A stretch of DNA of 52,004 nucleotides from a virus. The stretch lies in IMG/VR virus record IMGVR_UViG_3300024259_000047, positions 1 through 52,004 of that record, one strand, 5' to 3'. The position numbers were made by a program, and so were the translations under genes. The notes under the pieces are model-generated. The model searched no databases. It had not been told where the DNA came from and worked only from the letters and a program-made list of their open reading frames with translations. This document shows positions 1 to 52,004 of this stretch, piece by piece; positions within the stretch are counted from its first letter, which is position 1, and each line of letters opens with the position of its first letter.

Positions 1-354
1 CCCTTCCGTCGTGCTGCCGTGAACCCCTTCGCCCATTTCCCCCGTCTCCGTTTCCGTCGGAACCTTCTCTTCCGGAATCGCTTCCTTCTTCCTCCGCCGC
101 TGGTCCTCCTTCAGCGCGGCGGCGGCAACCATTATTTCGGTTGCGAGGAGGGCAGCTTCCTCGCGTGCTACCTCAACTCCTTCCTCAAGAATCATCTTCA
201 GGAGATTCATAGCCGCGCCCGCCTGCCCGGCTTGTTCTCCGATCAACTGTAAAGCGGTCTCGGCCTGCCTGAGTTTTGTGGTGATCTCCTTGGCCTTCGC
301 CGTCCGCTCCTCCATCCTCTGCACCCTCATCTCAGCCCTTGTTTTCGCTACCAT
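1..354 (-). CDS. Coiled-coil protein, copy A (3' end cut by window edge)
   Basis: This reading frame starts at ATG 354 and is open to the left edge (118 codons), so its C-terminus is missing. It aligns with the complete 125-residue protein at 50730-51107: N-terminus MVAKTRAEMRVQRME, a shared GEQAGQAGAAMNLLKMIL core, and a basic KEDQRRRKKEAIP segment. The middle is almost all Ala, Glu, Lys, Leu and Arg with heptad-like spacing, so it is probably a coiled coil. Its start overlaps the end of the DUF3150-like gene by 23 nt, so the two are co-translated. Function is unknown. Confidence 0.8.
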   Translation of the reverse strand, partial: MVAKTRAEMRVQRMEERTAKAKEITTKLRQAETALQLIGEQAGQAGAAMNLLKMILEEGVEVAREEAALLATEIMVAAAALKEDQRRRKKEAIPEEKVPTETETGEMGEGVHGSTTEG

Positions 355-1213
355 GATTTTCCTTTCCGTTTTTGAGTTCATCCAACATTTCGAGAGCACA
401 CAAGGCCAACTCTAAGGCTTCCGCTCTCTTTTGTTTGTCAACACGAAGGCTCTCCGGCCCGTAAGAACACAGCCCGAATTGCACCGACCGAATAACCGCG
501 TCCATCTCTGCATCCCGCGTGAGGTTCAAGTCGGGGAGCGTAGCGCAGAGCGTCTTGATATTCGAGATCAGGCTATCCCGGAACAGCCCGCCGTCTTTCC
601 CGAGGCGCGTCGCCATATTTTCAACCGCCGCACGGAGCCGGGCGATAATGTCGGCTTGCGCGGTCTGGAGTTGGTGCTCCTGTTGCGCCCGGAGGCCGCT
701 CCGTATGATCTCTACTTCAAATTCTGACACCACCGAGAGATCAACATCCTCCGGCGAAACGATAGGCCGGATCTGGAACGATGCGTGGTAAAGGGAACGC
801 AGTTCATCCTTTTCGGGGAAGCGGACGAAGTCGAAGAGGTCCCCGAGTTTTTCCCGGCACGACGTTCTTGTCTCTCGGTACAGGTTGCCCCACACGTCGG
901 CTTGATGCTCATATCCGCGTATCATCGCCCGGAGATCGCCCTCCACGGCCTCCATCCGGTCAACGCGGATAATCCGCCATCCCCCGTCCTCGAACGGCAG
1001 GGAGCGCGAATAGAAGAAGGCGCGGATAGCGGCGGCAGTCTTTTGCAGCGGCTTCCGGTCCGCGTCCCGGAGCAGTTGCACGCTCGCCTTAACCGTCCCC
1101 TCTCCGTGCCGCCGCGCCATCTCTTCCGACACCTCCCGCGCTGCCCGGATTCCGTTCCAGCACCCGACGGTTAGCCGGATCAAGACGGCGTCTTTCGATA
1201 GGTTGAATGTCAC
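332..1213 (-). CDS. DUF3150-like phage protein, copy A
   Basis: A 293-residue protein. I place the start at GTG 1213 because an AGGGAG site precedes it, its GTGA overlaps the stop of the upstream gene, and the right-hand copy starts at the same codon. The N-terminal 100 residues contain an LTVGCWNGIR segment followed by a helical, charged region. The rest is mostly helical with an ENMATRLGKDGGLFRDSLI block. Size and the W-G near the N-terminus resemble DUF3150 proteins of phages and plasmids (function unknown), but this is a weak assignment. It is near-identical to 51085-51963 in the N-terminus and in the GKDGGLF block and strongly diverged between them. Its role in the leftward operon is unknown. 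Confidence 0.75.
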   Translation of the reverse strand: MTFNLSKDAVLIRLTVGCWNGIRAAREVSEEMARRHGEGTVKASVQLLRDADRKPLQKTAAAIRAFFYSRSLPFEDGGWRIIRVDRMEAVEGDLRAMIRGYEHQADVWGNLYRETRTSCREKLGDLFDFVRFPEKDELRSLYHASFQIRPIVSPEDVDLSVVSEFEVEIIRSGLRAQQEHQLQTAQADIIARLRAAVENMATRLGKDGGLFRDSLISNIKTLCATLPDLNLTRDAEMDAVIRSVQFGLCSYGPESLRVDKQKRAEALELALCALEMLDELKNGKENHGSENKG

Positions 1214-1464
1214 GATTTCGCTCCCTGTTCTGGCCGGTGGATCTCTGTATCTCCCCAATGCAACGGGTCCTCGCCGAGCAAGTAATCGTCGTTCAGCTCC
1301 CACGCCCGTTTTTCGATAGCGGCCCGTTCCTCGTCGGTCGGGTCATCCCAGATCCTATTAGCCTCGGCCTCGTTGGTCGCGATTTCTCGGATTGCTCGAC
1401 CGACCGAATAAGAGGTCTCTTTGTTGTTGCACCAGAGAAAGAATTCGGTTATTCCCCTTAGCAT
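1210..1464 (-). CDS. Small hypothetical phage protein (84 aa)
   Basis: Starts at ATG 1464 behind a strong GGAGGAG site and ends in a TGA that overlaps the GTG start of the DUF3150-like gene, so the two are translationally coupled. The sequence has a helical, acidic middle (IREIATNEAEANRIWDDP, then EERAAIEKRAWEL) and a tail ending in a short hydrophilic segment. No catalytic motif is visible. The last 45 nt of this gene recur exactly at the right end of the window, the point where the two end copies converge. Confidence 0.75.
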   Translation of the reverse strand: MLRGITEFFLWCNNKETSYSVGRAIREIATNEAEANRIWDDPTDEERAAIEKRAWELNDDYLLGEDPLHWGDTEIHRPEQGAKS

Positions 1465-1501
1465 TGTCTCCTCCTTTATGGGGCTTTCGCCCCCGTGATT
1501 T

Positions 1502-1675
1502 TTACAAGTCCTTCTCCGCGTCCCATTCGCACGCTTCGCAGTACAGCCGCGCCTTTGAGCCGGGGTAGTCGTGAGTTGCCTTCTCTTCCTTGTCTTCCGT
1601 CAACCTCGTTTTGCACTTCGGGCAGTGGGTAGGAATTTCGTCGTGCGGGTTGTACTTGCCACCGATGATTTTCAT
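1502..1675 (-). CDS. Small zinc-ribbon protein (57 aa)
   Basis: The frame starts at ATG 1675, overlapping the TGA of the preceding gene as ATGA, and ends at TAA 1502. Two CxxC knuckles, CPKC at about residues 18-21 and CEAC at about 46-49, make a minimal zinc ribbon of about 30 residues, with aromatic residues after the second knuckle (EWDAEKDL). Such mini-ribbons usually bind nucleic acid or protein, but nothing here defines the target. It lies inside the leftward operon and depends on its upstream neighbour for translation. Confidence 0.7.
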   Translation of the reverse strand: MKIIGGKYNPHDEIPTHCPKCKTRLTEDKEEKATHDYPGSKARLYCEACEWDAEKDL

Positions 1676-1917
1676 GGCAGCGCCTTTCTTGTTATCTTGT
1701 TCAACCGTGAGAAACCTTCCTGCATCTCTTTCCGAACCTGCTTTTTCTCCTCAAGCCGCTTCGCCTTCTCTCCGGGCGTTGCAAGGCAGGCCGTCCTGCC
1801 GGTCTCATTCACACCGTCCTGAAACGTCCCGCCATGCAATTCGTAGGGCTCCGTTGTGATGATGTATTCGTCCCCGTGAGACCAGACGGCCTCTCCGATT
1901 TCGTATTCTGTTTTCAT
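1672..1917 (-). CDS. Small hypothetical protein (81 aa)
   Basis: Starts at ATG 1917 after a GGGGG-type site and overlaps the downstream zinc-ribbon gene by ATGA. The first half (MKTEYEIGEAVWSHGDEYIITTEP) looks like a small beta-barrel: a short G-E-x-V-W turn followed by strands, typical of phage proteins that begin with a statement of charge and aromatics. The second half is Lys/Glu-rich and helical. Function is not recognised. Confidence 0.7.
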   Translation of the reverse strand: MKTEYEIGEAVWSHGDEYIITTEPYELHGGTFQDGVNETGRTACLATPGEKAKRLEEKKQVRKEMQEGFSRLNKITRKALP

Positions 1918-2156
1918 TTCGCCCCCTTCTGCTTCTCGACCCACGCGAGGAAGTCGAGGATTTCTGCGTCGGACAAATAGTGACCCACTTGAGGATTGCA
2001 GATCCAGACGCTGCCGTCGGCATCAACCGCCGCCTGACGGCAACATCGACACTCTTTAACCAGCTCGCAGATAGCATCTATCCGCCCGTCACTGTTTGCG
2101 CTTGCCCAGTAGGCGAGGTCGAGGACTTTGTCTTGAGGCGTCTTGTCTTCACTCAT
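1914..2156 (-). CDS. Small hypothetical protein with CRCC cluster (80 aa)
   Basis: Starts at ATG 2156 behind AAGGAG and overlaps the next gene downstream by 4 nt. A CRCCRQ cluster near residue 35 and a later cysteine (WICNPQ) could bind a metal. The C-terminus (LSDAEILDFLAWVEKQKG) is an amphipathic helix. No family is recognised. It is one of a run of six small leftward genes with individual ribosome sites. Confidence 0.7.
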   Translation of the reverse strand: MSEDKTPQDKVLDLAYWASANSDGRIDAICELVKECRCCRQAAVDADGSVWICNPQVGHYLSDAEILDFLAWVEKQKGAK

Positions 2157-2197
2157 GGTTTGCTCCTTCAGGGGGTTGCGGTCCCCCCGGGTTTTGA

Positions 2198-2410
2198 TTA
2201 TGCGCGCCGGACAAACTCGATAGGGAAATTCTCGACCGTTCCATCTGTCAGCGTCACCACGGCGACGGGGAAATTTTTCGAGCCGAATTCCCAATCCTCG
2301 CTATCCGTATCGAATCCAACAACCGTTCCCGCCTGCATTTCGTCGGAGTATATCGACTCGTAGTAGGGGACGAATACCTTTTCTCCGATACCAATATTTG
2401 CTGTTTTCAT
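2198..2410 (-). CDS. Small hypothetical protein (70 aa)
   Basis: Starts at ATG 2410 after AAAAGGAG. The sequence (IGIGEKVFVPYYES, GTVVGFDTDSEDWEFG, FPVAVVTLTDGTVENFP) is all beta strands with glycine turns, like an SH3-type barrel of about 65 residues. Such small barrels are common in phage early operons, often as inhibitors or adaptor proteins, but no target can be named. A 41-nt gap separates it from the next gene. Confidence 0.65.
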   Translation of the reverse strand: MKTANIGIGEKVFVPYYESIYSDEMQAGTVVGFDTDSEDWEFGSKNFPVAVVTLTDGTVENFPIEFVRRA

Positions 2411-2434
2411 CGTCTTGCTCCTTTTGTTGTTGTT

Positions 2435-2746
2435 TTAGTGGCTGTGATAAATCCATCCGCCGGAAAACGTCGAAGGTTCACAGTCGCCGACCCATTCGAT
2501 TTTGCAGCGACTCCGCGTTCTGTTGGCGCAACCGCTCATAAAGTAGGGCTTGCCGGTTACTTTGATATTGACCGCGCAAAGGTGACCAGCGGCGGTCTCG
2601 TAGCGAAACGTGCATCCCGGAAAGCCGCCGTCCGTCGTCGCTTCGTCGCCCGCCGTTAGCAGGTTGCCGATTTTATATTTGCGGTCCGTGTCGGGAAGAA
2701 GATAGTCGCCGATAGCGGGGATGATTTTTTCTGTGCAGAAGGCCAT
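2435..2746 (-). CDS. First gene of the leftward operon, hypothetical (103 aa)
   Basis: The start is taken as ATG 2746 because AAAGGAG lies 8 nt upstream; an upstream in-frame ATG at 2776 has no such site. The protein is mainly beta, with an early DYLLPDTDRKYKIGNLL barrel-like stretch and cysteines at CTFRYE, HLCAVN, SGCANR, RCKIEW and GDCEPS. It ends in a glycine/aromatic tail (GGWIYHSH). This is the first gene downstream of the divergent control region. Its mRNA would carry a leader of about 210 nt. Confidence 0.65.
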   Translation of the reverse strand: MAFCTEKIIPAIGDYLLPDTDRKYKIGNLLTAGDEATTDGGFPGCTFRYETAAGHLCAVNIKVTGKPYFMSGCANRTRSRCKIEWVGDCEPSTFSGGWIYHSH

Positions 2747-2902
2747 TGTTTTACTCCTTTTGTTTGCGGTTGTCATCGTCAGGGCGCGGCTACCAAACCG
2801 TGCCGACGCTCCGTTGAGCGTTTCGACTTTCAGGGGTTGTTTGCGGCACCCTCTGACCAGCGGACGCGGTGACTTGCACGCCGAGCGACTTGGTTCAGCT
2901 TG

Positions 2903-2945
2903 CTAACCGGACACGCTCGCGGCGCTCTCCCTTGCGGGCGGTTAG
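2903..2945. repeat. Inverted repeat in leftward leader
   Basis: CTAACCG at 2903-2909 pairs with CGGTTAG at 2939-2945, enclosing 29 nt of GC-rich sequence. On the plus strand the right arm is followed by TTTTCGTTTT. Read leftward it would be a 7-bp stem at the start of the leader RNA. It may be a leader structure, or a terminator for transcription entering from the left. Confidence 0.4.
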
Positions 2946-2965
2946 TTTTCGTTTTGTCAATAGGA

Positions 2966-2996
2966 GTATTATCGACCTTTCCTTCTCGGTTGTAAA
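2966..2996 (-). promoter_or_regulatory. Candidate promoter of the leftward operon
   Basis: On the minus strand there is TTTACA (2991-2996) then 19 nt then TAATAC (2966-2971). The -10 and -35 boxes each match four to five of six sigma70 consensus bases, but the spacer is long. It is the best candidate upstream of the first leftward gene at 2746. Confidence 0.4.
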
Positions 2997-3015
2997 CAAT
3001 AATTTATAAACAATA
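2993..3015 (+). repeat. Direct repeat TAAACAATA x2
   Basis: TAAACAATA occurs at 2993-3001 and again at 3007-3015, 14 bp apart. The first copy overlaps the -35 region of the candidate leftward promoter. It may be an operator or origin iteron. Confidence 0.5.
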
Positions 3016-3032
3016 CCGCAATTATATTTAGC

Positions 3033-3061
3033 AAACGGCGTAAACGTGCCCGAAACGGCGT
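3033..3061 (+). repeat. Direct repeat AAACGGCGT x2
   Basis: AAACGGCGT occurs at 3033-3041 and 3053-3061, exactly 20 bp or about two helical turns apart. That spacing suits two molecules of a DNA-binding protein on one face of the helix. It lies upstream of the rightward promoter. Confidence 0.5.
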
Positions 3062-3112
3062 TTTGCTATCATATACCACACTAAAAAAACTTTGCCTTTT
3101 GCAAAATCTTTC

Positions 3113-3142
3113 TTGCGGGATATTGCGGAATGTGCTTAATAT
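3113..3142 (+). promoter_or_regulatory. Candidate promoter of the first rightward operon
   Basis: TTGCGG (3113-3118) then 18 nt then TAATAT (3137-3142). The predicted start is about 30 nt before the ATG at 3179. The match is moderate, but the region is AT-rich and correctly placed. Confidence 0.45.
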
Positions 3143-3178
3143 ACCCTTGCGAGTTCTGATAATCCCGAAAGGCGCAAC

Positions 3179-3427
3179 ATGGAAAGCAACGTAACTACAA
3201 TCATCACAAGCGGTAAGATCGACGCAGCGCGGATCCTCTCGATGCGGGAGGTGGCGACCCTCCTTGAATGTTCCGTGTCGAAAGTGTTCTTACTCACGAA
3301 GAACAAACAACTTACGCCGATCAAGCGGAGGCCGTATCTCTACGATCTCGCAGATATCCAGCGTTACGCCGGAGCGTGGCAGGTTGGAAAGACCATTCAT
3401 AAGGTACGAAAGGAGCAAGTGTTATGA
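3179..3427 (+). CDS. Excisionase/MerR-type helix-turn-helix protein
   Basis: An 82-residue protein. Residues 20-60 (LSMREVATLLECSVSKVFLL, then PIKRRPYLYDLADIQRY) match the winged helix-turn-helix of the excisionase/AlpA/MerR superfamily: a first helix, a recognition helix, and a wing ending in a hydrophobic helix. It is the first rightward gene, right after the divergent control region, and overlaps the exonuclease start by 4 nt. It probably binds its own control region as a regulator. It resembles the proteins at 6073 and 14020. No integrase is present, so a role in excision is unlikely. Confidence 0.75.
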   Translation: MESNVTTIITSGKIDAARILSMREVATLLECSVSKVFLLTKNKQLTPIKRRPYLYDLADIQRYAGAWQVGKTIHKVRKEQVL

Positions 3428-4485
3428 ACAAGGCACAGGTGAAAGGAATCGTCCCGGGTACGCCGGAGTGGTTGGAAATCAGAAAGAAGCACCTCGGGGC
3501 GAGCGAGACACCGAAAGCTCTCGGCTATTCGAGGTACGGCGATGGCCGATCGGTCTGCCTCGACAAGTGGGGAGAAGCGCCCCCCGTGGAGATGACTCCG
3601 CAGATGCGGCGCGGCTTGATTCTTGAGCGGCCCGTGATGCTCGCCTACGCTCTCCAGACTGGCGCGACGATACAAGATTCGTTTTTCGCGGTGCATCCCG
3701 ACCACGCGGAACTGAGCGCGACTCCCGACGGCGTGAGGGAGAACGGGTCACGGATCAACGTGCAAGTCAAGACACACTCCTCGTGGATCGCCGACGAATA
3801 CGGGGAGAGCGGTAGCGACGAATTCCCCGACGCGGAACGGATTCAGGTTACTCAGGAAATGGCGGTGATCGATGCCGACGCTTCTGACCTTGTGGTGCTG
3901 TTTGCGGATGAGGATGCGTTCGGGTTGCTCCAGTTTATGCTGGAGAGGGGCGCACCTAATAGCACAGCGCCGCAAGTCGCCCGGTACATCCTCGACAACA
4001 TGGACCTCCGCGTTTTTCCCGTCGCCCGTGACAGGGCGCTTGAAAATGACATCGTTCAGGCAGGGGTCGAGTTCTGGAACGACCACGTTGTAGCTCACAA
4101 GCTCCCGCCCGATATCATGAAGATGCAGGACTCCGGGGCTATCCGTCCGGCGACGGAAGAGGAAGCGATTATGGTTTCCGAATACAAAGAAAGGTGGCTT
4201 AATAAGAAGCGCGCAGATAACGCAATGATTGATCCAAAGCGGTATCTTATTTACGCCATTCTCGGCTCGGCTGGCATCGACTCGGACGCGGGGAAAATCA
4301 CGTTCAAGAAATCGAAGGATAGAAACAAGGATGTTACGAATTGGGAACAAGTGGCGCTGGCGCTTTCCGACAACCTCTTGGATGGCGACTGGAACAAGCT
4401 CGTAGAAGAACACACATATACAATCAAAACTAAGGGGACTCGGCGGTTTTGTGTGCCTAACCGCAAGTGGGGCAAAGACGTTTAA
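3424..4485 (+). CDS. YqaJ-like (lambda-type) exonuclease
   Basis: A 353-residue protein with the YqaJ/lambda exonuclease order: PGTPEWLEIRKKHLGASE (GASE at residues 25-28), GLILERP (64-70), SATPDG (98-103, presumptive metal-binding Asp102) and NVQVKT (112-117, Lys116). These enzymes degrade one strand of duplex DNA from the end so that a RecT-type annealing protein can load. The recT gene is next, 29 nt downstream. The usual glutamate two residues before the catalytic lysine is here glutamine (Gln114), which is unusual. The remaining 200 residues are helical and charged. Confidence 0.85.
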   Translation: MNKAQVKGIVPGTPEWLEIRKKHLGASETPKALGYSRYGDGRSVCLDKWGEAPPVEMTPQMRRGLILERPVMLAYALQTGATIQDSFFAVHPDHAELSATPDGVRENGSRINVQVKTHSSWIADEYGESGSDEFPDAERIQVTQEMAVIDADASDLVVLFADEDAFGLLQFMLERGAPNSTAPQVARYILDNMDLRVFPVARDRALENDIVQAGVEFWNDHVVAHKLPPDIMKMQDSGAIRPATEEEAIMVSEYKERWLNKKRADNAMIDPKRYLIYAILGSAGIDSDAGKITFKKSKDRNKDVTNWEQVALALSDNLLDGDWNKLVEEHTYTIKTKGTRRFCVPNRKWGKDV

Positions 4486-4514
4486 CAAGTCAATCAGAAA
4501 TACGGAGGAAAGAA

Positions 4515-5747
4515 ATGAACGAAAAATCAGCAGTTGCAAAAAGCAATGTGCAAAACGTCGCGGCGTTTTTGCAGGAGAAGAAAGACACATTCGCGGCGGT
4601 GCTCCCGAAGCACATGACGCCGGAGCGACTTGTCAAGGTGGCGTGCGCCGCCGTTAGTCGGTCCCCGAAGCTCGCAAAGTGCTCTATCCCCTCGCTCTAT
4701 ATGGCGATGATTCAGGCGTCACAGCTCGGCCTTGAGCCAGGTCTCGACGCGCATCTGGTCCCGTACTACAACAGCAAAATTCGGAGCCATGAGGCGATTA
4801 TGATTCCCGACTATCGGGGGTTGATTGCTATCGCCCGGCGCTCCGGGGAAATCACGAAGTTCGAAGCCAGGATTGTTTTCGAAAACGACACGTTCGATTA
4901 TTGCTACGGCGATGCTCCAAAGATCACCCACAAGCCGACGCTCCGGTCAAAAGGGGCAATGATCGCCACGTATGCCGTCGCCTACTACAAGGACGGCAGC
5001 ACACAATTCGAGGTGATGAATTCCGAAGAGATAGAGAAAATCAAAAGGTCAAGCAAAGCGGCAGGCGGCGGTCCGTGGGTACAGTGGCCGGAAGCGATGT
5101 GGAAGAAAACCGTCGTGAAACAGCTCTGCAAGTTTCTCCCCCGGTCTATCGAGCTTGCTCAGGCTATCGCGGTCGAGGACGCGGCGGAGAGCGGCCAGCC
5201 TCCGCATGTTGGCATCAAAGGCGAAGAGCTTTTCGATGTGGAGTTTGATGAAGTCGAGGACGACGGCGACGCGGCAGAAAGCGAGAAGGCTGCGAACCTG
5301 AAAGATACCCTCGCAAAAAAGAAGGCCGACGCAAAGGCCGCGAAAAAGGCGGAAGCGAAACCGAAAGCTCTTCCGGCAGAGAAGAAGGCTCCCGTCGAAA
5401 ACCGGCCCGCCCCGTCGGACGGACACAACCACTTCGCTCTCGCAACCGGGGATGTGGAGGCGCACGTCGAAGCTCTCGAAAAAGCCGGATGGAAGATCGA
5501 CATCCAGAACGAGACGGAAGAGGTCCGGGCACTCATCGGACCTATCGAGTCCCTGAGTAAAATCAGGTTGACCGTGGCCGCTGCGAAAAGGATGGGGCTC
5601 GACATCGAGGAACGGAGCGAACCGATCAACAGGGCGCCCGCGCCGAAAGGCAGGACGGCGGAAAAGGATGAAGCCTATCTGAAGGAACGCGCAGAGGCTC
5701 AGGCAAAGGCAGCGGCTGAGGCAGCAGACGAGGAGGCGGGCGAATGA
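4515..5747 (+). CDS. recT: RecT-family single-strand annealing protein
   Basis: The start is ATG 4515 behind CGGAGGAAA; the frame extends further upstream without a site. The 410-residue protein carries the RecT core in residues 1-230 (CSIPSLYMAMIQASQLGLEP, then HLVPYYN and PDYRGLIAIARRSG). It anneals complementary single strands exposed by the adjacent exonuclease. After the core come an acidic DVEFDEVEDDGD segment, a Lys/Ala-rich linker of about 35 residues, a compact segment of about 60 residues (DVEAHVEALEKAGWKIDI) and an Ala/Glu-rich tail. This makes it longer than a typical RecT of about 270-320 residues. It overlaps the next gene by 4 nt. Confidence 0.9.
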   Translation: MNEKSAVAKSNVQNVAAFLQEKKDTFAAVLPKHMTPERLVKVACAAVSRSPKLAKCSIPSLYMAMIQASQLGLEPGLDAHLVPYYNSKIRSHEAIMIPDYRGLIAIARRSGEITKFEARIVFENDTFDYCYGDAPKITHKPTLRSKGAMIATYAVAYYKDGSTQFEVMNSEEIEKIKRSSKAAGGGPWVQWPEAMWKKTVVKQLCKFLPRSIELAQAIAVEDAAESGQPPHVGIKGEELFDVEFDEVEDDGDAAESEKAANLKDTLAKKKADAKAAKKAEAKPKALPAEKKAPVENRPAPSDGHNHFALATGDVEAHVEALEKAGWKIDIQNETEEVRALIGPIESLSKIRLTVAAAKRMGLDIEERSEPINRAPAPKGRTAEKDEAYLKERAEAQAKAAAEAADEEAGE

Positions 5748-5932
5748 GCGAGGAAGTGAAGAAGTGCTCCAATTGTTATCACTACGACGGGTGCGAAGTG
5801 TGGCATCCAGAAACCGGGACTTCTAAATCTGAGAATGTCTCTATCGGTAGCCGTTGCCGATCCTACGAAAACAAAGAGTGGGCAGAAGAGCAGATAACCA
5901 AGGCCACCGAAGGCGGTACTCCGGGGGGCTGA
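5744..5932 (+). CDS. Small cysteine-rich protein (62 aa)
   Basis: Begins with ATGA overlapping the recT stop, so it is coupled to recT. The motif CSNCYHYDGC (residues 8-17) followed by a later cysteine (SRCRSYE) is a compact metal-binding knuckle of a type common in small phage proteins. The tail is glycine-rich. It is the last gene before a strong terminator. Function is unknown. Confidence 0.7.
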   Translation: MSEEVKKCSNCYHYDGCEVWHPETGTSKSENVSIGSRCRSYENKEWAEEQITKATEGGTPGG

Positions 5933-5937
5933 TTGAC

Positions 5938-6000
5938 GGGGACCGGCTGGCGTGCGGGTTGTTGCTCCTTCCCCCGCGTCGGCCGGTCCTTTTTTATTTT
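5938..6000 (+). terminator. Rho-independent terminator after recT unit
   Basis: GGACCGGC (5940-5947) pairs with GCCGGTCC (5982-5989). Inside, GCGGG pairs with CCCGC. The stem is followed at once by TTTTTTATTTT. This is the clearest terminator in the rightward arm and ends the exonuclease-recT unit. Confidence 0.9.
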
Positions 6001-6011
6001 CTCAATAGATG

Positions 6012-6040
6012 TTGACAAGTCAGTATAGCTTAGGATAAGT
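6012..6040 (+). promoter_or_regulatory. Candidate promoter of the replication unit
   Basis: A perfect TTGACA (6012-6017) follows the terminator directly. The -10 is less clear: GATAAG (6034-6039) with a 16-nt spacer is the best fit. The ATG of the next gene is at 6073. Confidence 0.5.
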
Positions 6041-6048
6041 TACATCCT
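6032..6048 (+). promoter_or_regulatory. Candidate operator AGGAT-N7-ATCCT
   Basis: AGGAT (6032-6036) and ATCCT (6044-6048) form an inverted repeat over the presumed -10. The 9-mer AGGATAAGT at 6032-6040 recurs at 18421-18429, also just downstream of a TTGACA. The excisionase-like protein encoded next (6073) is the obvious candidate ligand. Confidence 0.45.
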
Positions 6049-6072
6049 GAGCAGTAAAAGAAAGGCGAAACG

Positions 6073-6270
6073 ATGGAAACGCTTTTGACGGTCAAAGAGC
6101 TGGCCGAGTACTTTTCAGTATCGGAGGCGGTTGTCCGCAAGTGGGAAAAAGACAAGACAATCCCTGGTATCCACTGCGGGCCGAGAATGCTCCGGTTCCG
6201 CCTTGCGGACGTTATCGCGGCGTTCGAAGATGTGAAAAAAGAACCAGACCAACCCGGAAAAGAAACATGA
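6073..6270 (+). CDS. Excisionase/MerR-type helix-turn-helix protein
   Basis: A 65-residue protein made almost entirely of one winged helix-turn-helix: LLTVKELAEYFSVSEAVVRKW (helices 1-2), then KTIPGIHCGPRMLRFRLADV (wing and last helix). It opens the replication unit behind its own promoter. Its stop overlaps the next start as ATGA. It is likely a transcriptional regulator of this or the divergent operon and is related to the proteins at 3179 and 14020. Confidence 0.8.
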   Translation: METLLTVKELAEYFSVSEAVVRKWEKDKTIPGIHCGPRMLRFRLADVIAAFEDVKKEPDQPGKET

Positions 6271-7175
6271 AACCATCCCCGGCATTCCTCTTCTACTATC
6301 AGGACTTCTTCTCAGATCCGGATGTTTTGCCGATGTCCAAATCCCAACAGCGGGATTATCTTTTCCTCCTCGGGGTACAATGGAACTCGGGCAGCATCCC
6401 GGACGACATTGCTATTATCGCCCGCATGGTAGGATCTTCTGTCGAGGATATGGAAAGCGATTGGCGGTGGATAGGGCGCTGTTTCGAACCGGGTGAAGGA
6501 AAAGGAACTCTCCAGAACGCAAGAATGAAAGCTGACCGCGATTCATACCTTGAATTGAAAGCAACGCGGATAGCAGCAGGAAGGCAAGGAGGGAAGCAAA
6601 ACGCCAAACGGATACAAGCAAAACGAAAGCAAACCGAAAGCAAACCAGTAGCAATCGCTATAGCAAACGGGGAAGCAAAAGAGAACCTTCCTTCTTCTTC
6701 TTCTTTGTCTTCTCCTAAGTCTTCTTCTTCTCCTTCTCCTTTGTCTGTTTCTTGTGAAGAGGAAGATACATTTCAGCCGGGAGCTGAAACGGACAATTCC
6801 CCCCCCAAGCCTCCCGATTGCCCCCATCAAAAGATAATCGATCTCTACCACGAGATCCTGCCGGAGCTTCCCCGCGTCCGGTCGTGGCGCGGAACAGTCC
6901 GAACGAATCTCGCAACCCGGTGGAAGGAAGATTCTGCCCGGCAGACCGTCGCGTGGTGGGAGGACTTCTTCATCAACCAAGTTAAAAACTCAAGTTACCT
7001 CACAGGCCAAGTGAACAGCTTCCACACCAACCTCGGATGGCTCGTTGGCCCGAAGAACTTCGAAAAGGTTATGAACGGGCAGTACGTCGACCACGGGCCA
7101 TCCACGGGGAGCGCCCGGACGGACCGGAACGCGGCGGCGTGTAAGCAGTTTATGGAAGAGATGGAGAATGAATGA
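6267..7175 (+). CDS. DUF1376/YdaU-like replication protein
   Basis: A 302-residue protein starting at the ATGA overlap at 6267. The N-terminal 90 residues (PAFLFYYQDFFSDPDVL, QQRDYLFLLGVQWNSGSIPDD) match the DUF1376/YdaU domain seen at the start of many phage replication initiators. A basic stretch and a serine/proline low-complexity linker follow (about residues 140-180). The C-terminal domain (KIIDLYHEILPELPRVR, RWKEDSARQTVAWWEDFF, SSYLTGQV) is the fold that often follows in O-like initiators. It probably opens or marks the phage origin for helicase loading. The likely loader is encoded at 7913. Confidence 0.75.
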   Translation: MKPSPAFLFYYQDFFSDPDVLPMSKSQQRDYLFLLGVQWNSGSIPDDIAIIARMVGSSVEDMESDWRWIGRCFEPGEGKGTLQNARMKADRDSYLELKATRIAAGRQGGKQNAKRIQAKRKQTESKPVAIAIANGEAKENLPSSSSLSSPKSSSSPSPLSVSCEEEDTFQPGAETDNSPPKPPDCPHQKIIDLYHEILPELPRVRSWRGTVRTNLATRWKEDSARQTVAWWEDFFINQVKNSSYLTGQVNSFHTNLGWLVGPKNFEKVMNGQYVDHGPSTGSARTDRNAAACKQFMEEMENE

Positions 7176-7405
7176 TGAGCAGAAATTATACCGACGACGT
7201 TCAACCGCTTCAAAAAGGAATCGTGGAAAACGGCTGTTATGATTGCTGCGTAATATTCGGCGAGGTTGCCGAATACGACACCGACGGTATCAAGCGTTGT
7301 TTTCCTTGTTTAAAAAGATTTGCTGCGAAGGCGGCTAAGGAGAAAGCATTCCGGGCCATGCGGCCAGCCACGAACGAAACGAAAGGAGAAGACGATGAAG
7401 GTTAG
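7172..7405 (+). CDS. Small protein with CxxC pairs (77 aa)
   Basis: Overlaps the replication gene by 4 nt. Two pairs, CYDCC (residues 22-26) and CFPC (about 43-46), could form a zinc knuckle, followed by a Lys/Ala-rich helix. ATG 7172 and ATG 7175 are adjacent and either may be used. Function is unknown. Confidence 0.65.
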   Translation: MMSRNYTDDVQPLQKGIVENGCYDCCVIFGEVAEYDTDGIKRCFPCLKRFAAKAAKEKAFRAMRPATNETKGEDDEG

Positions 7406-7916
7406 ACTTTACAAGAATCCCAAGGCGGTCTGTTGGTTGGGGTGGCTGGAAGGCAACGACGGGAGGGCGCTGGCTTTTATTGGCCTTGATGGCAAGATCG
7501 TATTTAAAAGCGAAACAGAGCAAGGGAAAAAGGAGCGCGAAGATAGGGAAAGCGGCGCTCTCGATACGCTACTGGTTGGAGCGCTGCGTTTCCCTGAGTC
7601 GATCGCCTGCGACGAATTCGCCGAATCGCTCCCATCTCGCCCCCCTTGTGAACGGTGCAAGGATGCGGATTATGACGCGATGGCGGATGCAGAGGCACTC
7701 GCCGCTCTCGGTATGCACCTCCTGAGTGGAACGGGAGCGATTCCAAAGGAGCTATCATCTTTGCAACCGGCATTAAAATGGGCTGTTGAAAGGATGCAAT
7801 ACCGCCACGCGTGGGTTTTTTGTAGTTCGATGACCGGCGGCGAAGAGGGGTTTACTCGGGCGATAGAAAAGAAGTATCTCATCCCGCCCGCCACACCAAG
7901 GGAGCCGAAAGAATGA
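7395..7916 (+). CDS. Hypothetical early protein (173 aa)
   Basis: The start is ATG 7395 behind GAAAGGAG. The protein begins with a beta-rich segment (KVRLYKNPKAVCWLGWLEG), has a CERC pair near residue 90 and a helical C-terminus. It lies between the initiator-like and loader-like genes, overlapping the latter by 4 nt, so it may belong to replication. No motif shows how. Confidence 0.6.
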   Translation: MKVRLYKNPKAVCWLGWLEGNDGRALAFIGLDGKIVFKSETEQGKKEREDRESGALDTLLVGALRFPESIACDEFAESLPSRPPCERCKDADYDAMADAEALAALGMHLLSGTGAIPKELSSLQPALKWAVERMQYRHAWVFCSSMTGGEEGFTRAIEKKYLIPPATPREPKE

Positions 7917-8491
7917 ACCCCGCCGACAACCAGCGATTCAGCGCCGTCATGATGGGCCTGTCGGAAATCTTCGGCGGCAACCTTTCGCCCGTCGGGCTGA
8001 AGCTGTTCTTCACAACGCTCAAGAGGTTTGACATCGAGCAGGTGGAGAAGGCGGCGTATTCGATCCTTGAAACCCGGCAGTTTACAAAAATGCCGACGCC
8101 TGCCGATTTCGTGGAAGCGATCGAGGGCAAGGTCGAGGACGTGGGGGCGCTCGAAGCTCTCGACGTGCTCCAGAAAATCAAGTCGGTGGGGAGCTACGAT
8201 TCGGTGACGTTTGCGGACCCCGTGACGATGGCTGTGATTGACCGGCGTTTCGGCGGATGGCCGAGAGTCTGCGAGCTTGAGGAGGAAAACGAGAAGTGGT
8301 TTTTGAGGGACTTCGCATCCGCCTACCTCTCGATTTCCAAAGGCGGCGTCGTGCCGAAACTGACCCATCTGCCGGGGCGGCTGGAGATACAAAACCTGGA
8401 TACCCCGCCGGACACCGGGCCGAGGCGGCTGGAATGTACGCTCCCGCTGCGGAAGCCGACGGACGGGCCGAAAAAATTGGAGGGTGAATAG
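7913..8491 (+). CDS. DUF6475-like protein, possible helicase loader
   Basis: A 192-residue protein. The N-terminal 70 residues (ADNQRFSAVMMGLSEIFGG, SPVGLKLFFTTLKRFDIEQV, KMPTPADFVEAIEG) have the pattern of a phage family (DUF6475-like) found beside O-like initiators and replicative helicases: helices ending in an F-x-P-x-P-A-D motif. By position and pattern it is a likely partner of the initiator at 6267, perhaps a lambda P-like loader. That role is inferred from context. The proline-rich tail looks disordered. Confidence 0.65.
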   Translation: MNPADNQRFSAVMMGLSEIFGGNLSPVGLKLFFTTLKRFDIEQVEKAAYSILETRQFTKMPTPADFVEAIEGKVEDVGALEALDVLQKIKSVGSYDSVTFADPVTMAVIDRRFGGWPRVCELEEENEKWFLRDFASAYLSISKGGVVPKLTHLPGRLEIQNLDTPPDTGPRRLECTLPLRKPTDGPKKLEGE

Positions 8492-8830
8492 ATGTTTGTC
8501 GTGATTGTCGAAAGCGAAGAGGCGCGGTCCGGGGTGAAAGGAAATCCAATAGTTACTCGCGAGGGTTCTGAGTTTATCGCAACCATTGAGGCGGATGGAT
8601 GGGTAGAGGCCACAAGCAGTAACTTTCATGGCAAAATCCCTGCCGACGCGAAAACGTTCGGTACTTACGGAGAGGCCGAAGGATTTGCAAAGCGGTGGGA
8701 AGGCCATCCGTGGTGGTGCAGGCCGAACGGTAACTACAAAATCGTAGAGGTTGAGCCGGTTATCGAAACGATACACAAGATTATCGGATACGATCAGATA
8801 TCAGACGGGCCGAAAGAATTGGAGAACTGA
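8492..8830 (+). CDS. Hypothetical early protein (112 aa)
   Basis: The ATG directly follows the stop of the preceding gene. The protein is mixed alpha/beta with several Trp residues (ADGWVEATSSNFHGK, KRWEGHPWWCRPNGNYKIV). The part KTFGTYGEAEGFAKRW is like the small SPOR-like or repeat units of phage proteins, but no family can be asserted. Confidence 0.6.
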   Translation: MFVVIVESEEARSGVKGNPIVTREGSEFIATIEADGWVEATSSNFHGKIPADAKTFGTYGEAEGFAKRWEGHPWWCRPNGNYKIVEVEPVIETIHKIIGYDQISDGPKELEN

Positions 8831-8831
8831 A

Positions 8832-9107
8832 ATGGGAGAAATCATGGAAGACGGCGATTGCGTTTACACGGAACCGGAGCGGGCGGCCCGCAAGCCGATC
8901 AGGGCACCCCTGAAGGCTATCCGCGCCCATTGCCTCGAATGCGTCTGCGGATCAGCACCGGAAGTCAAGCTATGCACCGACGAAAACTGCTGGTTGTATC
9001 CCTTCCGGCTCGGGAAAAACCCGTTTCGGGCTCCCCCGTCGGAGAAACAACGGGAACACGGGCGAAGGTTAGCGGCGGAGATGCACGGAACGCCTTTAGT
9101 AGATTAA
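8832..9107 (+). CDS. Small conserved phage protein with cysteine cluster
   Basis: A 91-residue protein starting at ATG 8832; a second ATG at 8844 is possible. It holds a recognisable phage motif: P-L-K-A-I-R-A-H-C-L-E-C-V-C-G followed by EVKLCTDENCWLYPFRLGKNPF. The family is widespread in phages of Proteobacteria, has four to five conserved cysteines likely binding zinc, and has no established function. After its stop, 129 bp hold only a 14-codon frame (9163-9207) and no clear signal. Confidence 0.7.
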   Translation: MGEIMEDGDCVYTEPERAARKPIRAPLKAIRAHCLECVCGSAPEVKLCTDENCWLYPFRLGKNPFRAPPSEKQREHGRRLAAEMHGTPLVD

Positions 9108-9236
9108 GAGCGGCGACCGCCACGACGCTTAGAATCAGAAACGGTATCAAACCACCAAGGCGATGAAAAAAGAGCGTGACGGGGCGGTGAGAGCGTTTAA
9201 TCAGTAAGGCGAAATACGTAGGAAAGGAAAGAAGCA

Positions 9237-9419
9237 ATGATAAAAATCAGATCGAGTATCGACGTGTCGGACCTGATTGGCTGTATTTTTCTGTATCTCA
9301 AGTTGGTCGGTGAAATTGGATGGTCGTGGTGGTGGGTACTTGCTCCGTTCTGGAGCGCCTTACTGATCAACACTATCCGCGAGGAGATAAAAAAAGAAAA
9401 TCGCCCATTGAGGGGGTGA
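9237..9419 (+). CDS. Small membrane protein (60 aa)
   Basis: Starts at ATG 9237 behind GGAAAGGAA. Residues 14-45 (LIGCIFLYLKLVGEIGWSWWWVLAPFW) form one or two hydrophobic segments, with a basic C-terminal tail (EEIKKENRPLRG) on the cytoplasmic side. It could be a holin-like or membrane-associated early protein. There is no lysis context. Confidence 0.55.
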   Translation: MIKIRSSIDVSDLIGCIFLYLKLVGEIGWSWWWVLAPFWSALLINTIREEIKKENRPLRG

Positions 9420-9432
9420 AAGGAGCAATGAA

Positions 9433-9732
9433 ATGGAACCGAGAACGGCACGACGGCTGGCGCGGGCAACCGACCCGGCGACGAGTCACAAGGCGGCGAA
9501 GAAGGTGAAAGAGTTTTCGAGGACTCATGAGCAGCGGATTTTAGGTGTCTTCAAGACGTACGGTGAAATGACCTACACGGAGATTGCTATGGTGACAGGA
9601 TTGGAACCTCACGCGGTAGCGCGGCGGCTCCGGGCGATGGCGGACGACAAAAGGATCATGGATACCGGGATGGCGCGGAAACTTCCCTCCGGGCGCTGGG
9701 GCACCGTCTGGGCCGCGCGGGAGAATGGGTAG
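9433..9732 (+). CDS. Winged-helix DNA-binding protein (99 aa)
   Basis: Residues 10-70 (ATDPATSHKAAKKVKEFSRTH, LGVFKTYGEMTYTEIAMVTG, EPHAVARRLRAMADDKRI) match a small MarR-like winged helix: DPxTSH lead, three helices, and a wing with a trailing tryptophan (RWGTVW). This is a common phage early type. It likely binds DNA. It is followed after 3 nt by the next gene. Confidence 0.7.
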   Translation: MEPRTARRLARATDPATSHKAAKKVKEFSRTHEQRILGVFKTYGEMTYTEIAMVTGLEPHAVARRLRAMADDKRIMDTGMARKLPSGRWGTVWAARENG

Positions 9733-9735
9733 GTT

Positions 9736-10461
9736 ATGCAAATCAACTGTATCAATCTCACGAACGGCATTGAGGCTATCCGTGATTATCGTTTAGTTGA
9801 CTATCGCATAATGCGGCTACAGTCTACGCACTGTGAACAAAAACAATGGGACTCGGTGATGGCAAGCGTGCCGGATGAAATTCTGCTTCGGATTGCTTGT
9901 GGCGACACTTGTACCGTGTACGACTACGGCGCTAACAAGCCATGCCCTCGGGCAATCTGGCAAGGGCTTGAGTTTGTGAAATACGTTTTGTTTAAACGGT
10001 GGTTAGGAATTAACTATTGCCCAACAGGCAGAGCCAAGTCTGCTGCCGGTTATTTTGCTACTGCGGCCAGGCGGCTCTCTCGCTCCACAAAAAACAGGAT
10101 CGACTACTACCGGACTTTTGTAACGGGAACGGTCGGACTTAATTCTGTAACAGGATCAACGCGGCACGATGGCAAGAAAGATTTATATTCAGCCTTGTTG
10201 GCGAAGGGGGGAAGTCATGAAGTGGACATCAGAGAAGCTGCGCGATCTGGAAAAGGCAATCCCGTGGGGCAGAGAGAATCAGATTATCGCGGACAGGATA
10301 CAGGAGGTCGTCAAGTGCGCGGTGGAGCGGCGGACACAGTGGCCCGCGAGGGAAGGGATCAAGAAGCTGATTTTGCTTGGCTGCCCGGCGTGTTCCGACG
10401 GCAGAGGCTATTGGAGAACGGAACTGCCCGAAGAGTTGGAAGAGTACGCTGTGCGCCTTGA
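9736..10461 (+). CDS. Phage protein with suspected 3' frameshift (241-codon frame)
   Basis: The first 150 residues (QSTHCEQKQWDSV, CGDTCTVYDYGANKPCPRAIWQGLEFVKYVLFKRW) read as a real globular protein. The final 80 or so residues are Arg/Gly-rich and overlap, in another frame, the real gene at 10217-10594 by about 245 bp. The natural C-terminus is therefore probably near 10200 and was lost by a frameshift, or the tail is a long non-conserved overlap. Function is unknown. Confidence 0.5.
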   Translation: MQINCINLTNGIEAIRDYRLVDYRIMRLQSTHCEQKQWDSVMASVPDEILLRIACGDTCTVYDYGANKPCPRAIWQGLEFVKYVLFKRWLGINYCPTGRAKSAAGYFATAARRLSRSTKNRIDYYRTFVTGTVGLNSVTGSTRHDGKKDLYSALLAKGGSHEVDIREAARSGKGNPVGQRESDYRGQDTGGRQVRGGAADTVAREGRDQEADFAWLPGVFRRQRLLENGTARRVGRVRCAP

Positions 10462-10594
10462 AAGCCGGAGGCGCGCAGTAAAAAAGAGGATCAATGCCCT
10501 GAACCAGGCGGCTCTCAAGGCGAAACCGGGCGTTCGTCTGCGGGCGGATTTGGATATCACCGGCGAACTGTTTGGAGAAGAGGATTCCCCATGA
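10217..10594 (+). CDS. Hypothetical early protein (125 aa)
   Basis: ATG 10217 is preceded by GGGGGGAAG. The upstream in-frame ATG 10169 has no good site. The protein is helical with a CPAC pair in LLGCPACSDGRGYW and a basic ESRRRAVKKRI helix. It overlaps the next gene by 4 nt. A zinc-dependent role is possible but not shown. Confidence 0.7.
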   Translation: MKWTSEKLRDLEKAIPWGRENQIIADRIQEVVKCAVERRTQWPAREGIKKLILLGCPACSDGRGYWRTELPEELEEYAVRLESRRRAVKKRINALNQAALKAKPGVRLRADLDITGELFGEEDSP

Positions 10595-10779
10595 AGCGAT
10601 ACGCGATTATCTGGGAGGATATGCGCGGAAAGTGCGTAGACCGATATTTACACGAAATGAAAGACTGCTGGCTGTGTGGCGACTGCAATCACGACGATTA
10701 CTATCAGTCCCCTAACGCCCTTTGCCGCGAATCCCTCTGCCCGCTCCTGAAGGGCCTCAAAGTTGTGGAGGAGGAATGA
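10591..10779 (+). CDS. Small cysteine-rich protein (62 aa), CPLL family
   Basis: Has a WExxxGKC start followed by CWLCGDC, then C...CPLLKGL. The layout (aromatic start, cysteine knuckle, ending LCPLL-K) is shared with the protein at 21199, so these look like paralogues. Six cysteines in 62 residues suggest one or two zinc ions. It is coupled to both neighbours by 4-nt overlaps. Confidence 0.65.
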   Translation: MKRYAIIWEDMRGKCVDRYLHEMKDCWLCGDCNHDDYYQSPNALCRESLCPLLKGLKVVEEE

Positions 10780-10985
10780 AGTCGAAGCGGTTATCAAAGG
10801 ATGGGTATCGGTTGCGTGAATCTATCGCAGAAGCTGGAGTAGAGATAACGCCCGATGAACTCGCAGACGGAATAGATGATGCCATCAATCGCATTTCAGG
10901 TGGCCCCTGCTCTGTTTGCGGAGAGACGAAAGAGTGTCGATACGGAATGTGTTTTGACTGTTGCTTTCAGGAGGGCGCGCCATGA
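10776..10985 (+). CDS. Small zinc-knuckle protein (69 aa)
   Basis: Starts at ATG 10776 behind GGAGGAGG. A helical N-terminus (SIAEAGVEITPDELADGIDDAI) is followed by CSVCGETKEC and CFDCC, a zinc ribbon at residues 47-66. It overlaps the following short frame by 4 nt. Confidence 0.65.
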   Translation: MKSKRLSKDGYRLRESIAEAGVEITPDELADGIDDAINRISGGPCSVCGETKECRYGMCFDCCFQEGAP

Positions 10986-11053
10986 ACGCGGAGGAATTCA
11001 ACACAAAGTACAAGCCGGGCGATAAGGAGGAATTATGTTCGAGCAAAAAATAG
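10982..11053 (+). pseudogene. 5' remnant of an M-x-AEEFN family gene
   Basis: A 23-codon frame beginning MNAEEFNTKYKPGD. Its first residues resemble the start of the larger protein at 16511 (MRAEEFNRQN), and it then runs into the ribosome site of the next gene and stops. It looks like the start of a gene whose body was deleted. It may still be translated as a leader because of the ATGA overlap. Confidence 0.4.
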
Positions 11054-11349
11054 AATCCATATCATCCATTGTTTTTATTGAAGAACGGGATTGTGCGATA
11101 GCTGATTCTCACGGGGTCACGCTGTTCTCCGGGTGGAAAAAGCTAACCGTATGTCAAGCGGTTGATCTTGTTGTGGCACTGGACAAGCGGATTAAAGGTG
11201 GCTTTACCTACAAAAAGATTGAAAACCGAATGAAGGCCATAAGGGGCAGTATTGCAAACGCCTTCGGCCCTGAATTAGAGACGATGATACCAATTGCCAA
11301 GCGGTTTATGCCTGTACCGCCCGCCGCGCAGGAAGGAGGGGGAGAGTGA
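11035..11349 (+). CDS. Hypothetical early protein (104 aa)
   Basis: Strong AAGGAGGAATT site before ATG 11035. The N-terminus is a beta-rich segment (IVFIEERDCAIADSHGVTLFSG), followed by helices (VCQAVDLVVALDKRIKGG, YKKIENRMKAIRG). No known family was recognised. It overlaps the next gene by 4 nt. Confidence 0.65.
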   Translation: MFEQKIESISSIVFIEERDCAIADSHGVTLFSGWKKLTVCQAVDLVVALDKRIKGGFTYKKIENRMKAIRGSIANAFGPELETMIPIAKRFMPVPPAAQEGGGE

Positions 11350-11489
11350 GTGAAAGGTTGAAAATTGTTCACTGTCCAAATCCGGATTGTGACCCAGAAG
11401 GGGGGTGCTGCATTTGTGACCACACGGGGTATATTTATGAATACGTGCTCGACGAAATGCTTGTAGCCGAGGATAAGGAGCCATCATGA
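11346..11489 (+). CDS. Small zinc-ribbon protein (47 aa), GTG start
   Basis: A short frame starting at GTG 11346 after AAGGAGGGGGAGA, overlapping its neighbours by 4 nt on both sides. Its cysteines fall in HCPNPDCDPEGGCCICDHTGY, a tight four-to-five-cysteine knuckle, with a short helix after it. Size and spacing argue for a zinc-binding mini-protein. Confidence 0.65.
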   Translation: MSERLKIVHCPNPDCDPEGGCCICDHTGYIYEYVLDEMLVAEDKEPS

Positions 11490-11926
11490 CCGACCTGAAA
11501 AAACCAACAGACATATCGGACGCAGAACGCGAGTGTCAAATGCGTGCGATTCCAAAGCCGCAATTTGAAAGACAGCAGCGTGAGGCCGACGCGAAAGGTC
11601 TGAAAACCCAGATCGCGGAGCTGCGGGAGAAAATAAAGGAAATTGCTGAGACAGACTACGATGGCCCGGACAGAGAAGTATCTATCATGCCTTCAAGCCA
11701 TGAAGCCATGTGGGACAGGGTGGATCTTCGCAGAATGATGGAAGATGCCCTCCCCGCCCTCCTCGACGCGGCACAACGCTCGATCTCGCAAGCCGAGACG
11801 CTGCGGATTGTGAAGGAGCAGGCGGAAGACGCGGCGAATCGCTACGAAAGAGAAATCTCGAAGTACGGCTCTATCCACCTCCGCGACGGCTTGCGGTGGA
11901 TTCTCAAGACGATCGGAGGGGATTAA
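11486..11926 (+). CDS. Hypothetical coiled-coil protein (146 aa)
   Basis: Almost entirely helical: QQREADAKGLKTQIAELREKI near the middle is heptad-like, and a second helix runs through the AQRSISQAETLRIVKEQAED region. No catalytic motif. It overlaps the next gene by 1 nt. A scaffold or adaptor role is possible but unproven. Confidence 0.6.
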   Translation: MTDLKKPTDISDAERECQMRAIPKPQFERQQREADAKGLKTQIAELREKIKEIAETDYDGPDREVSIMPSSHEAMWDRVDLRRMMEDALPALLDAAQRSISQAETLRIVKEQAEDAANRYEREISKYGSIHLRDGLRWILKTIGGD

Positions 11927-12192
11927 TGGCGAAAGACTTGGCAGAATGGCGAATGATGGAAATAACAGAGGGGGCGGACCCTAAACATCCAGTCGTTACG
12001 CTGGAGAACGAGTCCGGGTCCTATCTCTACGTGGCCTTGCCGCGTAAGGGCCGCCCTGACGTTGAAATAACATGCAACGATGGGAGTCATCTGTCTGGGC
12101 ACTCGTTCCAGATGTCAACCGTCGTGGCGCGGGACTTCTTTTCGAGGTTGCTCGATAAGCTCAACGAGGGGGAGGCGCCGTGCAAATCATGA
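11926..12192 (+). CDS. Hypothetical protein (88 aa)
   Basis: Starts at ATG 11926 after CGGAGGGG. The protein is mainly beta (HPVVTLENESGSYLYVALP, PDVEITCNDGSH) with a C-terminal helix (VARDFFSRLLDKLNEG). No family was recognised. It overlaps the next, exported protein by 4 nt. Confidence 0.6.
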   Translation: MAKDLAEWRMMEITEGADPKHPVVTLENESGSYLYVALPRKGRPDVEITCNDGSHLSGHSFQMSTVVARDFFSRLLDKLNEGEAPCKS

Positions 12193-12485
12193 AGCTCTGT
12201 ATATTGATCCTACTATCTTGCGTCGCTCTGTGCGGCATTGAAACCGAAAGCGGGGTGAAGATACTAATCGCGGAAACGGAAGCCGTGGCGGCCTACCTGC
12301 CGTTCCAGCACGTACCGTATGAACTCGAAGAAGGGTTGATCCGGATCATCGCTCCGGAAGGCAATTTGATCTACGACGGGCGGAACGAAGTGATAGCGGA
12401 TTATCTGCTTTACGTCGGGACGGGGTTGCCGGAATTCGCGGCCTCGCTCGACATCGAGAAACCTGGAAACCTTGAAATCAAATAA
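12189..12485 (+). CDS. Putative exported protein (98 aa)
   Basis: ATG 12189 overlaps the upstream stop; GTG 12180, three codons earlier, is also possible. Residues 1-18 (KLCILILLSCVALCG) form a signal peptide. A cysteine sits at the end of the hydrophobic core, but the residue before it is Leu, so the lipobox is imperfect. The mature part is acidic and contains a beta-rich GVKILIAETEAVAAYLPF run. It may act in the envelope. Confidence 0.6.
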   Translation: MKLCILILLSCVALCGIETESGVKILIAETEAVAAYLPFQHVPYELEEGLIRIIAPEGNLIYDGRNEVIADYLLYVGTGLPEFAASLDIEKPGNLEIK

Positions 12486-12494
12486 GGAGGAATT

Positions 12495-13364
12495 ATGAAG
12501 ATTGAGATTAAGCCGTTCGATGAGCTATTGGGGCGGCGGGGCTTTATTGTGGAGCATGGCGAATCACACGTTTATGCCGCCGCAAAGCAGGCCTACTGCC
12601 TCACCCTCGCCGCAGCGGAGCAGGCCGTGTCTGCGCGGACGTGTGCGACGTGTGGGGCGACGGAGGGGCTACAGGTTGACGAGGATCAAGACTACCACTG
12701 TGCCGACGCGAATAGGGTACTCCGGGGTATTTATATCCACAAAGACGCCATCATGACCTGCTGGCACGCCAGAGCGCCGAAGCTCAAGGTGCCGTGTATT
12801 TGTTGTAAAAAGGTTGAGGCGACGCACTGGCTCTTCGAGCCCGGAACCCGCTACCAGCCGAAGCTGTTGGATTTCGTAACCCACGCAGATCCGCCCGAAT
12901 ACTGCGCCGCCTGCGGCAAAACCCACCTCGCGGAAGCCGTCGCCGCGTGGGAAGCGAAGCGGATCAAGCACCCGTGCCCGTGCTGCGGGAAAGAATCTAC
13001 GTGGTTTGTGCAGGTTGCTCACGGCAACGAGGCTAACGCAAAAAGACAGGGCCACAGGTTTTCCGCTGAACGGTGTTCGGACATGTACACGTATCAACAA
13101 GAAAACAACAAGTTCAACGACTCCCACCTCGGCTGTGAGAAATACGCCACGGACAACGCCGCCCGCCTGAACGCCGAGTGGCGGGAGAAGAACGGGCTGT
13201 GCGAGTGCGGGAAGCCGGTGACGGGACATAAGCGAAATACGGATAATGGCCGAGCATTTTTCGGCAGAAGGGCTCGCGGTCACGAAAAAAGCGCTACATG
13301 GTACAAGGGCGACTGCTGCGACACCTGCGGCATGGCGTGGCTGAAGGAAGGGCGGACGGAATGA
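12495..13364 (+). CDS. Large multi-zinc-knuckle protein (289 aa)
   Basis: Starts behind AAGGAGGAATT. The protein has about five cysteine knuckles: CATCG, CICC, CAAC, CPCC and CECG, and a final CCDTCG. They are spread along its whole length with helical spacers between. This resembles tandem zinc ribbons of nucleic-acid-binding or adaptor proteins. No catalytic residues are evident. It overlaps the next gene by 4 nt. Repeated knuckles of differing sequence suggest growth by duplication or fusion. Confidence 0.65.
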   Translation: MKIEIKPFDELLGRRGFIVEHGESHVYAAAKQAYCLTLAAAEQAVSARTCATCGATEGLQVDEDQDYHCADANRVLRGIYIHKDAIMTCWHARAPKLKVPCICCKKVEATHWLFEPGTRYQPKLLDFVTHADPPEYCAACGKTHLAEAVAAWEAKRIKHPCPCCGKESTWFVQVAHGNEANAKRQGHRFSAERCSDMYTYQQENNKFNDSHLGCEKYATDNAARLNAEWREKNGLCECGKPVTGHKRNTDNGRAFFGRRARGHEKSATWYKGDCCDTCGMAWLKEGRTE

Positions 13365-13606
13365 GATCCAAGCCGGATAAAGACTATGACGACGACGATC
13401 TGAAACGCGGGAGCATCAAGGAAAAGGATGAGGCCGCGTGGCTCGCCCGGATTGAGCGGGTGACAACGCAGATGCGGAAGGACAACCCAGGGTCGCACGC
13501 GCAAGGCGGCACGCGGTACGGCGGGTACAACGACAGACTGACCCACAACTGCCCGCGTGGGCGAGTGCGGCGGTCGAAAGAATCAAACTATCTTTGGAGG
13601 GATTGA
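13361..13606 (+). CDS. Basic hypothetical protein (81 aa)
   Basis: ATG 13361 overlaps the upstream stop. The N-terminus is a Asp-rich patch (DKDYDDDDLK) and the C-terminus is Arg/Gly-rich (GGTRYGGYNDRL, RGRVRRSKES), which may bind nucleic acid. It sits directly before the nuclease-like gene. Confidence 0.55.
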   Translation: MRSKPDKDYDDDDLKRGSIKEKDEAAWLARIERVTTQMRKDNPGSHAQGGTRYGGYNDRLTHNCPRGRVRRSKESNYLWRD

Positions 13607-13608
13607 GC

Positions 13609-13932
13609 GTGGCGGGTAAATCTCCGACGGTGCTGTCAAAAGCGAACCTCATCGAGCGCGGGTACTTTGTCGAAAAGGTCGAGTACTGGCACCAGTTCGC
13701 AAAGTGCCGAATGGACCTTCTCGGGTTCGCCGATCTCATGGCGCTGAAAGCCGGGGAGCCGCCGATTCTTGTCCAGACGACGACGGACACAAATCGATCA
13801 GCGCGGAGGAAGAAGATTCAGGCGAGCGAAAAGGCCAAGCTCTGGTATTCCACGGGCGGTAAGATTCTCCTGCAAACGTGGGGCAAGAAAGACCGGCGGT
13901 GGCGGCTTCATGAGGAAGAGATCGGCTGGTAA
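13609..13932 (+). CDS. PD-(D/E)xK-like nuclease-fold protein (107 aa)
   Basis: The start is GTG 13609 behind TTTGGAGG; an in-frame TTG further upstream has no clear site. The centre reads CRMDLLGFADLMAL then PPILVQTTT. This is the Asp-then-strand layout of small Holliday-resolvase or VRR-NUC-like folds, with Gln-x-Thr where the usual Glu-x-Lys would be. A tryptophan-rich tail (LLQTWGKKDRRWRL) follows. It may be a degenerate or variant nuclease acting on phage DNA. Catalytic activity is uncertain. Confidence 0.6.
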   Translation: MAGKSPTVLSKANLIERGYFVEKVEYWHQFAKCRMDLLGFADLMALKAGEPPILVQTTTDTNRSARRKKIQASEKAKLWYSTGGKILLQTWGKKDRRWRLHEEEIGW

Positions 13933-13933
13933 A

Positions 13934-13948
13934 GAAAATCTGATTTTC
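13934..13948 (+). promoter_or_regulatory. Candidate operator GAAAATC-T-GATTTTC
   Basis: A perfect 7-bp inverted repeat with a one-base centre, just upstream of the promoter at 13952. It is the likely binding site for a dimeric regulator, possibly the helix-turn-helix protein encoded next. Confidence 0.5.
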
Positions 13949-13951
13949 CCC

Positions 13952-13979
13952 TTGATGCCTTATTTTTTGTCCGTATACT
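13952..13979 (+). promoter_or_regulatory. Candidate promoter before 14020
   Basis: TTGATG (13952-13957), a 16-nt spacer, then TATACT (13974-13979), a five-of-six -10 match. A second possible pair is TTGTCC (13967) with TATAAA (13992), spacer 19. Confidence 0.5.
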
Positions 13980-14019
13980 GGCATATCGACGTATAAAAAC
14001 GAATATGAAAGGATACAGA

Positions 14020-14211
14020 ATGAAAGACACGGAGTTACTTACTGCCGAGGAAGTGGGGCGGAAGCTGTCGATTCAACCCGCTACCGTGCTCCTGTGGGCG
14101 CGGTCGAGGAAGATTCCATCCGTCCAGATCAGCGGGAAGGTCGTCCGCTTCCGGTGGGCGGATGTCGTGGCGGCGCTCGACAAGGCGAACACGCGGAATG
14201 GGAAGAGATGA
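14020..14211 (+). CDS. Excisionase/MerR-type helix-turn-helix protein
   Basis: A 63-residue protein. ATG 14020 has the AAAGGATACAG site; ATG 14005 upstream is in frame but lacks one. The core (LLTAEEVGRKLSIQPATVLLW, then KIPSVQISGKVVRFRWADVV) is the same winged helix as the proteins at 3179 and 6073. It opens the third rightward unit and probably regulates it. The stop overlaps the next start. Confidence 0.8.
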   Translation: MKDTELLTAEEVGRKLSIQPATVLLWARSRKIPSVQISGKVVRFRWADVVAALDKANTRNGKR

Positions 14212-14333
14212 AAATTAGGATAGATGAGATGGTCGAATTCGCGGCGTTGGGGTTTTGTTGGACCGTGGGAGGCGTCGTTGCCGTGACGTTCATCATCACT
14301 TTGGCTCTCGGCATCAGGGAGATTTTCTCATGA
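14208..14333 (+). CDS. Tiny single-pass membrane protein (41 aa)
   Basis: The frame is coupled by ATGA to the regulator upstream and to the gene downstream. Residues 10-35 (EFAALGFCWTVGGVVAVTFI, TLALG) form one transmembrane helix with a short charged start. It could be a small membrane modulator or a holin-like peptide. No partner is visible. Confidence 0.55.
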   Translation: MKIRIDEMVEFAALGFCWTVGGVVAVTFIITLALGIREIFS

Positions 14334-14500
14334 CGTATCAAGCGTTTTTGGAGGGGAAGTCTCGCGCTATCGAGCCGTCCGGATTTGAGCCCGTCTGGAT
14401 GCCGGACTTCCTCTACGGGTTTCAGAAGATGCTTACAGAGTGGAATATCCGCGCCGCCGTCGCGGGGCCGGACAACGATGATCAGAACATCCTCTTTTAA
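14330..14500 (+). CDS. Small hypothetical protein (56 aa)
   Basis: Starts at the ATGA overlap at 14330. It is mostly hydrophobic and helical (YQAFLEGKSRAIEPSGF, WMPDFLYGFQKMLTEW), with an acidic end. No motif is recognised. Confidence 0.55.
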   Translation: MTYQAFLEGKSRAIEPSGFEPVWMPDFLYGFQKMLTEWNIRAAVAGPDNDDQNILF

Positions 14501-14509
14501 GGTGAAACA

Positions 14510-14875
14510 ATGACCGGTCTAATCTACCTCGCAACGCCGTATAGCGACCCCGACCCGGCGGTCAGAGAGAAGCGGTTTCAGGTGGTAAATCGGGTTGCGG
14601 CGCGGCTGATGAAATCCGGATATCTGATCCTCTCGCCGATCTCGCATACGCACCCGATAGCCCTTGCCGGGGATCTGCCGAAAGGCTGGGAGTTCTGGAA
14701 GCGGTACGACATTGCGATCATGAAGGCATGCTCCTCGGTGCTTGTGGTGACTCAAGACGGGTGGAGGGAATCGGTCGGGGTTACGGCAGAAATAGCGATA
14801 GCGAAAGGTATGGGGCTTCCCGTGCTGTATACGCCGCCTCACTTAGTGATAGGAAGGCAAGTAGATGGGAAATAA
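14510..14875 (+). CDS. DUF1937/nucleoside deoxyribosyltransferase-like protein
   Basis: A 121-residue protein. It opens with the strand-turn LIYLATPYSDPDPAVREKRF, then SPISHTHPIALAGDLP and YDIAIMKACSSVLVVTQDGWRESVGVTAEIAIAKGMGLPV. This is the DUF1937 fold, related to nucleoside deoxyribosyltransferases: the catalytic-type Glu in AEIAIAK, Asp/Trp in QDGWRES and the terminal PVLY strand. Phages carry it to alter nucleotides or nicotinamide-type substrates. The exact substrate cannot be told here. It starts 9 nt after the previous stop. Confidence 0.8.
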   Translation: MTGLIYLATPYSDPDPAVREKRFQVVNRVAARLMKSGYLILSPISHTHPIALAGDLPKGWEFWKRYDIAIMKACSSVLVVTQDGWRESVGVTAEIAIAKGMGLPVLYTPPHLVIGRQVDGK

Positions 14876-15191
14876 CCCAGAAGGTAAAACCTGCCTGTTT
14901 ATAGGCGGGATTGCAGATGGAGAAATGAGAATCGTCTACACGTACTACGGAGGCAGTTGGGCGGTTCCTGTCCCTTGCGATATGAGCGTTTGGGATAGCG
15001 GTCAAGATCCTTCCGAGGTGACGATAAAGGTTCATCGGTATATCTTGCGAAACATTGCCGGGACAAACCTGTGTATTTATGACCAGATAAAAACCGAGGC
15101 GGCCCTTATAGCACTATTGGCCGATGGGTACTGGAAATCACGCTTCAACGAAAGAGCAAACGATAATCTATATGGATGGAGAAAGAAATGA
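14865..15191 (+). CDS. Hypothetical protein (108 aa)
   Basis: Overlaps the DUF1937 gene by 11 nt. The fold is mostly beta (TCLFIGGIADGEMRIVYTYYGG) with a helical part (EAALIALLADGYWKSRF). No family was recognised. It overlaps the next gene by 4 nt. Confidence 0.6.
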   Translation: MGNNPEGKTCLFIGGIADGEMRIVYTYYGGSWAVPVPCDMSVWDSGQDPSEVTIKVHRYILRNIAGTNLCIYDQIKTEAALIALLADGYWKSRFNERANDNLYGWRKK

Positions 15192-15451
15192 GCAACGCAC
15201 TACGATCAATACGGCGGGCGATGGCGCGGAGTGAAGGCACATACAAGCCGGAACATCGGAAGGCGAAGGAAGATCGAAAGAGGACGGCTGAGGAAAAGGG
15301 GCTCAGTCGGTCCGGGAAGATGTTCGCGGCACAGGCGGCGTTTTTTAAGAAGAAACTCAAGGGTCTCGTTGGCGGACAGTCAGCTGTCAAGACGGACATG
15401 ACGGCCCGCATTCTCGTTAACGATGCCGCGAAAGGAAAAGACGATGCATAA
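15188..15451 (+). CDS. Basic hypothetical protein (87 aa)
   Basis: ATG 15188 is preceded by GGAGAAAG. The sequence is strongly basic and helical (SIRRAMARSEGTYK, EDRKRTAEEKGLSRSGK, FFKKKLKGL). It is probably nucleic-acid-binding or part of an assembly complex, but no motif shows which. Confidence 0.55.
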   Translation: MSNALRSIRRAMARSEGTYKPEHRKAKEDRKRTAEEKGLSRSGKMFAAQAAFFKKKLKGLVGGQSAVKTDMTARILVNDAAKGKDDA

Positions 15452-15563
15452 GTGGGTAAAGTGCCCGACGTGCGAGGGCACCGGGAGAGATCCGAACGAC
15501 AAACAAAAGCGGAAGCTCTGTCCTGCCTGTAAGGGTTGCGGCAAGGTTCCAATATTGCGATAA
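15444..15563 (+). CDS. Mini DnaJ-type zinc knuckle (39 aa)
   Basis: A short frame, ATG 15444 to TAA 15563, with two copies of the DnaJ-like motif CxxCxGxG: CPTCEGTG and CPACKGCGK. That is the core of a single DnaJ zinc-binding module. It overlaps the gene upstream. A chaperone or RNA-binding role is possible, but the size argues for a regulator or adaptor. Confidence 0.65.
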   Translation: MHKWVKCPTCEGTGRDPNDKQKRKLCPACKGCGKVPILR

Positions 15564-15875
15564 CGAACGGGGGCGAGGGCATGGGTTTCACGTCGGTCGT
15601 AGTCGAAGAGGTATCTATAACATCCGGGAGCATAAAGGGGTTCTGCGGAAGCAGGCGAACGAACGGGCGGAACGGCCCGGCATTCCGGTTTCTCGGTTTT
15701 ATCTCAAGTCAAACCATAGTTCCACTACGTCCTTTTTTGCCCGTGCGCGGGGTTGTTCTCCGCGCCGCCCCCTCTTTTAAGATAACCCCGTGTCGTGGTT
15801 GACGCCTTCCGGCGCGGGCTCCCCCGGTCCTGCGAGTGTGTTGCTCAACGGGCCGGGGATTTATACGGAGGAATC
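15564..15875 (+). other. Structured 312-bp gap before 15876
   Basis: No gene with a convincing start was seen here. Short open frames exist but have no ribosome site. Three hairpins follow one another near the right end: GCGCGG (15745-15750) with CCGCGC (15760-15765), CGCC-TTCC-GGCG (15803-15814), and a 9-bp stem CCCCGGTCC (15822-15830) with GGGCCGGGG (15850-15858) containing one G-T pair. The last ends 17 nt before the next GTG. It reads as a structured 5' leader, attenuator or small RNA. Confidence 0.5.
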
Positions 15876-16205
15876 GTGAGCGATTCGTATATAACAGAAG
15901 CTGACGCAGACGGTTTTCTGAGGGGCGACTACGATGCCCTGTTGGAAGCTCTTTCGAAGGAAGAGCAGGATGAGTTATTGCGATACACGAAAGGACTTCT
16001 CGACAGACATATCACTTGGGTTGGAATACCGGAGGAAAGCATGGTTGACGCAGAAGCGATTAAGAAGCGGGCGGAGCAGGCGAAGGCGGATAAGGCAGTC
16101 GCAATTGTGGAGGATATCGCGGGGCTGGTGCGGGGAGTGAAAGGGAGCCGAGAGTTCTTTACGATGGTCCGCGACATCCTGAAAAGCGAAGGGTACGAGG
16201 TGTGA
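15876..16205 (+). CDS. Hypothetical helical protein (109 aa), GTG start
   Basis: GTG 15876 lies behind CGGAGGAATC. The protein is acidic and helical (ADADGFLRGDYDALLEALSKEEQDELL, KKRAEQAKADKAVAIVEDIA) and ends in a second helical segment. It comes right after a long structured leader, so its expression may be regulated at the RNA level. It is separated from the next gene by 1 nt. Confidence 0.6.
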   Translation: MSDSYITEADADGFLRGDYDALLEALSKEEQDELLRYTKGLLDRHITWVGIPEESMVDAEAIKKRAEQAKADKAVAIVEDIAGLVRGVKGSREFFTMVRDILKSEGYEV

Positions 16206-16206
16206 A

Positions 16207-16497
16207 ATGAACAGACGTAAATTCCTGGCCACCATCGCGGCTATCTGCGCCGCCCCTGTCGCCCTTCTCCGGGCTGGTATTGAGAAGCCGAAAGGCGGCT
16301 ATGAGTGCATAGAATTTCCGCCGAAGAAGCACCGGGAGGTGGAGTACTTTTATGTGGATTGCATCGATCTCGGAAGCGGACACTATCGGGTTGAGTTTCC
16401 GTCAGAGATGATGGAATATCAGTACGTTCGATGTACGCCTGTATTTGTCACCGAGGGAGTTGCTCCTAAAAAGGCGTGGGTCCGAGCATGGAACTGA
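16207..16497 (+). CDS. Putative Tat-exported protein (96 aa)
   Basis: The N-terminus MNRRKFLATIAAICAAPVAL carries the twin-arginine signature R-R-x-F-L followed by a moderately hydrophobic stretch and an AxA-type end near ALLRAG. Twin-arginine export carries folded proteins out of the cytoplasm. The mature part is small and beta-rich (EVEYFYVDCIDLGSGHYRVEF, YVRCTPVFV) with two cysteines. Function is unknown. A Tat signal in a phage early gene is unusual. Confidence 0.6.
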   Translation: MNRRKFLATIAAICAAPVALLRAGIEKPKGGYECIEFPPKKHREVEYFYVDCIDLGSGHYRVEFPSEMMEYQYVRCTPVFVTEGVAPKKAWVRAWN

Positions 16498-16510
16498 GAA
16501 AGGAGGCGAG

Positions 16511-17353
16511 ATGAGAGCGGAGGAATTTAACAGGCAGAATCCGGCAGAAGTCACGGTGCGGCTGAAGGTGGCCGGGAGCGCATATGAGCACTATCTTTAC
16601 GGGCCGATCGTTGTGCTCGAAACGTCGCTGAAGGATAAGTCTGCGTTTCCGCTCTCGGATATTGTGGAGATGGAAGACGGGAAGGTTCCGTTCAAGGGAT
16701 ACGAAGCGGCGTGCGGATACTGCGACAATTATCTGAATGCGAAGGCGGTGGGTGGATGCCAGCGTGGCTACGAGATGAACTACGAGCTGTGTGGCGCCAA
16801 TACCGAGCCCGCTCCCCCATGCCCCCACTGCCACGAGTACAAAACCGCCGCCGCAAGCTACAAGGCGCGGGAGAGGGAGCTGGAGGGGTTGCTTCGGGAG
16901 GCTGGGGATGCGTTACGGGATGTGTTGAGCGAGTGCCAAGGCTGGAAAAACTCTATCCCCGTCAGGCGCATGGAGTGTGTCTACAACAATCATTTTACCC
17001 CACCCGCCGCAACGAAACCGAAAGGAGGAACCATGACACTGAAAGAGAAGGTGGCGAAGCTGAGGGAGTTGATGAAAGATGCGCCCGCAATGCCGTGGGG
17101 CGTCGAAGGTACTGAGGACGGGTGGGCCATTGTCGATCCGGCAAAAAGGGGAATTTACGATTATTTGTTCTCGATAACAGAAGCAGATCACAAGGCCACC
17201 GGATTCATTATTGCCGCAATCAACGCCCTGCCGGAGCTGCTCGACGCGGCGGAGAAGTGGGAGGAATTCAAAGGTATTATCGGCGAAGAGCAGGAATCCG
17301 TGGAAACCTTTTATACTACGTCTGGCGACACGGAGGAGAAAACCGATGACTGA
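16511..17353 (+). CDS. Probable two-gene fusion, hypothetical (280 aa)
   Basis: The frame starts at ATG 16511 behind GGAGGCGAG (MRAEEFN start). The first 170 residues have a beta-rich part, a CGYCDNYLN knuckle and PCPHCHEY. It then runs through the sequence AAAGGAGGAACC into MTLKEKVAKLRELM at 17033. That is a complete ribosome site plus ATG in the same frame. The C-terminal 106 residues (helical, with LPELLDAAEKWEEF) are probably an independent gene that lost its stop codon upstream. Both full-length and short products may be made. Confidence 0.55.
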   Translation: MRAEEFNRQNPAEVTVRLKVAGSAYEHYLYGPIVVLETSLKDKSAFPLSDIVEMEDGKVPFKGYEAACGYCDNYLNAKAVGGCQRGYEMNYELCGANTEPAPPCPHCHEYKTAAASYKARERELEGLLREAGDALRDVLSECQGWKNSIPVRRMECVYNNHFTPPAATKPKGGTMTLKEKVAKLRELMKDAPAMPWGVEGTEDGWAIVDPAKRGIYDYLFSITEADHKATGFIIAAINALPELLDAAEKWEEFKGIIGEEQESVETFYTTSGDTEEKTDD

Positions 17354-17609
17354 AGCCAAGCCGATTGAGACCGTGGAGGAGCTGGAGTTATTCCTTTCTC
17401 CCGGTCGTGAATATTTGGCATCCCCTGAAGACTTCGACCATTGGAGCGATCGGCTTGAAGCCACCGCCCGCGCATATATCGAGATGAAGGCCACTGAGCC
17501 CGCTATACGCGAGGTCTTGCTCGAACTCAAGCAGCTCGCAGATTCGCAGATGTCACACGATACAGCAGAACGCGGTATTGCTCTCGTCGACGGACTGGAG
17601 GAGGGGTAG
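17346..17609 (+). CDS. Hypothetical protein (87 aa)
   Basis: Overlaps the preceding gene and starts behind GGAGGAG. The sequence is helical and acidic (VEELELFLSPGREYL, WSDRLEATARAYIEM, REVLLELKQLADSQM). No family was recognised. It ends directly at the next ATG. Confidence 0.6.
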   Translation: MTEAKPIETVEELELFLSPGREYLASPEDFDHWSDRLEATARAYIEMKATEPAIREVLLELKQLADSQMSHDTAERGIALVDGLEEG

Positions 17610-18032
17610 ATGAAAATCGAAGCGTGTGAGATCGGCGAAGGAGCAATCATTGCAATCGCCCATTGCGAGATCAAGGGCGAGATCCCTGCCGGGACCACGG
17701 ACAAGTTGACCGGTGGCGCCTGGCGGTATATGCCCAGCGGTTCGAGCGAATCCGTGTCCGTTGCGGAAGCTGCGGCGGCCAGGGCAAAGGATGGCCCCGG
17801 TCCTACAGGCTGGGTCGATGTCAAGGAGAGGCTGCCGGACGATGATGTGGATGTCGTGGCCTTTTTTGAATTCGGGCATCGCCTCGAAGTTTCGAAGATA
17901 AGAAAAATCGATGGTGAGCCTTGGTGGTGGACGCGGGATGAGGATTTGCCGATCGAATCAGTCACCCACTGGATGCCGGTCCCGGACGCGCCCAAAGCAG
18001 AAGATTCCGTAGAGGGGGAAGAACATGAGTAG
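17610..18032 (+). CDS. DUF551-containing protein (140 aa)
   Basis: The first 60 residues form a small variable domain. The C-terminal half carries the DUF551 signature: GWVDVKERLPDDDVDVVAFF followed by VTHWMPVPDAP. DUF551 is a small beta-sandwich widespread in phages and prophages; its role is unknown. It overlaps the next gene by 8 nt. The N-terminal part may be a different domain joined to DUF551. Confidence 0.75.
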   Translation: MKIEACEIGEGAIIAIAHCEIKGEIPAGTTDKLTGGAWRYMPSGSSESVSVAEAAAARAKDGPGPTGWVDVKERLPDDDVDVVAFFEFGHRLEVSKIRKIDGEPWWWTRDEDLPIESVTHWMPVPDAPKAEDSVEGEEHE

Positions 18033-18399
18033 AATCATTGACCTGTCGAACTGCTCCGGCATGGCGGCGGTTTTCACCGTCGTTCCTGAAAAGAAATGCC
18101 GTGTATTTATCGTCTGTCAGGACTGCCATAAGTGCATCCAGCTAAGGGAAATGTGTGATAATAGGTATCGACTTGACAGAAGGCTTATCTTTAGCGATGA
18201 CTGCCAGCACAGGACTTGTCGAATCGTGTTCGGTCCAGAGACGGCAATAGAAGAACTCGTTGCCATGAATCCCAACCTCGGGAATGTCGATGCAGACGAG
18301 TGGGACCGGCTGAGAACCGCGCTTGCAGATGCAGCGGAAGCTCTCGACAGAAAAATCATTGACGTGATTAAATATGCCGCTGAAAAAGAAACCTCTTGA
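18025..18399 (+). CDS. Hypothetical cysteine-containing protein (124 aa)
   Basis: The start overlaps the DUF551 gene. A CQDCHKC triplet (residues 32-38) and further cysteines in MCDNRYR and DDCQHRTC suggest metal binding. The C-terminal third is a helix (ALADAAEALDRKIIDVIK). It is the last gene of this unit; the promoter at 18396 overlaps its stop codon. Confidence 0.6.
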   Translation: MSRIIDLSNCSGMAAVFTVVPEKKCRVFIVCQDCHKCIQLREMCDNRYRLDRRLIFSDDCQHRTCRIVFGPETAIEELVAMNPNLGNVDADEWDRLRTALADAAEALDRKIIDVIKYAAEKETS

Positions 18400-18434
18400 C
18401 AACCTCTTTTTCTGGCCGTAAGGATAAGTATCCG
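18396..18434 (+). promoter_or_regulatory. Candidate promoter with GGATA-AG-TATCC palindrome
   Basis: TTGACA at 18396-18401 overlaps the TGA of the preceding gene. A 17-nt spacer leads to TAAGGA (18419). Just after is GGATA-AG-TATCC (18422-18433), a perfect 5-bp inverted repeat. AGGATAAGT (18421-18429) is shared exactly with 6032-6040, so one regulator may serve both promoters. Confidence 0.5.
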
Positions 18435-18528
18435 CTCTGTTCTTAAGAGAAAACCCTAAGACGCGGTTAACTCACCTACCTATTAAGCTTTATGTTCAGT
18501 TTCTTGGACGTTTTCGGGGGTTCGCGTA

Positions 18529-18828
18529 GTGGAAAATGGCAAGCCCGATCAGCTCTGGGGAATCGTCGCAGACTACCACGGCCCGAAGCATCTGCCAGAG
18601 AATGCCGAGTGTTGGATAGCTATGATGACTGGCGACGGCCGCAAATGGGAATTTTGTATCCTCGGCAAGAAACCCAGCCGTCCGTTCGTGATGTATTTGA
18701 ACTTCCGCGATATGCGTAACTGGCGCGCGGAACGCATCCCGCCCTACATCGTCGATCTGATAATGAAGACGTTTACGACAGAGAAAGAATGCCTTGTTTG
18801 GGTTGATGAGTTGCCGACTCCGATGTAA
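18529..18828 (+). CDS. Hypothetical protein (99 aa), GTG start
   Basis: The first codon is GTG 18529, preceded at some distance by CGGGGG. The fold is mixed with many Trp and Phe (WGIVADYHGPKHLPENAECWIAMMTG, RKWEFCILGKKPSRPFVMYLNFRDM). It lies alone between two promoters, which hints at a separately expressed function. Not recognised. Confidence 0.55.
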   Translation: MENGKPDQLWGIVADYHGPKHLPENAECWIAMMTGDGRKWEFCILGKKPSRPFVMYLNFRDMRNWRAERIPPYIVDLIMKTFTTEKECLVWVDELPTPM

Positions 18829-18914
18829 TCTCTCGCTCCCCATATTTAGCCTTCCGCCTAAGTTTCTATTGATCTCTCCCCGCCGTTTCCAACGCCCTCC
18901 CGGCAAGAAAACAC

Positions 18915-18942
18915 TTGACAGTCCGTAACATATTGATATAGA
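18915..18942 (+). promoter_or_regulatory. Promoter of the late unit (ParB-Mom-terminase)
   Basis: Perfect TTGACA (18915-18920), a 16-nt spacer, TATAGA (18937-18942), in an AT-rich stretch just before an AAGGAGGG site and ATG 18967. This is the best-looking rightward promoter and may start the late genes. Confidence 0.65.
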
Positions 18943-18966
18943 TATATTTAAGGAGGGTCTAAAATT

Positions 18967-19455
18967 ATGGCGAATGACCTTGATATCGTGTGGAGCACCG
19001 AACAACGCAAGATTTCCGACCTTGTACCATATCCGAATAACCCGCGACGGCTGACGGAAAAACAAAAGACCGACCTACAGAAGTCTATCGAGCGGTTCAA
19101 CCTTGCCGAGATCCCCGCGATTAATGTCGATGGGACGATTCTCGCAGGGCACCAGCGGTTGAAGATCCTGGCGTCCCTCGGGCGCGGCGAAGAGACGATT
19201 GATGTTCGGGTGCCGAGCCGCGTTCTGACCCCTACCGAGATGCAGGAATACAACATCCGATCCAACCAGAACACCGGCGAGTGGGATTTCGATCTCCTGG
19301 CCGATGAATTCGGCCACGATGATTTGATCGAGTGGGGCTTTGAGGAAGGGGAGATTCTACGGCCTGATTTCGACCCGATAGAGGAAGAACCCCCGCGTCT
19401 CGACCAGAAGAAACCGACAGTTTGCCCGGAATGTGGCCATGAGTGGACAGAATAA
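18967..19455 (+). CDS. ParB/Srx-fold nuclease-like protein
   Basis: A 162-residue protein with the ParB N-terminal fold: DLVPYPNNPRRLTEKQ, then LAEIPAINVDGTILAGHQRLKIL (the G-H-Q-R motif) and MQEYNIRSNQNTGEWDFDLL. In phages this fold usually sits next to a methyltransferase or packaging genes and may act in DNA modification or packaging site choice. It ends with a CPECGHEW half-ribbon. The next gene (Mom-like) overlaps its end, so the two probably work together. Confidence 0.85.
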   Translation: MANDLDIVWSTEQRKISDLVPYPNNPRRLTEKQKTDLQKSIERFNLAEIPAINVDGTILAGHQRLKILASLGRGEETIDVRVPSRVLTPTEMQEYNIRSNQNTGEWDFDLLADEFGHDDLIEWGFEEGEILRPDFDPIEEEPPRLDQKKPTVCPECGHEWTE

Positions 19456-20158
19456 ACCGAAGTTACATCTTGCTTGGTGCTCGCACAAAGCAGCGAAATA
19501 TGCCGTTGAACACTGGCACTATTCGAAGAGGATGCCATCAACAGCAGGGCGGGCTGTATATATTGGAGTGTGGGAAGACGGAAAGTATGTAGGGTCAATT
19601 GTTTTTAGCCTTGGTGCAAATTTGAATTTAGGGAAAAGGTATGGGTTGAGGCAGTTTGAAAGGTGTGAGTTGGTGAGGGTAGCTCTAAGGGAGCACAAGA
19701 ATACAGTAACGAAGATCGTTTCTGTTGCACTGAAGATTTTAAAGAAGCACTCTCCAGGACTAAAGGCTGTTTTTTCTTATGCTGACATGGGGCAGGGACA
19801 CGTCGGGGTTATATATCAAGCAGGGAATTGGAGCTATATAGGGATAAGTCCTGGCACCTATGAATATATCAGGAATGGTGAAATCTTGCACTCCAGAACG
19901 GCATCAGATAGATATGGCTCATTAAAGGGAATGAGAGAGCGGGGGTTCACAAAACAAAAGAAAGCGAATAAGCACCTTTATGTTAGTGTCTTTGATAGGT
20001 CTATATATAGCAGATTTACAAAGCATGTTTTACCATACCCAAAGCGCGGCGAAAGTGACACGAGTGACACGCCGGGGCACCACCCCGGAAAGGGCGGTTC
20101 AACTCCGACCTCGCCGCTCCATTCTAAAGAGCTGACCAATGCCAAAAAAGAATCCTAA
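19439..20158 (+). CDS. mom: Mom-like DNA modification protein
   Basis: ATG 19439 overlaps the ParB-like gene; GTG 19433 in the same frame is possible. The protein has the GNAT-like pattern of Mu Mom: HYSKRMPS, RAVYIGVWEDGKYVGSIVF, RQFERCELVRVALREHKN, KAVFSYADMGQGHVGVIYQAGNW. Mom adds a methylcarbamoyl group to adenine and protects phage DNA from restriction. The gene is markedly AT-rich: by count 25 of 60 bases are G or C at 19561-19620, against 42 of 60 at 20161-20220. This suggests recent transfer. The last 40 residues are probably not conserved. Confidence 0.75.
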   Translation: MSGQNKPKLHLAWCSHKAAKYAVEHWHYSKRMPSTAGRAVYIGVWEDGKYVGSIVFSLGANLNLGKRYGLRQFERCELVRVALREHKNTVTKIVSVALKILKKHSPGLKAVFSYADMGQGHVGVIYQAGNWSYIGISPGTYEYIRNGEILHSRTASDRYGSLKGMRERGFTKQKKANKHLYVSVFDRSIYSRFTKHVLPYPKRGESDTSDTPGHHPGKGGSTPTSPLHSKELTNAKKES

Positions 20159-20792
20159 CCGCGTAGGCGCAGCACGAACGACGGGGCAGAGGGAGCGCGA
20201 TTTGCCGGTCGAGAGCGAGCTGTATTTACGCGGCTGGTCGTTCTCGAGGATTGCCGAGGAAATCAGCCGCCGTGCCAAGGAAGCCGGGGACGGATACAAG
20301 CTGACGCACCAGACGATTTTCATTGACATGAAGGCGCTCAGAAAACAGTGGGTTGCGGAACAGGACCGGAATATCGGCCAGTGGGTAGCAGAGCAGCTTA
20401 AAAAGATCGACGTGCAAGAGCGCCGGTATATCGAGGCGTGGGAGAACAGCCAGAAGAACCTCACGACGCAAACGCAGAAGACGATCAGGGACAAGGACGG
20501 CAAGGTATCGCCGCGCCTCATTGAGCAGACGAAACGGATCGAGGAAAAAACCGGCGTCCCTTCCTACCTTGCCGGGATTGACAAGTGTATCGAGATGCGA
20601 TGCAGAATCCTCCACATCACTGACAGCGGCGCGGCTATCCCTCAGTCGGTCGAGATGACGGCGAAGGAGATCGAGAAGGCAACGGAAGCGTTTGAAGCGG
20701 CGGCCCCCGGTGGCGGCGGGCTGTTTGTGGACTACGGAACAGGCGAGGACGACGACGAAACGGATATCGACATTGAAACGGAGGAGTCATGA
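20139..20792 (+). CDS. terS: Putative terminase small subunit
   Basis: A 217-residue protein overlapping the Mom-like end. It starts with a basic tract (PKKNPNRVGAARTTGQRERD) and a helix-turn-helix in YLRGWSFSRIAEEISRRAKEAG followed by LTHQTIFIDMKALRKQW. A long central helix comes next, and an acidic C-terminus (GEDDDETDIDIETEES) suits large-subunit binding. The small subunit recognises the packaging site. It precedes the large subunit by four small genes, an unusual spacing, so the call rests on fold and position. Confidence 0.65.
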   Translation: MPKKNPNRVGAARTTGQRERDLPVESELYLRGWSFSRIAEEISRRAKEAGDGYKLTHQTIFIDMKALRKQWVAEQDRNIGQWVAEQLKKIDVQERRYIEAWENSQKNLTTQTQKTIRDKDGKVSPRLIEQTKRIEEKTGVPSYLAGIDKCIEMRCRILHITDSGAAIPQSVEMTAKEIEKATEAFEAAAPGGGGLFVDYGTGEDDDETDIDIETEES

Positions 20793-20971
20793 ACTTATTT
20801 GGAAAGATCATACAGGGCGCGATTGATACGGCGCTGCTGCCGGTTCAGGTTGTAAAGGATGCCGCTACCCTTGGGGGTGTGCTAACAGAGAATGGTGAAA
20901 CCTACACGGGCGAGAAGCTGCGGAAGCTGAAAAGGAAGGTAGAGGAAATTTACGAGGCGCTGGATGATTGA
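20789..20971 (+). CDS. Small hypothetical protein (60 aa)
   Basis: Overlaps the small subunit gene by 4 nt. The sequence (FGKIIQGAIDTALLPVQVVKDAATLGG) is amphipathic, and the end (EKLRKLKRKVEEIYEALDD) is a coiled-coil helix. Similar short amphipathic proteins occur in virion-associated positions. Unknown. Confidence 0.6.
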   Translation: MNLFGKIIQGAIDTALLPVQVVKDAATLGGVLTENGETYTGEKLRKLKRKVEEIYEALDD

Positions 20972-20983
20972 AGGAGGAAAGCG

Positions 20984-21202
20984 ATGGATAGGGAATCAAG
21001 GCCGTTATGGGAGATGGACCGCTCCACCTCGCCGCCAAGTTTTTACCCGGCAGGGATGGAGGTCAACAATCTTGTTGATGTAACGCGCGTCGGTGATATC
21101 TTTCGGCGCTATCTTGATCCGGCGAGCGGAAGAATTCACGACGGTGCTGAGTTTTTCAAGCGGGCGAATGCCGTTCTTGACAATAAGGAGGAAAGCGAAT
21201 GA
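20984..21202 (+). CDS. Small hypothetical protein (72 aa)
   Basis: Starts after GGAGGAAAGCG. Hydrophilic, with FKRANAVLDNKEESE at the end. No motif was recognised. It overlaps the following gene by 4 nt. Confidence 0.55.
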   Translation: MDRESRPLWEMDRSTSPPSFYPAGMEVNNLVDVTRVGDIFRRYLDPASGRIHDGAEFFKRANAVLDNKEESE

Positions 21203-21540
21203 AGACGTACCCGATGACGTGGGAGAGGTTGACAGGCGAGAATGGCTTTGATTGCCAGCACCGCGTATGGAACGACGACGAACAGGGATTGGTCTGCGGA
21301 TTTGCCGGTGTCGGCAAGTGGCACAATTGCGTAGACACCCTCTGCCCCCTCCTGAAAGACCTACCGGCGGCGGAGTGCGGACGGTGCGAGGAGGTGAAAG
21401 CGGAAGTCAAAGGCTGTATTGGTAGATTTAACCCTTCCGATAGCGATGAAAAAAACAAGGAGCGGTTCGGCGCTACTGTATTTCGCATACAGGAGAAATT
21501 CATTCCGTTCCCTGTGCCAACCGAGGAGGCCGAATCATGA
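21199..21540 (+). CDS. Cysteine-rich protein of the CPLL family (113 aa)
   Basis: Paralogue of the protein at 10591: both begin MK-x-Y-x-x-x-W-E with a following G, contain scattered cysteines, and carry LCPLLK (here TLCPLLKDLP). This copy continues with CGRCEEVKAEVKGC. It probably binds zinc. It sits between the terminase genes, which is unusual for a small early-type protein. Confidence 0.6.
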   Translation: MKTYPMTWERLTGENGFDCQHRVWNDDEQGLVCGFAGVGKWHNCVDTLCPLLKDLPAAECGRCEEVKAEVKGCIGRFNPSDSDEKNKERFGATVFRIQEKFIPFPVPTEEAES

Positions 21541-21950
21541 AAGACGGCGCAACGGGAGAGCGGAAAGTCCCGGCAGAGCAGGAACCGGATAAGCTGTTGC
21601 AAGTCCTGTGCTCGGTGATAGCCGACTTCGAGAAGCACCACGAAATCAAGATTCCAGAGCGGAAGGAGCTCGCCAACGGCGTCAGAAAGACGTGCCTGTC
21701 GATGATCGAACGGGCGCTTGTTGTCTACCATCTCGGGATACTCAAGATAGCCGAGGGCATCGTGAACCCCGCCGACGACCCCCGGATGAAGAAGGCGTTC
21801 AAGACGGACGAGGAAAAGCGGCTGGTTCAGGCGGCGGTGAATACATTCAGGGCGCGGATAATCTACGCGATGAACAAGGTCGAGGATCCAACAGCGGGAG
21901 AGGCCGAGGACGATGATTCACGGAGCGGCGGAGAAAAAGAAAGCCCGTGA
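21537..21950 (+). CDS. Hypothetical protein upstream of terL (137 aa)
   Basis: Helical with a central part reading IADFEKHHEIKIPERKELANGVRKTCLSMIERAL and an acidic C-terminus (GEAEDDDSRSGGEKESP). It overlaps terL by 38 nt, so it is tightly coupled to packaging, but no conserved motif was seen. It may be a second packaging accessory protein. Confidence 0.55.
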   Translation: MKDGATGERKVPAEQEPDKLLQVLCSVIADFEKHHEIKIPERKELANGVRKTCLSMIERALVVYHLGILKIAEGIVNPADDPRMKKAFKTDEEKRLVQAAVNTFRARIIYAMNKVEDPTAGEAEDDDSRSGGEKESP

Positions 21951-23310
21951 AGAGGCGATTGCGCGGATAAAGACGCGGCGTCTCACGGCAATGCGGTATC
22001 ACGCCACACAGCACGCGCTATGGACATCGAGCGTCCGCTTCCCCGTCATCCCCGCCGGGCGTCGTAGCGGCAAGACAGAGCTTGGAAAACGGAAGCTGGT
22101 GCAGCGGGCTATCAACCACCACCGAGGCGACCACGGGCTTTACGTCGCGTCCGCTCCCACGTTCCGGCAGGCGAAGCGGATCTATTGGAAAGACCTGAAG
22201 GCGCTCGTTCCGAATCAGCTCAAGCGCGGCAAGCCGTCGGAAACGGAGCTGGTTATCCCTATCAGAACGCCCGTCGGGCTCGATGCCGAAATCATGATCG
22301 CCGGGATGGACGCCCCCGACAGGATCGAGGGGTTTCCGATTGACGGCATTCTCCTCGACGAGTACGGAAACATGAAACGTACCGTCTGGACAGAGAATGT
22401 CCGCCCCGGCCTCTCGACTCCTGGCCGCCCCGGCTGGGCGTGGCTGTTTGGTGTCCCGGAAGGGCGCAACCACTACTTCCACACCTATGAGAAAGCTTGT
22501 CTGCCGACTACGAACGGCTGGGCGGGCTTCCACTGGCCGTCCGCCGATATCCTCGACCCGGAAGAGGTTGCGGCAGCGAAAGCCGACCTTGACCCGGTTA
22601 CGTTCGATCAGGAGTACAACGCGAACTTCGTTAACTTCCAAGGCAGGGCTTACTACGAATTCACCTCTGCCGTCCACGCGGTCGAAAAGCTCGAATACCA
22701 GCCGCAACTGCCCCTGATTTTCGCCTTCGACTTCAACGAGACGCCGGGCGTGGCGGCTATCCTCCAGGAGCAGAAGTACGAAGGGGAGAACCCGCTTGTC
22801 GGGGACAAGGATACGCGCGTTTTCACGGCGTGCATCGATGAAGTCTGGATCAAGAATAGCAAGACGCCGAAAGTCTGCCGGGAGCTGATCAACAAGTACA
22901 GCCACCACGAAGGGATTATCTACATCTACGGCGATTCGACCGGTGGCTCGGGCGGCTCTGCGAAAGTGCAAGGCTCCGACTGGGATCTGGTTAAGCACAC
23001 ATTGACCCCGCAATTCGGGAACAAGCTCCGGTTTTACTATCCGTCGGCGAACCCCCACGAGCGTTCCCGCGTCAACGCCATGAACTCCCGGATTCAATCG
23101 TCGGACGGTCGGATTCGCTTCATGGTTGACCCTCAGAAGTGCATGAAGATCATCGTTGACTTCGAAGGCGTCTCGGTGATAGACGACGGTTCCGGACGGC
23201 TTGACAAGAAATCCGACAAGATGTTGACCCACGTTTCCGATGCCGTCGGGTACTACGTTTTCGAGAAGTTTGTCCGCCGCTCCGGAAACTTTGTCCGCCG
23301 CTTGATCTAA
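21913..23310 (+). CDS. terL: Terminase large subunit
   Basis: A 465-residue packaging motor. The ATPase domain has Walker A AGRRSGKT (residues 48-55) and Walker B GILLDEY (about 145-151). The C-terminal nuclease domain has acidic positions in FAFDFNETPG and YIYGDSTGGSGGS, plus DAVGYYVFEK, as in RNase H-like nucleases. It translocates DNA into the prohead through the portal (24787) and cuts it. It overlaps the preceding gene by 38 nt. Confidence 0.9.
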   Translation: MIHGAAEKKKAREEAIARIKTRRLTAMRYHATQHALWTSSVRFPVIPAGRRSGKTELGKRKLVQRAINHHRGDHGLYVASAPTFRQAKRIYWKDLKALVPNQLKRGKPSETELVIPIRTPVGLDAEIMIAGMDAPDRIEGFPIDGILLDEYGNMKRTVWTENVRPGLSTPGRPGWAWLFGVPEGRNHYFHTYEKACLPTTNGWAGFHWPSADILDPEEVAAAKADLDPVTFDQEYNANFVNFQGRAYYEFTSAVHAVEKLEYQPQLPLIFAFDFNETPGVAAILQEQKYEGENPLVGDKDTRVFTACIDEVWIKNSKTPKVCRELINKYSHHEGIIYIYGDSTGGSGGSAKVQGSDWDLVKHTLTPQFGNKLRFYYPSANPHERSRVNAMNSRIQSSDGRIRFMVDPQKCMKIIVDFEGVSVIDDGSGRLDKKSDKMLTHVSDAVGYYVFEKFVRRSGNFVRRLI

Positions 23311-23317
23311 AAAGGAT

Positions 23318-23347
23318 TGGACAGTTTACGTGTTTCTGTGGTATACG
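23318..23347 (+). promoter_or_regulatory. Candidate promoter before 23380
   Basis: TGGACA (23318-23323), 18 nt, then TATACG (23342-23347). It may add transcription of the exported and head genes independently of terL. Confidence 0.4.
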
Positions 23348-23379
23348 CCCGAAAACACATCACTTACGGAGGTTGCCCT

Positions 23380-24015
23380 ATGAAGTCTTCATTCCTTTCG
23401 TTCCCTCTCCTGCTCTTTATTCTCCTTCTTTCTCCGGCCACGATCGAGTTCGAGAACTTCGAAGCCGTTCAAATAGGCAACCAGGTTACCCTCTCATGGG
23501 ACTCACTACCTGCCAATGTACAGTCGATATCGGTGTATCACGGGGCGAAACAGATAGCCGTCCTACCTCCAGATCAGACGGACTTTATTTTTACCCAACT
23601 CGCAACCGGCATCTCTCGCCTCTCGGTGGCGGCGCTTGAAGACGGCGCGGTCATTGGCGAAGCATCGGCAATCGTGTACTTTGGTAGGCTGTTGTGGGAT
23701 CCTCCTCCGGGCGGCTGGAGCGGGCTCAGATACCGCGTTAGGGCCTCGGTAAATGAGAACGATGTTCAGCCGCCTTTTACATTGCCCGGATATGATATCG
23801 AGCTTGAGGAATGCACCCTTGCAGCTCTGTACTCGGAAGGGATGCTTGCCCCGAATGAATCGTATTTTGCCACGGTGACATGCTACGTTATCGACCCCGT
23901 CGTGGGGGAGATCGAGAGCGGGCCGTCGGATGTCGTGACGTTCGACTACGTGGCCGACATTGCGCCGCCGTCCTATCCGCCCGCGCCCCCGCTTAACTTC
24001 AGAGTCAGTTTCTAA
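23380..24015 (+). CDS. Exported fibronectin III-like protein (211 aa)
   Basis: ATG 23380 lies behind ACGGAGG. A signal peptide covers residues 1-19 (KSSFLSFPLLLFILLLSPA). It is followed by an FN3-like beta-sandwich (VTLSWDSLPANVQSISVYHG, then a second partly similar segment with TATCY and VTFDY), with proline-rich ends. It would be exported to the periplasm or cell surface, for adhesion or superinfection interference. It lies in a cassette between terL and the portal together with a lipoprotein gene. Confidence 0.7.
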   Translation: MKSSFLSFPLLLFILLLSPATIEFENFEAVQIGNQVTLSWDSLPANVQSISVYHGAKQIAVLPPDQTDFIFTQLATGISRLSVAALEDGAVIGEASAIVYFGRLLWDPPPGGWSGLRYRVRASVNENDVQPPFTLPGYDIELEECTLAALYSEGMLAPNESYFATVTCYVIDPVVGEIESGPSDVVTFDYVADIAPPSYPPAPPLNFRVSF

Positions 24016-24030
24016 CAGGAGGAAAGATCA

Positions 24031-24327
24031 ATGGCTGAGAATTTGAACTGGGAAGAGTTTAGAAGGTGCGTTAGGACGGGCTTGTGGGACAGAATGCAGG
24101 GGCTTTTTAAAGGCTGTGGTTCTGACTTGCAGGTTTTCGTCGCGGCAATTTCCGTCGACATCACGGAGGCCGCCCGGCTCGGGAAACCCGCTCTTATCAA
24201 TGAACTCGTTGGCCAGCTCGAAGCGGTTGCCGAGTTGAACCGGCTGAGACTCGTGGACGGATGCACGGATACGGTTCAAGAATATGCTCTCAACGTCGTC
24301 GGCGTCGCTATGGCGCTGGCAGTTTAA
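24031..24327 (+). CDS. Hypothetical protein (98 aa)
   Basis: Starts behind AGGAGGAAAG. The sequence is helical (WEEFRRCVRTGLWDRMQGLF, LGKPALINELVGQLEAVAEL), with two cysteines and an alanine/valine tail. It sits between the two exported proteins, so a cytoplasmic partner of these is conceivable. Unknown. Confidence 0.6.
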   Translation: MAENLNWEEFRRCVRTGLWDRMQGLFKGCGSDLQVFVAAISVDITEAARLGKPALINELVGQLEAVAELNRLRLVDGCTDTVQEYALNVVGVAMALAV

Positions 24328-24338
24328 GGAAAAAATCA

Positions 24339-24722
24339 ATGCGTCCAAACAATCGAACGGCTCTCGTTTTTCTACTCGCCTTCGCTTCCGTGCTCCTTCT
24401 GTCAAGCTGCGCCGCGCCCCTGATCAATACCGAGGCACTCAAGGCTTCCGCCTTCCCGATGATCGCAAGGCACGACGCTTACGTGCAAGAGGACGCCACG
24501 GTATCCCCGGAAGAGGTCATGTCCTTCATTGCCGAATCGTCTTTCGTTCATACGCTGATCGATCAGAATGAAAAGGTTTCCCGTGAAACATTCGGAAAGT
24601 ACGGATGGGCCGTTACACTCCGGCACGATGAATATGTAGAGGTCGACGGGGAGTTATCCGCCTTCGAACGTGCGGCCTATCTCCGTACTACAAAGATACT
24701 CCGTCAAATCATGGACGGGTGA
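24339..24722 (+). CDS. Lipoprotein (127 aa)
   Basis: ATG 24339. The N-terminus has a lipobox LSSC at residues 21-24 after a hydrophobic run (ALVFLLAFASVLL), so it is probably lipidated at Cys24. The mature part is helical and acidic (MSFIAESSFVHTLIDQNEKV, SAFERAAYLRTTKI). Phage lipoproteins often block superinfecting DNA or act in lysis (Rz1 type), but this one is too long and not proline-rich, so exclusion is the better guess. Confidence 0.75.
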   Translation: MRPNNRTALVFLLAFASVLLLSSCAAPLINTEALKASAFPMIARHDAYVQEDATVSPEEVMSFIAESSFVHTLIDQNEKVSRETFGKYGWAVTLRHDEYVEVDGELSAFERAAYLRTTKILRQIMDG

Positions 24723-24786
24723 CGATAGGGATTTGCAAGGAAGACAAGAGTAGAGTCCAGAGGAAAGGATTCAGGAGCGGAGAGGT

Positions 24787-26265
24787 ATGGCGACGGAAAA
24801 ACAGGTGATCGAGGGCGCGCCCGCTGTTGGCGTGGATAGCCGCGAAGTCGGTATCCCGTGCGCGGCGTATTTGGAGATGGAAGAGGACTGGCAACTGATC
24901 CATGACCTTCGTGGCGGGACGCAGGCGATGCGGGACAACGCAACCGACTGGTTGCCGAAGGAGCCAAACGAAGGAACCGACGCATGGCAGGCACGGATTA
25001 AGCGGTCGTACCTCCTCAACGCCTACGATGACGCAATCGATCAGCTCACGGCGAAACCGTTTTCCAAGCCCGTCACCGAGAAGAGCGAGTCGGGAGCGGT
25101 GCTCCCTGAGCAGCTCCGGCGCATGGCGGATAACCCGTGCAAGGACGGGCGAGATTTGACGCAGATTTCGAAGGCGGTATTCGACGACGGTGTCGACCAC
25201 GGGCTCGTCCACATCTACGTCGATTATCCGGCTCTGAAGATTCGTCCGAACGTCCAGGAAGAGCGGGACGGCCAGATCCAGCCATACCTTGTCCACGTCT
25301 CCGCCCCGAATATGCTCGGGTGGTTGTATCGGAAAGATGCGAGCGGCAACAAGGTACTGACTCAGATCCGGATCCGGGAATATGCCACGGTAGCATCCGG
25401 AGACTACGGATCTGTCGAGGTCGAAACTATCCGCGTCGTCAACGAGCGATGGATTGAGCTATGGGAGAAGATCGAGGATAAGCTCTGGAAGCTGAAAGAA
25501 GTCCTGCCGAAGACGAATCCGACCATCCCCCTCGCCACGCTCTACTTCAACCGGACTGGGTTTATGACGGCGAAACCGGCGCTGATCAACCTCGCATGGC
25601 GCAACCTTGAACACTTCCAGAGCGCTTCCGATCAACGGAACATCCTTCGCTTTGCCCGTTGCGGGTTTATCCATGCCGCCGGGTTCAGTCCCGAAGAGCT
25701 TGACGAGATCCGGTCTATCGGCGCGGCTATCATGGTGGCCGGTGGCGAGAACAGCAAAATCGGCTACGTGGAACACAAGGGCACTGCAATCGCGGCGGGG
25801 AAGGAAGACCTCGAACGGATTGAACTCCAGATGGAGATGTTGAAGCTTCAGCCGACGACGCAGAGATCCGGCAATGTGACGGCCACGGAGCGGGTTATCG
25901 ACGCGGCGCAATCCATGACTAATATTCAGGCGTGGATTCGGGCGACGGAGAACGCTCAACTCCAGTGGTTCCAGCTCGCGACGACCTGGAATTCCGAGAC
26001 GTTCCCGGAGGACTACAAATTCGATATCTTCTCTGAATTCGGGCTCACGGCGAAGGCGATGGAGGATCTCGAATTCCTCCTCAAGGCTTGTGTTGAAGAT
26101 AAGATTCCCGTGGAGGTCCTGCTTTCCGAGGTCAAGCGCCGAAGTGTTATCGATGAGGTCTGGACGGTCGAGGGTATGATGGAACTCCTCGACGCGGCTG
26201 GCCCGACTCTCCCCGAAAAGGACGATGACGACGACCTGAAAGACGAGGGGGATGAAGGGGAATAG
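24787..26265 (+). CDS. Portal protein (DUF4055-like)
   Basis: A 492-residue protein starting after GGAGAGG. The N-terminus (WQLIHDLRGGTQAMRDN, LPKEPNEGTDAWQARIKRSYLLNAYDDAIDQL) has the DUF4055 portal pattern, followed by beta-strands and the long crown helix. It ends in an acidic tail (DDDDDLKDEG). The dodecameric portal forms the DNA channel at one capsid vertex. It binds terL (21913), the MuF-like protein (26270) and the connector. Confidence 0.85.
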   Translation: MATEKQVIEGAPAVGVDSREVGIPCAAYLEMEEDWQLIHDLRGGTQAMRDNATDWLPKEPNEGTDAWQARIKRSYLLNAYDDAIDQLTAKPFSKPVTEKSESGAVLPEQLRRMADNPCKDGRDLTQISKAVFDDGVDHGLVHIYVDYPALKIRPNVQEERDGQIQPYLVHVSAPNMLGWLYRKDASGNKVLTQIRIREYATVASGDYGSVEVETIRVVNERWIELWEKIEDKLWKLKEVLPKTNPTIPLATLYFNRTGFMTAKPALINLAWRNLEHFQSASDQRNILRFARCGFIHAAGFSPEELDEIRSIGAAIMVAGGENSKIGYVEHKGTAIAAGKEDLERIELQMEMLKLQPTTQRSGNVTATERVIDAAQSMTNIQAWIRATENAQLQWFQLATTWNSETFPEDYKFDIFSEFGLTAKAMEDLEFLLKACVEDKIPVEVLLSEVKRRSVIDEVWTVEGMMELLDAAGPTLPEKDDDDDLKDEGDEGE

Positions 26266-26269
26266 CTGA

Positions 26270-27388
26270 ATGCCCCGCAAAGACCCACGATTAGAGCGCA
26301 TTGCGCGGACCGTGAATCAGAAGCTGTTAGAGCGGTCCATCCGGCACGCTGTGCTGTTTGAACAGCTCAAGGACGCCGAGGTCCTCCGGACGCTCGATCT
26401 CCTCAACAAGCGCCTGTTCCCTCGCATAATGGCCGAGGTCGAGGAACGTCTTGAGGCCGGGATGCGCGGTGTCTGGACCACGGCGCGACAGAGACGGCTC
26501 ACCGCCGCAATCAACAAGATGATCGAGGTCGGGTACGCGCGGGACTTTGAGAAGCCGCTGTCCAATAGGCTCAAGAAACTCGCCGTCGTCGAGGCTGAGG
26601 CGACTCAAGCGCTCCTCGCAGGCGCAATGCCGCCGACTATCGGTATTGAGATGTTGGTGCCGTCTGCGAAGTTTCTGAATGACGTGGTGGCGTCGAACCC
26701 CTTCCACGGGCGAATACTCAAGCCGTATTTCACCGGCCTCAAGGCGAATACAAAAAAGGGGATGGACGAGGCCGTCAAGCTCGGCATGGCGCAGGGCGAG
26801 ACGATGCCTCAGGTCACAAACAGGGTCCGGAAACACTTCCGGCGGGTCCGGCATGAGGTCGAGGCATGGACACGGACGGCAATTTCCGACGTGTCGAACA
26901 AGTCGACGATTGCCACGTTCCGGGCGAATAAGGACGTTGTCAGTATGTACGTCTTCATTGCGACTCTTGATGCTCGCACGACGGACATCTGCGCCTCGCT
27001 CGATGGGAAGAAGTTCCCTTTAAGCTCAGGAACGTTCCTCCCGGCGCTTCATTTTGGCTGAAGGTCACGTATTTCACCGGTGGTGAAATCATGGAAAGAA
27101 CTCGGTATTCCGCTGAAGGATATCCCCCCGACGACGAGGGCCAGTGTCCTCGGTGAAGTCCCCGGCAAGATGAACTATCGAAAGTGGATGTATTCCCTAC
27201 GCGGGAGCAAAGATCCCCGTTCGCTCTACCTGTTGCAGCAGCGGCTTGGCAAAAAGAAGGGGCTGTTGTTCCACCAAGGGAAATTCGCTCTCCCGGAATC
27301 GATCCGTTTTGCACCGAAATCGAGCGAGATATTAGGGCTTGGAAAGTACCGGAAGATGAATAACTTGCCCACGGTTAAGAGGTTGTGA
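26270..27388 (+). CDS. MuF/SPP1 gp7-like head protein with in-frame TGA (possible selenocysteine)
   Basis: The frame opens at ATG 26270 and a TGA occurs at 27059-27061 (codon 264). Reading through it gives a continuous 372-residue protein. Residues 1-200 are helical. Then come LDARTTDIC (Cys241), H-F-G (261-263) and the TGA, followed by RSRISPVVKSWKELG. The family's H-x-x-C-R-S/C motif demands cysteine exactly at the TGA. The downstream part (RASVLGEVP, MNYRKWMYSL) is the normal family C-terminus. The protein aids portal and genome-entry assembly inside the prohead. Overlapping ATGA stops elsewhere show the code is standard. A nonsense mutation remains possible. Confidence 0.75.
27071..27089 (+). 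promoter_or_regulatory. Candidate bacterial SECIS hairpin
   Basis: ATTTCACC (27071-27078), loop GGT (27079-27081), GGTGAAAT (27082-27089): a perfect 8-bp stem. It starts 9 nt after the TGA at 27059, and the loop G lies 18 nt past the TGA. Bacterial SECIS elements sit directly 3' of UGA, with a loop holding a G or GU read by SelB. Position, stem and loop all fit. The bulged U of the Escherichia coli element is absent. Confidence 0.65.
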
Positions 27389-27412
27389 AATTGAAAAACC
27401 TCAAAATACATC

Positions 27413-27441
27413 TTGACAGAATCCGCAATCTGCTTTTTAAC
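27413..27441 (+). promoter_or_regulatory. Candidate promoter of the scaffold-capsid unit
   Basis: TTGACA (27413-27418), 17 nt, TTTAAC (27436-27441; four of six). It lies in the 216-bp gap that also holds the tandem RNA motif. Just before it, GAGGTT (27379-27384) and AACCTC (27397-27402) could pair. Confidence 0.45.
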
Positions 27442-27463
27442 GTTCGATGTACTGTCCCTTTTA

Positions 27464-27515
27464 CCTCTGAGCGTGACGCTCACCGTTCGGCGGGAAGCCG
27501 GATGATAACGAGAGG
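27464..27515 (+). ncRNA. Tandem hairpin RNA motif, copy 1
   Basis: Outer pair CCTCT (27464-27468) with AGAGG (27511-27515). Inside is a GAGCG-TGA-CGCTC hairpin (27469-27481). A second hairpin, CGGC-GGGAA-GCCG (27488-27500), has a partly paired lower stem. Copy 2 (27542-27594) is nearly the same sequence. This is likely an RNA element in the leader of the scaffold mRNA, perhaps a translational operator. Confidence 0.55.
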
Positions 27516-27541
27516 CGAATCGGTTCTTTTTCCTTAATCCA

Positions 27542-27594
27542 CTTCGGGCGCGACGCCCACCGTTTCGGCGGGAAGCCGGACGGTAACAGAAAGG
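27542..27594 (+). ncRNA. Tandem hairpin RNA motif, copy 2
   Basis: GGGCG-CGA-CGCCC (27546-27558) followed by ACCGT (27559-27563) paired with ACGGT (27580-27584) around CGGC-GGGAA-GCCG (27566-27578). Relative to copy 1 the first stem changes an A-T pair to a G-C pair on both sides, a compensatory change. The copies are 77 nt apart. The scaffold ATG is at 27605, just after. Confidence 0.55.
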
Positions 27595-27604
27595 GAGCTT
27601 CATT

Positions 27605-28375
27605 ATGGTGAAATACAAGGCCGCAATTGACAAATCGGGTTACGATGCGCTTGAGAGCGACGACGTGAAAGCCTTCTACGCTCAGGATGAGCACGGAATC
27701 TATGTATTCCAGCTCGAACCGGGCACGGTCGGTGACGCCGTTTATGGTGTCGAGGACGTTGGAACTCTCAAAACGACAATCGCAACGCTCCGCGTCTCGG
27801 AGAAGAAGCTGAAGCAATTCGGCGATCTCTCTCCTCAGGATGCGAAGGCGAACGCGAAGAAGGTTGACGACTACGCCAAAGTCGACCCCAGTAAAGAAGC
27901 CGACGCGAAGGCTCAGGCACGAATCGACCAGCTCACGACAAAGCATGAAGGGGAGCTGGCCGAAAAGGATGCAGTCATCTCGAAGAAAGACAAGGCTCTG
28001 ACAAGGGCCGTTGTCACGGATGCCGCAACCCGCGCGCTTTCAGAGCAGAAAGCATCGGTTCCGCTTTTACTGCCAACCGTGGAAGCGATGCTCTTTACTG
28101 AGGAAGATGATAACGGCGATGTCCATGCCAGAGTCCGTGACCCGAAGAATCCTGGCATTGCACGAATCACAAAGAAGCAGGGATCACAAGATCCGATGAC
28201 CGTTGCCGAGTTCGTTGAAACCCTCCGTGAGTCGAAAGACTTCAGCCCTGCCTTTCCCGGCAAGGAAGCGAGCGGGGGCGGAAGCGAGGACGCCAACAAT
28301 TCAGGGGGCAAGAGTGAAACAGAATTCGCTAATCCGACTGCCGCTCTTGAACACGCATTTAACGCCGGGAAATAG
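27605..28375 (+). CDS. Scaffold protein
   Basis: A 256-residue, highly charged protein with a central coiled-coil (DAKAQARIDQLTTKHEGELAEKD) and a hydrophilic, Gly/Ser-rich tail (ASGGGSEDANNSGGKSETEF). It has the typical size, composition and place (between the MuF-like and capsid genes) of a siphovirus scaffold that templates prohead assembly. It has no protease motif of its own. The leader RNA motif (27464-27594) could tune its dosage relative to capsid protein. Confidence 0.75.
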   Translation: MVKYKAAIDKSGYDALESDDVKAFYAQDEHGIYVFQLEPGTVGDAVYGVEDVGTLKTTIATLRVSEKKLKQFGDLSPQDAKANAKKVDDYAKVDPSKEADAKAQARIDQLTTKHEGELAEKDAVISKKDKALTRAVVTDAATRALSEQKASVPLLLPTVEAMLFTEEDDNGDVHARVRDPKNPGIARITKKQGSQDPMTVAEFVETLRESKDFSPAFPGKEASGGGSEDANNSGGKSETEFANPTAALEHAFNAGK

Positions 28376-28454
28376 TCTGTAGGCTGTTTTCTCAGCGTTT
28401 ATCCTGCCCTGTTCCATAGCGGTATGCCGATCGACACACGAAAGGTATTAAGCT

Positions 28455-29390
28455 ATGGCTTATCTCACAATTCTCGAAGCCGCGAAACTCGGGCAGGGTA
28501 CGCTCATGGACAGGGCTATCGTGCAGATTTTCGCGCAGAGCGCACCGATCCTTCAGTATCTTCCCTTCCGAAACATCCCCGGCAACGCCATCAAGTACAA
28601 TAGGGAGCAGACCCTCCCCGGTATCGCGTGGCGCGGCATCAATGAAGGCTATACCGCCTCCACGGGAATCATCAATCCGATTGTCGAATCGCTGTTCATC
28701 TGCGGTGGTGACATCCAGGTTGATAGGTTCATCGAGAAGACGGAGGGCCCCGGTGCCCGCGCCGTTCACGTCGCGATGAAGGCCAAGGCCATTTCGCAGG
28801 ACTTTCAGCGGGCGTTCATCAAGGGCGATTCCCTCGACGATCCGAAAGAGATCGACGGCCTCCAGACTCGACTCGTCGGGGATCAGCTCATCGCCGCCGG
28901 TACGACCGATGGCGGGGACGCTCTCTCCCTCGCAAAGCTCGACGAGCTGATCGACGCGGTGGACGGCGGGCAGTACTTGATCATGGGTAAGGCGATGGCT
29001 CGCCGGATGACCACGGCGGGAAGAACCTCGACCGTCGCCGGAAATATCGAGTTCTCGAAAGATGAATTCGGCGCGACAATGACGAAGTACAACGGTCTGC
29101 CTATCATCGCTCTCGCTGATAGCGCCGGGCTCGACAACGTGCTCCCTTTCGAGGAGGCGACGAACCACACTACGGCAACTGCCACGGGATCCTCGATCTA
29201 CTGTGTCGCGTTCGGTCCTGACAAGCTCTCAGGGCTCCAGAACGGCGCTCTCGAAGCGCGTGACCTCGGAGAGATGGATTCGGCTCCGCTCCTGCTCACT
29301 CGTATCGAGTGGGATATCGGGATGATGATTCGTCACGGTCGTTCCGCCGCTCGCCTCTGGAGTGTCAAGAATGCTGCCGTGACCGCGTAA
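28455..29390 (+). CDS. Major capsid protein
   Basis: A 311-residue protein directly after the scaffold. Early helix YLTILEAAKLGQGTLMDRAIV, then a beta-rich body with ending strands (APLLLTRIEWDIGMMI). Size, order and composition fit a HK97-fold capsid. No separate prohead protease is seen. About 415 copies are usual for a T=7 head. A 79-bp gap with AAAGGTATT precedes it. Confidence 0.8.
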   Translation: MAYLTILEAAKLGQGTLMDRAIVQIFAQSAPILQYLPFRNIPGNAIKYNREQTLPGIAWRGINEGYTASTGIINPIVESLFICGGDIQVDRFIEKTEGPGARAVHVAMKAKAISQDFQRAFIKGDSLDDPKEIDGLQTRLVGDQLIAAGTTDGGDALSLAKLDELIDAVDGGQYLIMGKAMARRMTTAGRTSTVAGNIEFSKDEFGATMTKYNGLPIIALADSAGLDNVLPFEEATNHTTATATGSSIYCVAFGPDKLSGLQNGALEARDLGEMDSAPLLLTRIEWDIGMMIRHGRSAARLWSVKNAAVTA

Positions 29391-29450
29391 CTCATCGTTT
29401 GTTCGATGTGTGATTGACAAGAAAACGAGTTATTCAAAGGAGAATAAACG

Positions 29451-29879
29451 ATGGTTGTTATGAGGAACAAAACTTACAGCTACGACACCGCCCTGATCAT
29501 GAAAGCGACGGGGCTGATCGCTGCAAGCGCCGCCGTTGCCACGATCCTCGATCTCGGTGCGGCTTACGTGGAGGGTGCCGTCATCCTCGACGTTTCTGCG
29601 ATCGAGTTTGACACGGCAGACGAGAAGTATGAAGTGCTTCTCCAGGTCTCGAATTCTGCCACCTTCGCGGATACGAGCATCGTGGTTGCCGCGATCAAGT
29701 TCGGGGACGCCGCAAATGGCGCTCACGATGTTTCGACCGCTGGCCGTTACGTCATGCACTTCTGCAATGAGCAGTACAACACCGTTTTCCGGTACGCCCG
29801 CCTCTATACGGTTGTGTCTGGTACGGTTGCCACTGGCATCAACTACACCGGCGTCATGGCGAAGAACCCCGTCGCCTGA
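29451..29879 (+). CDS. Capsid accessory (decoration-like) protein (142 aa)
   Basis: Starts behind AAAGGAGA. Mostly beta (ATILDLGAAYVEGAVILDV, VVAAIKFGDAANGAHDV, FRYARLYTVVSGTVATG) and without cysteine clusters. By position it is a head decoration or stabilising protein, but no sequence family is certain. It is preceded by a 60-bp AT-rich gap. Confidence 0.6.
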   Translation: MVVMRNKTYSYDTALIMKATGLIAASAAVATILDLGAAYVEGAVILDVSAIEFDTADEKYEVLLQVSNSATFADTSIVVAAIKFGDAANGAHDVSTAGRYVMHFCNEQYNTVFRYARLYTVVSGTVATGINYTGVMAKNPVA

Positions 29880-29893
29880 CCCAGCAAAACAAA

Positions 29894-29926
29894 TGCGCTC
29901 CGGCGGCACGTTGTCGTCGGGGCGCA
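29894..29926 (+). repeat. Hairpin after the decoration-like gene
   Basis: TGCGCTCC (29894-29901) pairs with GGGGCGCA (29919-29926), one G-U pair, loop 17 nt, no T tract. It may attenuate or stabilise mRNA between highly and less highly expressed head genes. Confidence 0.45.
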
Positions 29927-29967
29927 CGTTGACCGACTGAAACAGCAAACAGAGAGGAAAGTGGCAC

Positions 29968-30201
29968 ATGAGTTTTCCGAAAAACGAGAACGGCAAGGTG
30001 GTGCTCTGCTGCAAAAAGGACGGCAAGGTTATCAAGGTTTTCCCCGTCGACGCGAAAGAGATCATGGCGGCAAAAAACCCAGGATACATCCTCGGCAATA
30101 AGCTTCCCGATCCCCCGAAGCCCGAACCGGCGAAGGAACCGAGTCCTCAGAAGACGTTCGGCGGCGACGCGGACGGAGGCAAAAAGAAAGGTAAGGAATG
30201 A
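29968..30201 (+). CDS. Small hypothetical protein (77 aa), paralogue of 30406
   Basis: Starts behind GAGAGGAAAG. Its first 45 residues (FPKNENGKVVLCCKKDGKVIKVFPVDAKEI) match the protein at 30406 (FEKDKNGMVLIHN, VYPVDAREI). A Pro/Gly/Lys-rich tail follows. Both lie in the connector region, but the role is unknown. It overlaps the next gene by 4 nt. Confidence 0.65.
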   Translation: MSFPKNENGKVVLCCKKDGKVIKVFPVDAKEIMAAKNPGYILGNKLPDPPKPEPAKEPSPQKTFGGDADGGKKKGKE

Positions 30202-30401
30202 TGTTGAATGACAGCACGGAACTCGTCGGCCCCGCTGGCCGCGTATGGGTCGCTACGGCGGCTGTAGATGGGTTGCTTGCCGGTGGCAAGTATACCCGCA
30301 TTCCGGAGAAGGGCGCGGGGCTATGGACCGACGCACCCACCACAATCGCGCCTGACAGCGCGACCGACAACGCGGGCGACGGAACCGACCCCGAAGAGTA
30401 G
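30198..30401 (+). CDS. Small hypothetical protein (67 aa)
   Basis: Two adjacent ATGs at 30198 and 30201, the first overlapping the upstream stop. The sequence (VGPAGRVWVATAAVDGLLAGGKYTRIPEKG) is a small beta-rich unit followed by an acidic Asp/Thr tail. Unknown. It may be a small virion or connector component. Confidence 0.55.
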   Translation: MMLNDSTELVGPAGRVWVATAAVDGLLAGGKYTRIPEKGAGLWTDAPTTIAPDSATDNAGDGTDPEE

Positions 30402-30405
30402 GAGC

Positions 30406-30594
30406 ATGCTCCCTTTTGAAAAGGACAAAAACGGAATGGTCCTGATTCACAACCGCATCACAGGCGAAGAGAAGCTGGTGTATCCTGTCGACGCAAGGGA
30501 GATAATCCTAAAAGCGAACGTAGAAGATCCGAAAAAAATACTCTTCAATATCTACGCTCTCGGACCAGCGCCGAACAAATCGGAGGGTAACTAA
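30406..30594 (+). CDS. Small hypothetical protein (62 aa), paralogue of 29968
   Basis: Starts at ATG 30406 after AGGAGC. Shares the N-terminal domain of the protein at 29968: F-x-K-x-x-N-G-x-V and the Y/F-P-V-D-A-x-E-I motif. It lacks the charged tail. The ATG of the next gene overlaps its TAA. Confidence 0.65.
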   Translation: MLPFEKDKNGMVLIHNRITGEEKLVYPVDAREIILKANVEDPKKILFNIYALGPAPNKSEGN

Positions 30595-31118
30595 TGGCTC
30601 TTGTAGTCGAGGACGGCACCGGCAAAACAGACGCGGAATCCTACATCTCGGAAGTCGACGCAGATACCTACTTTACCGCCCACGGTGACTCGACCGACTG
30701 GAGCGGAGCAACAACCGCCGAAAAGGAAGAGGCGCTCCGTGTCGGGACTCAGTACCTCGACCTGGTCTACGGGCAGAGGTGGGTAGGATACAAGACAGCG
30801 AAGGCCAACGCTCTCGGGTGGCCGCGCTACGTCTCCGAATCGAACCGCACCGGGTACTACTGGGAATCCGACGAAGTGCCGATACCGCTCGAACAGGCGA
30901 CGTGCGAAGCGGCTCTCCGGCATATCACGGAAACCGACGGGCTCCTGCCGGACATCACGAAGCCGGGAACGATTGTGACCACGAAATCGAAGGTGGGCCC
31001 GATTGTTAAAGAGACGACTTACACGTCAACAGGGCAATCACAGATTCCGACGTTTAGAATCATCACGCTGATGTTAGCCGACCTTATCGGGCCGCGTCAT
31101 CAGCTGGAAAGAGCATAG
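30594..31118 (+). CDS. Head-tail connector, DnaT-like (174 aa)
   Basis: Contains the connector pattern DAESYISEVDADTYF, EEALRVGTQYLDLVYGQRWVGYKT and LGWPRYVSESNRTGYYWES, followed by a helix and the strands of the adaptor fold. This is the small adaptor that binds below the portal (the DnaT-like family of head-tail adaptors). The stop of the gene before it overlaps its start. Confidence 0.75.
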   Translation: MALVVEDGTGKTDAESYISEVDADTYFTAHGDSTDWSGATTAEKEEALRVGTQYLDLVYGQRWVGYKTAKANALGWPRYVSESNRTGYYWESDEVPIPLEQATCEAALRHITETDGLLPDITKPGTIVTTKSKVGPIVKETTYTSTGQSQIPTFRIITLMLADLIGPRHQLERA

Positions 31119-31140
31119 GCTCCAAGAGGAAAAACTACAC

Positions 31141-31509
31141 ATGACCGATAACAAAGACGGCCTCTCCCGATTCAGCTACATGGTCGACCGCGTTGGATTC
31201 CCCGGAACGCTCTTGATAATGATCTGCGTCGGGTTGTATTTCGGGGCTGTTCAACCTCTTGTTGCCGTCGCTTCCGAGCATGTCAGTGCTCAGACCAGCC
31301 TGCTCGCAGAATCAACCAAGAAGCTCAACTCTGTACTGACCGTCGTCGAGGCTGATAAAGCGGAGCGCAAGTCCGAAAAGCTATCCTCGATCGAGGCGAT
31401 GCTTGAAAGGCATGACCAGGAGATGATTCAGCAGATGGAGAGGCAAACAGTGATTCTTGAAAAGCTGAGTGATATTATCGAGGATCAAGCGAGGAAGGAC
31501 GGGCGTTAA
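31141..31509 (+). CDS. Membrane protein with coiled coil (122 aa)
   Basis: One hydrophobic segment at residues 20-45 (GTLLIMICVGLYFGAVQPLVAV) followed by a long coiled coil (KKLNSVLTVVEADKAE, MLERHDQEMIQQMERQ). It sits among the connector genes rather than in a lysis cluster. Possible roles are holin, superinfection or envelope anchoring. A holin is the best guess, but there is no supporting neighbour. Confidence 0.55.
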   Translation: MTDNKDGLSRFSYMVDRVGFPGTLLIMICVGLYFGAVQPLVAVASEHVSAQTSLLAESTKKLNSVLTVVEADKAERKSEKLSSIEAMLERHDQEMIQQMERQTVILEKLSDIIEDQARKDGR

Positions 31510-31511
31510 TT

Positions 31512-32078
31512 ATGTTTAAAAACACAGCCTCGCAAAAGGTTGCTGTCTATGCCTATGACTCAACAACCGGACTTCCGATCACCGGCGATGCGGCCAATAT
31601 CACGGCGCGAATATCCCTTGACGGCGCGGCGGTCGCACAATCGGACGACGTGAATCCTACGGAGCTTGATGCCACCTATGCGGAGGGAGTGTACGTCTTT
31701 GATTTGACTCAGGCTGAAACGAATTGTGACCTTTTCGTTCTGTCGGCGGAATCGTCCACGGCGAACATCATTTGCGCTCCTATCACCGTTTACACGACCA
31801 TCGGCGTCCCTGGTATTCCGAAAGGCGTGGAGCTGATCTTCTCTGCCTCGATGGTCAACGCGGACGATGAACTCCAGATCGGAAAAACGGTTGTTGCTCA
31901 GATTTCGAAAGAGGGCGGGGCATTTACGACATTGACCACGGCAGTAACGGAAACCCCGGCGGCATCATCTCAGTACAAAGTCACGGCGACGGCTACCGAA
32001 ATGAACTGCGACTGGGGACAGATCCGACTTACGAATAGTTCCTGCAAAACGAAAACCTTTGATTTCAGGACAAGCTGA
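31512..32078 (+). CDS. Beta-rich structural protein (188 aa)
   Basis: Two beta-sandwich-like segments (VAVYAYDSTTGLPITG, VYVFDLTQAETNCDLFVLSAES, and later TKTFDFRTS) with scattered cysteines. The pattern resembles Ig-like or head-decoration domains found between connector genes. It starts 2 nt after the previous stop. Function is not certain. Confidence 0.55.
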   Translation: MFKNTASQKVAVYAYDSTTGLPITGDAANITARISLDGAAVAQSDDVNPTELDATYAEGVYVFDLTQAETNCDLFVLSAESSTANIICAPITVYTTIGVPGIPKGVELIFSASMVNADDELQIGKTVVAQISKEGGAFTTLTTAVTETPAASSQYKVTATATEMNCDWGQIRLTNSSCKTKTFDFRTS

Positions 32079-32081
32079 TAG

Positions 32082-32549
32082 ATGGCAATTTCCCCTCCGA
32101 TACCGACGCCTGAAGTCTCCGCGATGTTGTGGAACTCGACAGGGAATAATCCCCCTGGTGTCGGGCGCGTGTGGATCGAGACGGATTATAATCCGAACGT
32201 GCCGGTTGTCCATTCAGAGCTTGCAATCGAGGTCTACGATCTGATCCAGGAATACGGAAAGATCGTGACCTTCCGCACGGAGGACTTCGGGACTTACGAC
32301 CCGTCGACGGCGAGCGTTTCGGCTGTCGTCGCGGAAGAGTTGAGCTGGAAAATAACACCGCCGTACCCGGTAACACACGGGCACAACTACGGCAAAATGG
32401 AATGCTACGTGTCCCCGATCTACGACGGGCCTGTCCCTGTGCCGGGAATGAAAGTCGAGATCGATAGCATTTGGTGGACGGTGACGGCGACGGACCAGAT
32501 TAGAGAATCGGGCGCTGCGGCGCTTTATCATATCATCATGGAGAATTGA
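32082..32549 (+). CDS. Head-closure-like neck protein (155 aa)
   Basis: The C-terminal half (ELAIEVYDLIQEYGKIVTFR, PVPGMKVEIDSIWWTVTAT) matches the head-closure pattern with a G-x-K-V and a barrel-like end. The same domain recurs at the C-terminus of the hydrolase fusion at 33277 (ELVPEVYTLIDELGEAVIF, PAPGIKMTLESKDYTVIKV). It would plug the portal channel after packaging. The N-terminal 40 residues are proline-rich. Confidence 0.65.
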   Translation: MAISPPIPTPEVSAMLWNSTGNNPPGVGRVWIETDYNPNVPVVHSELAIEVYDLIQEYGKIVTFRTEDFGTYDPSTASVSAVVAEELSWKITPPYPVTHGHNYGKMECYVSPIYDGPVPVPGMKVEIDSIWWTVTATDQIRESGAAALYHIIMEN

Positions 32550-32552
32550 TCG

Positions 32553-33275
32553 ATGAGCGGATGCAGAGACTTGAAGGCAGATACGGCGATAGTGGTCCCG
32601 GTGGGTCCGTTCAAGGACAAGACGGACAAGGTGACGCCGGAAACGGGGATCGTCATCGGGGATATCACGTCCGGCGCGAGGATCATGAAAGAGGACGGGA
32701 CGAACGCCGCGTTTACTCCTTCTTCATGGGCGCACTACGCGGGCGGGATGTACTCCTGCGGGCTCTCGACCGATCACACCGACACAAAAGGAAAGCTCCG
32801 GCTTTACTTTGCGGACTTCGGCGTCTACGTTCCCTTCCCGGAAGACTTCATGATATCGAAGGCCAACGAGTGGGATTCCTGCTACGGGGCGGAAACGAAG
32901 AACGCGAATATCGTTTCCCACTTCGGAGTTGCCACGACTGCCGACGAATGGAAACAGCAAAAACAGGCGCTCGGTGTCGGTCTGACTTCCGGGTGGGTTG
33001 CGCCCGAGGGGAGCGGGATTCTCGGCATCGTCGCTGGGATGCTTGGTTACGATTCGGTTCGGGACGACTTCGACTATGACGACAGCACAGGCAAGGTTGT
33101 CGAGACGTTCAAGGTCTATCGGTACGACACTCACGCGCACGCTCTCGCTCATGCGCTTGTTGCCGGGCAGACGCCACCGGCGGGGGCGCAGACCGGATGC
33201 GTGGCGATTATCTCGATGGTAGCAACACACTCTTCGGTTAACCTGACAAGTCTCTCCGGCGCGAGGACAACGTAA
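32553..33275 (+). CDS. Hypothetical neck or virion protein (240 aa)
   Basis: Starts at ATG 32553. The first half resembles small neck-type domains (SGARIMKEDGTNAAFTPSSWAHYAGGMYSCGL, KLRLYFADFGVYVPFP); the second is helical and glycine-rich (GSGILGIVAGMLGYDSV, HAHALAHALVAGQTPPAG). No definite family. The location between two neck proteins makes a virion role likely. Confidence 0.5.
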   Translation: MSGCRDLKADTAIVVPVGPFKDKTDKVTPETGIVIGDITSGARIMKEDGTNAAFTPSSWAHYAGGMYSCGLSTDHTDTKGKLRLYFADFGVYVPFPEDFMISKANEWDSCYGAETKNANIVSHFGVATTADEWKQQKQALGVGLTSGWVAPEGSGILGIVAGMLGYDSVRDDFDYDDSTGKVVETFKVYRYDTHAHALAHALVAGQTPPAGAQTGCVAIISMVATHSSVNLTSLSGARTT

Positions 33276-33276
33276 C

Positions 33277-34620
33277 ATGACGGCAGAGCCAGACGTTGCC
33301 AACATCTACTATGGGCACCCCGGCATAATGGGGGCGGCTATTGCCACTAACGGCATGGTTACTCATCCGTGGTCGGGGGCTCGCGAGGCGGGACAATCCG
33401 CCGCGACGATGGGCGCGTGGTCGGTTGACGGGAAGCACTTCTGCGATCTTTACCTGCCGGACGCCGCGACGGAAGACGGCCCGGTGCCGCTCATCATTTA
33501 CACCCACGGGCGCGATTCCGACAAGCGACACAAACTGATTGATAAGGGCGACGGGCGCGGGCTGATCTTTCCTGAAGGTAGCGCGGTAAACCAACGGATC
33601 TATTTCATCCCGTACCTGACTCGGTTCGGGTACGCGGTGCTATCCTTCAACTATCTCCAGTGTAACGATCTTTTCGAGCAGGACCAGATTGACCCGCCGA
33701 CAGAGCCGGGGGGATGGGATGATCTCTGGATTGAACTCTGGCGCAATCGTGCGTTGCAGGGACAGAGGATGGTCGACTTCGCAATCGATGATTTCGATCT
33801 CTCCGACCATACCGCGAAATGGACGGTTGACCCGGACGCTATTTTCTGGTGTGGGTCCTCGATGGGCTGCTCGATGATGTTGCACACGATGGTTGCCACA
33901 GGACCAGGGAAACCTATCACGCTCCCAGCCTTCGCGAACAAGGCTAACCTTGCCGGTGTTATTCACCAATGGGGGAGCCTTCCTGATGTGGCGGGTGGCG
34001 GCGGTATTTATATGACGTTCAATGAGGACGATCCGTTCTTCGACGTAGGCGATAAACCTATCCTCATCGAGCACGGGACGCACGACAACCTCCAAACCGA
34101 AAGCGGCATGTTGTTGACGCCGTGGACGGCGGCGGTTGCTCTCTACCGTGACGCCCTGAATGTGGAAATCCCCTTCACGGAAATCATCCCACTAATGCAA
34201 GCGCACCATTCCCCGTGGGCATCGCATCACAGCGAGATAGCCTATGGGATGCGCGACTGGATTGCTCGCGTCATGGCGGGAGAGTCAACTCCCGTTATTC
34301 AGACGGAGCTTGATAAAGAGCTGGTGCCGGAAGTCTACACTCTTATCGATGAACTCGGTGAGGCGGTTATTTTTGAGGTGGCGGACGGGTTGCTTTATTC
34401 CCTCAAGATAACCCCGCCGGAGCCGTTCCAAGATTCCTTTATCGACAACGACGTGATTCGGGAAGGCGACTTGACGACCTACGTTGCCGCGAAGGATATC
34501 CCATTCACCCCGGCGCCCGGTATCAAGATGACGCTCGAATCGAAGGACTACACGGTGATCAAGGTTTCTCCGATTTACACGGGCGAGCTGATCGCCCTTT
34601 ACACGTTGCATCTGAGGTAA
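33277..34620 (+). CDS. Alpha/beta hydrolase fused to a head-closure domain (447 aa)
   Basis: Residues 60-330 form an alpha/beta hydrolase: oxyanion-hole HG (77-78) in YTHGRD, nucleophile elbow GSSMG (193-197, Ser195), Asp270 in GTHDN, and a candidate catalytic His in AHHS/SHHS (310-318). A PHB-depolymerase or esterase type is likely, substrate unknown. Residues 345-447 are a second copy of the head-closure domain seen at 32082. Fusion of an enzyme to a neck protein is unusual, and the enzyme may be carried in the virion. It ends 4 nt before the next gene. Confidence 0.7.
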   Translation: MTAEPDVANIYYGHPGIMGAAIATNGMVTHPWSGAREAGQSAATMGAWSVDGKHFCDLYLPDAATEDGPVPLIIYTHGRDSDKRHKLIDKGDGRGLIFPEGSAVNQRIYFIPYLTRFGYAVLSFNYLQCNDLFEQDQIDPPTEPGGWDDLWIELWRNRALQGQRMVDFAIDDFDLSDHTAKWTVDPDAIFWCGSSMGCSMMLHTMVATGPGKPITLPAFANKANLAGVIHQWGSLPDVAGGGGIYMTFNEDDPFFDVGDKPILIEHGTHDNLQTESGMLLTPWTAAVALYRDALNVEIPFTEIIPLMQAHHSPWASHHSEIAYGMRDWIARVMAGESTPVIQTELDKELVPEVYTLIDELGEAVIFEVADGLLYSLKITPPEPFQDSFIDNDVIREGDLTTYVAAKDIPFTPAPGIKMTLESKDYTVIKVSPIYTGELIALYTLHLR

Positions 34621-34624
34621 GGCG

Positions 34625-35089
34625 ATGGCAGTTGCGGCACGAACAATGGACGCGGGAGTTCAACGCTTCATCAAGGAAGTGAGGGACACCGCTCGTCACC
34701 TGCCGAAAAAGCACCTCGTGCCGTTCATCAAGAAAATCACGTTCGAATGCCTGATCCGCATCGTCAACAGAACGCCGGTTGACAAAGGCCGCGCCCGTGG
34801 AAACTGGCAAGTAACTATCGGTTCCCCTGCAACTGGGACCGTGCCAGATACCGACATCGAGAGTGGCAGGGCCCCGACAGGCGGAAGAAGCTCGACCGTC
34901 GAAAAAGGGCTTGCCGCCGTTTCCAACGTCGGGCCGTTCGACTCGGTTTTCATTCATAACAACGTCTCATATATCGAGGTGCTGGAAAACGGGCGGCACT
35001 CGACGGGGCGACAGTTGCGCGGATCGATGCAAGCGCCTCACGGGATGGTCAAAGTTTCGCTCGCAGAGATGGAGCAACAGTTTAAATAA
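34625..35089 (+). CDS. HK97 gp10-like tail component (154 aa)
   Basis: Helical N-terminus (GVQRFIKEVRDTARHLPKKH, IKKITFECLIRIVNRTPVDKGRARGNWQVT) followed by a beta part with FDSVFIHNNVSYIEVLENG. The R-x-P-V-D-x-G-x-x-R-x-x-W signature is the HK97 gp10 pattern. It acts as a neck or tail-completion adaptor between head and tail. It ends at the start of the next gene (1-nt overlap). Confidence 0.8.
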   Translation: MAVAARTMDAGVQRFIKEVRDTARHLPKKHLVPFIKKITFECLIRIVNRTPVDKGRARGNWQVTIGSPATGTVPDTDIESGRAPTGGRSSTVEKGLAAVSNVGPFDSVFIHNNVSYIEVLENGRHSTGRQLRGSMQAPHGMVKVSLAEMEQQFK

Positions 35090-35517
35090 TGGCCGCAATA
35101 ACACACGAAGACGTTGCCGACGCTATCCGCTCTACGTTCGAAACGGAGATCGAGATAGCCGAGACGGTCTATGTCCAGTACGACAATGAGCCGGACAAGT
35201 TTACCGATAGCCTTCTCGCACAAGGTGGCGGCGTCTGGATAGAGCACTCGATTCTCTGGGGCGAGAGCATCAAGGTCGAGAATCCCGGAACATGGCGGCA
35301 CGTTGGCGTGATGCAATGCAAAATCTATAGCGAGGTGGACAAGGGCACGGCAGCGGGCCTCGCGATGTACGAAAAGATAAAAGACGCTTTTAGGAAAACG
35401 ACCGTGGACGGTGTGACATTCACTACCCCTTCTCTGACGCAGGTTGGCCGGTCGGGCAAGTGGTGGGTTTTGATCGCCGATACTCCCTTTCATGCGAACG
35501 ACGTAACGACTGGATAA
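35089..35517 (+). CDS. Tail terminator-like protein (142 aa, DUF4128-like)
   Basis: The order (helix DVADAIRSTFETEI, strands VYVQYDN, then KWWVLIADTPFH) fits the DUF4128/tail terminator family, which caps the tail tube. It precedes the tube gene in the usual order. No special motif. Confidence 0.7.
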   Translation: MAAITHEDVADAIRSTFETEIEIAETVYVQYDNEPDKFTDSLLAQGGGVWIEHSILWGESIKVENPGTWRHVGVMQCKIYSEVDKGTAAGLAMYEKIKDAFRKTTVDGVTFTTPSLTQVGRSGKWWVLIADTPFHANDVTTG

Positions 35518-35548
35518 CTGATCTACGTAGATTAAAGGAGATTTACTT

Positions 35549-36769
35549 ATGAGCAATAGTGATCAAGTTGCTCTGCTCTTTGACGAGGAATCCACTTTCG
35601 GGACGGCCTCGGTAGGAGCATATCAGTACCTCCGCTTTACGAATGAGTCCCTTGAATACGAGACGGAAACGGTCGAGAGCGCGGAAATCCGCAACGACCG
35701 AAATACTCCGGACGTTATCAGGGTGGCCGTTCGTGCTGTCGGAGACATCAACTTCGAATTGTCCTACGGGACGTATGACGAGTTCTTTCGAGCCGGGCTT
35801 TTCAGCGGCGCGTGGTCCACGCCCGGCGCAACGCAGACTTCCACAACCGGCGACCTTGCTATCAGCGCGGTTGCCAGTACGTACACATCCGCGTCGGACT
35901 GCGACTTTACCGAGTTCACCGTCAACCAGTGGATTTTCGTTTCCGATCCCAGCTCGATCATGACAGCCGGAAACCGGGGATTTAAGAAGGTCAATACGGT
36001 GCTTGCGCTTGTGTTGACCGTGGACAGCCCCACGACGATGACGACCGAAAGCCCCACGGGCGGATCGGTTCTTTTCAAAGACGGGTCGCAGATTGTGAAC
36101 GGCACGACCAACACGAATAACTTCTTCACGATTGAGAAGTGGTTTTCCGAACTCGGGAACGGGCTCATCTCCGACGGTATCTTCGAACGGTTTACCGGGA
36201 TGAAAGTTTCCGGCTTTACCCTCGATGTTAACGAAAAGTCCGTCATCACGGGCGCGTTTTCGTTCCTCGGCCAGAAGGGATTGCCCCTCACGGCTACCGC
36301 GTCCGCTTCTCAGACGGCGGTTACCACGACCGACATCATGAACGTCGTGGACAACATTCACGCCGTTTTTGAGGGCAAGCACGACGACACCACGCCGTTC
36401 GCGTCTTATGACGCTTCGGCATTCAGCGTGAGCGTTGACAACAATCTCCGTGAACGGAACCAGCTCGGCGAGTTGTACTTGCAGGCTATCGGGAGCGGAA
36501 AGTTCAAGATCGAAGGTTCTATCACGGCTCACTTCGCAGATTCGACGGTCCGCACGAAATACGCGGCATCGACGCCAACGGCGCTTGTCGTGGTGTTTGT
36601 GGACACCGACGCGAACGCCTACCTCATCGACTTCCCGAATATCAAGTACACTGCCTGCCGTTCCGTGGCCGGTGGTCAGAACTCTTACGTGATGCAGGAG
36701 TGTCCCTTCATCGCGTACATGGATCCTGACGAAGAAATCGCGATGCGCATTGTGAAATGGGCCGCGTAA
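35549..36769 (+). CDS. Major tail (tube) protein (406 aa)
   Basis: Starts behind AAAGGAGATT. The beta-rich, repeated Thr/Ser/Gly composition (FGTASVGAYQYLRFTNESL, LRERNQLGELYLQ, RIVKWAA end) and position before the chaperones identify the tube protein. At 406 residues it is larger than a minimal tube subunit of about 250. An Ig-like insertion around residues 90-150 is likely. Confidence 0.8.
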   Translation: MSNSDQVALLFDEESTFGTASVGAYQYLRFTNESLEYETETVESAEIRNDRNTPDVIRVAVRAVGDINFELSYGTYDEFFRAGLFSGAWSTPGATQTSTTGDLAISAVASTYTSASDCDFTEFTVNQWIFVSDPSSIMTAGNRGFKKVNTVLALVLTVDSPTTMTTESPTGGSVLFKDGSQIVNGTTNTNNFFTIEKWFSELGNGLISDGIFERFTGMKVSGFTLDVNEKSVITGAFSFLGQKGLPLTATASASQTAVTTTDIMNVVDNIHAVFEGKHDDTTPFASYDASAFSVSVDNNLRERNQLGELYLQAIGSGKFKIEGSITAHFADSTVRTKYAASTPTALVVVFVDTDANAYLIDFPNIKYTACRSVAGGQNSYVMQECPFIAYMDPDEEIAMRIVKWAA

Positions 36770-36810
36770 CTTACTGACCTTTTAACGCTTTCAATTGGAG
36801 GAAAGAAAAC

Positions 36811-37233
36811 ATGGGTGCTCTCAGAAACCTCGCGACAGATGTAGACAAGGAAGTCAACGGCATTCCCCTCATCTATCCGGAGACGGATATTGAATTCACC
36901 ATTGCGAGAGACACGAATCCCGCGTTTATCGCGGAGGTTCGTAAACTCACAAAGCCGCATCTGAAAAAGTACCGTGCCGACATCGCCTACGTGATGCTGG
37001 TTCGTGACGGGACGATGGACAAAATCAATCAGAAGGCAGCGGCGAAGCATCTCGTGAAAGGGTGGAAAAACCTTCAGGATGAATCCGGCGCGGAGATCGA
37101 GTACAGCCACGAAAAGGCACTCGAAATCCTCTCTGCTCAGGAGTATGCCGACGTGTTCCGGTGGGTGATGATTGCCGCGAACGACCAGAGCGCATATGCC
37201 CTCGAATTGAAAGCCGACTCAGCAAAAAACTGA
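36811..37233 (+). CDS. Tail assembly chaperone G (140 aa)
   Basis: Starts behind GGAGGAAAG. The sequence is helical (EVRKLTKPHLKKYRADIAYVMLV) and acidic, and ends at a TGA directly after the slippery sequence A-AAA-AAC (37224-37230). Ribosomes that slip back one nucleotide make the GT fusion. G-type chaperones coat the tape measure before tube polymerisation. Confidence 0.85.
   Translation: MGALRNLATDVDKEVNGIPLIYPETDIEFTIARDTNPAFIAEVRKLTKPHLKKYRADIAYVMLVRDGTMDKINQKAAAKHLVKGWKNLQDESGAEIEYSHEKALEILSAQEYADVFRWVMIAANDQSAYALELKADSAKN
37224..37230 (+). promoter_or_regulatory. Programmed -1 frameshift site A-AAA-AAC
   Basis: The heptamer A AAA AAC is in register with the G frame (GCA AAA AAC TGA). 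The codons shift to AAA AAA and continue as CTG AGA GAA, giving L-R-E of the T frame. A partly paired TGAG/CTCA lies just after. This is the expected G/GT switch. Confidence 0.85.
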
Positions 37234-37637
37234 GAGAATGCCTCAAGTGGGAATTAGCTTGGGGCAAGATGAAACCGTTCTTTGAAGCATGGGCCTCTCG
37301 GGGTCGAGAGAAAAAGGAGTGGCGGGAACGTCCGCTCCTCTACCCCGACTTAAAACCGATATGGGAAGCGTTCGAATGGCTGAGCATGAAACGCAATTTT
37401 GAACCAATGTCGGGCATTCCGCTCCCCATATCGGACTTTGAAATAATGACGTATCTCGACCTGTTCGGCTACACCGATCCGGAGGAAAGGCAGGAGGTGG
37501 CCGAGTTAGTTACGGCGATGGACTTAGCCTATCGGGCGCACGTCGCGGAAGAGAAGGAAGAGAAAGAGAAGGCAGGAAAGAATGGCAACTCTCCCGGTAC
37601 ACATCAACGCGGCAGGGGCGAAACGCGGCGCGGCTGA
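37230..37637 (+). CDS. Tail assembly chaperone T extension (expressed as GT)
   Basis: The T frame has no start of its own at the frameshift. It is read after -1 slipping from the G gene, giving a GT product of about 275 residues (140 plus 135). It holds KWELAWGKMKPFFEAW, LKPIWEAFEWLSM and a Lys/Glu-rich end. The tape measure gene starts inside it (55-nt overlap). Confidence 0.8.
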   Translation: MRECLKWELAWGKMKPFFEAWASRGREKKEWRERPLLYPDLKPIWEAFEWLSMKRNFEPMSGIPLPISDFEIMTYLDLFGYTDPEERQEVAELVTAMDLAYRAHVAEEKEEKEKAGKNGNSPGTHQRGRGETRRG

Positions 37638-40518
37638 GTTCAACGCGGCTACGCGAAAGATGGAGCGCTCCGCGAAAGGCGCTGGGCGCGTCGTCAGTCA
37701 GATTTTCGTCGGCTTAGGGGCAGCGGCAGCCGTGCGCGATATGATTCGCGTGACGGCTAAATTTGAGCAGTCTATGAGCACGCTCCGCTCTGTCACCGGG
37801 TCGACAGGTGCGGAAATGGACGCGCTGATATCCAAGGCGCGCGAACTCGGTGCGACGACGCGGTATTCTGCTTCGGAAGCGACGGACGCGCTGGTGTTCC
37901 TGGCTCGCGCTGGGTTCACGGCGGAAGAATCGCTTGCGGCGGTTGGATCGACTCTCGATATTGCCACGGTCGGAATGCTCAGTCTCGGGCAGGCGGCGGA
38001 TTATGCGTCGAACATCGTCAAGCAGTTTAACCTCATTGCCGAAGATACGGGCCGCGTCGGCGATATCCTCGTCACCACATCGAACGCATCGAATACGAAT
38101 ATCCAGCAGTTGGCCGAAGCCATGAAGATGGCCGGGCCGATTGCGGGCGCTCTCGGGAAATCGATCGAGGAAACGGCGGCGTCTGTCGGCGTGCTCGGCG
38201 ATTCGGGTATCCAGGCCACGATGGCAGGAACGAACCTTCGCGGAGTTTTCGCGGCACTCCTCGGACCTACGGACGCTGGGAAAGCGGCGTTCAAAAGAAT
38301 GGGTGTCGCTCTCGACGATGTCAATCCCGCGTCTCGGGACTTGGTTGATATCTTCCGTGCTCTCCGTGACGGCGGGATGGAGGCGGCGGACGCTCTCGAC
38401 ATCTTCGGGCGCAGGAACGCGGCGGCGGCGCTGATCCTTGCGCGGTCTGCGGAACGGGTCGATGAACTCACTGAAGCGAATGAGCGGAGCGCAGGAGCCG
38501 CCCGCGAAGCCGCGAAGATCATGGAGGACAATCTTGCCGGGGCGTTCAAGACGTTGCGCTCCACTATCGAGGAAGTCTATCTCAAGATGGGGGACAGAGG
38601 ATTAACCGGGTCGCTTCGGTCTCTTGTTGACACCGGGACGGCCGCAACAAGGATTCTTTTTGACATGGCATCGGCAGAAGAAAAAGCGAGCGGCGGGGCG
38701 CAAGCTCTCGCGGTAGCAATGAAGGCGGTCGGATTCGGTGCTCTTGCGCTTTCAGCTCAGGCCCTCGGGAATTCGCTCAAATATATCGGCGTCGTTCTCA
38801 AGGCTCACCCCATTTTCATCGTTGCCGGTGTCGTCGCGTCGGCAGGGATTGCTATGTACCAGTTCGCCGGGTCGATGACCTTTGCAGAACAACGGATGGT
38901 TCAGTTCAAGGACGAGGTTGCCGACACTATCGACCAGATGAAGGGGCTTTCCGACGCGGCGCGTGGGTTCGAGCACGCGGTCAAAACGCAGAACGCGGAG
39001 AAGGCTCTTCGGAAACTCAATCAGCAGTTATCGAACCTCGACCAGCTTTCGGAAACGATCTTCGGGGAAGCGCAGAAAGGCAAAGTGCTCTTTGAGGATA
39101 TCGAGCAGTTCCTCGGTATCTCCGGTATCTCTGAAGCCGATGTGAAAGGCGCAATCAAGCCGGTCCTCGATGCCGCTGTTGACGCGATGGCGCTGAAGTT
39201 CGGCGACAAAGAAATCTGGAGCGGTCAACAGGTTTGGTCTTCGATCCTTGATGAGCAGGAGCTGTTTGGCGTTCTCGACAAAGGAAGGAACGCTATCGAA
39301 AGGTGGATCGAGGAAAGAAAGAGAACGCCGGAAGGGGCAGGGTCGCTCTTGTTAACTGGCGCGGACGGTGGGTTTGGCGAAGCCGTGACGCTCACGCCGG
39401 GAAATGTCGAGTCGTTGAAGCGGGTTCTTTATGATGCCCTGAGTGTCGAGCGCGTCCCTGAAAAGGTTATCAACGATCTGATCGAGGAATACCGACAGGC
39501 GATCAAGACAAAGAAAGACAAGTGGAGCGTCCCCGACCTCAAGGAGAGCGTTGAAGACGCGGACCTGATACAGGCCAAGATCGACCGGATTGCCGAGACG
39601 ATGGGAAAGGCCGCCACCGGACCTGTGAACTCCTTCGCCGAAAAGATGGGGCAGGCGTCGGAGAACTTCCTTAGCTTCATGGGTGGCCTTGTTGAAGAAA
39701 AGGACATGTCGAAACTGAGTGCCATGGAAGAACATGTCGCCAGGATTCGAAAGGAAGCGGAGAAATTGGCGCGGCTTGCCGGGTTGTCTGGCATGGCGGT
39801 TGATATCGCGGGCGGCGTCGCCGGGGGACTTGCGGAGCAGTCGTGGATAAGTAGGCATCCGGAGAAGGGTGCAGATCTGGGCGGTGGATTGCCGCGCGCG
39901 AGAACAAGTTTCGACGATCTTCAGGATGCGGCGAATAGTTTATCCAGCGCTTTCGACGGGGCTGCTATTTCTCTGAGGCTTGCCGAGGGAGTCGGGCGGT
40001 CATTCGGTGACGCAACTTACCGCCTGTTTACCGATATGGAATCGACAGGGACGCAGAAGTTTCAGTCCTTCCTGCAAAGCCTCTACAATACGATGATCGA
40101 GACCATGATAGCGACTCCGATTGAGAACGCGATGAAATCTCTCATGGCTCGGATGCTGGCAGCTATGTATTCATCGAGTATCGCGAGTGCTGCTTCTCCT
40201 GCAATTGCCAGCGCCTCCGGCAACGTGTTCTCCGGAAGCGGTAACCTGGTGCCGTTCGCGGGCGGTGGTACGGTCTCAAGCGGGCCTTCGACGTTTGGTA
40301 TGGGCGACGGGCGGCGGGGCCTCTGGGGCGAAGCAGGGCCGGAGCTGGGCTTCTTCCCTCTCAAACGGAATCGGGGAAAACTCGGCATCACAGCGGACGG
40401 AGGGGGCGGCGGAAACACGACGACCTATCAGATATCGATCAACACAAAAGACGCCGATTCGTTCCGCCGTTCAAAACGACAAATCAAACATCAAATAATG
40501 GACATGACAAGACGATGA
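37582..40518 (+). CDS. Tape measure protein (978 aa)
   Basis: The N-terminal 200 residues (MIRVTAKFEQSMSTLRSVTG, KARELGATTRYSASEATDAL, GDSGIQATMAGTNLRGVF) match the tail tape measure family. A hydrophobic segment near residue 390-440 (SLKYIGVVLKAHPIFIVAGVVASAG) and long coiled regions follow, and the end is Gly/Ser-rich. Its length sets the tail length; at about 1.5 angstrom per residue the tail would be near 147 nm. It overlaps the T frame and the DUF2460 gene. Confidence 0.85.
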   Translation: MATLPVHINAAGAKRGAAEFNAATRKMERSAKGAGRVVSQIFVGLGAAAAVRDMIRVTAKFEQSMSTLRSVTGSTGAEMDALISKARELGATTRYSASEATDALVFLARAGFTAEESLAAVGSTLDIATVGMLSLGQAADYASNIVKQFNLIAEDTGRVGDILVTTSNASNTNIQQLAEAMKMAGPIAGALGKSIEETAASVGVLGDSGIQATMAGTNLRGVFAALLGPTDAGKAAFKRMGVALDDVNPASRDLVDIFRALRDGGMEAADALDIFGRRNAAAALILARSAERVDELTEANERSAGAAREAAKIMEDNLAGAFKTLRSTIEEVYLKMGDRGLTGSLRSLVDTGTAATRILFDMASAEEKASGGAQALAVAMKAVGFGALALSAQALGNSLKYIGVVLKAHPIFIVAGVVASAGIAMYQFAGSMTFAEQRMVQFKDEVADTIDQMKGLSDAARGFEHAVKTQNAEKALRKLNQQLSNLDQLSETIFGEAQKGKVLFEDIEQFLGISGISEADVKGAIKPVLDAAVDAMALKFGDKEIWSGQQVWSSILDEQELFGVLDKGRNAIERWIEERKRTPEGAGSLLLTGADGGFGEAVTLTPGNVESLKRVLYDALSVERVPEKVINDLIEEYRQAIKTKKDKWSVPDLKESVEDADLIQAKIDRIAETMGKAATGPVNSFAEKMGQASENFLSFMGGLVEEKDMSKLSAMEEHVARIRKEAEKLARLAGLSGMAVDIAGGVAGGLAEQSWISRHPEKGADLGGGLPRARTSFDDLQDAANSLSSAFDGAAISLRLAEGVGRSFGDATYRLFTDMESTGTQKFQSFLQSLYNTMIETMIATPIENAMKSLMARMLAAMYSSSIASAASPAIASASGNVFSGSGNLVPFAGGGTVSSGPSTFGMGDGRRGLWGEAGPELGFFPLKRNRGKLGITADGGGGGNTTTYQISINTKDADSFRRSKRQIKHQIMDMTRR

Positions 40519-41465
40519 CATTTTACGAAACGCCACGATTCCCGACAGAGATCAGCCGAGGTTCAAGCGGCGGGCCGGGGTTCTCGACCTCGATCATCAA
40601 GACGGACGCGGGGATAGAAGAGCGGATCCCCCGGTTCAACACGGCGGCGCGGAAATACAATGCCCGCTGGGGTGTCAAGGACTGGGACGATCTCTATGAG
40701 GTCTACAACTTCTATATTGCCATGCAGGGTCCGGCGCACGGTTTCCGGTGGAAAGACTTCCTCGACTACACGACGGCGACGAACGGGCGTGACGCTCCGG
40801 CAACAGATGATGTACAGATCGGCGTCGGCGACGGCACAGAGACGGAGTTTCAGCTTGTCAAGAAATACGAGGCGGGCGCGATTTCCCGGACGCGGAATCT
40901 CGTCAAGCCTGTTTCTGGGACAACGGTACTTCAAGTTGACGGTACGCCTCTTGTGTCGGGCTGGAGTGTAAATACGGCGACCGGAATAGTTACTCTCGAT
41001 GCTCCGCCTAACGTTTCGATCATTGTTGAAGCTGGTTGCGAATTTGACGTGCCTGTCCGCTTCGGGGAAGAGATCGACGAACTCCTTTCGATCAACCTTG
41101 AGCACTTCAACGCGGGCGACATCTCGGATATCCCGCTTGAGGAGATCCGGGACGGACTTACGACGGTTGACGATTTACCGTTCCGTGGTGCGGTTGATCA
41201 CACGGGGAATTCTAACCTCTCAATCGCACTGAGCGAGGGCGTTATCCACACGTTCGACCCAGCTAACGTCATTGATCTGACTCTACCGGACGAAAGCACG
41301 ATTCAGCCCGGCGGACCGATCTTTGTTCTCGTCAACCTGAGCGCCTATTTGATATCCGTAAAGTATTCCGATGCAACGGCGGCGTTTAATCTTGCCGCAG
41401 GTGCGAAACTTGCGGTTTACCTTTCGACGGACGGCGGATCTACTCAAACTTGGTACGCACTATGA
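40515..41465 (+). CDS. DUF2460 distal tail protein (gene-transfer-agent gp12-like)
   Basis: Residues 1-210 match DUF2460: FYETPRFPTEISRGSSGG, RWGVKDWDDLYEVYNFYIAMQG, GFRWKDFLDYTT, and EFDVPVRFGEE at the end. It caps the tube at the baseplate. The 100 extra C-terminal residues (IDLTLPDES, GGPIFVLVNLSAYLISVKYS) form a separate beta domain that resembles the whole of the next protein. Overlap with the tape measure is 4 nt. Confidence 0.85.
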   Translation: MTFYETPRFPTEISRGSSGGPGFSTSIIKTDAGIEERIPRFNTAARKYNARWGVKDWDDLYEVYNFYIAMQGPAHGFRWKDFLDYTTATNGRDAPATDDVQIGVGDGTETEFQLVKKYEAGAISRTRNLVKPVSGTTVLQVDGTPLVSGWSVNTATGIVTLDAPPNVSIIVEAGCEFDVPVRFGEEIDELLSINLEHFNAGDISDIPLEEIRDGLTTVDDLPFRGAVDHTGNSNLSIALSEGVIHTFDPANVIDLTLPDESTIQPGGPIFVLVNLSAYLISVKYSDATAAFNLAAGAKLAVYLSTDGGSTQTWYAL

Positions 41466-41800
41466 TAACAGCGGCACAATTTTACGGCAGCGCGGTCGAG
41501 GACGCCCTTGATTCGAACAAGGAAGCGTATCACCCGCTCAACTACAGAATGCAAGTCTGGACACCGGACGCCGGAAGCCGGGCTCTCACGCTCCCCGACG
41601 CGAGGGATATCCACATCTCCGTACCGACTTTCGTGTTGGTCAACGCAAGCGGGAGCTACGACTATGAGGTGAAATACAACGACGGAACGACACTTATAGG
41701 TACGCTTGCGGCGGGCGACGCGGTCGAGATGTATCTGAAGGACAACTCAACTCAGAACGGCGTATGGTACTACAAAGAATCAACGTATCTCGGAGGCTGA
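41462..41800 (+). CDS. Beta-domain protein paralogous to DUF2460 tail (112 aa)
   Basis: ATG 41462 overlaps the previous TGA. The sequence from about residue 30 (YRMQVWTPDAGSRALTLPDAR, PTFVLVNASGSYDYEVKYNDG) has the same pattern as the C-terminal extension of the DUF2460 protein. It may be a separate copy of a tail-tip carbohydrate-like domain. Confidence 0.6.
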   Translation: MITAAQFYGSAVEDALDSNKEAYHPLNYRMQVWTPDAGSRALTLPDARDIHISVPTFVLVNASGSYDYEVKYNDGTTLIGTLAAGDAVEMYLKDNSTQNGVWYYKESTYLGG

Positions 41801-41804
41801 TAGA

Positions 41805-42725
41805 TTGATCCCGCTCACGGCAACAATGCAAAGCCTTCTGAAAGTCAAAGTCCACCGGCATTGCAAGTGCTGGAAGATAACCCGGACTGATGCGACGGTG
41901 CTCCGCTTCACGACGGCGTCGGAAGAGATCACTTTCAATAGCGAGCTTTACACTCCTGTCGGTGGCGCTAACGACGTGGCGCAGAATAAAGAAACCGGAC
42001 TAAAGGAGACCGATACCGAGTTTGCGGGAATGATCACATCGGATGCAATCACGACCGAGGATCTCGTGGCCGGAAGGTATCGCGGAGCAATCATAGAGGA
42101 ATGGGTCGTTGACTACATGTACCCGTTCCTCGGGCATTTCGATAGTACCGTCTACGAAGTTCACAATACCACATATGACGGCGAAGTCTGGCAGACGGAA
42201 GTTGTCGGCCTATTTGGAAAACTGCAAGAGCGCGTAGGCCGGAATGCAACCAGGACTTGCCCGAATATCTACGACGATGACAGCGGATGCGATTTCGCCA
42301 CCGTCAATCCGGGTTCCCAAACAGAGTGGACAAACGTCGACGTGGTTAGTGTCAGTCCGACGTATCCGAAAGGCGGATTCCTGGGCCATTATGTCGACTT
42401 GCCCGGTAGCGGAAACTGGTTTGCCTATGGCATCGTGACTTTCACTTCGGGAAACAATTCCGGGCTTCACCGGATTATCAAATACTACGGTGCAACAGAG
42501 CCGCCCGCTACGTTCTGGTTCGAAGCGATCCTCCCGTTTCCGTATGATGTCGAGGTCGGCGACCTGTTTACTGCGAAGGTTGGATGTTGCCGACAGATGC
42601 AAAACATCGACGCCGGGACAACTTGCCTTGATTGTGAAGACCATTTGATGGGGGCATACCACGGCGGGTATCCACACATGCCCGGAACCGACAAGATGAT
42701 TAAGACGCCTCAGTCGAAAGGATAG
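41805..42725 (+). CDS. DUF2163 tail tip protein (gp13-like), TTG start
   Basis: The start codon is TTG 41805 behind CGGAGG; ATG 41826 is the alternative. The protein carries the DUF2163/gp13 pattern: RTDATVLRFTTASEEITFN, GLKETDTEFAGMI and the cysteine-rich C-terminus RTCPNIYDDDSGCDFATV, GCCRQMQ, TCLDCEDH, which probably binds metal. It acts in the gp12-gp15 tail tip module with its neighbours. Confidence 0.85.
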   Translation: MIPLTATMQSLLKVKVHRHCKCWKITRTDATVLRFTTASEEITFNSELYTPVGGANDVAQNKETGLKETDTEFAGMITSDAITTEDLVAGRYRGAIIEEWVVDYMYPFLGHFDSTVYEVHNTTYDGEVWQTEVVGLFGKLQERVGRNATRTCPNIYDDDSGCDFATVNPGSQTEWTNVDVVSVSPTYPKGGFLGHYVDLPGSGNWFAYGIVTFTSGNNSGLHRIIKYYGATEPPATFWFEAILPFPYDVEVGDLFTAKVGCCRQMQNIDAGTTCLDCEDHLMGAYHGGYPHMPGTDKMIKTPQSKG

Positions 42726-42727
42726 AT

Positions 42728-43156
42728 GTGGACGGTAGCCTCATAGTTCAAGCGGCACGGAAATACCTCGGCACGCCGTTCGTGCATCAAGGCCGGGCTC
42801 CGGGCGCGGGGATGGACTGTATCGGCTTGCTTGTTTTGACGGCGCGGGACGTGTCGATCCCTATCGAGGACCATGCTGGATACACAAGGCGGCCCGATCC
42901 GGTTGTATTTATCGAGCACTTGAAAAAGAATCTCCGCCGGATTCCGAGGGCGTCCGCAAGGATCGGAGACGTGCTGGTGTTCTGGATTCAAAAGCCGTCG
43001 AAGCCTCAACATCTTGCAATCAAAACGGATGTCGGAATGATTCATACCTACGCCGGAGCAGGAAAACGGGCGGCGTTGAATCATGTTGTGGAATCGAGTT
43101 TAGACCGAATGTGGGCGCACAGGCTCCATAGTGCATGGCGATTTAAGGGGGATTGA
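42728..43156 (+). CDS. NlpC/P60 tail peptidase (gp14-like, 142 aa)
   Basis: GTG 42728 lies behind AAAGGATA. The NlpC/P60 fold is plain: ARKYLGTPFVHQG then GMDCIGLLVL (Cys31 as nucleophile), RIGDVLVFWI, and QHLAIKTDVG (His95). It cuts peptidoglycan cross-links as the tail penetrates the wall. It corresponds to gp14 in gene-transfer-agent tails. Confidence 0.85.
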   Translation: MDGSLIVQAARKYLGTPFVHQGRAPGAGMDCIGLLVLTARDVSIPIEDHAGYTRRPDPVVFIEHLKKNLRRIPRASARIGDVLVFWIQKPSKPQHLAIKTDVGMIHTYAGAGKRAALNHVVESSLDRMWAHRLHSAWRFKGD

Positions 43157-45847
43157 ATGGCGACTATTGCCCTTTCCTTAGCTGCGAGTATTGGTCTTTC
43201 TGGAGCCAATGCAACGGTCGGCGCTGCGGTTGGTGCCGCTATCGGTGCCTATATTGATCAGCGATGGGTCTACCCTCACCTTTTCCCGGTCAAAGACGGG
43301 GACGACATCAAAGGAAACCGCCTGACTGATTTCGAGTACCAAAGCGCGAACGAGGGCTCCCCGCTAAACTTTGGAATCGGCCCGAAGTGTCGCTCGACGG
43401 GGACCGTTATTTTTCTCAGTCAGCTTTATGAAGAGGGGTTGGCCGCTGCGACGACGACAGGCGGGAAAGGCGGCGGCGGGTCGAGGCCGGGAGCGGTTAT
43501 CAATTATCGTTACCTCGTAGATATCGCCGTTGGTTTTAACTACGGCAGAGAGATATTCAAGCTCAACGCTATCCTTGCAGACGGAAAGAGGCTCTATGCT
43601 GATGACTGGGACGTAAGCGTTACAAAGCCCGTTGGTATATGGGGGAGTGTTGCTTATGGAACAGGCGGCGGACCTACTTCCGGCAGAACGCAATTGATGT
43701 TTTATTATAACGCCTTGCCGGAAGCCGCCGATTTTATCGCTGGGGATGACTTTACTATTTCCGGTTGCGCGAATGCTTCAAATGACGGGACATTCCCGCT
43801 GGATAGCGTCGCGGTATTTGCGGGCTATGTGATTCTGAATTATACGAATACGAGCCCTTGCGTACAGGAAGACCTCACAACTCGCACTATCGTTATGAGC
43901 CAGACGATTGACAAGTTTCAGTCAAGCTCGGCAGAATCGATAACGGTCTACACGGGCGAAGATCCTCAGACACCGAATTCCGACCTAACGACGTATGCAG
44001 GAGCCGGGCTCAACCCTGGGTACAACAAAACAGCCTATGTCTACATAAAGCAACTTGTTCTTACCGACTACGGAAACCGAGTTCCTCAATTCACATTCAT
44101 GTACCAGGCCGATGAAGAGTTGACCGTCGCGGAGGCGATTGAAATTCTCTGCCTGAAAGGAAAACTCACGGCAGACCAGTTTGACGTTACCGGCGTGGCG
44201 ACTGGCGACTTTTACGGCATGGTTTTACATGGCCCGTTCGAGCCTGCCCGCGCCCTGCAATCGATCTGCGCGACTTATGACATAATCACACAATACACAG
44301 AGGGCATCGTTGTTTTTGTTTCTCGTGAAAACTTGACGGAAGTCGAGATTAATCCGGACCACCTTGGGGCGGGAATCAGCGGCGCAGCTGGATCACAAGT
44401 GACGGTTGTCGAACGTGCTGAAAGGAAGCTCCCGACAGAATTCGAGTTTAGCTATATCGATATCCACAAAGATCTGCAAGGCGGGTCGGAAGTCGCGTTG
44501 ATGACGGCTGGGACGGATCAGCGGCGGGAGAGGTTCGATTCACAGCTTTCTATGAGTTCCGCACAAGCGCGAGCGATATCTAACCGGATGGGGTGGGCGG
44601 AACTCGCTCATCGTGCGGATGTATCGTTCCAGCTCCCACCTTCTGAGATGGCGCTTGAGGAGGGGGATATCACGCCGTTTACGGTCCCCTTCCGTGTCCG
44701 TGATTCGTCCGACTATGAGGTTGACTATCGGCTGCTTGTCACGAAAAAGGAACGCGGGGAAAACGGGCTCCTGCTCTATACCGGCGTGCCAGATCCGGAG
44801 TCCTCGGTTGAGTGGGAATGGGCGGACGAGGAGGAATCTAATTCGCCAGTGAACGCAGGCTTTACCGGGCCGTCGTATCTTGATTTAATCATGCTCGATA
44901 TCGCAGCGCTTGCCGATGACGACGTGGACGAAACAGGCATCTATCTCGGTGCCTCATTGATATCGAACGGCGCGGCATTCAGCGGCGGATCGATCCTCGA
45001 ATCGAGGGACGGCGGCACGACCTACGAAGAGATCATTGTTCTCGAACGTCCGGCCACGGCGGGAATCTGCCTTGATACGCTTGCGGCCTCCAGCGGACCA
45101 GGATGGGACTTGACGAATACCGTTACCGTGATGGTCTATGACGGCACGCTTGAGACATCAACAGAGGCGAAGGTTTTAGACGGCGCGAACCGGTGCATGA
45201 TCGGCGGGGAGCTGATCGGATTCAAGACGGCGACGCTCGTCACGACTTTTCCGACTATCCAAGGCGGGTACAAATACGAGTTATCGGATCTCTTGCGCGG
45301 GCTCAACTCGACAGACGATGAAATCGACGGACACGCGGCAAGCGAGCAGTTCGTTTTCCTGAATGACGGCGGGCTCGTTTTTCACAAGCTGAATGACCGG
45401 GCTTTTGAACAAACGCGGTATTATAAGGCGGTCGGCTACGGGTGGGATGAGGACGACATCACGGGAACGTCGAAAACTCTCGCTCTCAACTCTAACCGCC
45501 CGTGGTCCCCGTGCGAGATTGCGGCGGACCGGGACGGGTCGAACCATGTCACGTTCACTTACACGCGCCGGAGCCGGGCGATCACCACGATTTTCGGCAC
45601 GTCCGATGTGCCTGAGCTTGAGCCGCACGAAAAGTACGAGGTCGACGTTTGGGACGATGTGAGTCACACGACCCTGATGCGGACAATCGAAATCGTCCTC
45701 GACGGGCAGACACAGCCGTCCTATCACTATTCGGCGACGGATCAATCAACGGACGGCTACACGCCGGGGGATGATCTCTATATCACGATGTACCAAGTTT
45801 CCATCGCCACCGGGCGGCGGAGCAAAGGAAAGGACGCGACGGTATAA
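43157..45847 (+). CDS. Tail hub/tip protein (gp15-like, 896 aa)
   Basis: The N-terminus (ANATVGAAVGAAIGAYIDQ) is a hydrophobic tip segment as in gp15/TipJ. Large beta domains with the tip-associated pattern follow (IVVFVSRENLTEVEI, EFSYIDIHKDLQGG, RAISNRMGWAELAH) and a C-terminal FN3-like domain (GSNHVTFTYTRRSRAITTIFGT). It forms the end of the tail and probably contacts the host. It ends at the start of the next gene. Confidence 0.8.
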   Translation: MATIALSLAASIGLSGANATVGAAVGAAIGAYIDQRWVYPHLFPVKDGDDIKGNRLTDFEYQSANEGSPLNFGIGPKCRSTGTVIFLSQLYEEGLAAATTTGGKGGGGSRPGAVINYRYLVDIAVGFNYGREIFKLNAILADGKRLYADDWDVSVTKPVGIWGSVAYGTGGGPTSGRTQLMFYYNALPEAADFIAGDDFTISGCANASNDGTFPLDSVAVFAGYVILNYTNTSPCVQEDLTTRTIVMSQTIDKFQSSSAESITVYTGEDPQTPNSDLTTYAGAGLNPGYNKTAYVYIKQLVLTDYGNRVPQFTFMYQADEELTVAEAIEILCLKGKLTADQFDVTGVATGDFYGMVLHGPFEPARALQSICATYDIITQYTEGIVVFVSRENLTEVEINPDHLGAGISGAAGSQVTVVERAERKLPTEFEFSYIDIHKDLQGGSEVALMTAGTDQRRERFDSQLSMSSAQARAISNRMGWAELAHRADVSFQLPPSEMALEEGDITPFTVPFRVRDSSDYEVDYRLLVTKKERGENGLLLYTGVPDPESSVEWEWADEEESNSPVNAGFTGPSYLDLIMLDIAALADDDVDETGIYLGASLISNGAAFSGGSILESRDGGTTYEEIIVLERPATAGICLDTLAASSGPGWDLTNTVTVMVYDGTLETSTEAKVLDGANRCMIGGELIGFKTATLVTTFPTIQGGYKYELSDLLRGLNSTDDEIDGHAASEQFVFLNDGGLVFHKLNDRAFEQTRYYKAVGYGWDEDDITGTSKTLALNSNRPWSPCEIAADRDGSNHVTFTYTRRSRAITTIFGTSDVPELEPHEKYEVDVWDDVSHTTLMRTIEIVLDGQTQPSYHYSATDQSTDGYTPGDDLYITMYQVSIATGRRSKGKDATV

Positions 45848-46512
45848 TGGCTGTTACACCTAAAATCGAAATCGGGAAACTTACGGAGCGACAGGCAACG
45901 GCGGAAGCAACGGTCAACCTCGGATGGGAGCGATTAGAACAGATCGCCGCGCACGGTCCGATTGTCGATCGGGACTTGACGGCGCCTCCAGGTTCTCCGG
46001 CAGCGGGGGACGCCTATATTCCGAAAGCGACGGCAACGGGAGACTGGGCGAGCCATGAAGACGAGATCGCCTACTACAACGACGGCTGGTATTTCGTCAT
46101 GCCGACGAACGGGATGCAAATCCTCGTCACCGATGAAAAGATTTGGCTTGGTTACAGTGCAGGAGCTTGGCATCCGATGCAGACGCCGCACTCCACGACC
46201 GAGACCTGGACCGGGCGATACGACCGCAACGCCAGCAAGATTTACAGCAAGACCATCGATCTCGGAGCCCTGCCGAACTCGACATCGGCCACGACGGCGC
46301 ACGGGGTTACCGGGATCGACCTCGCGAAACGGATCCTGTTCGAGGGGTGGGCGGAGGACGGCGGGACGAATGTCTATCCTCTCCCATATGCCAACGCGGG
46401 CGGAACGGCGCGGATGGCCCTGAAGATCGACGCGACGAATATAACCATCGTCACGAATTTCAACGCATCAAGCTTTACCGGAGAAGTCCGGATCGAGTAC
46501 TGCAAAACATAA
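45847..46512 (+). CDS. DUF2793-like tail fibre or tip protein (221 aa)
   Basis: ATG 45847 overlaps the hub stop. The region AAHGPIVDRDLTAPPGSPAAGDAYIP, followed by HEDEIAYYNDGWYFVMPTNGMQ, LGYSAGAWHPM, is the DUF2793 pattern seen at the ends of tail genes. The C-terminal third is a beta-rich receptor-facing region. It is the last clear tail gene. Confidence 0.75.
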   Translation: MAVTPKIEIGKLTERQATAEATVNLGWERLEQIAAHGPIVDRDLTAPPGSPAAGDAYIPKATATGDWASHEDEIAYYNDGWYFVMPTNGMQILVTDEKIWLGYSAGAWHPMQTPHSTTETWTGRYDRNASKIYSKTIDLGALPNSTSATTAHGVTGIDLAKRILFEGWAEDGGTNVYPLPYANAGGTARMALKIDATNITIVTNFNASSFTGEVRIEYCKT

Positions 46513-46760
46513 TGGCGAGGGGCGGCGCGGCCTATCCTTTCCTCCTCGGGTCCGATGGCCTGAGGCTGCGCCGTCCTGAGCCCTTCCTGCCTTATTTGCC
46601 CGCCACGGCGTTTTTCCTCTCATTCGATGTAGATATCGACTTGTCCTGTCTGGGCGGCGTGACGGGCCGGTTAGGTAGGCTACTTAGGCAGGTGAAGAAC
46701 TCGGAACGGTGCAGGTTCGTTGTTGGACTCGTCAGAATAGGATTAAGGCGGGCTTTTTGA
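46512..46760 (+). CDS. Small hypothetical protein at end of right arm (82 aa)
   Basis: ATG 46512 is joined to the preceding TAA. The protein is rich in Arg and Leu (LRLRRPEPFLPYLPATAFF, RLGRLLRQVKNSERCRFVVG). Without a family or ribosome site it may be a marginal gene. It is the last rightward frame before the convergent leftward gene. Confidence 0.4.
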   Translation: MARGGAAYPFLLGSDGLRLRRPEPFLPYLPATAFFLSFDVDIDLSCLGGVTGRLGRLLRQVKNSERCRFVVGLVRIGLRRAF

Positions 46761-46788
46761 TATGAGCCGCACCGTCCCGAGTGACTTG

Positions 46789-47541
46789 TCAATCGTTGAT
46801 TTCGAGCGCATCCCGGATATCGATCGGCTCTTTGTAGTGCCTCAGATCAAGGCAGGAAGTCGCGCTATTCATCGCGGAATCGTTGCAGCCGTGGCGGATG
46901 ATGCACGGGCCGGGCGTCTCGAAATAGAGCGCCTTGTCTCCGATAATCCGCGCCGGGACACCCTGAGCGATGAGCTTGAATTTCAGCGCCGTGAGGATAT
47001 CAATCGGGTTGAGTCCGTTGCAGAAGACCATCGCCTCGGGGCCGCCCGCGATTCCGATATGAGCCACGGACGGAGCGCCGTCTGCGGTGTACCCGGATGC
47101 GTAGCCGTCCAACTCAAACGCTACCAGCATGCGCCCGTCGTCGGGAAGCGATACGGTTGACTCGTTGCCAACTTGCCCCGTGTTATTCGTGCTGGTTATC
47201 TTGGTGAGCGTGAATCCGTCCGTTGCCGTGAGGGTGACCGAGTTGCCGGTTCCGGTCGCACCGAAAGGCCGCTTCGCCATTTTCCGAATGGCCTTCTTGA
47301 TTTCCGACTTTATGGCGGTGGCCTTGTCGTCTTTCTCGGTGTCCTTCGCGACAGGGCAAGTGACGGTCATCGTTTTGTTCACCCACTTCCCGGACGTGGT
47401 TTTCTCCTTGTACCGGACTATCAGCGTTTCGGTCCCTGCCTTGCTCGCCTTGTGGAACGATCTGGTAACGGTGTCGGACGCTCCCGCCGTGAAGGCGAAG
47501 AGCACGAATGCCGCGAGGATAGTGACTGTGAGTTTCTTCAT
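46789..47541 (-). CDS. Secreted hypothetical protein (250 aa)
   Basis: Starts behind CAGGAGAAAG. A signal peptide (MKKLTVTILAAFVLFAFTAG, ending AGA) is followed by a mature part with beta strands (TLIVRYKEKTTSGKWVNKTMTV) and two cysteine pairs near the end. It is the terminal gene of the leftward operon. Its place after a terminator suggests separate expression. Function unknown. Confidence 0.65.
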   Translation of the reverse strand: MKKLTVTILAAFVLFAFTAGASDTVTRSFHKASKAGTETLIVRYKEKTTSGKWVNKTMTVTCPVAKDTEKDDKATAIKSEIKKAIRKMAKRPFGATGTGNSVTLTATDGFTLTKITSTNNTGQVGNESTVSLPDDGRMLVAFELDGYASGYTADGAPSVAHIGIAGGPEAMVFCNGLNPIDILTALKFKLIAQGVPARIIGDKALYFETPGPCIIRHGCNDSAMNSATSCLDLRHYKEPIDIRDALEIND

Positions 47542-47568
47542 TGTCTTTCTCCTGTTTTCAGAGACCGT

Positions 47569-47639
47569 AAAAAAGAGGGCGCGGCGAGGGTATTGGATCG
47601 TCGCGTGGTTGGGATTGAGGCGTGAGCCTCACCGCGCCC
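47569..47639 (-). terminator. Terminator-like hairpin, leftward
   Basis: On the minus strand GGGCGCGG (47632-47639) pairs with CCGCGCCC (47577-47584), with an inner TGAGG/CCTCA hairpin, followed by CTCTTTTTT (A run at 47569-47574 of the plus strand). It probably ends leftward transcription past 47647, before the secreted-protein gene. Confidence 0.7.
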
Positions 47640-47646
47640 CGTGGGC

Positions 47647-48075
47647 TTATTCATCCTCGTCTCTCTGGAAATCGATATTGCACTTCATCAGCCAGCTACA
47701 CTTCAGGGACTTCTCAACAGTATCCGCGAAAGCTGTAGCGATTGACCTTTGCCGCGTCGGCTTCTTGAGTTCCTTCATGACGGCGGCTTTCACTTTCTCG
47801 GTATTCGTGGTGAGCCACTCTTCGAGTGCCGCCTGCGTGGCCTTTCTGATTGCCTTGCCTGTCAAAGCCTCGATGAAGTCGTACTTGTTGTAGTATTTAT
47901 CACTGCCGATCTCCCCTTCCTCGTTGACCTTCTGTTTCAAAGCCAACTCCACCAGCTTCCCGATAACGAGTTCAGGGTCACCGAGGCTTGCCGTGATTGC
48001 GGCGGAAATCTTTTTTTCAAGGATCGGCTTGACGAGATCGTCGTTGATTTCGAGATTTACCATTCCTTCAGCCAT
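47647..48075 (-). CDS. Hypothetical protein (142 aa)
   Basis: Starts behind AAGGAGATG. A helical, acidic protein (EINDDLVKPILEKKISAAI, ALKQKVNEEGEIGSDKYYNKYDFIEALTGKAIRKATQAALEEW). It lies directly downstream of the ATPase gene and may be its partner. No known motif. The C-terminus has two cysteines. Confidence 0.65.
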   Translation of the reverse strand: MAEGMVNLEINDDLVKPILEKKISAAITASLGDPELVIGKLVELALKQKVNEEGEIGSDKYYNKYDFIEALTGKAIRKATQAALEEWLTTNTEKVKAAVMKELKKPTRQRSIATAFADTVEKSLKCSWLMKCNIDFQRDEDE

Positions 48076-48105
48076 TGTTCATCTCCTTATTTGTTTGAAA
48101 GAAAA

Positions 48106-49320
48106 CTACTCCCGTTCCTCGATCATCCCGTCCTCGATGATGATCTGGCATTCGTCGCCCTTGCCTACGCGTTCGAGCCAAACCTGTCCGCCTTTCTCTT
48201 CTGCGAGGTTCGCCAGCAGGATCAGATTTTCATCATCAATCAAGCTGCCGTCGCGGACAAGGAGAATCTTGAGCTTCGGATTCATGGCGAATCCCATCGC
48301 CACGCCGATCTCGATTTCCTCCGCGCCGCTTGCCTGGTCGAGCGGGAGCCCGTTGAAAAGCACCTGCTCCGAATCGAAAGAGAGGCCCGGCACGGGGGCA
48401 TCAGCGGCGGCCATGGCCTCGGCCTTCTCGGTGTCGATTTCCTTGATGGCAACGGTCTGCGCGTCCGCTGCGGCTTCGAAATCTTCCGCCGTTTTCAGGA
48501 ACGTCATCGCGGCGACATTCGTCCGCGCTTCGGCGTTCGCTTCTTCCGCGTTGGCGATGGAGTCGAGGAGCGTGGTTACGTCGTGAGGCTGGTTGCCATT
48601 GAGGAAAGTTTCGGCCTGTTCTGCTTTTGCCTCTTCCTTCAGTCGTTCCGCCTGCAACTCAGCGATTTCATCGTCGATTTCCGACATCCGATTTTGAGCG
48701 AGAGTCAGAGTATTGCCGACACTCGATATTCGATGGTTCTTTTTCCGCTTCTCTTCCAGTTCCTTCGACAGTGCGACAACCGAGACCTCTTCCGTCGTCG
48801 CGTCGGGATCATACGGGCGCTCATCGTGTTTGACGCGCGCCTCTTTCGCGCTCCGGTTGCTATCCGTCCGGGCGTCGTAGGTCACCTGCCGTTTCCTGTC
48901 GAGATCCGTGAAGTCGAGCCCGACGACAGCCTTAAACGTCTCGAGCTGTTCGTGCCGGTCCATCCGGAAGAACTCCAGCGGGTCGAAGGACAACGGACCG
49001 ACCAGCCCTTTCAGCGTCGTCTGATTGTGCTTCCCGCCGTCCTTGCCCTTGACGACAAGTTTCTCCTTGCCGTCCGGGTACAGTTCGAGGTTGACGGTCA
49101 GCTCTTCGAGGTCGAGGAATATTTCCCCTTTCTCTGCCCCTTCGTGAACCGGCGTATCGCACCGATTCCGCTTCCCGCCGAGGGCGAATTTCACACAGTC
49201 AAGCGTGCTCGATTTGCCTTGTTTGTTCTTCCCTCCGACGATGATCAGGTTCCCTTCCGGCTTGAACGCCACATCTGTCAGGCGCTTGATATTGATCGCT
49301 TTGAAATCAACGATTTTCAT
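48106..49320 (-). CDS. Rad50/RecF-like ATPase (404 aa)
   Basis: Starts behind GAGAGGAAAG. Residues 1-120 hold the head-domain half with Walker A GGKNKQGKSS (29-38). A coiled coil runs from about 165 to 290. The second half has a signature-like ASGAEE and Walker B-like KILLVRDGSLIDDE. This is the AAA_23-type phage ATPase, which acts on DNA ends or as a recombination mediator. No nuclease partner is beside it; its coil lacks an obvious zinc hook. Expression starts in the leftward early operon. Confidence 0.8.
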   Translation of the reverse strand: MKIVDFKAINIKRLTDVAFKPEGNLIIVGGKNKQGKSSTLDCVKFALGGKRNRCDTPVHEGAEKGEIFLDLEELTVNLELYPDGKEKLVVKGKDGGKHNQTTLKGLVGPLSFDPLEFFRMDRHEQLETFKAVVGLDFTDLDRKRQVTYDARTDSNRSAKEARVKHDERPYDPDATTEEVSVVALSKELEEKRKKNHRISSVGNTLTLAQNRMSEIDDEIAELQAERLKEEAKAEQAETFLNGNQPHDVTTLLDSIANAEEANAEARTNVAAMTFLKTAEDFEAAADAQTVAIKEIDTEKAEAMAAADAPVPGLSFDSEQVLFNGLPLDQASGAEEIEIGVAMGFAMNPKLKILLVRDGSLIDDENLILLANLAEEKGGQVWLERVGKGDECQIIIEDGMIEERE

Positions 49321-49345
49321 GTTCTTTCCTCTCTTGAATATCCTG

Positions 49346-49639
49346 TTAATAGGTGATGATTTCGTTCAGTCTCTCGATAAGCTCTTTGATTGATAGGTGC
49401 CAGGAGATTCGCAAGGAAGGGTCTTCATGTCGTTTCTCCTCACCCTCTCCGTCATCAACGCCGTAGCACCCTGCAATTTCACATCCTGCGAGAGCGAACA
49501 ATCCGGTAACCTCGATATAATCGTAAGAGCCAGTTACCCAGTGCGTTTCTTTGATCTTATCATTAAGCCACCGCCATACGTCGTCGTGGTATTGGCTGTG
49601 CCCGTTAATGACAAAAGCAATTGTAACCTTATCGGCCAT
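49346..49639 (-). CDS. Hypothetical protein (97 aa)
   Basis: ATG 49639 is preceded by AAGGGGCAG; the open frame upstream is only a shadow of the neighbouring gene. The protein is mixed alpha/beta with aromatic residues (HDDVWRWLNDKIKETHWVTGSYDYIEV), followed by a CEIAGCYG pair. Not recognised. Confidence 0.6.
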   Translation of the reverse strand: MADKVTIAFVINGHSQYHDDVWRWLNDKIKETHWVTGSYDYIEVTGLFALAGCEIAGCYGVDDGEGEEKRHEDPSLRISWHLSIKELIERLNEIITY

Positions 49640-49650
49640 TTCTGCCCCTT

Positions 49651-49875
49651 TCACTTTTCCTTGTAACACCAGTCCATCGGCGCGATTTCGATGCCGAACA
49701 TTTCGAGCATGGCGATTCGGGACACGATGACCCGCCGCGTCGTGACGATTTCCTTGTTCCACGCGAAGTCACATTCCGAGTGTATCCGGTCGAGCGAGTC
49801 AAGCCGGACCAGATGAGCGAACCAGTACCCCGCCTCGCTTTTCAGGATGGTTATCCGGGCTTTGGTTTTCGTCAT
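49651..49875 (-). CDS. Small hypothetical protein (74 aa)
   Basis: ATGA overlap with the upstream gene at 49872. A small beta-type protein (TILKSEAGYWFAHLVRLDSL, WNKEIVTTRRVIVSRIAML). No motif was recognised. It sits in a run of small leftward genes. Confidence 0.6.
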   Translation of the reverse strand: MTKTKARITILKSEAGYWFAHLVRLDSLDRIHSECDFAWNKEIVTTRRVIVSRIAMLEMFGIEIAPMDWCYKEK

Positions 49876-50360
49876 GACTTCGCCGTTTCGAACAGCCCGC
49901 CGGTCGCGATGTCCCAGCGGCTACCCTTCGTTATAATCGCGGAACCGTCGGAGAAGTGATACCGGACAGGATCTCCGGCGAGGTGATCAGATATAATCCC
50001 CTCGACATAGACCGCGTTACCGCCCTCCGTCTGATTGCGCCGGGAGAAGATCAACTTCGCGTCGAATCGCCTGACCAGTTCGACCAGGCTTGTCCCCCCT
50101 TGCGTAGCGAAATTCCCCCCGTCGTTGCCAAGCCGGGCGGCGATCTTCTCCGCAGTCGTCGGCGGAGCCTCGATATCCGTGAGCTTGTACGACTCGACCC
50201 ATTCGCGGAAGCACCCGTCACACGTTCGATTGACCGTCACAGTGCCAACGCGCCGGACAACCCGCGTGCCGCCTTCTTTGATATCCATCGACCCGCAGGC
50301 GTAGCACGCCGTGCCGTTCAGATCGAGATAGCTCTGTCTTTCCTCTTTCGTGATGCTCAT
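49872..50360 (-). CDS. Zinc-ribbon protein (162 aa)
   Basis: Starts behind a strong AAAGGAGGAATC. CYACGSMD and CDGCFREW (about residues 17-20 and 48-51) form an N-terminal zinc ribbon, followed by a helical part (PPTTAEKIAARLGNDGG) and a beta-rich end (YVEGIISDHLAGDPVRYHF). A DNA- or RNA-binding role is likely, but the target is unknown. Confidence 0.65.
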   Translation of the reverse strand: MSITKEERQSYLDLNGTACYACGSMDIKEGGTRVVRRVGTVTVNRTCDGCFREWVESYKLTDIEAPPTTAEKIAARLGNDGGNFATQGGTSLVELVRRFDAKLIFSRRNQTEGGNAVYVEGIISDHLAGDPVRYHFSDGSAIITKGSRWDIATGGLFETAKS

Positions 50361-50370
50361 GATTCCTCCT

Positions 50371-50517
50371 TTAAAACGGTAGTATCCTCGTCTCGATGCC
50401 GCACAGGAGCAGGTAGACGAAAAGCCCGCCCGCCACCGCGCCGACCATGACGCCGTTCCAGAATGCGCGGGTTTTCGCTTCGTCTAACTTCATCTGGTAG
50501 TATTCGACCACTTTCAT
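50371..50517 (-). CDS. Tiny membrane protein (48 aa)
   Basis: ATG 50517 to TAA 50371. Residues 22-40 (GVMVGAVAGGLFVYLLLCG) form one transmembrane helix after a helical, charged N-terminus (VVEYYQMKLDEAKTRAFW). It sits 1 nt after the upstream gene. Its form is holin-like, but it lies in an early operon, so an early membrane role is equally possible. Confidence 0.6.
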   Translation of the reverse strand: MKVVEYYQMKLDEAKTRAFWNGVMVGAVAGGLFVYLLLCGIETRILPF

Positions 50518-50518
50518 G

Positions 50519-50746
50519 TCAGTTTCCTTTCACCTTGAGAACCAGCGGAGCCAAGCCGCAATAGCCGTGGTCCGGGCGGTCGGGACGCCTGCGCCACGCC
50601 ATACAGTCGTCGGCGAGGCAGAGGCAGTCAGGGCGTGGTGATCCGATATCAAACGTGCGGTTAATGGAACGGCTATTTCTATGCACGCTTGCCGTTATCG
50701 CCATCGGGCACCACTTCGTTTTCGCGTCTTCAGGCTTCAGGAACAT
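50519..50746 (-). CDS. Small cysteine-containing protein (75 aa)
   Basis: ATG 50746 with GGAAGGAG 6 nt upstream; an earlier ATG at 50785 is in frame but lacks one. The sequence MFLKPEDAKTKWCPM, then PDCLCLADDCMAWR and a final helix has five cysteines, suggesting metal binding. It overlaps the coiled-coil gene by 17 nt. Function unknown. Confidence 0.65.
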   Translation of the reverse strand: MFLKPEDAKTKWCPMAITASVHRNSRSINRTFDIGSPRPDCLCLADDCMAWRRRPDRPDHGYCGLAPLVLKVKGN

Positions 50747-51107
50747 AGTTGGCTCCTTCCGTTGTGCTACTGTGAACCCCCTCATCCATTTCCCCCGTCA
50801 CCGTTTCCGTCGGCGCCGTCTCTTTCGGAATCGCTTCCTTCTTCCTCCGCCGCTGGTCCTCCTTTAGCGCGGCGCGGGCGAGGCGGACTTCATCTTGCAG
50901 GCTATTGAGTTCATCGCTCACGAGGGTAAGCATTTCGTCGAGAATCATCTTCAGCAGGTTCATTGCCGCGCCTGCCTGTCCTGCCTGTTCGCCGATCATT
51001 TCCCGGACGGTTCCAGCTTGAAGGTTTTTTGTGATGATCTCCTCAGTTTTCTCTACCCGATCTTCCATCCTCTGCACCCTCATCTCAGCCCGTGTTTTCG
51101 CTACCAT
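50730..51107 (-). CDS. Coiled-coil protein, copy B (125 aa)
   Basis: Complete version of the protein cut off at the left edge (1-354). It begins MVAKTRAEMRVQRMED and continues through a helical, charged region (EEIITKNLQAG, AGAAMNLLKMILDEMLTLV) to an Asn/Ala-rich tail. It differs from copy A in the middle (about residues 17-35 and 55-75). It overlaps the DUF3150-like gene by 23 nt. Confidence 0.8.
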   Translation of the reverse strand: MVAKTRAEMRVQRMEDRVEKTEEIITKNLQAGTVREMIGEQAGQAGAAMNLLKMILDEMLTLVSDELNSLQDEVRLARAALKEDQRRRKKEAIPKETAPTETVTGEMDEGVHSSTTEGANYVPEA

Positions 51108-51963
51108 GACTTTCCTTTCCGTTGAATTTGTCCAGTAGTTCGACTATCCGCGTTGCCATCCTTGCCGCTTCTTTTCTCGTCTCACCGTCAACCCGGAGCT
51201 GTTCCGGATTGTAGTCGCAGAGCGTCTTTTTCGTTGCGCTAATCATCATGTCAAGATGGGCGTCCCGCGTGAGGTTCAAATCCGGGAGCGTGTCGCAGAG
51301 TTCCTTGATATTCGAAATCAGGCTATCACGGAACAGCCCGCCGTCTTTCCCGAGGCGCGTGGCCATGTTCTCAACTGCCGCACGGAGCCGGGCGATAATG
51401 TCGGCTTGCGCGGCTTGGATTTGGTGGGACTGGTGCAACCGGAGAGAATTTCGCATCGTTCCCACGCTCCATTCTGGCACTCCAGGGAGATCGAACATAT
51501 CCGCTGTGGCGATAGGCCGGATCTGATAGGATGCGTGGTAGAGGGAGAGCAATTCTTCCTTGCTGGGGAAGCGGACAAAATCGAAGAGGTCACATAGTTT
51601 CTCACGGCACGCTTTTTTTGTTTCGCGATACCGTTCCGTCCAATCGGCGACTTGAATGTCATATTCCCGTATCATAGACCAGATGTCTCTTACGGTGACC
51701 ACTATCCGGTCAACGCGGATGATTCGCCATCCCCCGTCCTCGAACGGCAGGGAGCGAGAGTAGAAGAAGGAGCGGATAGCGGCGGCGGTCTTTTGCAGCG
51801 GCTTCCGGTCCGCATCCCGGAGCAGTTGCACGCTTGCCTTGACCGTCCCCTCCCCGTGCCGCCGGGCCATCTCTTCGGACACCTCCCGCGCTGCCCGGAT
51901 TCCGTTCCAGCACCCGACGGTTAGCCGGATCAAGACGGCGTCTTTCGATAGGTTGAATGTCAC
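51085..51963 (-). CDS. DUF3150-like phage protein, copy B (292 aa)
   Basis: GTG 51963 starts the gene; AGGGAG lies just upstream. It is near-identical to copy A (332-1213) over the N-terminal 90 residues (FNLSKDAVLIRLTVGCWNG) and in ENMATRLGKDGGLFRDSLI. It is strongly diverged in between (residues 95-200) and after (225-275). The two alleles show a conserved frame with variable blocks. Unknown function; may be a phage-host interface protein. Confidence 0.75.
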   Translation of the reverse strand: MTFNLSKDAVLIRLTVGCWNGIRAAREVSEEMARRHGEGTVKASVQLLRDADRKPLQKTAAAIRSFFYSRSLPFEDGGWRIIRVDRIVVTVRDIWSMIREYDIQVADWTERYRETKKACREKLCDLFDFVRFPSKEELLSLYHASYQIRPIATADMFDLPGVPEWSVGTMRNSLRLHQSHQIQAAQADIIARLRAAVENMATRLGKDGGLFRDSLISNIKELCDTLPDLNLTRDAHLDMMISATKKTLCDYNPEQLRVDGETRKEAARMATRIVELLDKFNGKESHGSENTG

Positions 51964-52004
51964 GATTTCGCTCCCTGTTCTGGCCGGTGGATCTCTGTAT
52001 CTCC
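51960..52004 (-). CDS. 3' end of the 84-aa protein (cut by window edge)
   Basis: Only the last 14 codons and the stop are present. They equal the 3' end of the gene at 1210-1464 exactly, which is what joining the window ends into a circle would require. Confidence 0.7.
   Translation of the reverse strand, partial: GDTEIHRPEQGAKS

Follow-up and report, generated by a model that had tools for sequence, protein, structure and literature searches.

Bacterial selenoproteins that depend on a SECIS element, such as E. coli fdhF, offer one close precedent for the locus reported here. The published bSECIS model (PMC13188914, Fig. 2) describes a hairpin lying 16-37 nt from the UGA, with a stem of 4-16 bp, a loop of 3-9 nt carrying a G in its first two positions, and an MFE of -7.5 or lower. 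Phages have been connected to selenocysteine (Sec) decoding through Basilisk-like Bacillus phages, which possess a tRNA-SeC gene and for which no phage selenoprotein has been reported (PMC6145125). This tRNA gene was the nearest precedent in the openly licensed literature, where we found no phage-encoded selenoprotein. The 2026 selenoprotein inventory never mentions phage, virus or capsid (PMC13188914), and phages are likewise not mentioned in the Sargasso Sea and GOS surveys (PMC1088965, PMC2398784).

The locus shares with fdhF and its like a UGA at a cysteine-homologous site and a small-loop hairpin with a G[G/U] motif at 17-21 nt. Unlike those systems, it encodes a structural protein of a phage and apparently no enzyme of redox metabolism, and no phage-encoded Sec machinery was found. 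The Basilisk-like phages have a tRNA gene, whereas here we describe a candidate selenoprotein gene without one. With the marine surveys our case has in common the pairing of TGA and Cys forms and the SECIS logic. For a new selenoprotein family to be accepted in the Sargasso Sea survey, at least two different TGA sequences were required (PMC1088965); we have four, one in the window and one each in the contigs L095, L170 and L178.

The window, i.e. the whole stretch of DNA analysed, is a 52,004-bp linear IMG/VR virus record (coordinates are on its plus strand unless stated otherwise). Genes for the terminase large subunit (21913-23310, the query used to find relatives), the portal protein (24787-26265), a MuF-family minor head protein (26270-27388), the head scaffolding protein (27605-28375) and the major capsid protein (28455-29390) follow one another in the order known for MuF head proteins. 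The MuF gene, whose ATG start is preceded by AAGGGGA, comprises 372 codons if its internal TGA is read as Sec. Its product contains a Phage_Mu_F domain (PF04233; E 5e-11, 43.8 bits against a gathering cut-off of 29.6) and, with the TGA taken as Cys, matches phrog_241 with an E value of 1e-64. It resembles MuF/gp7 proteins such as SPP1 gp7 and Mu gpF in this domain match, in its position between portal and scaffold/capsid, and in its D-x-R-T...C...H-x-x-C-R motif. It differs from them at the HxxCR codon, which is TGA here and TGC or TGT in the retrieved homologues, save for the three other TGA cases and one Asp. Elsewhere in the window, a type II hammerhead ribozyme lies on the minus strand at 2764-2828 (Rfam RF02276, 48.1 bits, E 7e-7, above the gathering score), and a Mom-family protein is encoded at 19433-20158 (PF25680, E 5e-41), so that this phage may modify DNA in the manner of Mu.

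The MuF gene has a single in-frame TGA, at 27059-27061, with 263 codons upstream and 108 downstream of it; the true stop is the TGA at 27386-27388. The preliminary description had placed the internal TGA exactly where H-x-x-C-R needs its cysteine, and both the coordinates and the alignment bear this out. The column is an invariant Cys in a seven-protein alignment, and TGC or TGT occupies the site in all 86 homologues of our first set. Of a second set of 128 loci, 126 aligned over the site or close to it; 125 could be read there, giving 123 Cys, one Asp and one TGA (L095), and three stopped short of it. As in bacterial selenoproteins, then, the UGA aligns with the cysteine of its homologues, and the window gene encodes the expected residue only if the codon is read as Sec or Cys. 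This cysteine is a conserved MuF feature that lies outside the Pfam definition of PF04233. The family's other invariant cysteine, Cys241 (TGC, 26990-26992), stands 23 residues before the proposed Sec264 and is its candidate partner; L095, L170 and L178 have CxxC instead.

The reading frame beyond the TGA (27062-27385) retains a conserved C-terminal part, as the preliminary description had claimed for these 108 further codons. Residues of the KSWxELG and TRAS/GQVP regions, W306 and G327 are still conserved, and the C-terminal fragment alone matches phrog_241 positions 274-339 (E 2e-5). In the predicted MuF structure (mean pLDDT 89), strand 267-272 falls after the TGA, so that a product terminated there would, according to this model, be without it. 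A PDB search with the predicted fold gave no match at E of 0.001 or below, and sequence matches were chance ones only. We also observed that phrog_14819 (91 aa, function unassigned) matches only the post-TGA part of MuF (window 27080-27388); this family may consist of stand-alone C-terminal fragments produced by gene callers that stop at such TGAs.

Nine nucleotides after the TGA begins a perfect 8-bp hairpin, AUUUCACC-GGU-GGUGAAAU, at 27071-27089 (loop at 27079-27081, extendable to 27068-27093). The loop begins after 17 nt, and its first G is nucleotide 18 from the UGA, in agreement with the preliminary description. With its 3-nt GGU loop, 8-bp stem, 17-nt distance and simple hairpin energy of -7.8 kcal/mol (RNAfold z -1.4), the structure conforms to the bSECIS model. 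Taken alone it is only mildly above chance and not striking. Equally good hairpins follow 86 of the 1642 TGA triplets in the window (5%) and are present in 7 of 82 Cys homologues (9%), and 3.4% of synonymous recodings match it, or 2.3% when a G[G/U] loop is demanded. The window sequence by itself would leave the choice between a candidate and an error.

Three more uncultured viral contigs carry TGA at the same MuF codon. The corresponding proteins are 22-35% identical (L095 and L170 share 35%, the window protein and L095 22-23%), and in each of the three the downstream frame is intact and a hairpin with a G[G/U] loop follows 17-21 nt after the UGA. L095 came from a survey of 80 viral contigs picked by terminase similarity and blind to stops; its site reads LLHPG-TGA-RCNRDVVTRSWEELG, and its hairpin, GGGACGUG-GUUA-CACGUUCC, has its loop 18 nt after the UGA. 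Two TGA-specific pattern scans then returned L095 again together with L170 (PLHHR-TGA-RCVLLPVTATWRELG, within a 600-codon frame) and L178 (PFHPN-TGA-RCVYAPVVKTWADLG); all three matches were MuF genes, with no false match. L170 and L178 were selected for a TGA at this codon, so that where their stops lie cannot count as independent support. The L170 gene (8724-10520, minus strand, on an 84-kb contig) has an extension of about 200 residues past the MuF C-terminus, without a Pfam match, that is reminiscent of the effector extensions described in MuF proteins.

Few MuF genes carry the TGA form. A pattern that demanded Lys at +9 found none in IMG/VR; its one match in GTDB genomes, L088, was due to chance and was rejected, the pattern being out of frame in a Sel1-repeat gene. 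Among 396 Nitrospirota genomes there were two MuF-like matches, one of them with a TGA (L190); this too was rejected, as the codon at the Cys is TGC and the stop lies after it. The nearest sampled relatives of the window MuF all have Cys, as do the closest relatives from cultured phages and spring water in every case where the motif could be located, and a short-peptide search for close relatives of the window MuF, portal and terminase returned none. The tree is compatible with one Cys-to-Sec change or with several, and a single clade is not rejected; the Cys relatives of L095, L170 and L178 were under-sampled.

The four loops (GGU in the window, GUUA in L095, and CGUGAC and GUAAA in the other two) start 17, 18, 17 and 21 nt after the UGA, and the same script places the loop of E. 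coli fdhF at 18 nt; the stem sequences of the four hairpins are unrelated. When the bSECIS criteria are applied with the simple-hairpin energy, three of the four TGA genes qualify, compared with 6 of 97 Cys homologues (Fisher p=0.0019). Restricting the loop start to 16-22 nt and the energy to -6 kcal/mol or lower, thresholds chosen after the data had been seen, separates four of four from 1 of 97 (p=1e-6). Synonymous-recoding tests give a combined p=0.003 over the four genes and 0.013 without the window. The individual hairpins are modest: that of the window has -7.8 kcal/mol and that of L178 -6.8 (reaching -9.9 only with a lower stem; synonymous p=0.15), and the L170 hairpin at 17 nt scores -7.6 next to a rival, more stable one at 34 nt, which full-range scoring selects instead. 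A related TGA gene lacking a hairpin, which would have spoken against the preliminary description, did not turn up, L095, L170 and L178 all having a SECIS-like hairpin.

Considering these results, the best explanation, and in our view a likely one on the sequence evidence, is that UGA264 would be decoded as Sec by SelA, SelB and tRNA-Sec of the host. The proposal that UGA is recoded in this head protein thus gains support as the best explanation from four TGA genes, with Sec itself inferred. The SECIS hairpin just 3' of the UGA would recruit the host SelB-GTP-Sec-tRNASec, allowing the ribosome to read UGA as Sec and the MuF gene to yield a full-length minor head protein in which Sec replaces the invariant HxxCR cysteine; the prediction is that this Sec-containing MuF enters the head together with the portal. 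The phages would borrow the Sec machinery of their hosts. The SelB wing domain had no match in any of the four virus records, and the stretches scanned for tRNA genes (window, L095 and the L170 contig) contained none, so that under Sec decoding the host must supply this machinery. Insertion dependent on SelB, the machinery that the hosts are presumed to have and what the selenol does are the parts that we infer. The hosts suggested by phage relatives (Pseudomonas, Caulobacter and roseobacters) are too mixed to point to a host.

The alternative that survives best, although we regard it as unlikely, is that TGC or TGT became TGA through a recent nonsense mutation or through a mistake in sequencing or assembly, with the hairpin being coincidental. 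Each of the four TGA genes is a singleton, represented by one metagenomic sequence, and for none of them did we find a near relative that keeps the TGA with synonymous changes, which is the usual proof. Hairpins as good as these follow some 5-9% of comparable sites, and broken MuF genes may occur, given that the L166 homologue has an in-frame TAG. That TAG lies upstream of the conserved core, and L166 is perhaps a broken or short-start gene. Against an error or mutation stand the four cases at one codon, each with a fitting hairpin, and the enrichment of such hairpins (3/4 versus 6/97, p=0.002). Moreover, only one of the 122 single-base changes that create a stop in the window MuF gene yields TGA at the Cys264 codon, and L095 was found without selecting for stops.

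A selenium-free read-through, in which near-cognate tRNAs, aided by the stem-loop, insert Trp or Cys and both short and long MuF products are made, appears improbable. It would account for a stem-loop 3' of the UGA in all four genes, and both products could indeed be made. However, 123 of the 125 homologues read at this position encode Cys, a requirement that Trp would fail, and G[G/U] is present in the loops at the distance expected for SelB. Still less credit is due to the idea that the TGA really terminates translation and that a downstream restart yields a second protein from the MuF gene. The GTG at 27080 could open a 102-codon ORF, and phrog_14819, with its 91 aa, covers the C-terminal part only; yet this GTG has no Shine-Dalgarno sequence ahead of it and itself lies inside the hairpin, the upstream product would be left without the invariant CR and strand 267-272, and candidate restarts vary in codon and position across the TGA genes.

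A variant code in phage or host with TGA as an amino acid would explain one in-frame TGA inside a conserved gene, but code reassignment is excluded because TGA is an ordinary stop in all four contigs, and no other window gene was found to be TGA-interrupted at a conserved site. Among long ORFs, 30 of 60 in the window, 45 of 87 in G001 and 13 of 39 in G399 terminate with TGA; the code is standard, as had been proposed, since about half of the long window ORFs end in this way. A convincing second Sec gene was likewise not found in the window.

Returning to Sec decoding of UGA264, the contribution of the residue to MuF may be of two kinds. A redox pair between Cys241 and Sec264 is only plausible, and the CxxC/HxxCR variants agree just as well with a metal site. 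If Sec is indeed inserted, the HxxCR cysteine, a poorly understood feature of the widespread MuF family, would benefit from selenol chemistry, which would hint at a redox or metal-binding role for this domain of unknown function. Standard gene callers end such genes at their TGA, so viral datasets may hide more of them.

Judged by the openly licensed literature, such a protein would be without precedent both as a phage selenoprotein and as a selenoprotein among virion structural proteins. We lean towards the view that this set of phages encodes a virion-borne selenoprotein through a Cys-to-Sec change in MuF, which would make completing an infection dependent on the host's SelB and selenium status. 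The phages would depend on a host selenocysteine machinery that is patchily spread over bacteria, and this dependence leads to a testable host-range rule, namely that only Sec-decoding hosts would serve. Altogether, these findings suggest that there are probably phages with a virion protein containing selenium, which would need a host that uses selenium.

Follow-up and report, generated by a model that had tools for sequence, protein, structure and literature searches.

The stretch of DNA analysed here (the window) comprises 52,004 bases, the virus record IMGVR_UViG_3300024259_000047, which belongs to a bacterial virus represented by environmental DNA only. It encodes a complete type-1 neck (Ad1, Ne1, Tc1 and tail tube) on the plus strand, with the major capsid protein upstream and a tape measure of 978 aa downstream. 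The left border of a variable interval is formed by the head-tail adaptor Ad1 (30594..31118, 174 aa; phrog_477, 6e-39; Pfam DnaT_2, 2.1e-35). It is followed by a 122-aa protein (31141..31509), which by eye contains a hydrophobic stretch and is helical in its C-terminal part, with only sub-threshold NCBIfam matches and no relative among the ORFs of the collected loci, and by a 188-aa candidate appendage part (31512..32078), which judged by eye probably consists of two Ig-like beta-sandwich repeats (weak match to phrog_21332, 0.0049). Next come a 155-aa copy of the head-closure protein Hc1 (32082..32549; phrog_161, 1.8e-4), which has an N-terminal lead of about 45 residues and lacks the loop after the PP motif, and a 240-aa protein (32553..33275) without a PHROGs family, whose N-terminal half is probably Ig-like. 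The latter is weakly similar (E 0.00097) to a 198-aa protein that adjoins the neck genes of the relative L023. After the 447-aa ORF at 33277-34620, the subject of this analysis, the operon continues with Ne1 (34625..35089, 154 aa; phrog_169, 2.3e-29), the tail terminator Tc1 (35089..35517, 142 aa; phrog_179, 1.2e-16) and the tail tube protein (35549..36769, 406 aa; Pfam Phage_tube_2, 3.6e-37). The order Ad1 ... Hc1-Ne1-Tc1-tube is found in many relatives, and the 447-aa ORF occupies the Hc1 position between adaptor and Ne1/terminator, with the extra genes inserted after Ad1. Elsewhere, the window encodes a Mom-like DNA modification protein, probably for anti-restriction (19433-20158; phrog_1384, 1.3e-49), and a 535-aa ORF near the tail fibre genes without a Pfam or PHROGs family (47749-49356).

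The first-pass annotation had described the product of this ORF as a hydrolase fused to a head-closure domain. Our sequence analysis confirmed this architecture, with a predicted alpha/beta-hydrolase-type domain (residues ~1-338; 33277..34290) and a near-complete Hc1 (stopper) domain (~343-447; 34303..34617), based on a single open frame from ATG (33277) to TAA (34620), a phrog_161 match, a hydrolase profile and motifs in place. A near-identical contig (IMGVR_UViG_3300024243_000309, L002) spans window positions 34058-39519. As its three differences all fall within 36942-36960, the two records are identical across the junction (~34290-34303) and show no stop there; the frameshift or missing stop that would separate two genes was not found. 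The first 260 codons of the fusion (33277-34057) are present in the window contig only. Genes around the fusion are tightly spaced (32549/32553, 33275/33277 and 34620/34625), and GC3 is alike in both halves (0.692 vs 0.70). By eye, no ribosome site is evident ahead of the in-frame ATG at 34273, so there is no obvious separate Hc1 product. The fusion is real, rare and located within a real neck operon.

For the C-terminal half, residues 382-447 match phrog_161 ("head closure Hc1") with an E-value of 2.1e-6 in PHROGs, and a family profile of 15 rows (A14), rather than the window sequence alone, matches the solved "Stopper protein gp12" (PDB 10lj_A, 1.2e-7). The domain opens with the N-terminal helix motif TELDKELVPEVYTLI. 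Comparison with a phage that has a separate gene, as earlier proposed, showed similarity to the stand-alone Hc1 (121 aa) of phage MW202657 extending from residue 1 of the latter, with 37.8% identity by tblastn and 42% in the multiple alignment. Since the similarity begins at the first residues, a near-complete Hc1 rather than a fragment was joined. A hairpin of 15 columns (33-47) that normal Hc1 possesses is missing from the fused copy, which therefore does not have the full set of Hc1 loops, a usual but not strictly defining feature (6/118 lack one). The previous description of residues 345-447 as a repeat of the head-closure domain at 32082 holds for the motifs E-L-x-x-E-V-Y-x-L-I and P-x-P-G-x-K, common to both copies, while the start lies nearer to residue 343 and the hairpin is missing.

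The N-terminal half carries the ordered HG, GxSxG, Asp and His motifs of the alpha/beta hydrolase superfamily. These elements, already noticed on first inspection, were located at His77-Gly78 (33505..33510; oxyanion-type HG, aligned with the HG of 13 actinobacterial relatives), Ser195 in GSSMG (193-197; proposed nucleophile, 33859..33861, invariant column), Asp270 in HGTHD (266-270; proposed catalytic acid, 34084..34086, invariant column) and His310-His311 (34204..34209), one of which is the proposed catalytic histidine. The histidine aligns with that of the relatives in one alignment and is the least certain motif, because two alignments place this stretch differently. The relatives were reached via a plasmid tblastn match to a Streptomyces protein annotated as an alpha/beta hydrolase (E 3e-3); a contig scan seeded with the fusion and the Streptomyces pair yielded 14 remote actinobacterial loci (L095-L108). 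A profile of these 14 hydrolases, built without phage sequence, matched just one of 360 window ORFs, namely the fusion (residues 177-277, i-E 1e-8), at 33.6 bits compared with 7.5 for the best of 5000 shuffles. A mixed-alignment profile, four-fifths actinobacterial, matched 298 solved sequences with esterases foremost, and the closest solved relatives to which the remote family led are esterases of the carbohydrate and carboxyl type.

Direct searches were less productive. The hydrolase half did not reach a curated Pfam cut-off (BD-FAE, 15.3 bits vs 26.8), and a PDB search with the single hydrolase sequence gave no match. Searches for phage relatives of this half returned only the twin contig or nothing, with none in the first contig scan; both matches of a phage tblastn with the fusion fall in the Hc1 part; and the hydrolase profile found no match in 11,340 ORFs from 172 sources beyond the window's own copies. 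Sequence comparison placed the enzyme half far from every protein found: it has no phage relative in 172 loci, and its only relatives, actinobacterial esterases, are remote. A single-sequence structure model reached a pLDDT of 32.5, and AlphaFold with 14 rows reached 45.1, with strands and helices in their usual order over residues 43-206. Each of the 50 PDB matches listed by Foldseek for the low-confidence model is, judging from its title or known family, an alpha/beta hydrolase (best E 1.2e-4, TM ~0.26), and the best matches in the viral library were lipases and esterases (E 1e-3); with esterases making up 13 of the 14 alignment rows, this result is in part circular. The predicted enzyme fold is well supported by motifs but not by structure.

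To place the fusion among its relatives, we used loci collected with a tail tube scan (80/118 kept), a portal scan (3) and an adaptor scan (80 of at least 529), plus individually added phage records. Across 125 Ad1-Hc1 pairs, near-copies included, the median gap between the Ad1 stop and the Hc1 domain was 30 nt, and 15 non-window pairs exceeded 150 nt. The corresponding window gaps are 1114 nt to the Hc1 at 32082 and 3278 nt to the fused Hc1; this 3.3-kb gap holds the second Hc1 and beta-rich genes. The loci contain 118 distinct Hc1 sequences, including the two window copies, with a median of 10 residues before the Hc1 domain. Besides the fusion, three of the 116 distinct non-window sequences have at least 100 extra N-terminal residues (L114, L040 and L053, with L041 duplicating L040). 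No family could be assigned to the N-termini of L040 and L053, and Pfam is silent on L040. In L114, whose Ad1 is 51% identical to that of the window, the gap of 2271 nt comprises a 423-aa protein (lectin-like by eye, no Pfam match), a 91-aa protein (sub-threshold MG2) and a protein whose C-terminal half is Hc1 (phrog_161, 3.5e-16) and follows an fn3-like domain (Pfam fn3 0.0093, below cut-off). This domain is joined at the same Hc1 helix as in the fusion (RTETELDEELIPEV vs IQTELDKELVPEV).

Further intervals are filled in other ways. In the L116 contig, the gap of roughly 7.8 kb accommodates a beta-helix protein of 553 aa (9.1e-7), a repeat protein of 1340 aa and smaller genes, ahead of a 153-aa Hc1 and Ne1; as appendage-like genes here accompany a nearly plain Hc1, attachment need not use an Hc1 fusion in this case. 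A Laminin_G_3 protein (6.1e-8) follows Ad1 in L122 and long proteins follow it in L119 and L124; these three intervals are not closed, since the fragments hold no Hc1. The gap of L050 (2264 nt) contains a 506-aa repeat protein, and the remaining intervals contain ordinary-looking small genes. The interval is accordingly variable, with surface-type proteins in a subset of the loci.

Several candidates were discarded during this comparison. An 857-aa "fusion" in L090 represents a GC-rich out-of-frame lead ahead of a normal Hc1 ATG; the long Hc1 leads of L115 and L168 run across part of the Ad1 gene and were left out of the count; tandem Hc1 copies in L040/L041/L053 were not supported by a direct profile test (E 0.077 and 0.36); and recoding at an odd ending common to L116, L119 and L122 was rejected, as it is merely the next gene starting after the stop. 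We also recorded proteins of about 275 aa at Hc1 loci, whose N-terminal half has no assigned family (L040:2132-2968, L041:7121-7957 and L053:7200-8033, with L070:6089-6916 similar by eye), a 1340-aa protein with many repeats like RTLADSLGLTDS between Ad1 and Hc1 in L190 (G301:C1:10000-19600, minus strand 2997-7019), and small proteins between Ad1 and Hc1 that appear proteasome/HslV-like by eye (L059:7020-7484, Pfam 0.0068; L184:1054-1497, no Pfam match). Other insertions in the neck region are a GIY-YIG homing endonuclease between Ne1 and Tc1 (L031:5182-6051) and a 911-aa glycosyltransferase between Tc1 and the tail tube (L052:6240-8975). The L114 Hc1 part and the window Ne1 match separate parts (17-119 and 139-240) of the 250 positions of phrog_17193, which accordingly looks like a natural Hc1-Ne1 fusion.

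We consider it somewhat more likely than not that the fusion is a stopper subunit bearing an N-terminal serine alpha/beta hydrolase, which would sit outside the neck as an ester-cleaving accessory enzyme. Tail length amounts to about 1.5 angstrom per tape-measure residue, and 978 aa would place the neck about 150 nm from the tail tip. At this distance, the enzyme would act on layers met by the whole particle, or in detachment, rather than at injection. In phage lambda, the adaptor barrel rests within a ring made up of the N-terminal helices of the six stopper subunits (PMC10721106), and in R4C there is a contact between the stopper N-terminal helix and the adaptor (PMC10276861); a domain preceding this helix should therefore point outwards. 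The stoppers of R4C (PMC10276861), lambda (PMC10721106) and JBD30 are described as hexamers. The Hc1 part would dock as usual between adaptor and tail terminator, and the added hydrolase domain, in up to six copies, would hang outside the neck. Enzyme display on the neck is a natural inference, and the earlier placement of a hydrolase at the head-tail joint is supported by sequence, gene order and related loci, with assembly into the virion presumed. The best reading of the wider family is that the Hc1 N-terminus may anchor an exchangeable neck appendage, here an esterase, as suggested by one clear second fusion (L114) and several filled intervals.

Internal deletions of at least 7 consensus columns occur in 6 of the 118 distinct Hc1 sequences, including both window copies, each of which has lost a different stretch (columns 33-47 for the fusion vs the 10 columns 56-65 for the 32082 protein). 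In the tree, both copies fall into a nine-row set with L003, L114, L011, L115, L139, L167 and L148 (96/79), where they are, weakly, each other's nearest kin (61/0). The different missing loops hint at divided roles. It is possible, at a probability clearly below that of the preferred reading, that the 32082 protein is the working stopper and the fusion an extra subunit, whose Hc1 part is only a plug-in adaptor that would make the hydrolase a sub-stoichiometric neck decoration. The existence of a second copy fits this account, as does the loss of a different loop from each copy, expected if roles are shared; Virfam did not find a second Hc1 in any phage (PMC4362835). However, it is the fusion and not the 32082 protein that adjoins Ne1, and the fusion is closer to stand-alone Hc1 (42% vs 28% identity to MW202657) on a shorter branch (0.59 vs a long 1.61). 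A more elaborate version of the preferred reading is tentative: an exchangeable cassette between Ad1 and stopper would be mounted on the stopper N-terminus, here as a catalytic esterase, and a ring of two reciprocally trimmed Hc1 paralogues would fix the enzyme number.

With regard to activity, ester cleavage on an acylated surface polysaccharide, such as de-acetylation of capsule, LPS or slime, is most likely, the substrate being a guess. The neck-borne hydrolase would then help the particle to move along or leave such layers rather than drill at the tail tip. We regard it as unlikely that the domain is no longer catalytic and serves for carbohydrate binding or spacing, like the lectin-like genes in relatives. 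Neighbouring cassettes do hold binding-type folds (Laminin_G_3, fn3-like, beta helix), and the neck modules of the lactococcal 936 phages are binders (PMC6669499), but the Ser, Asp and His motifs are all retained in the right order and spacing compared with active-type relatives. Still less probable is an enzyme acting within the host before assembly, for example on a storage polyester or lipid, with the fusion merely tying its production to late expression. No signal peptide was seen by eye, in agreement with this idea, yet a free enzyme would have no need of a stopper, and surface-type proteins occupy the interval in relatives. The polyester (PHB) substrate suggested in the first-pass annotation is not supported: its only hint, also cited for action within the host, is the PHA-depolymerase model NF050058, at 13 bits far below the cut-off of 150 and about as weak as the BD-FAE match. 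Finally, an assembly chimera, or a damaged genome in which two genes became joined by chance, is mostly refuted and highly improbable, since the second contig carries the junction, spacing is tight on both sides and GC3 agrees (0.69/0.70), even though the first 260 codons occur in one contig only.

Among known systems, the fusion has in common with Hc1/stoppers (phrog_161; SPP1 gp16, lambda gpFII, R4C and JBD30) its C-terminal 105 residues, the gene order Ad1-Hc1-Ne1-Tc1 and the N-terminal helix motif. Known members are stand-alone proteins of about 115-130 aa, whereas the fusion has a 338-aa enzyme-type domain ahead and a diverged second copy in the genome. The hydrolase half shares its HG, GxSxG, HGxxD and His motifs, at 28-32% identity, with BD-FAE/Abhydrolase_3 esterases of Actinomycetota (L095-L108), the solved 5ao9 and the acetyl xylan esterase 6xyc; these relatives are cellular and not phage-borne, and have no Pfam family in common with the fusion above cut-off. 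Host-sugar-binding neck modules are described for lactococcal 936 phages, where the neck passage structure carries surface-binding modules including beta-helix and esterase-type CBM folds (PMC6669499). That structure is formed by a protein of its own, which has a BppU-like collar domain, whereas the module of the fusion is built into the stopper and looks catalytic. Searches of Pfam, PHROGs and NCBIfam gave no family match of the fusion to a BppU-like collar domain plus coiled-coil fibre; its anchor is Hc1. The T4 whiskers, A-1(L) gp80-82 and Milano gp13 likewise place an appendage at the neck, as proposed here, but are described in the accessible text as separate proteins of other neck types, with no enzyme on the stopper (PMC10966104, PMC10491603). 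Among the open-licence PMC articles searched, no enzyme fused to a stopper was found.

What is new here is the setting, an expanded Ad1-Hc1 interval in which relatives carry other predicted appendage domains, neither point having been noticed in the first-pass annotation. Phage enzymes are known from tail tips, spikes and fibres. If the proposed reading is true, a hydrolase on the DNA-retaining plug would mean that the neck, too, can bear such tools and may be where exchangeable surface tools are mounted. The fusion would offer a simple test system in which the N-terminal domain of a small ring protein can be exchanged, and if the two trimmed Hc1 copies share one ring, they would illustrate cleanly how a ring subunit divides its roles after duplication.
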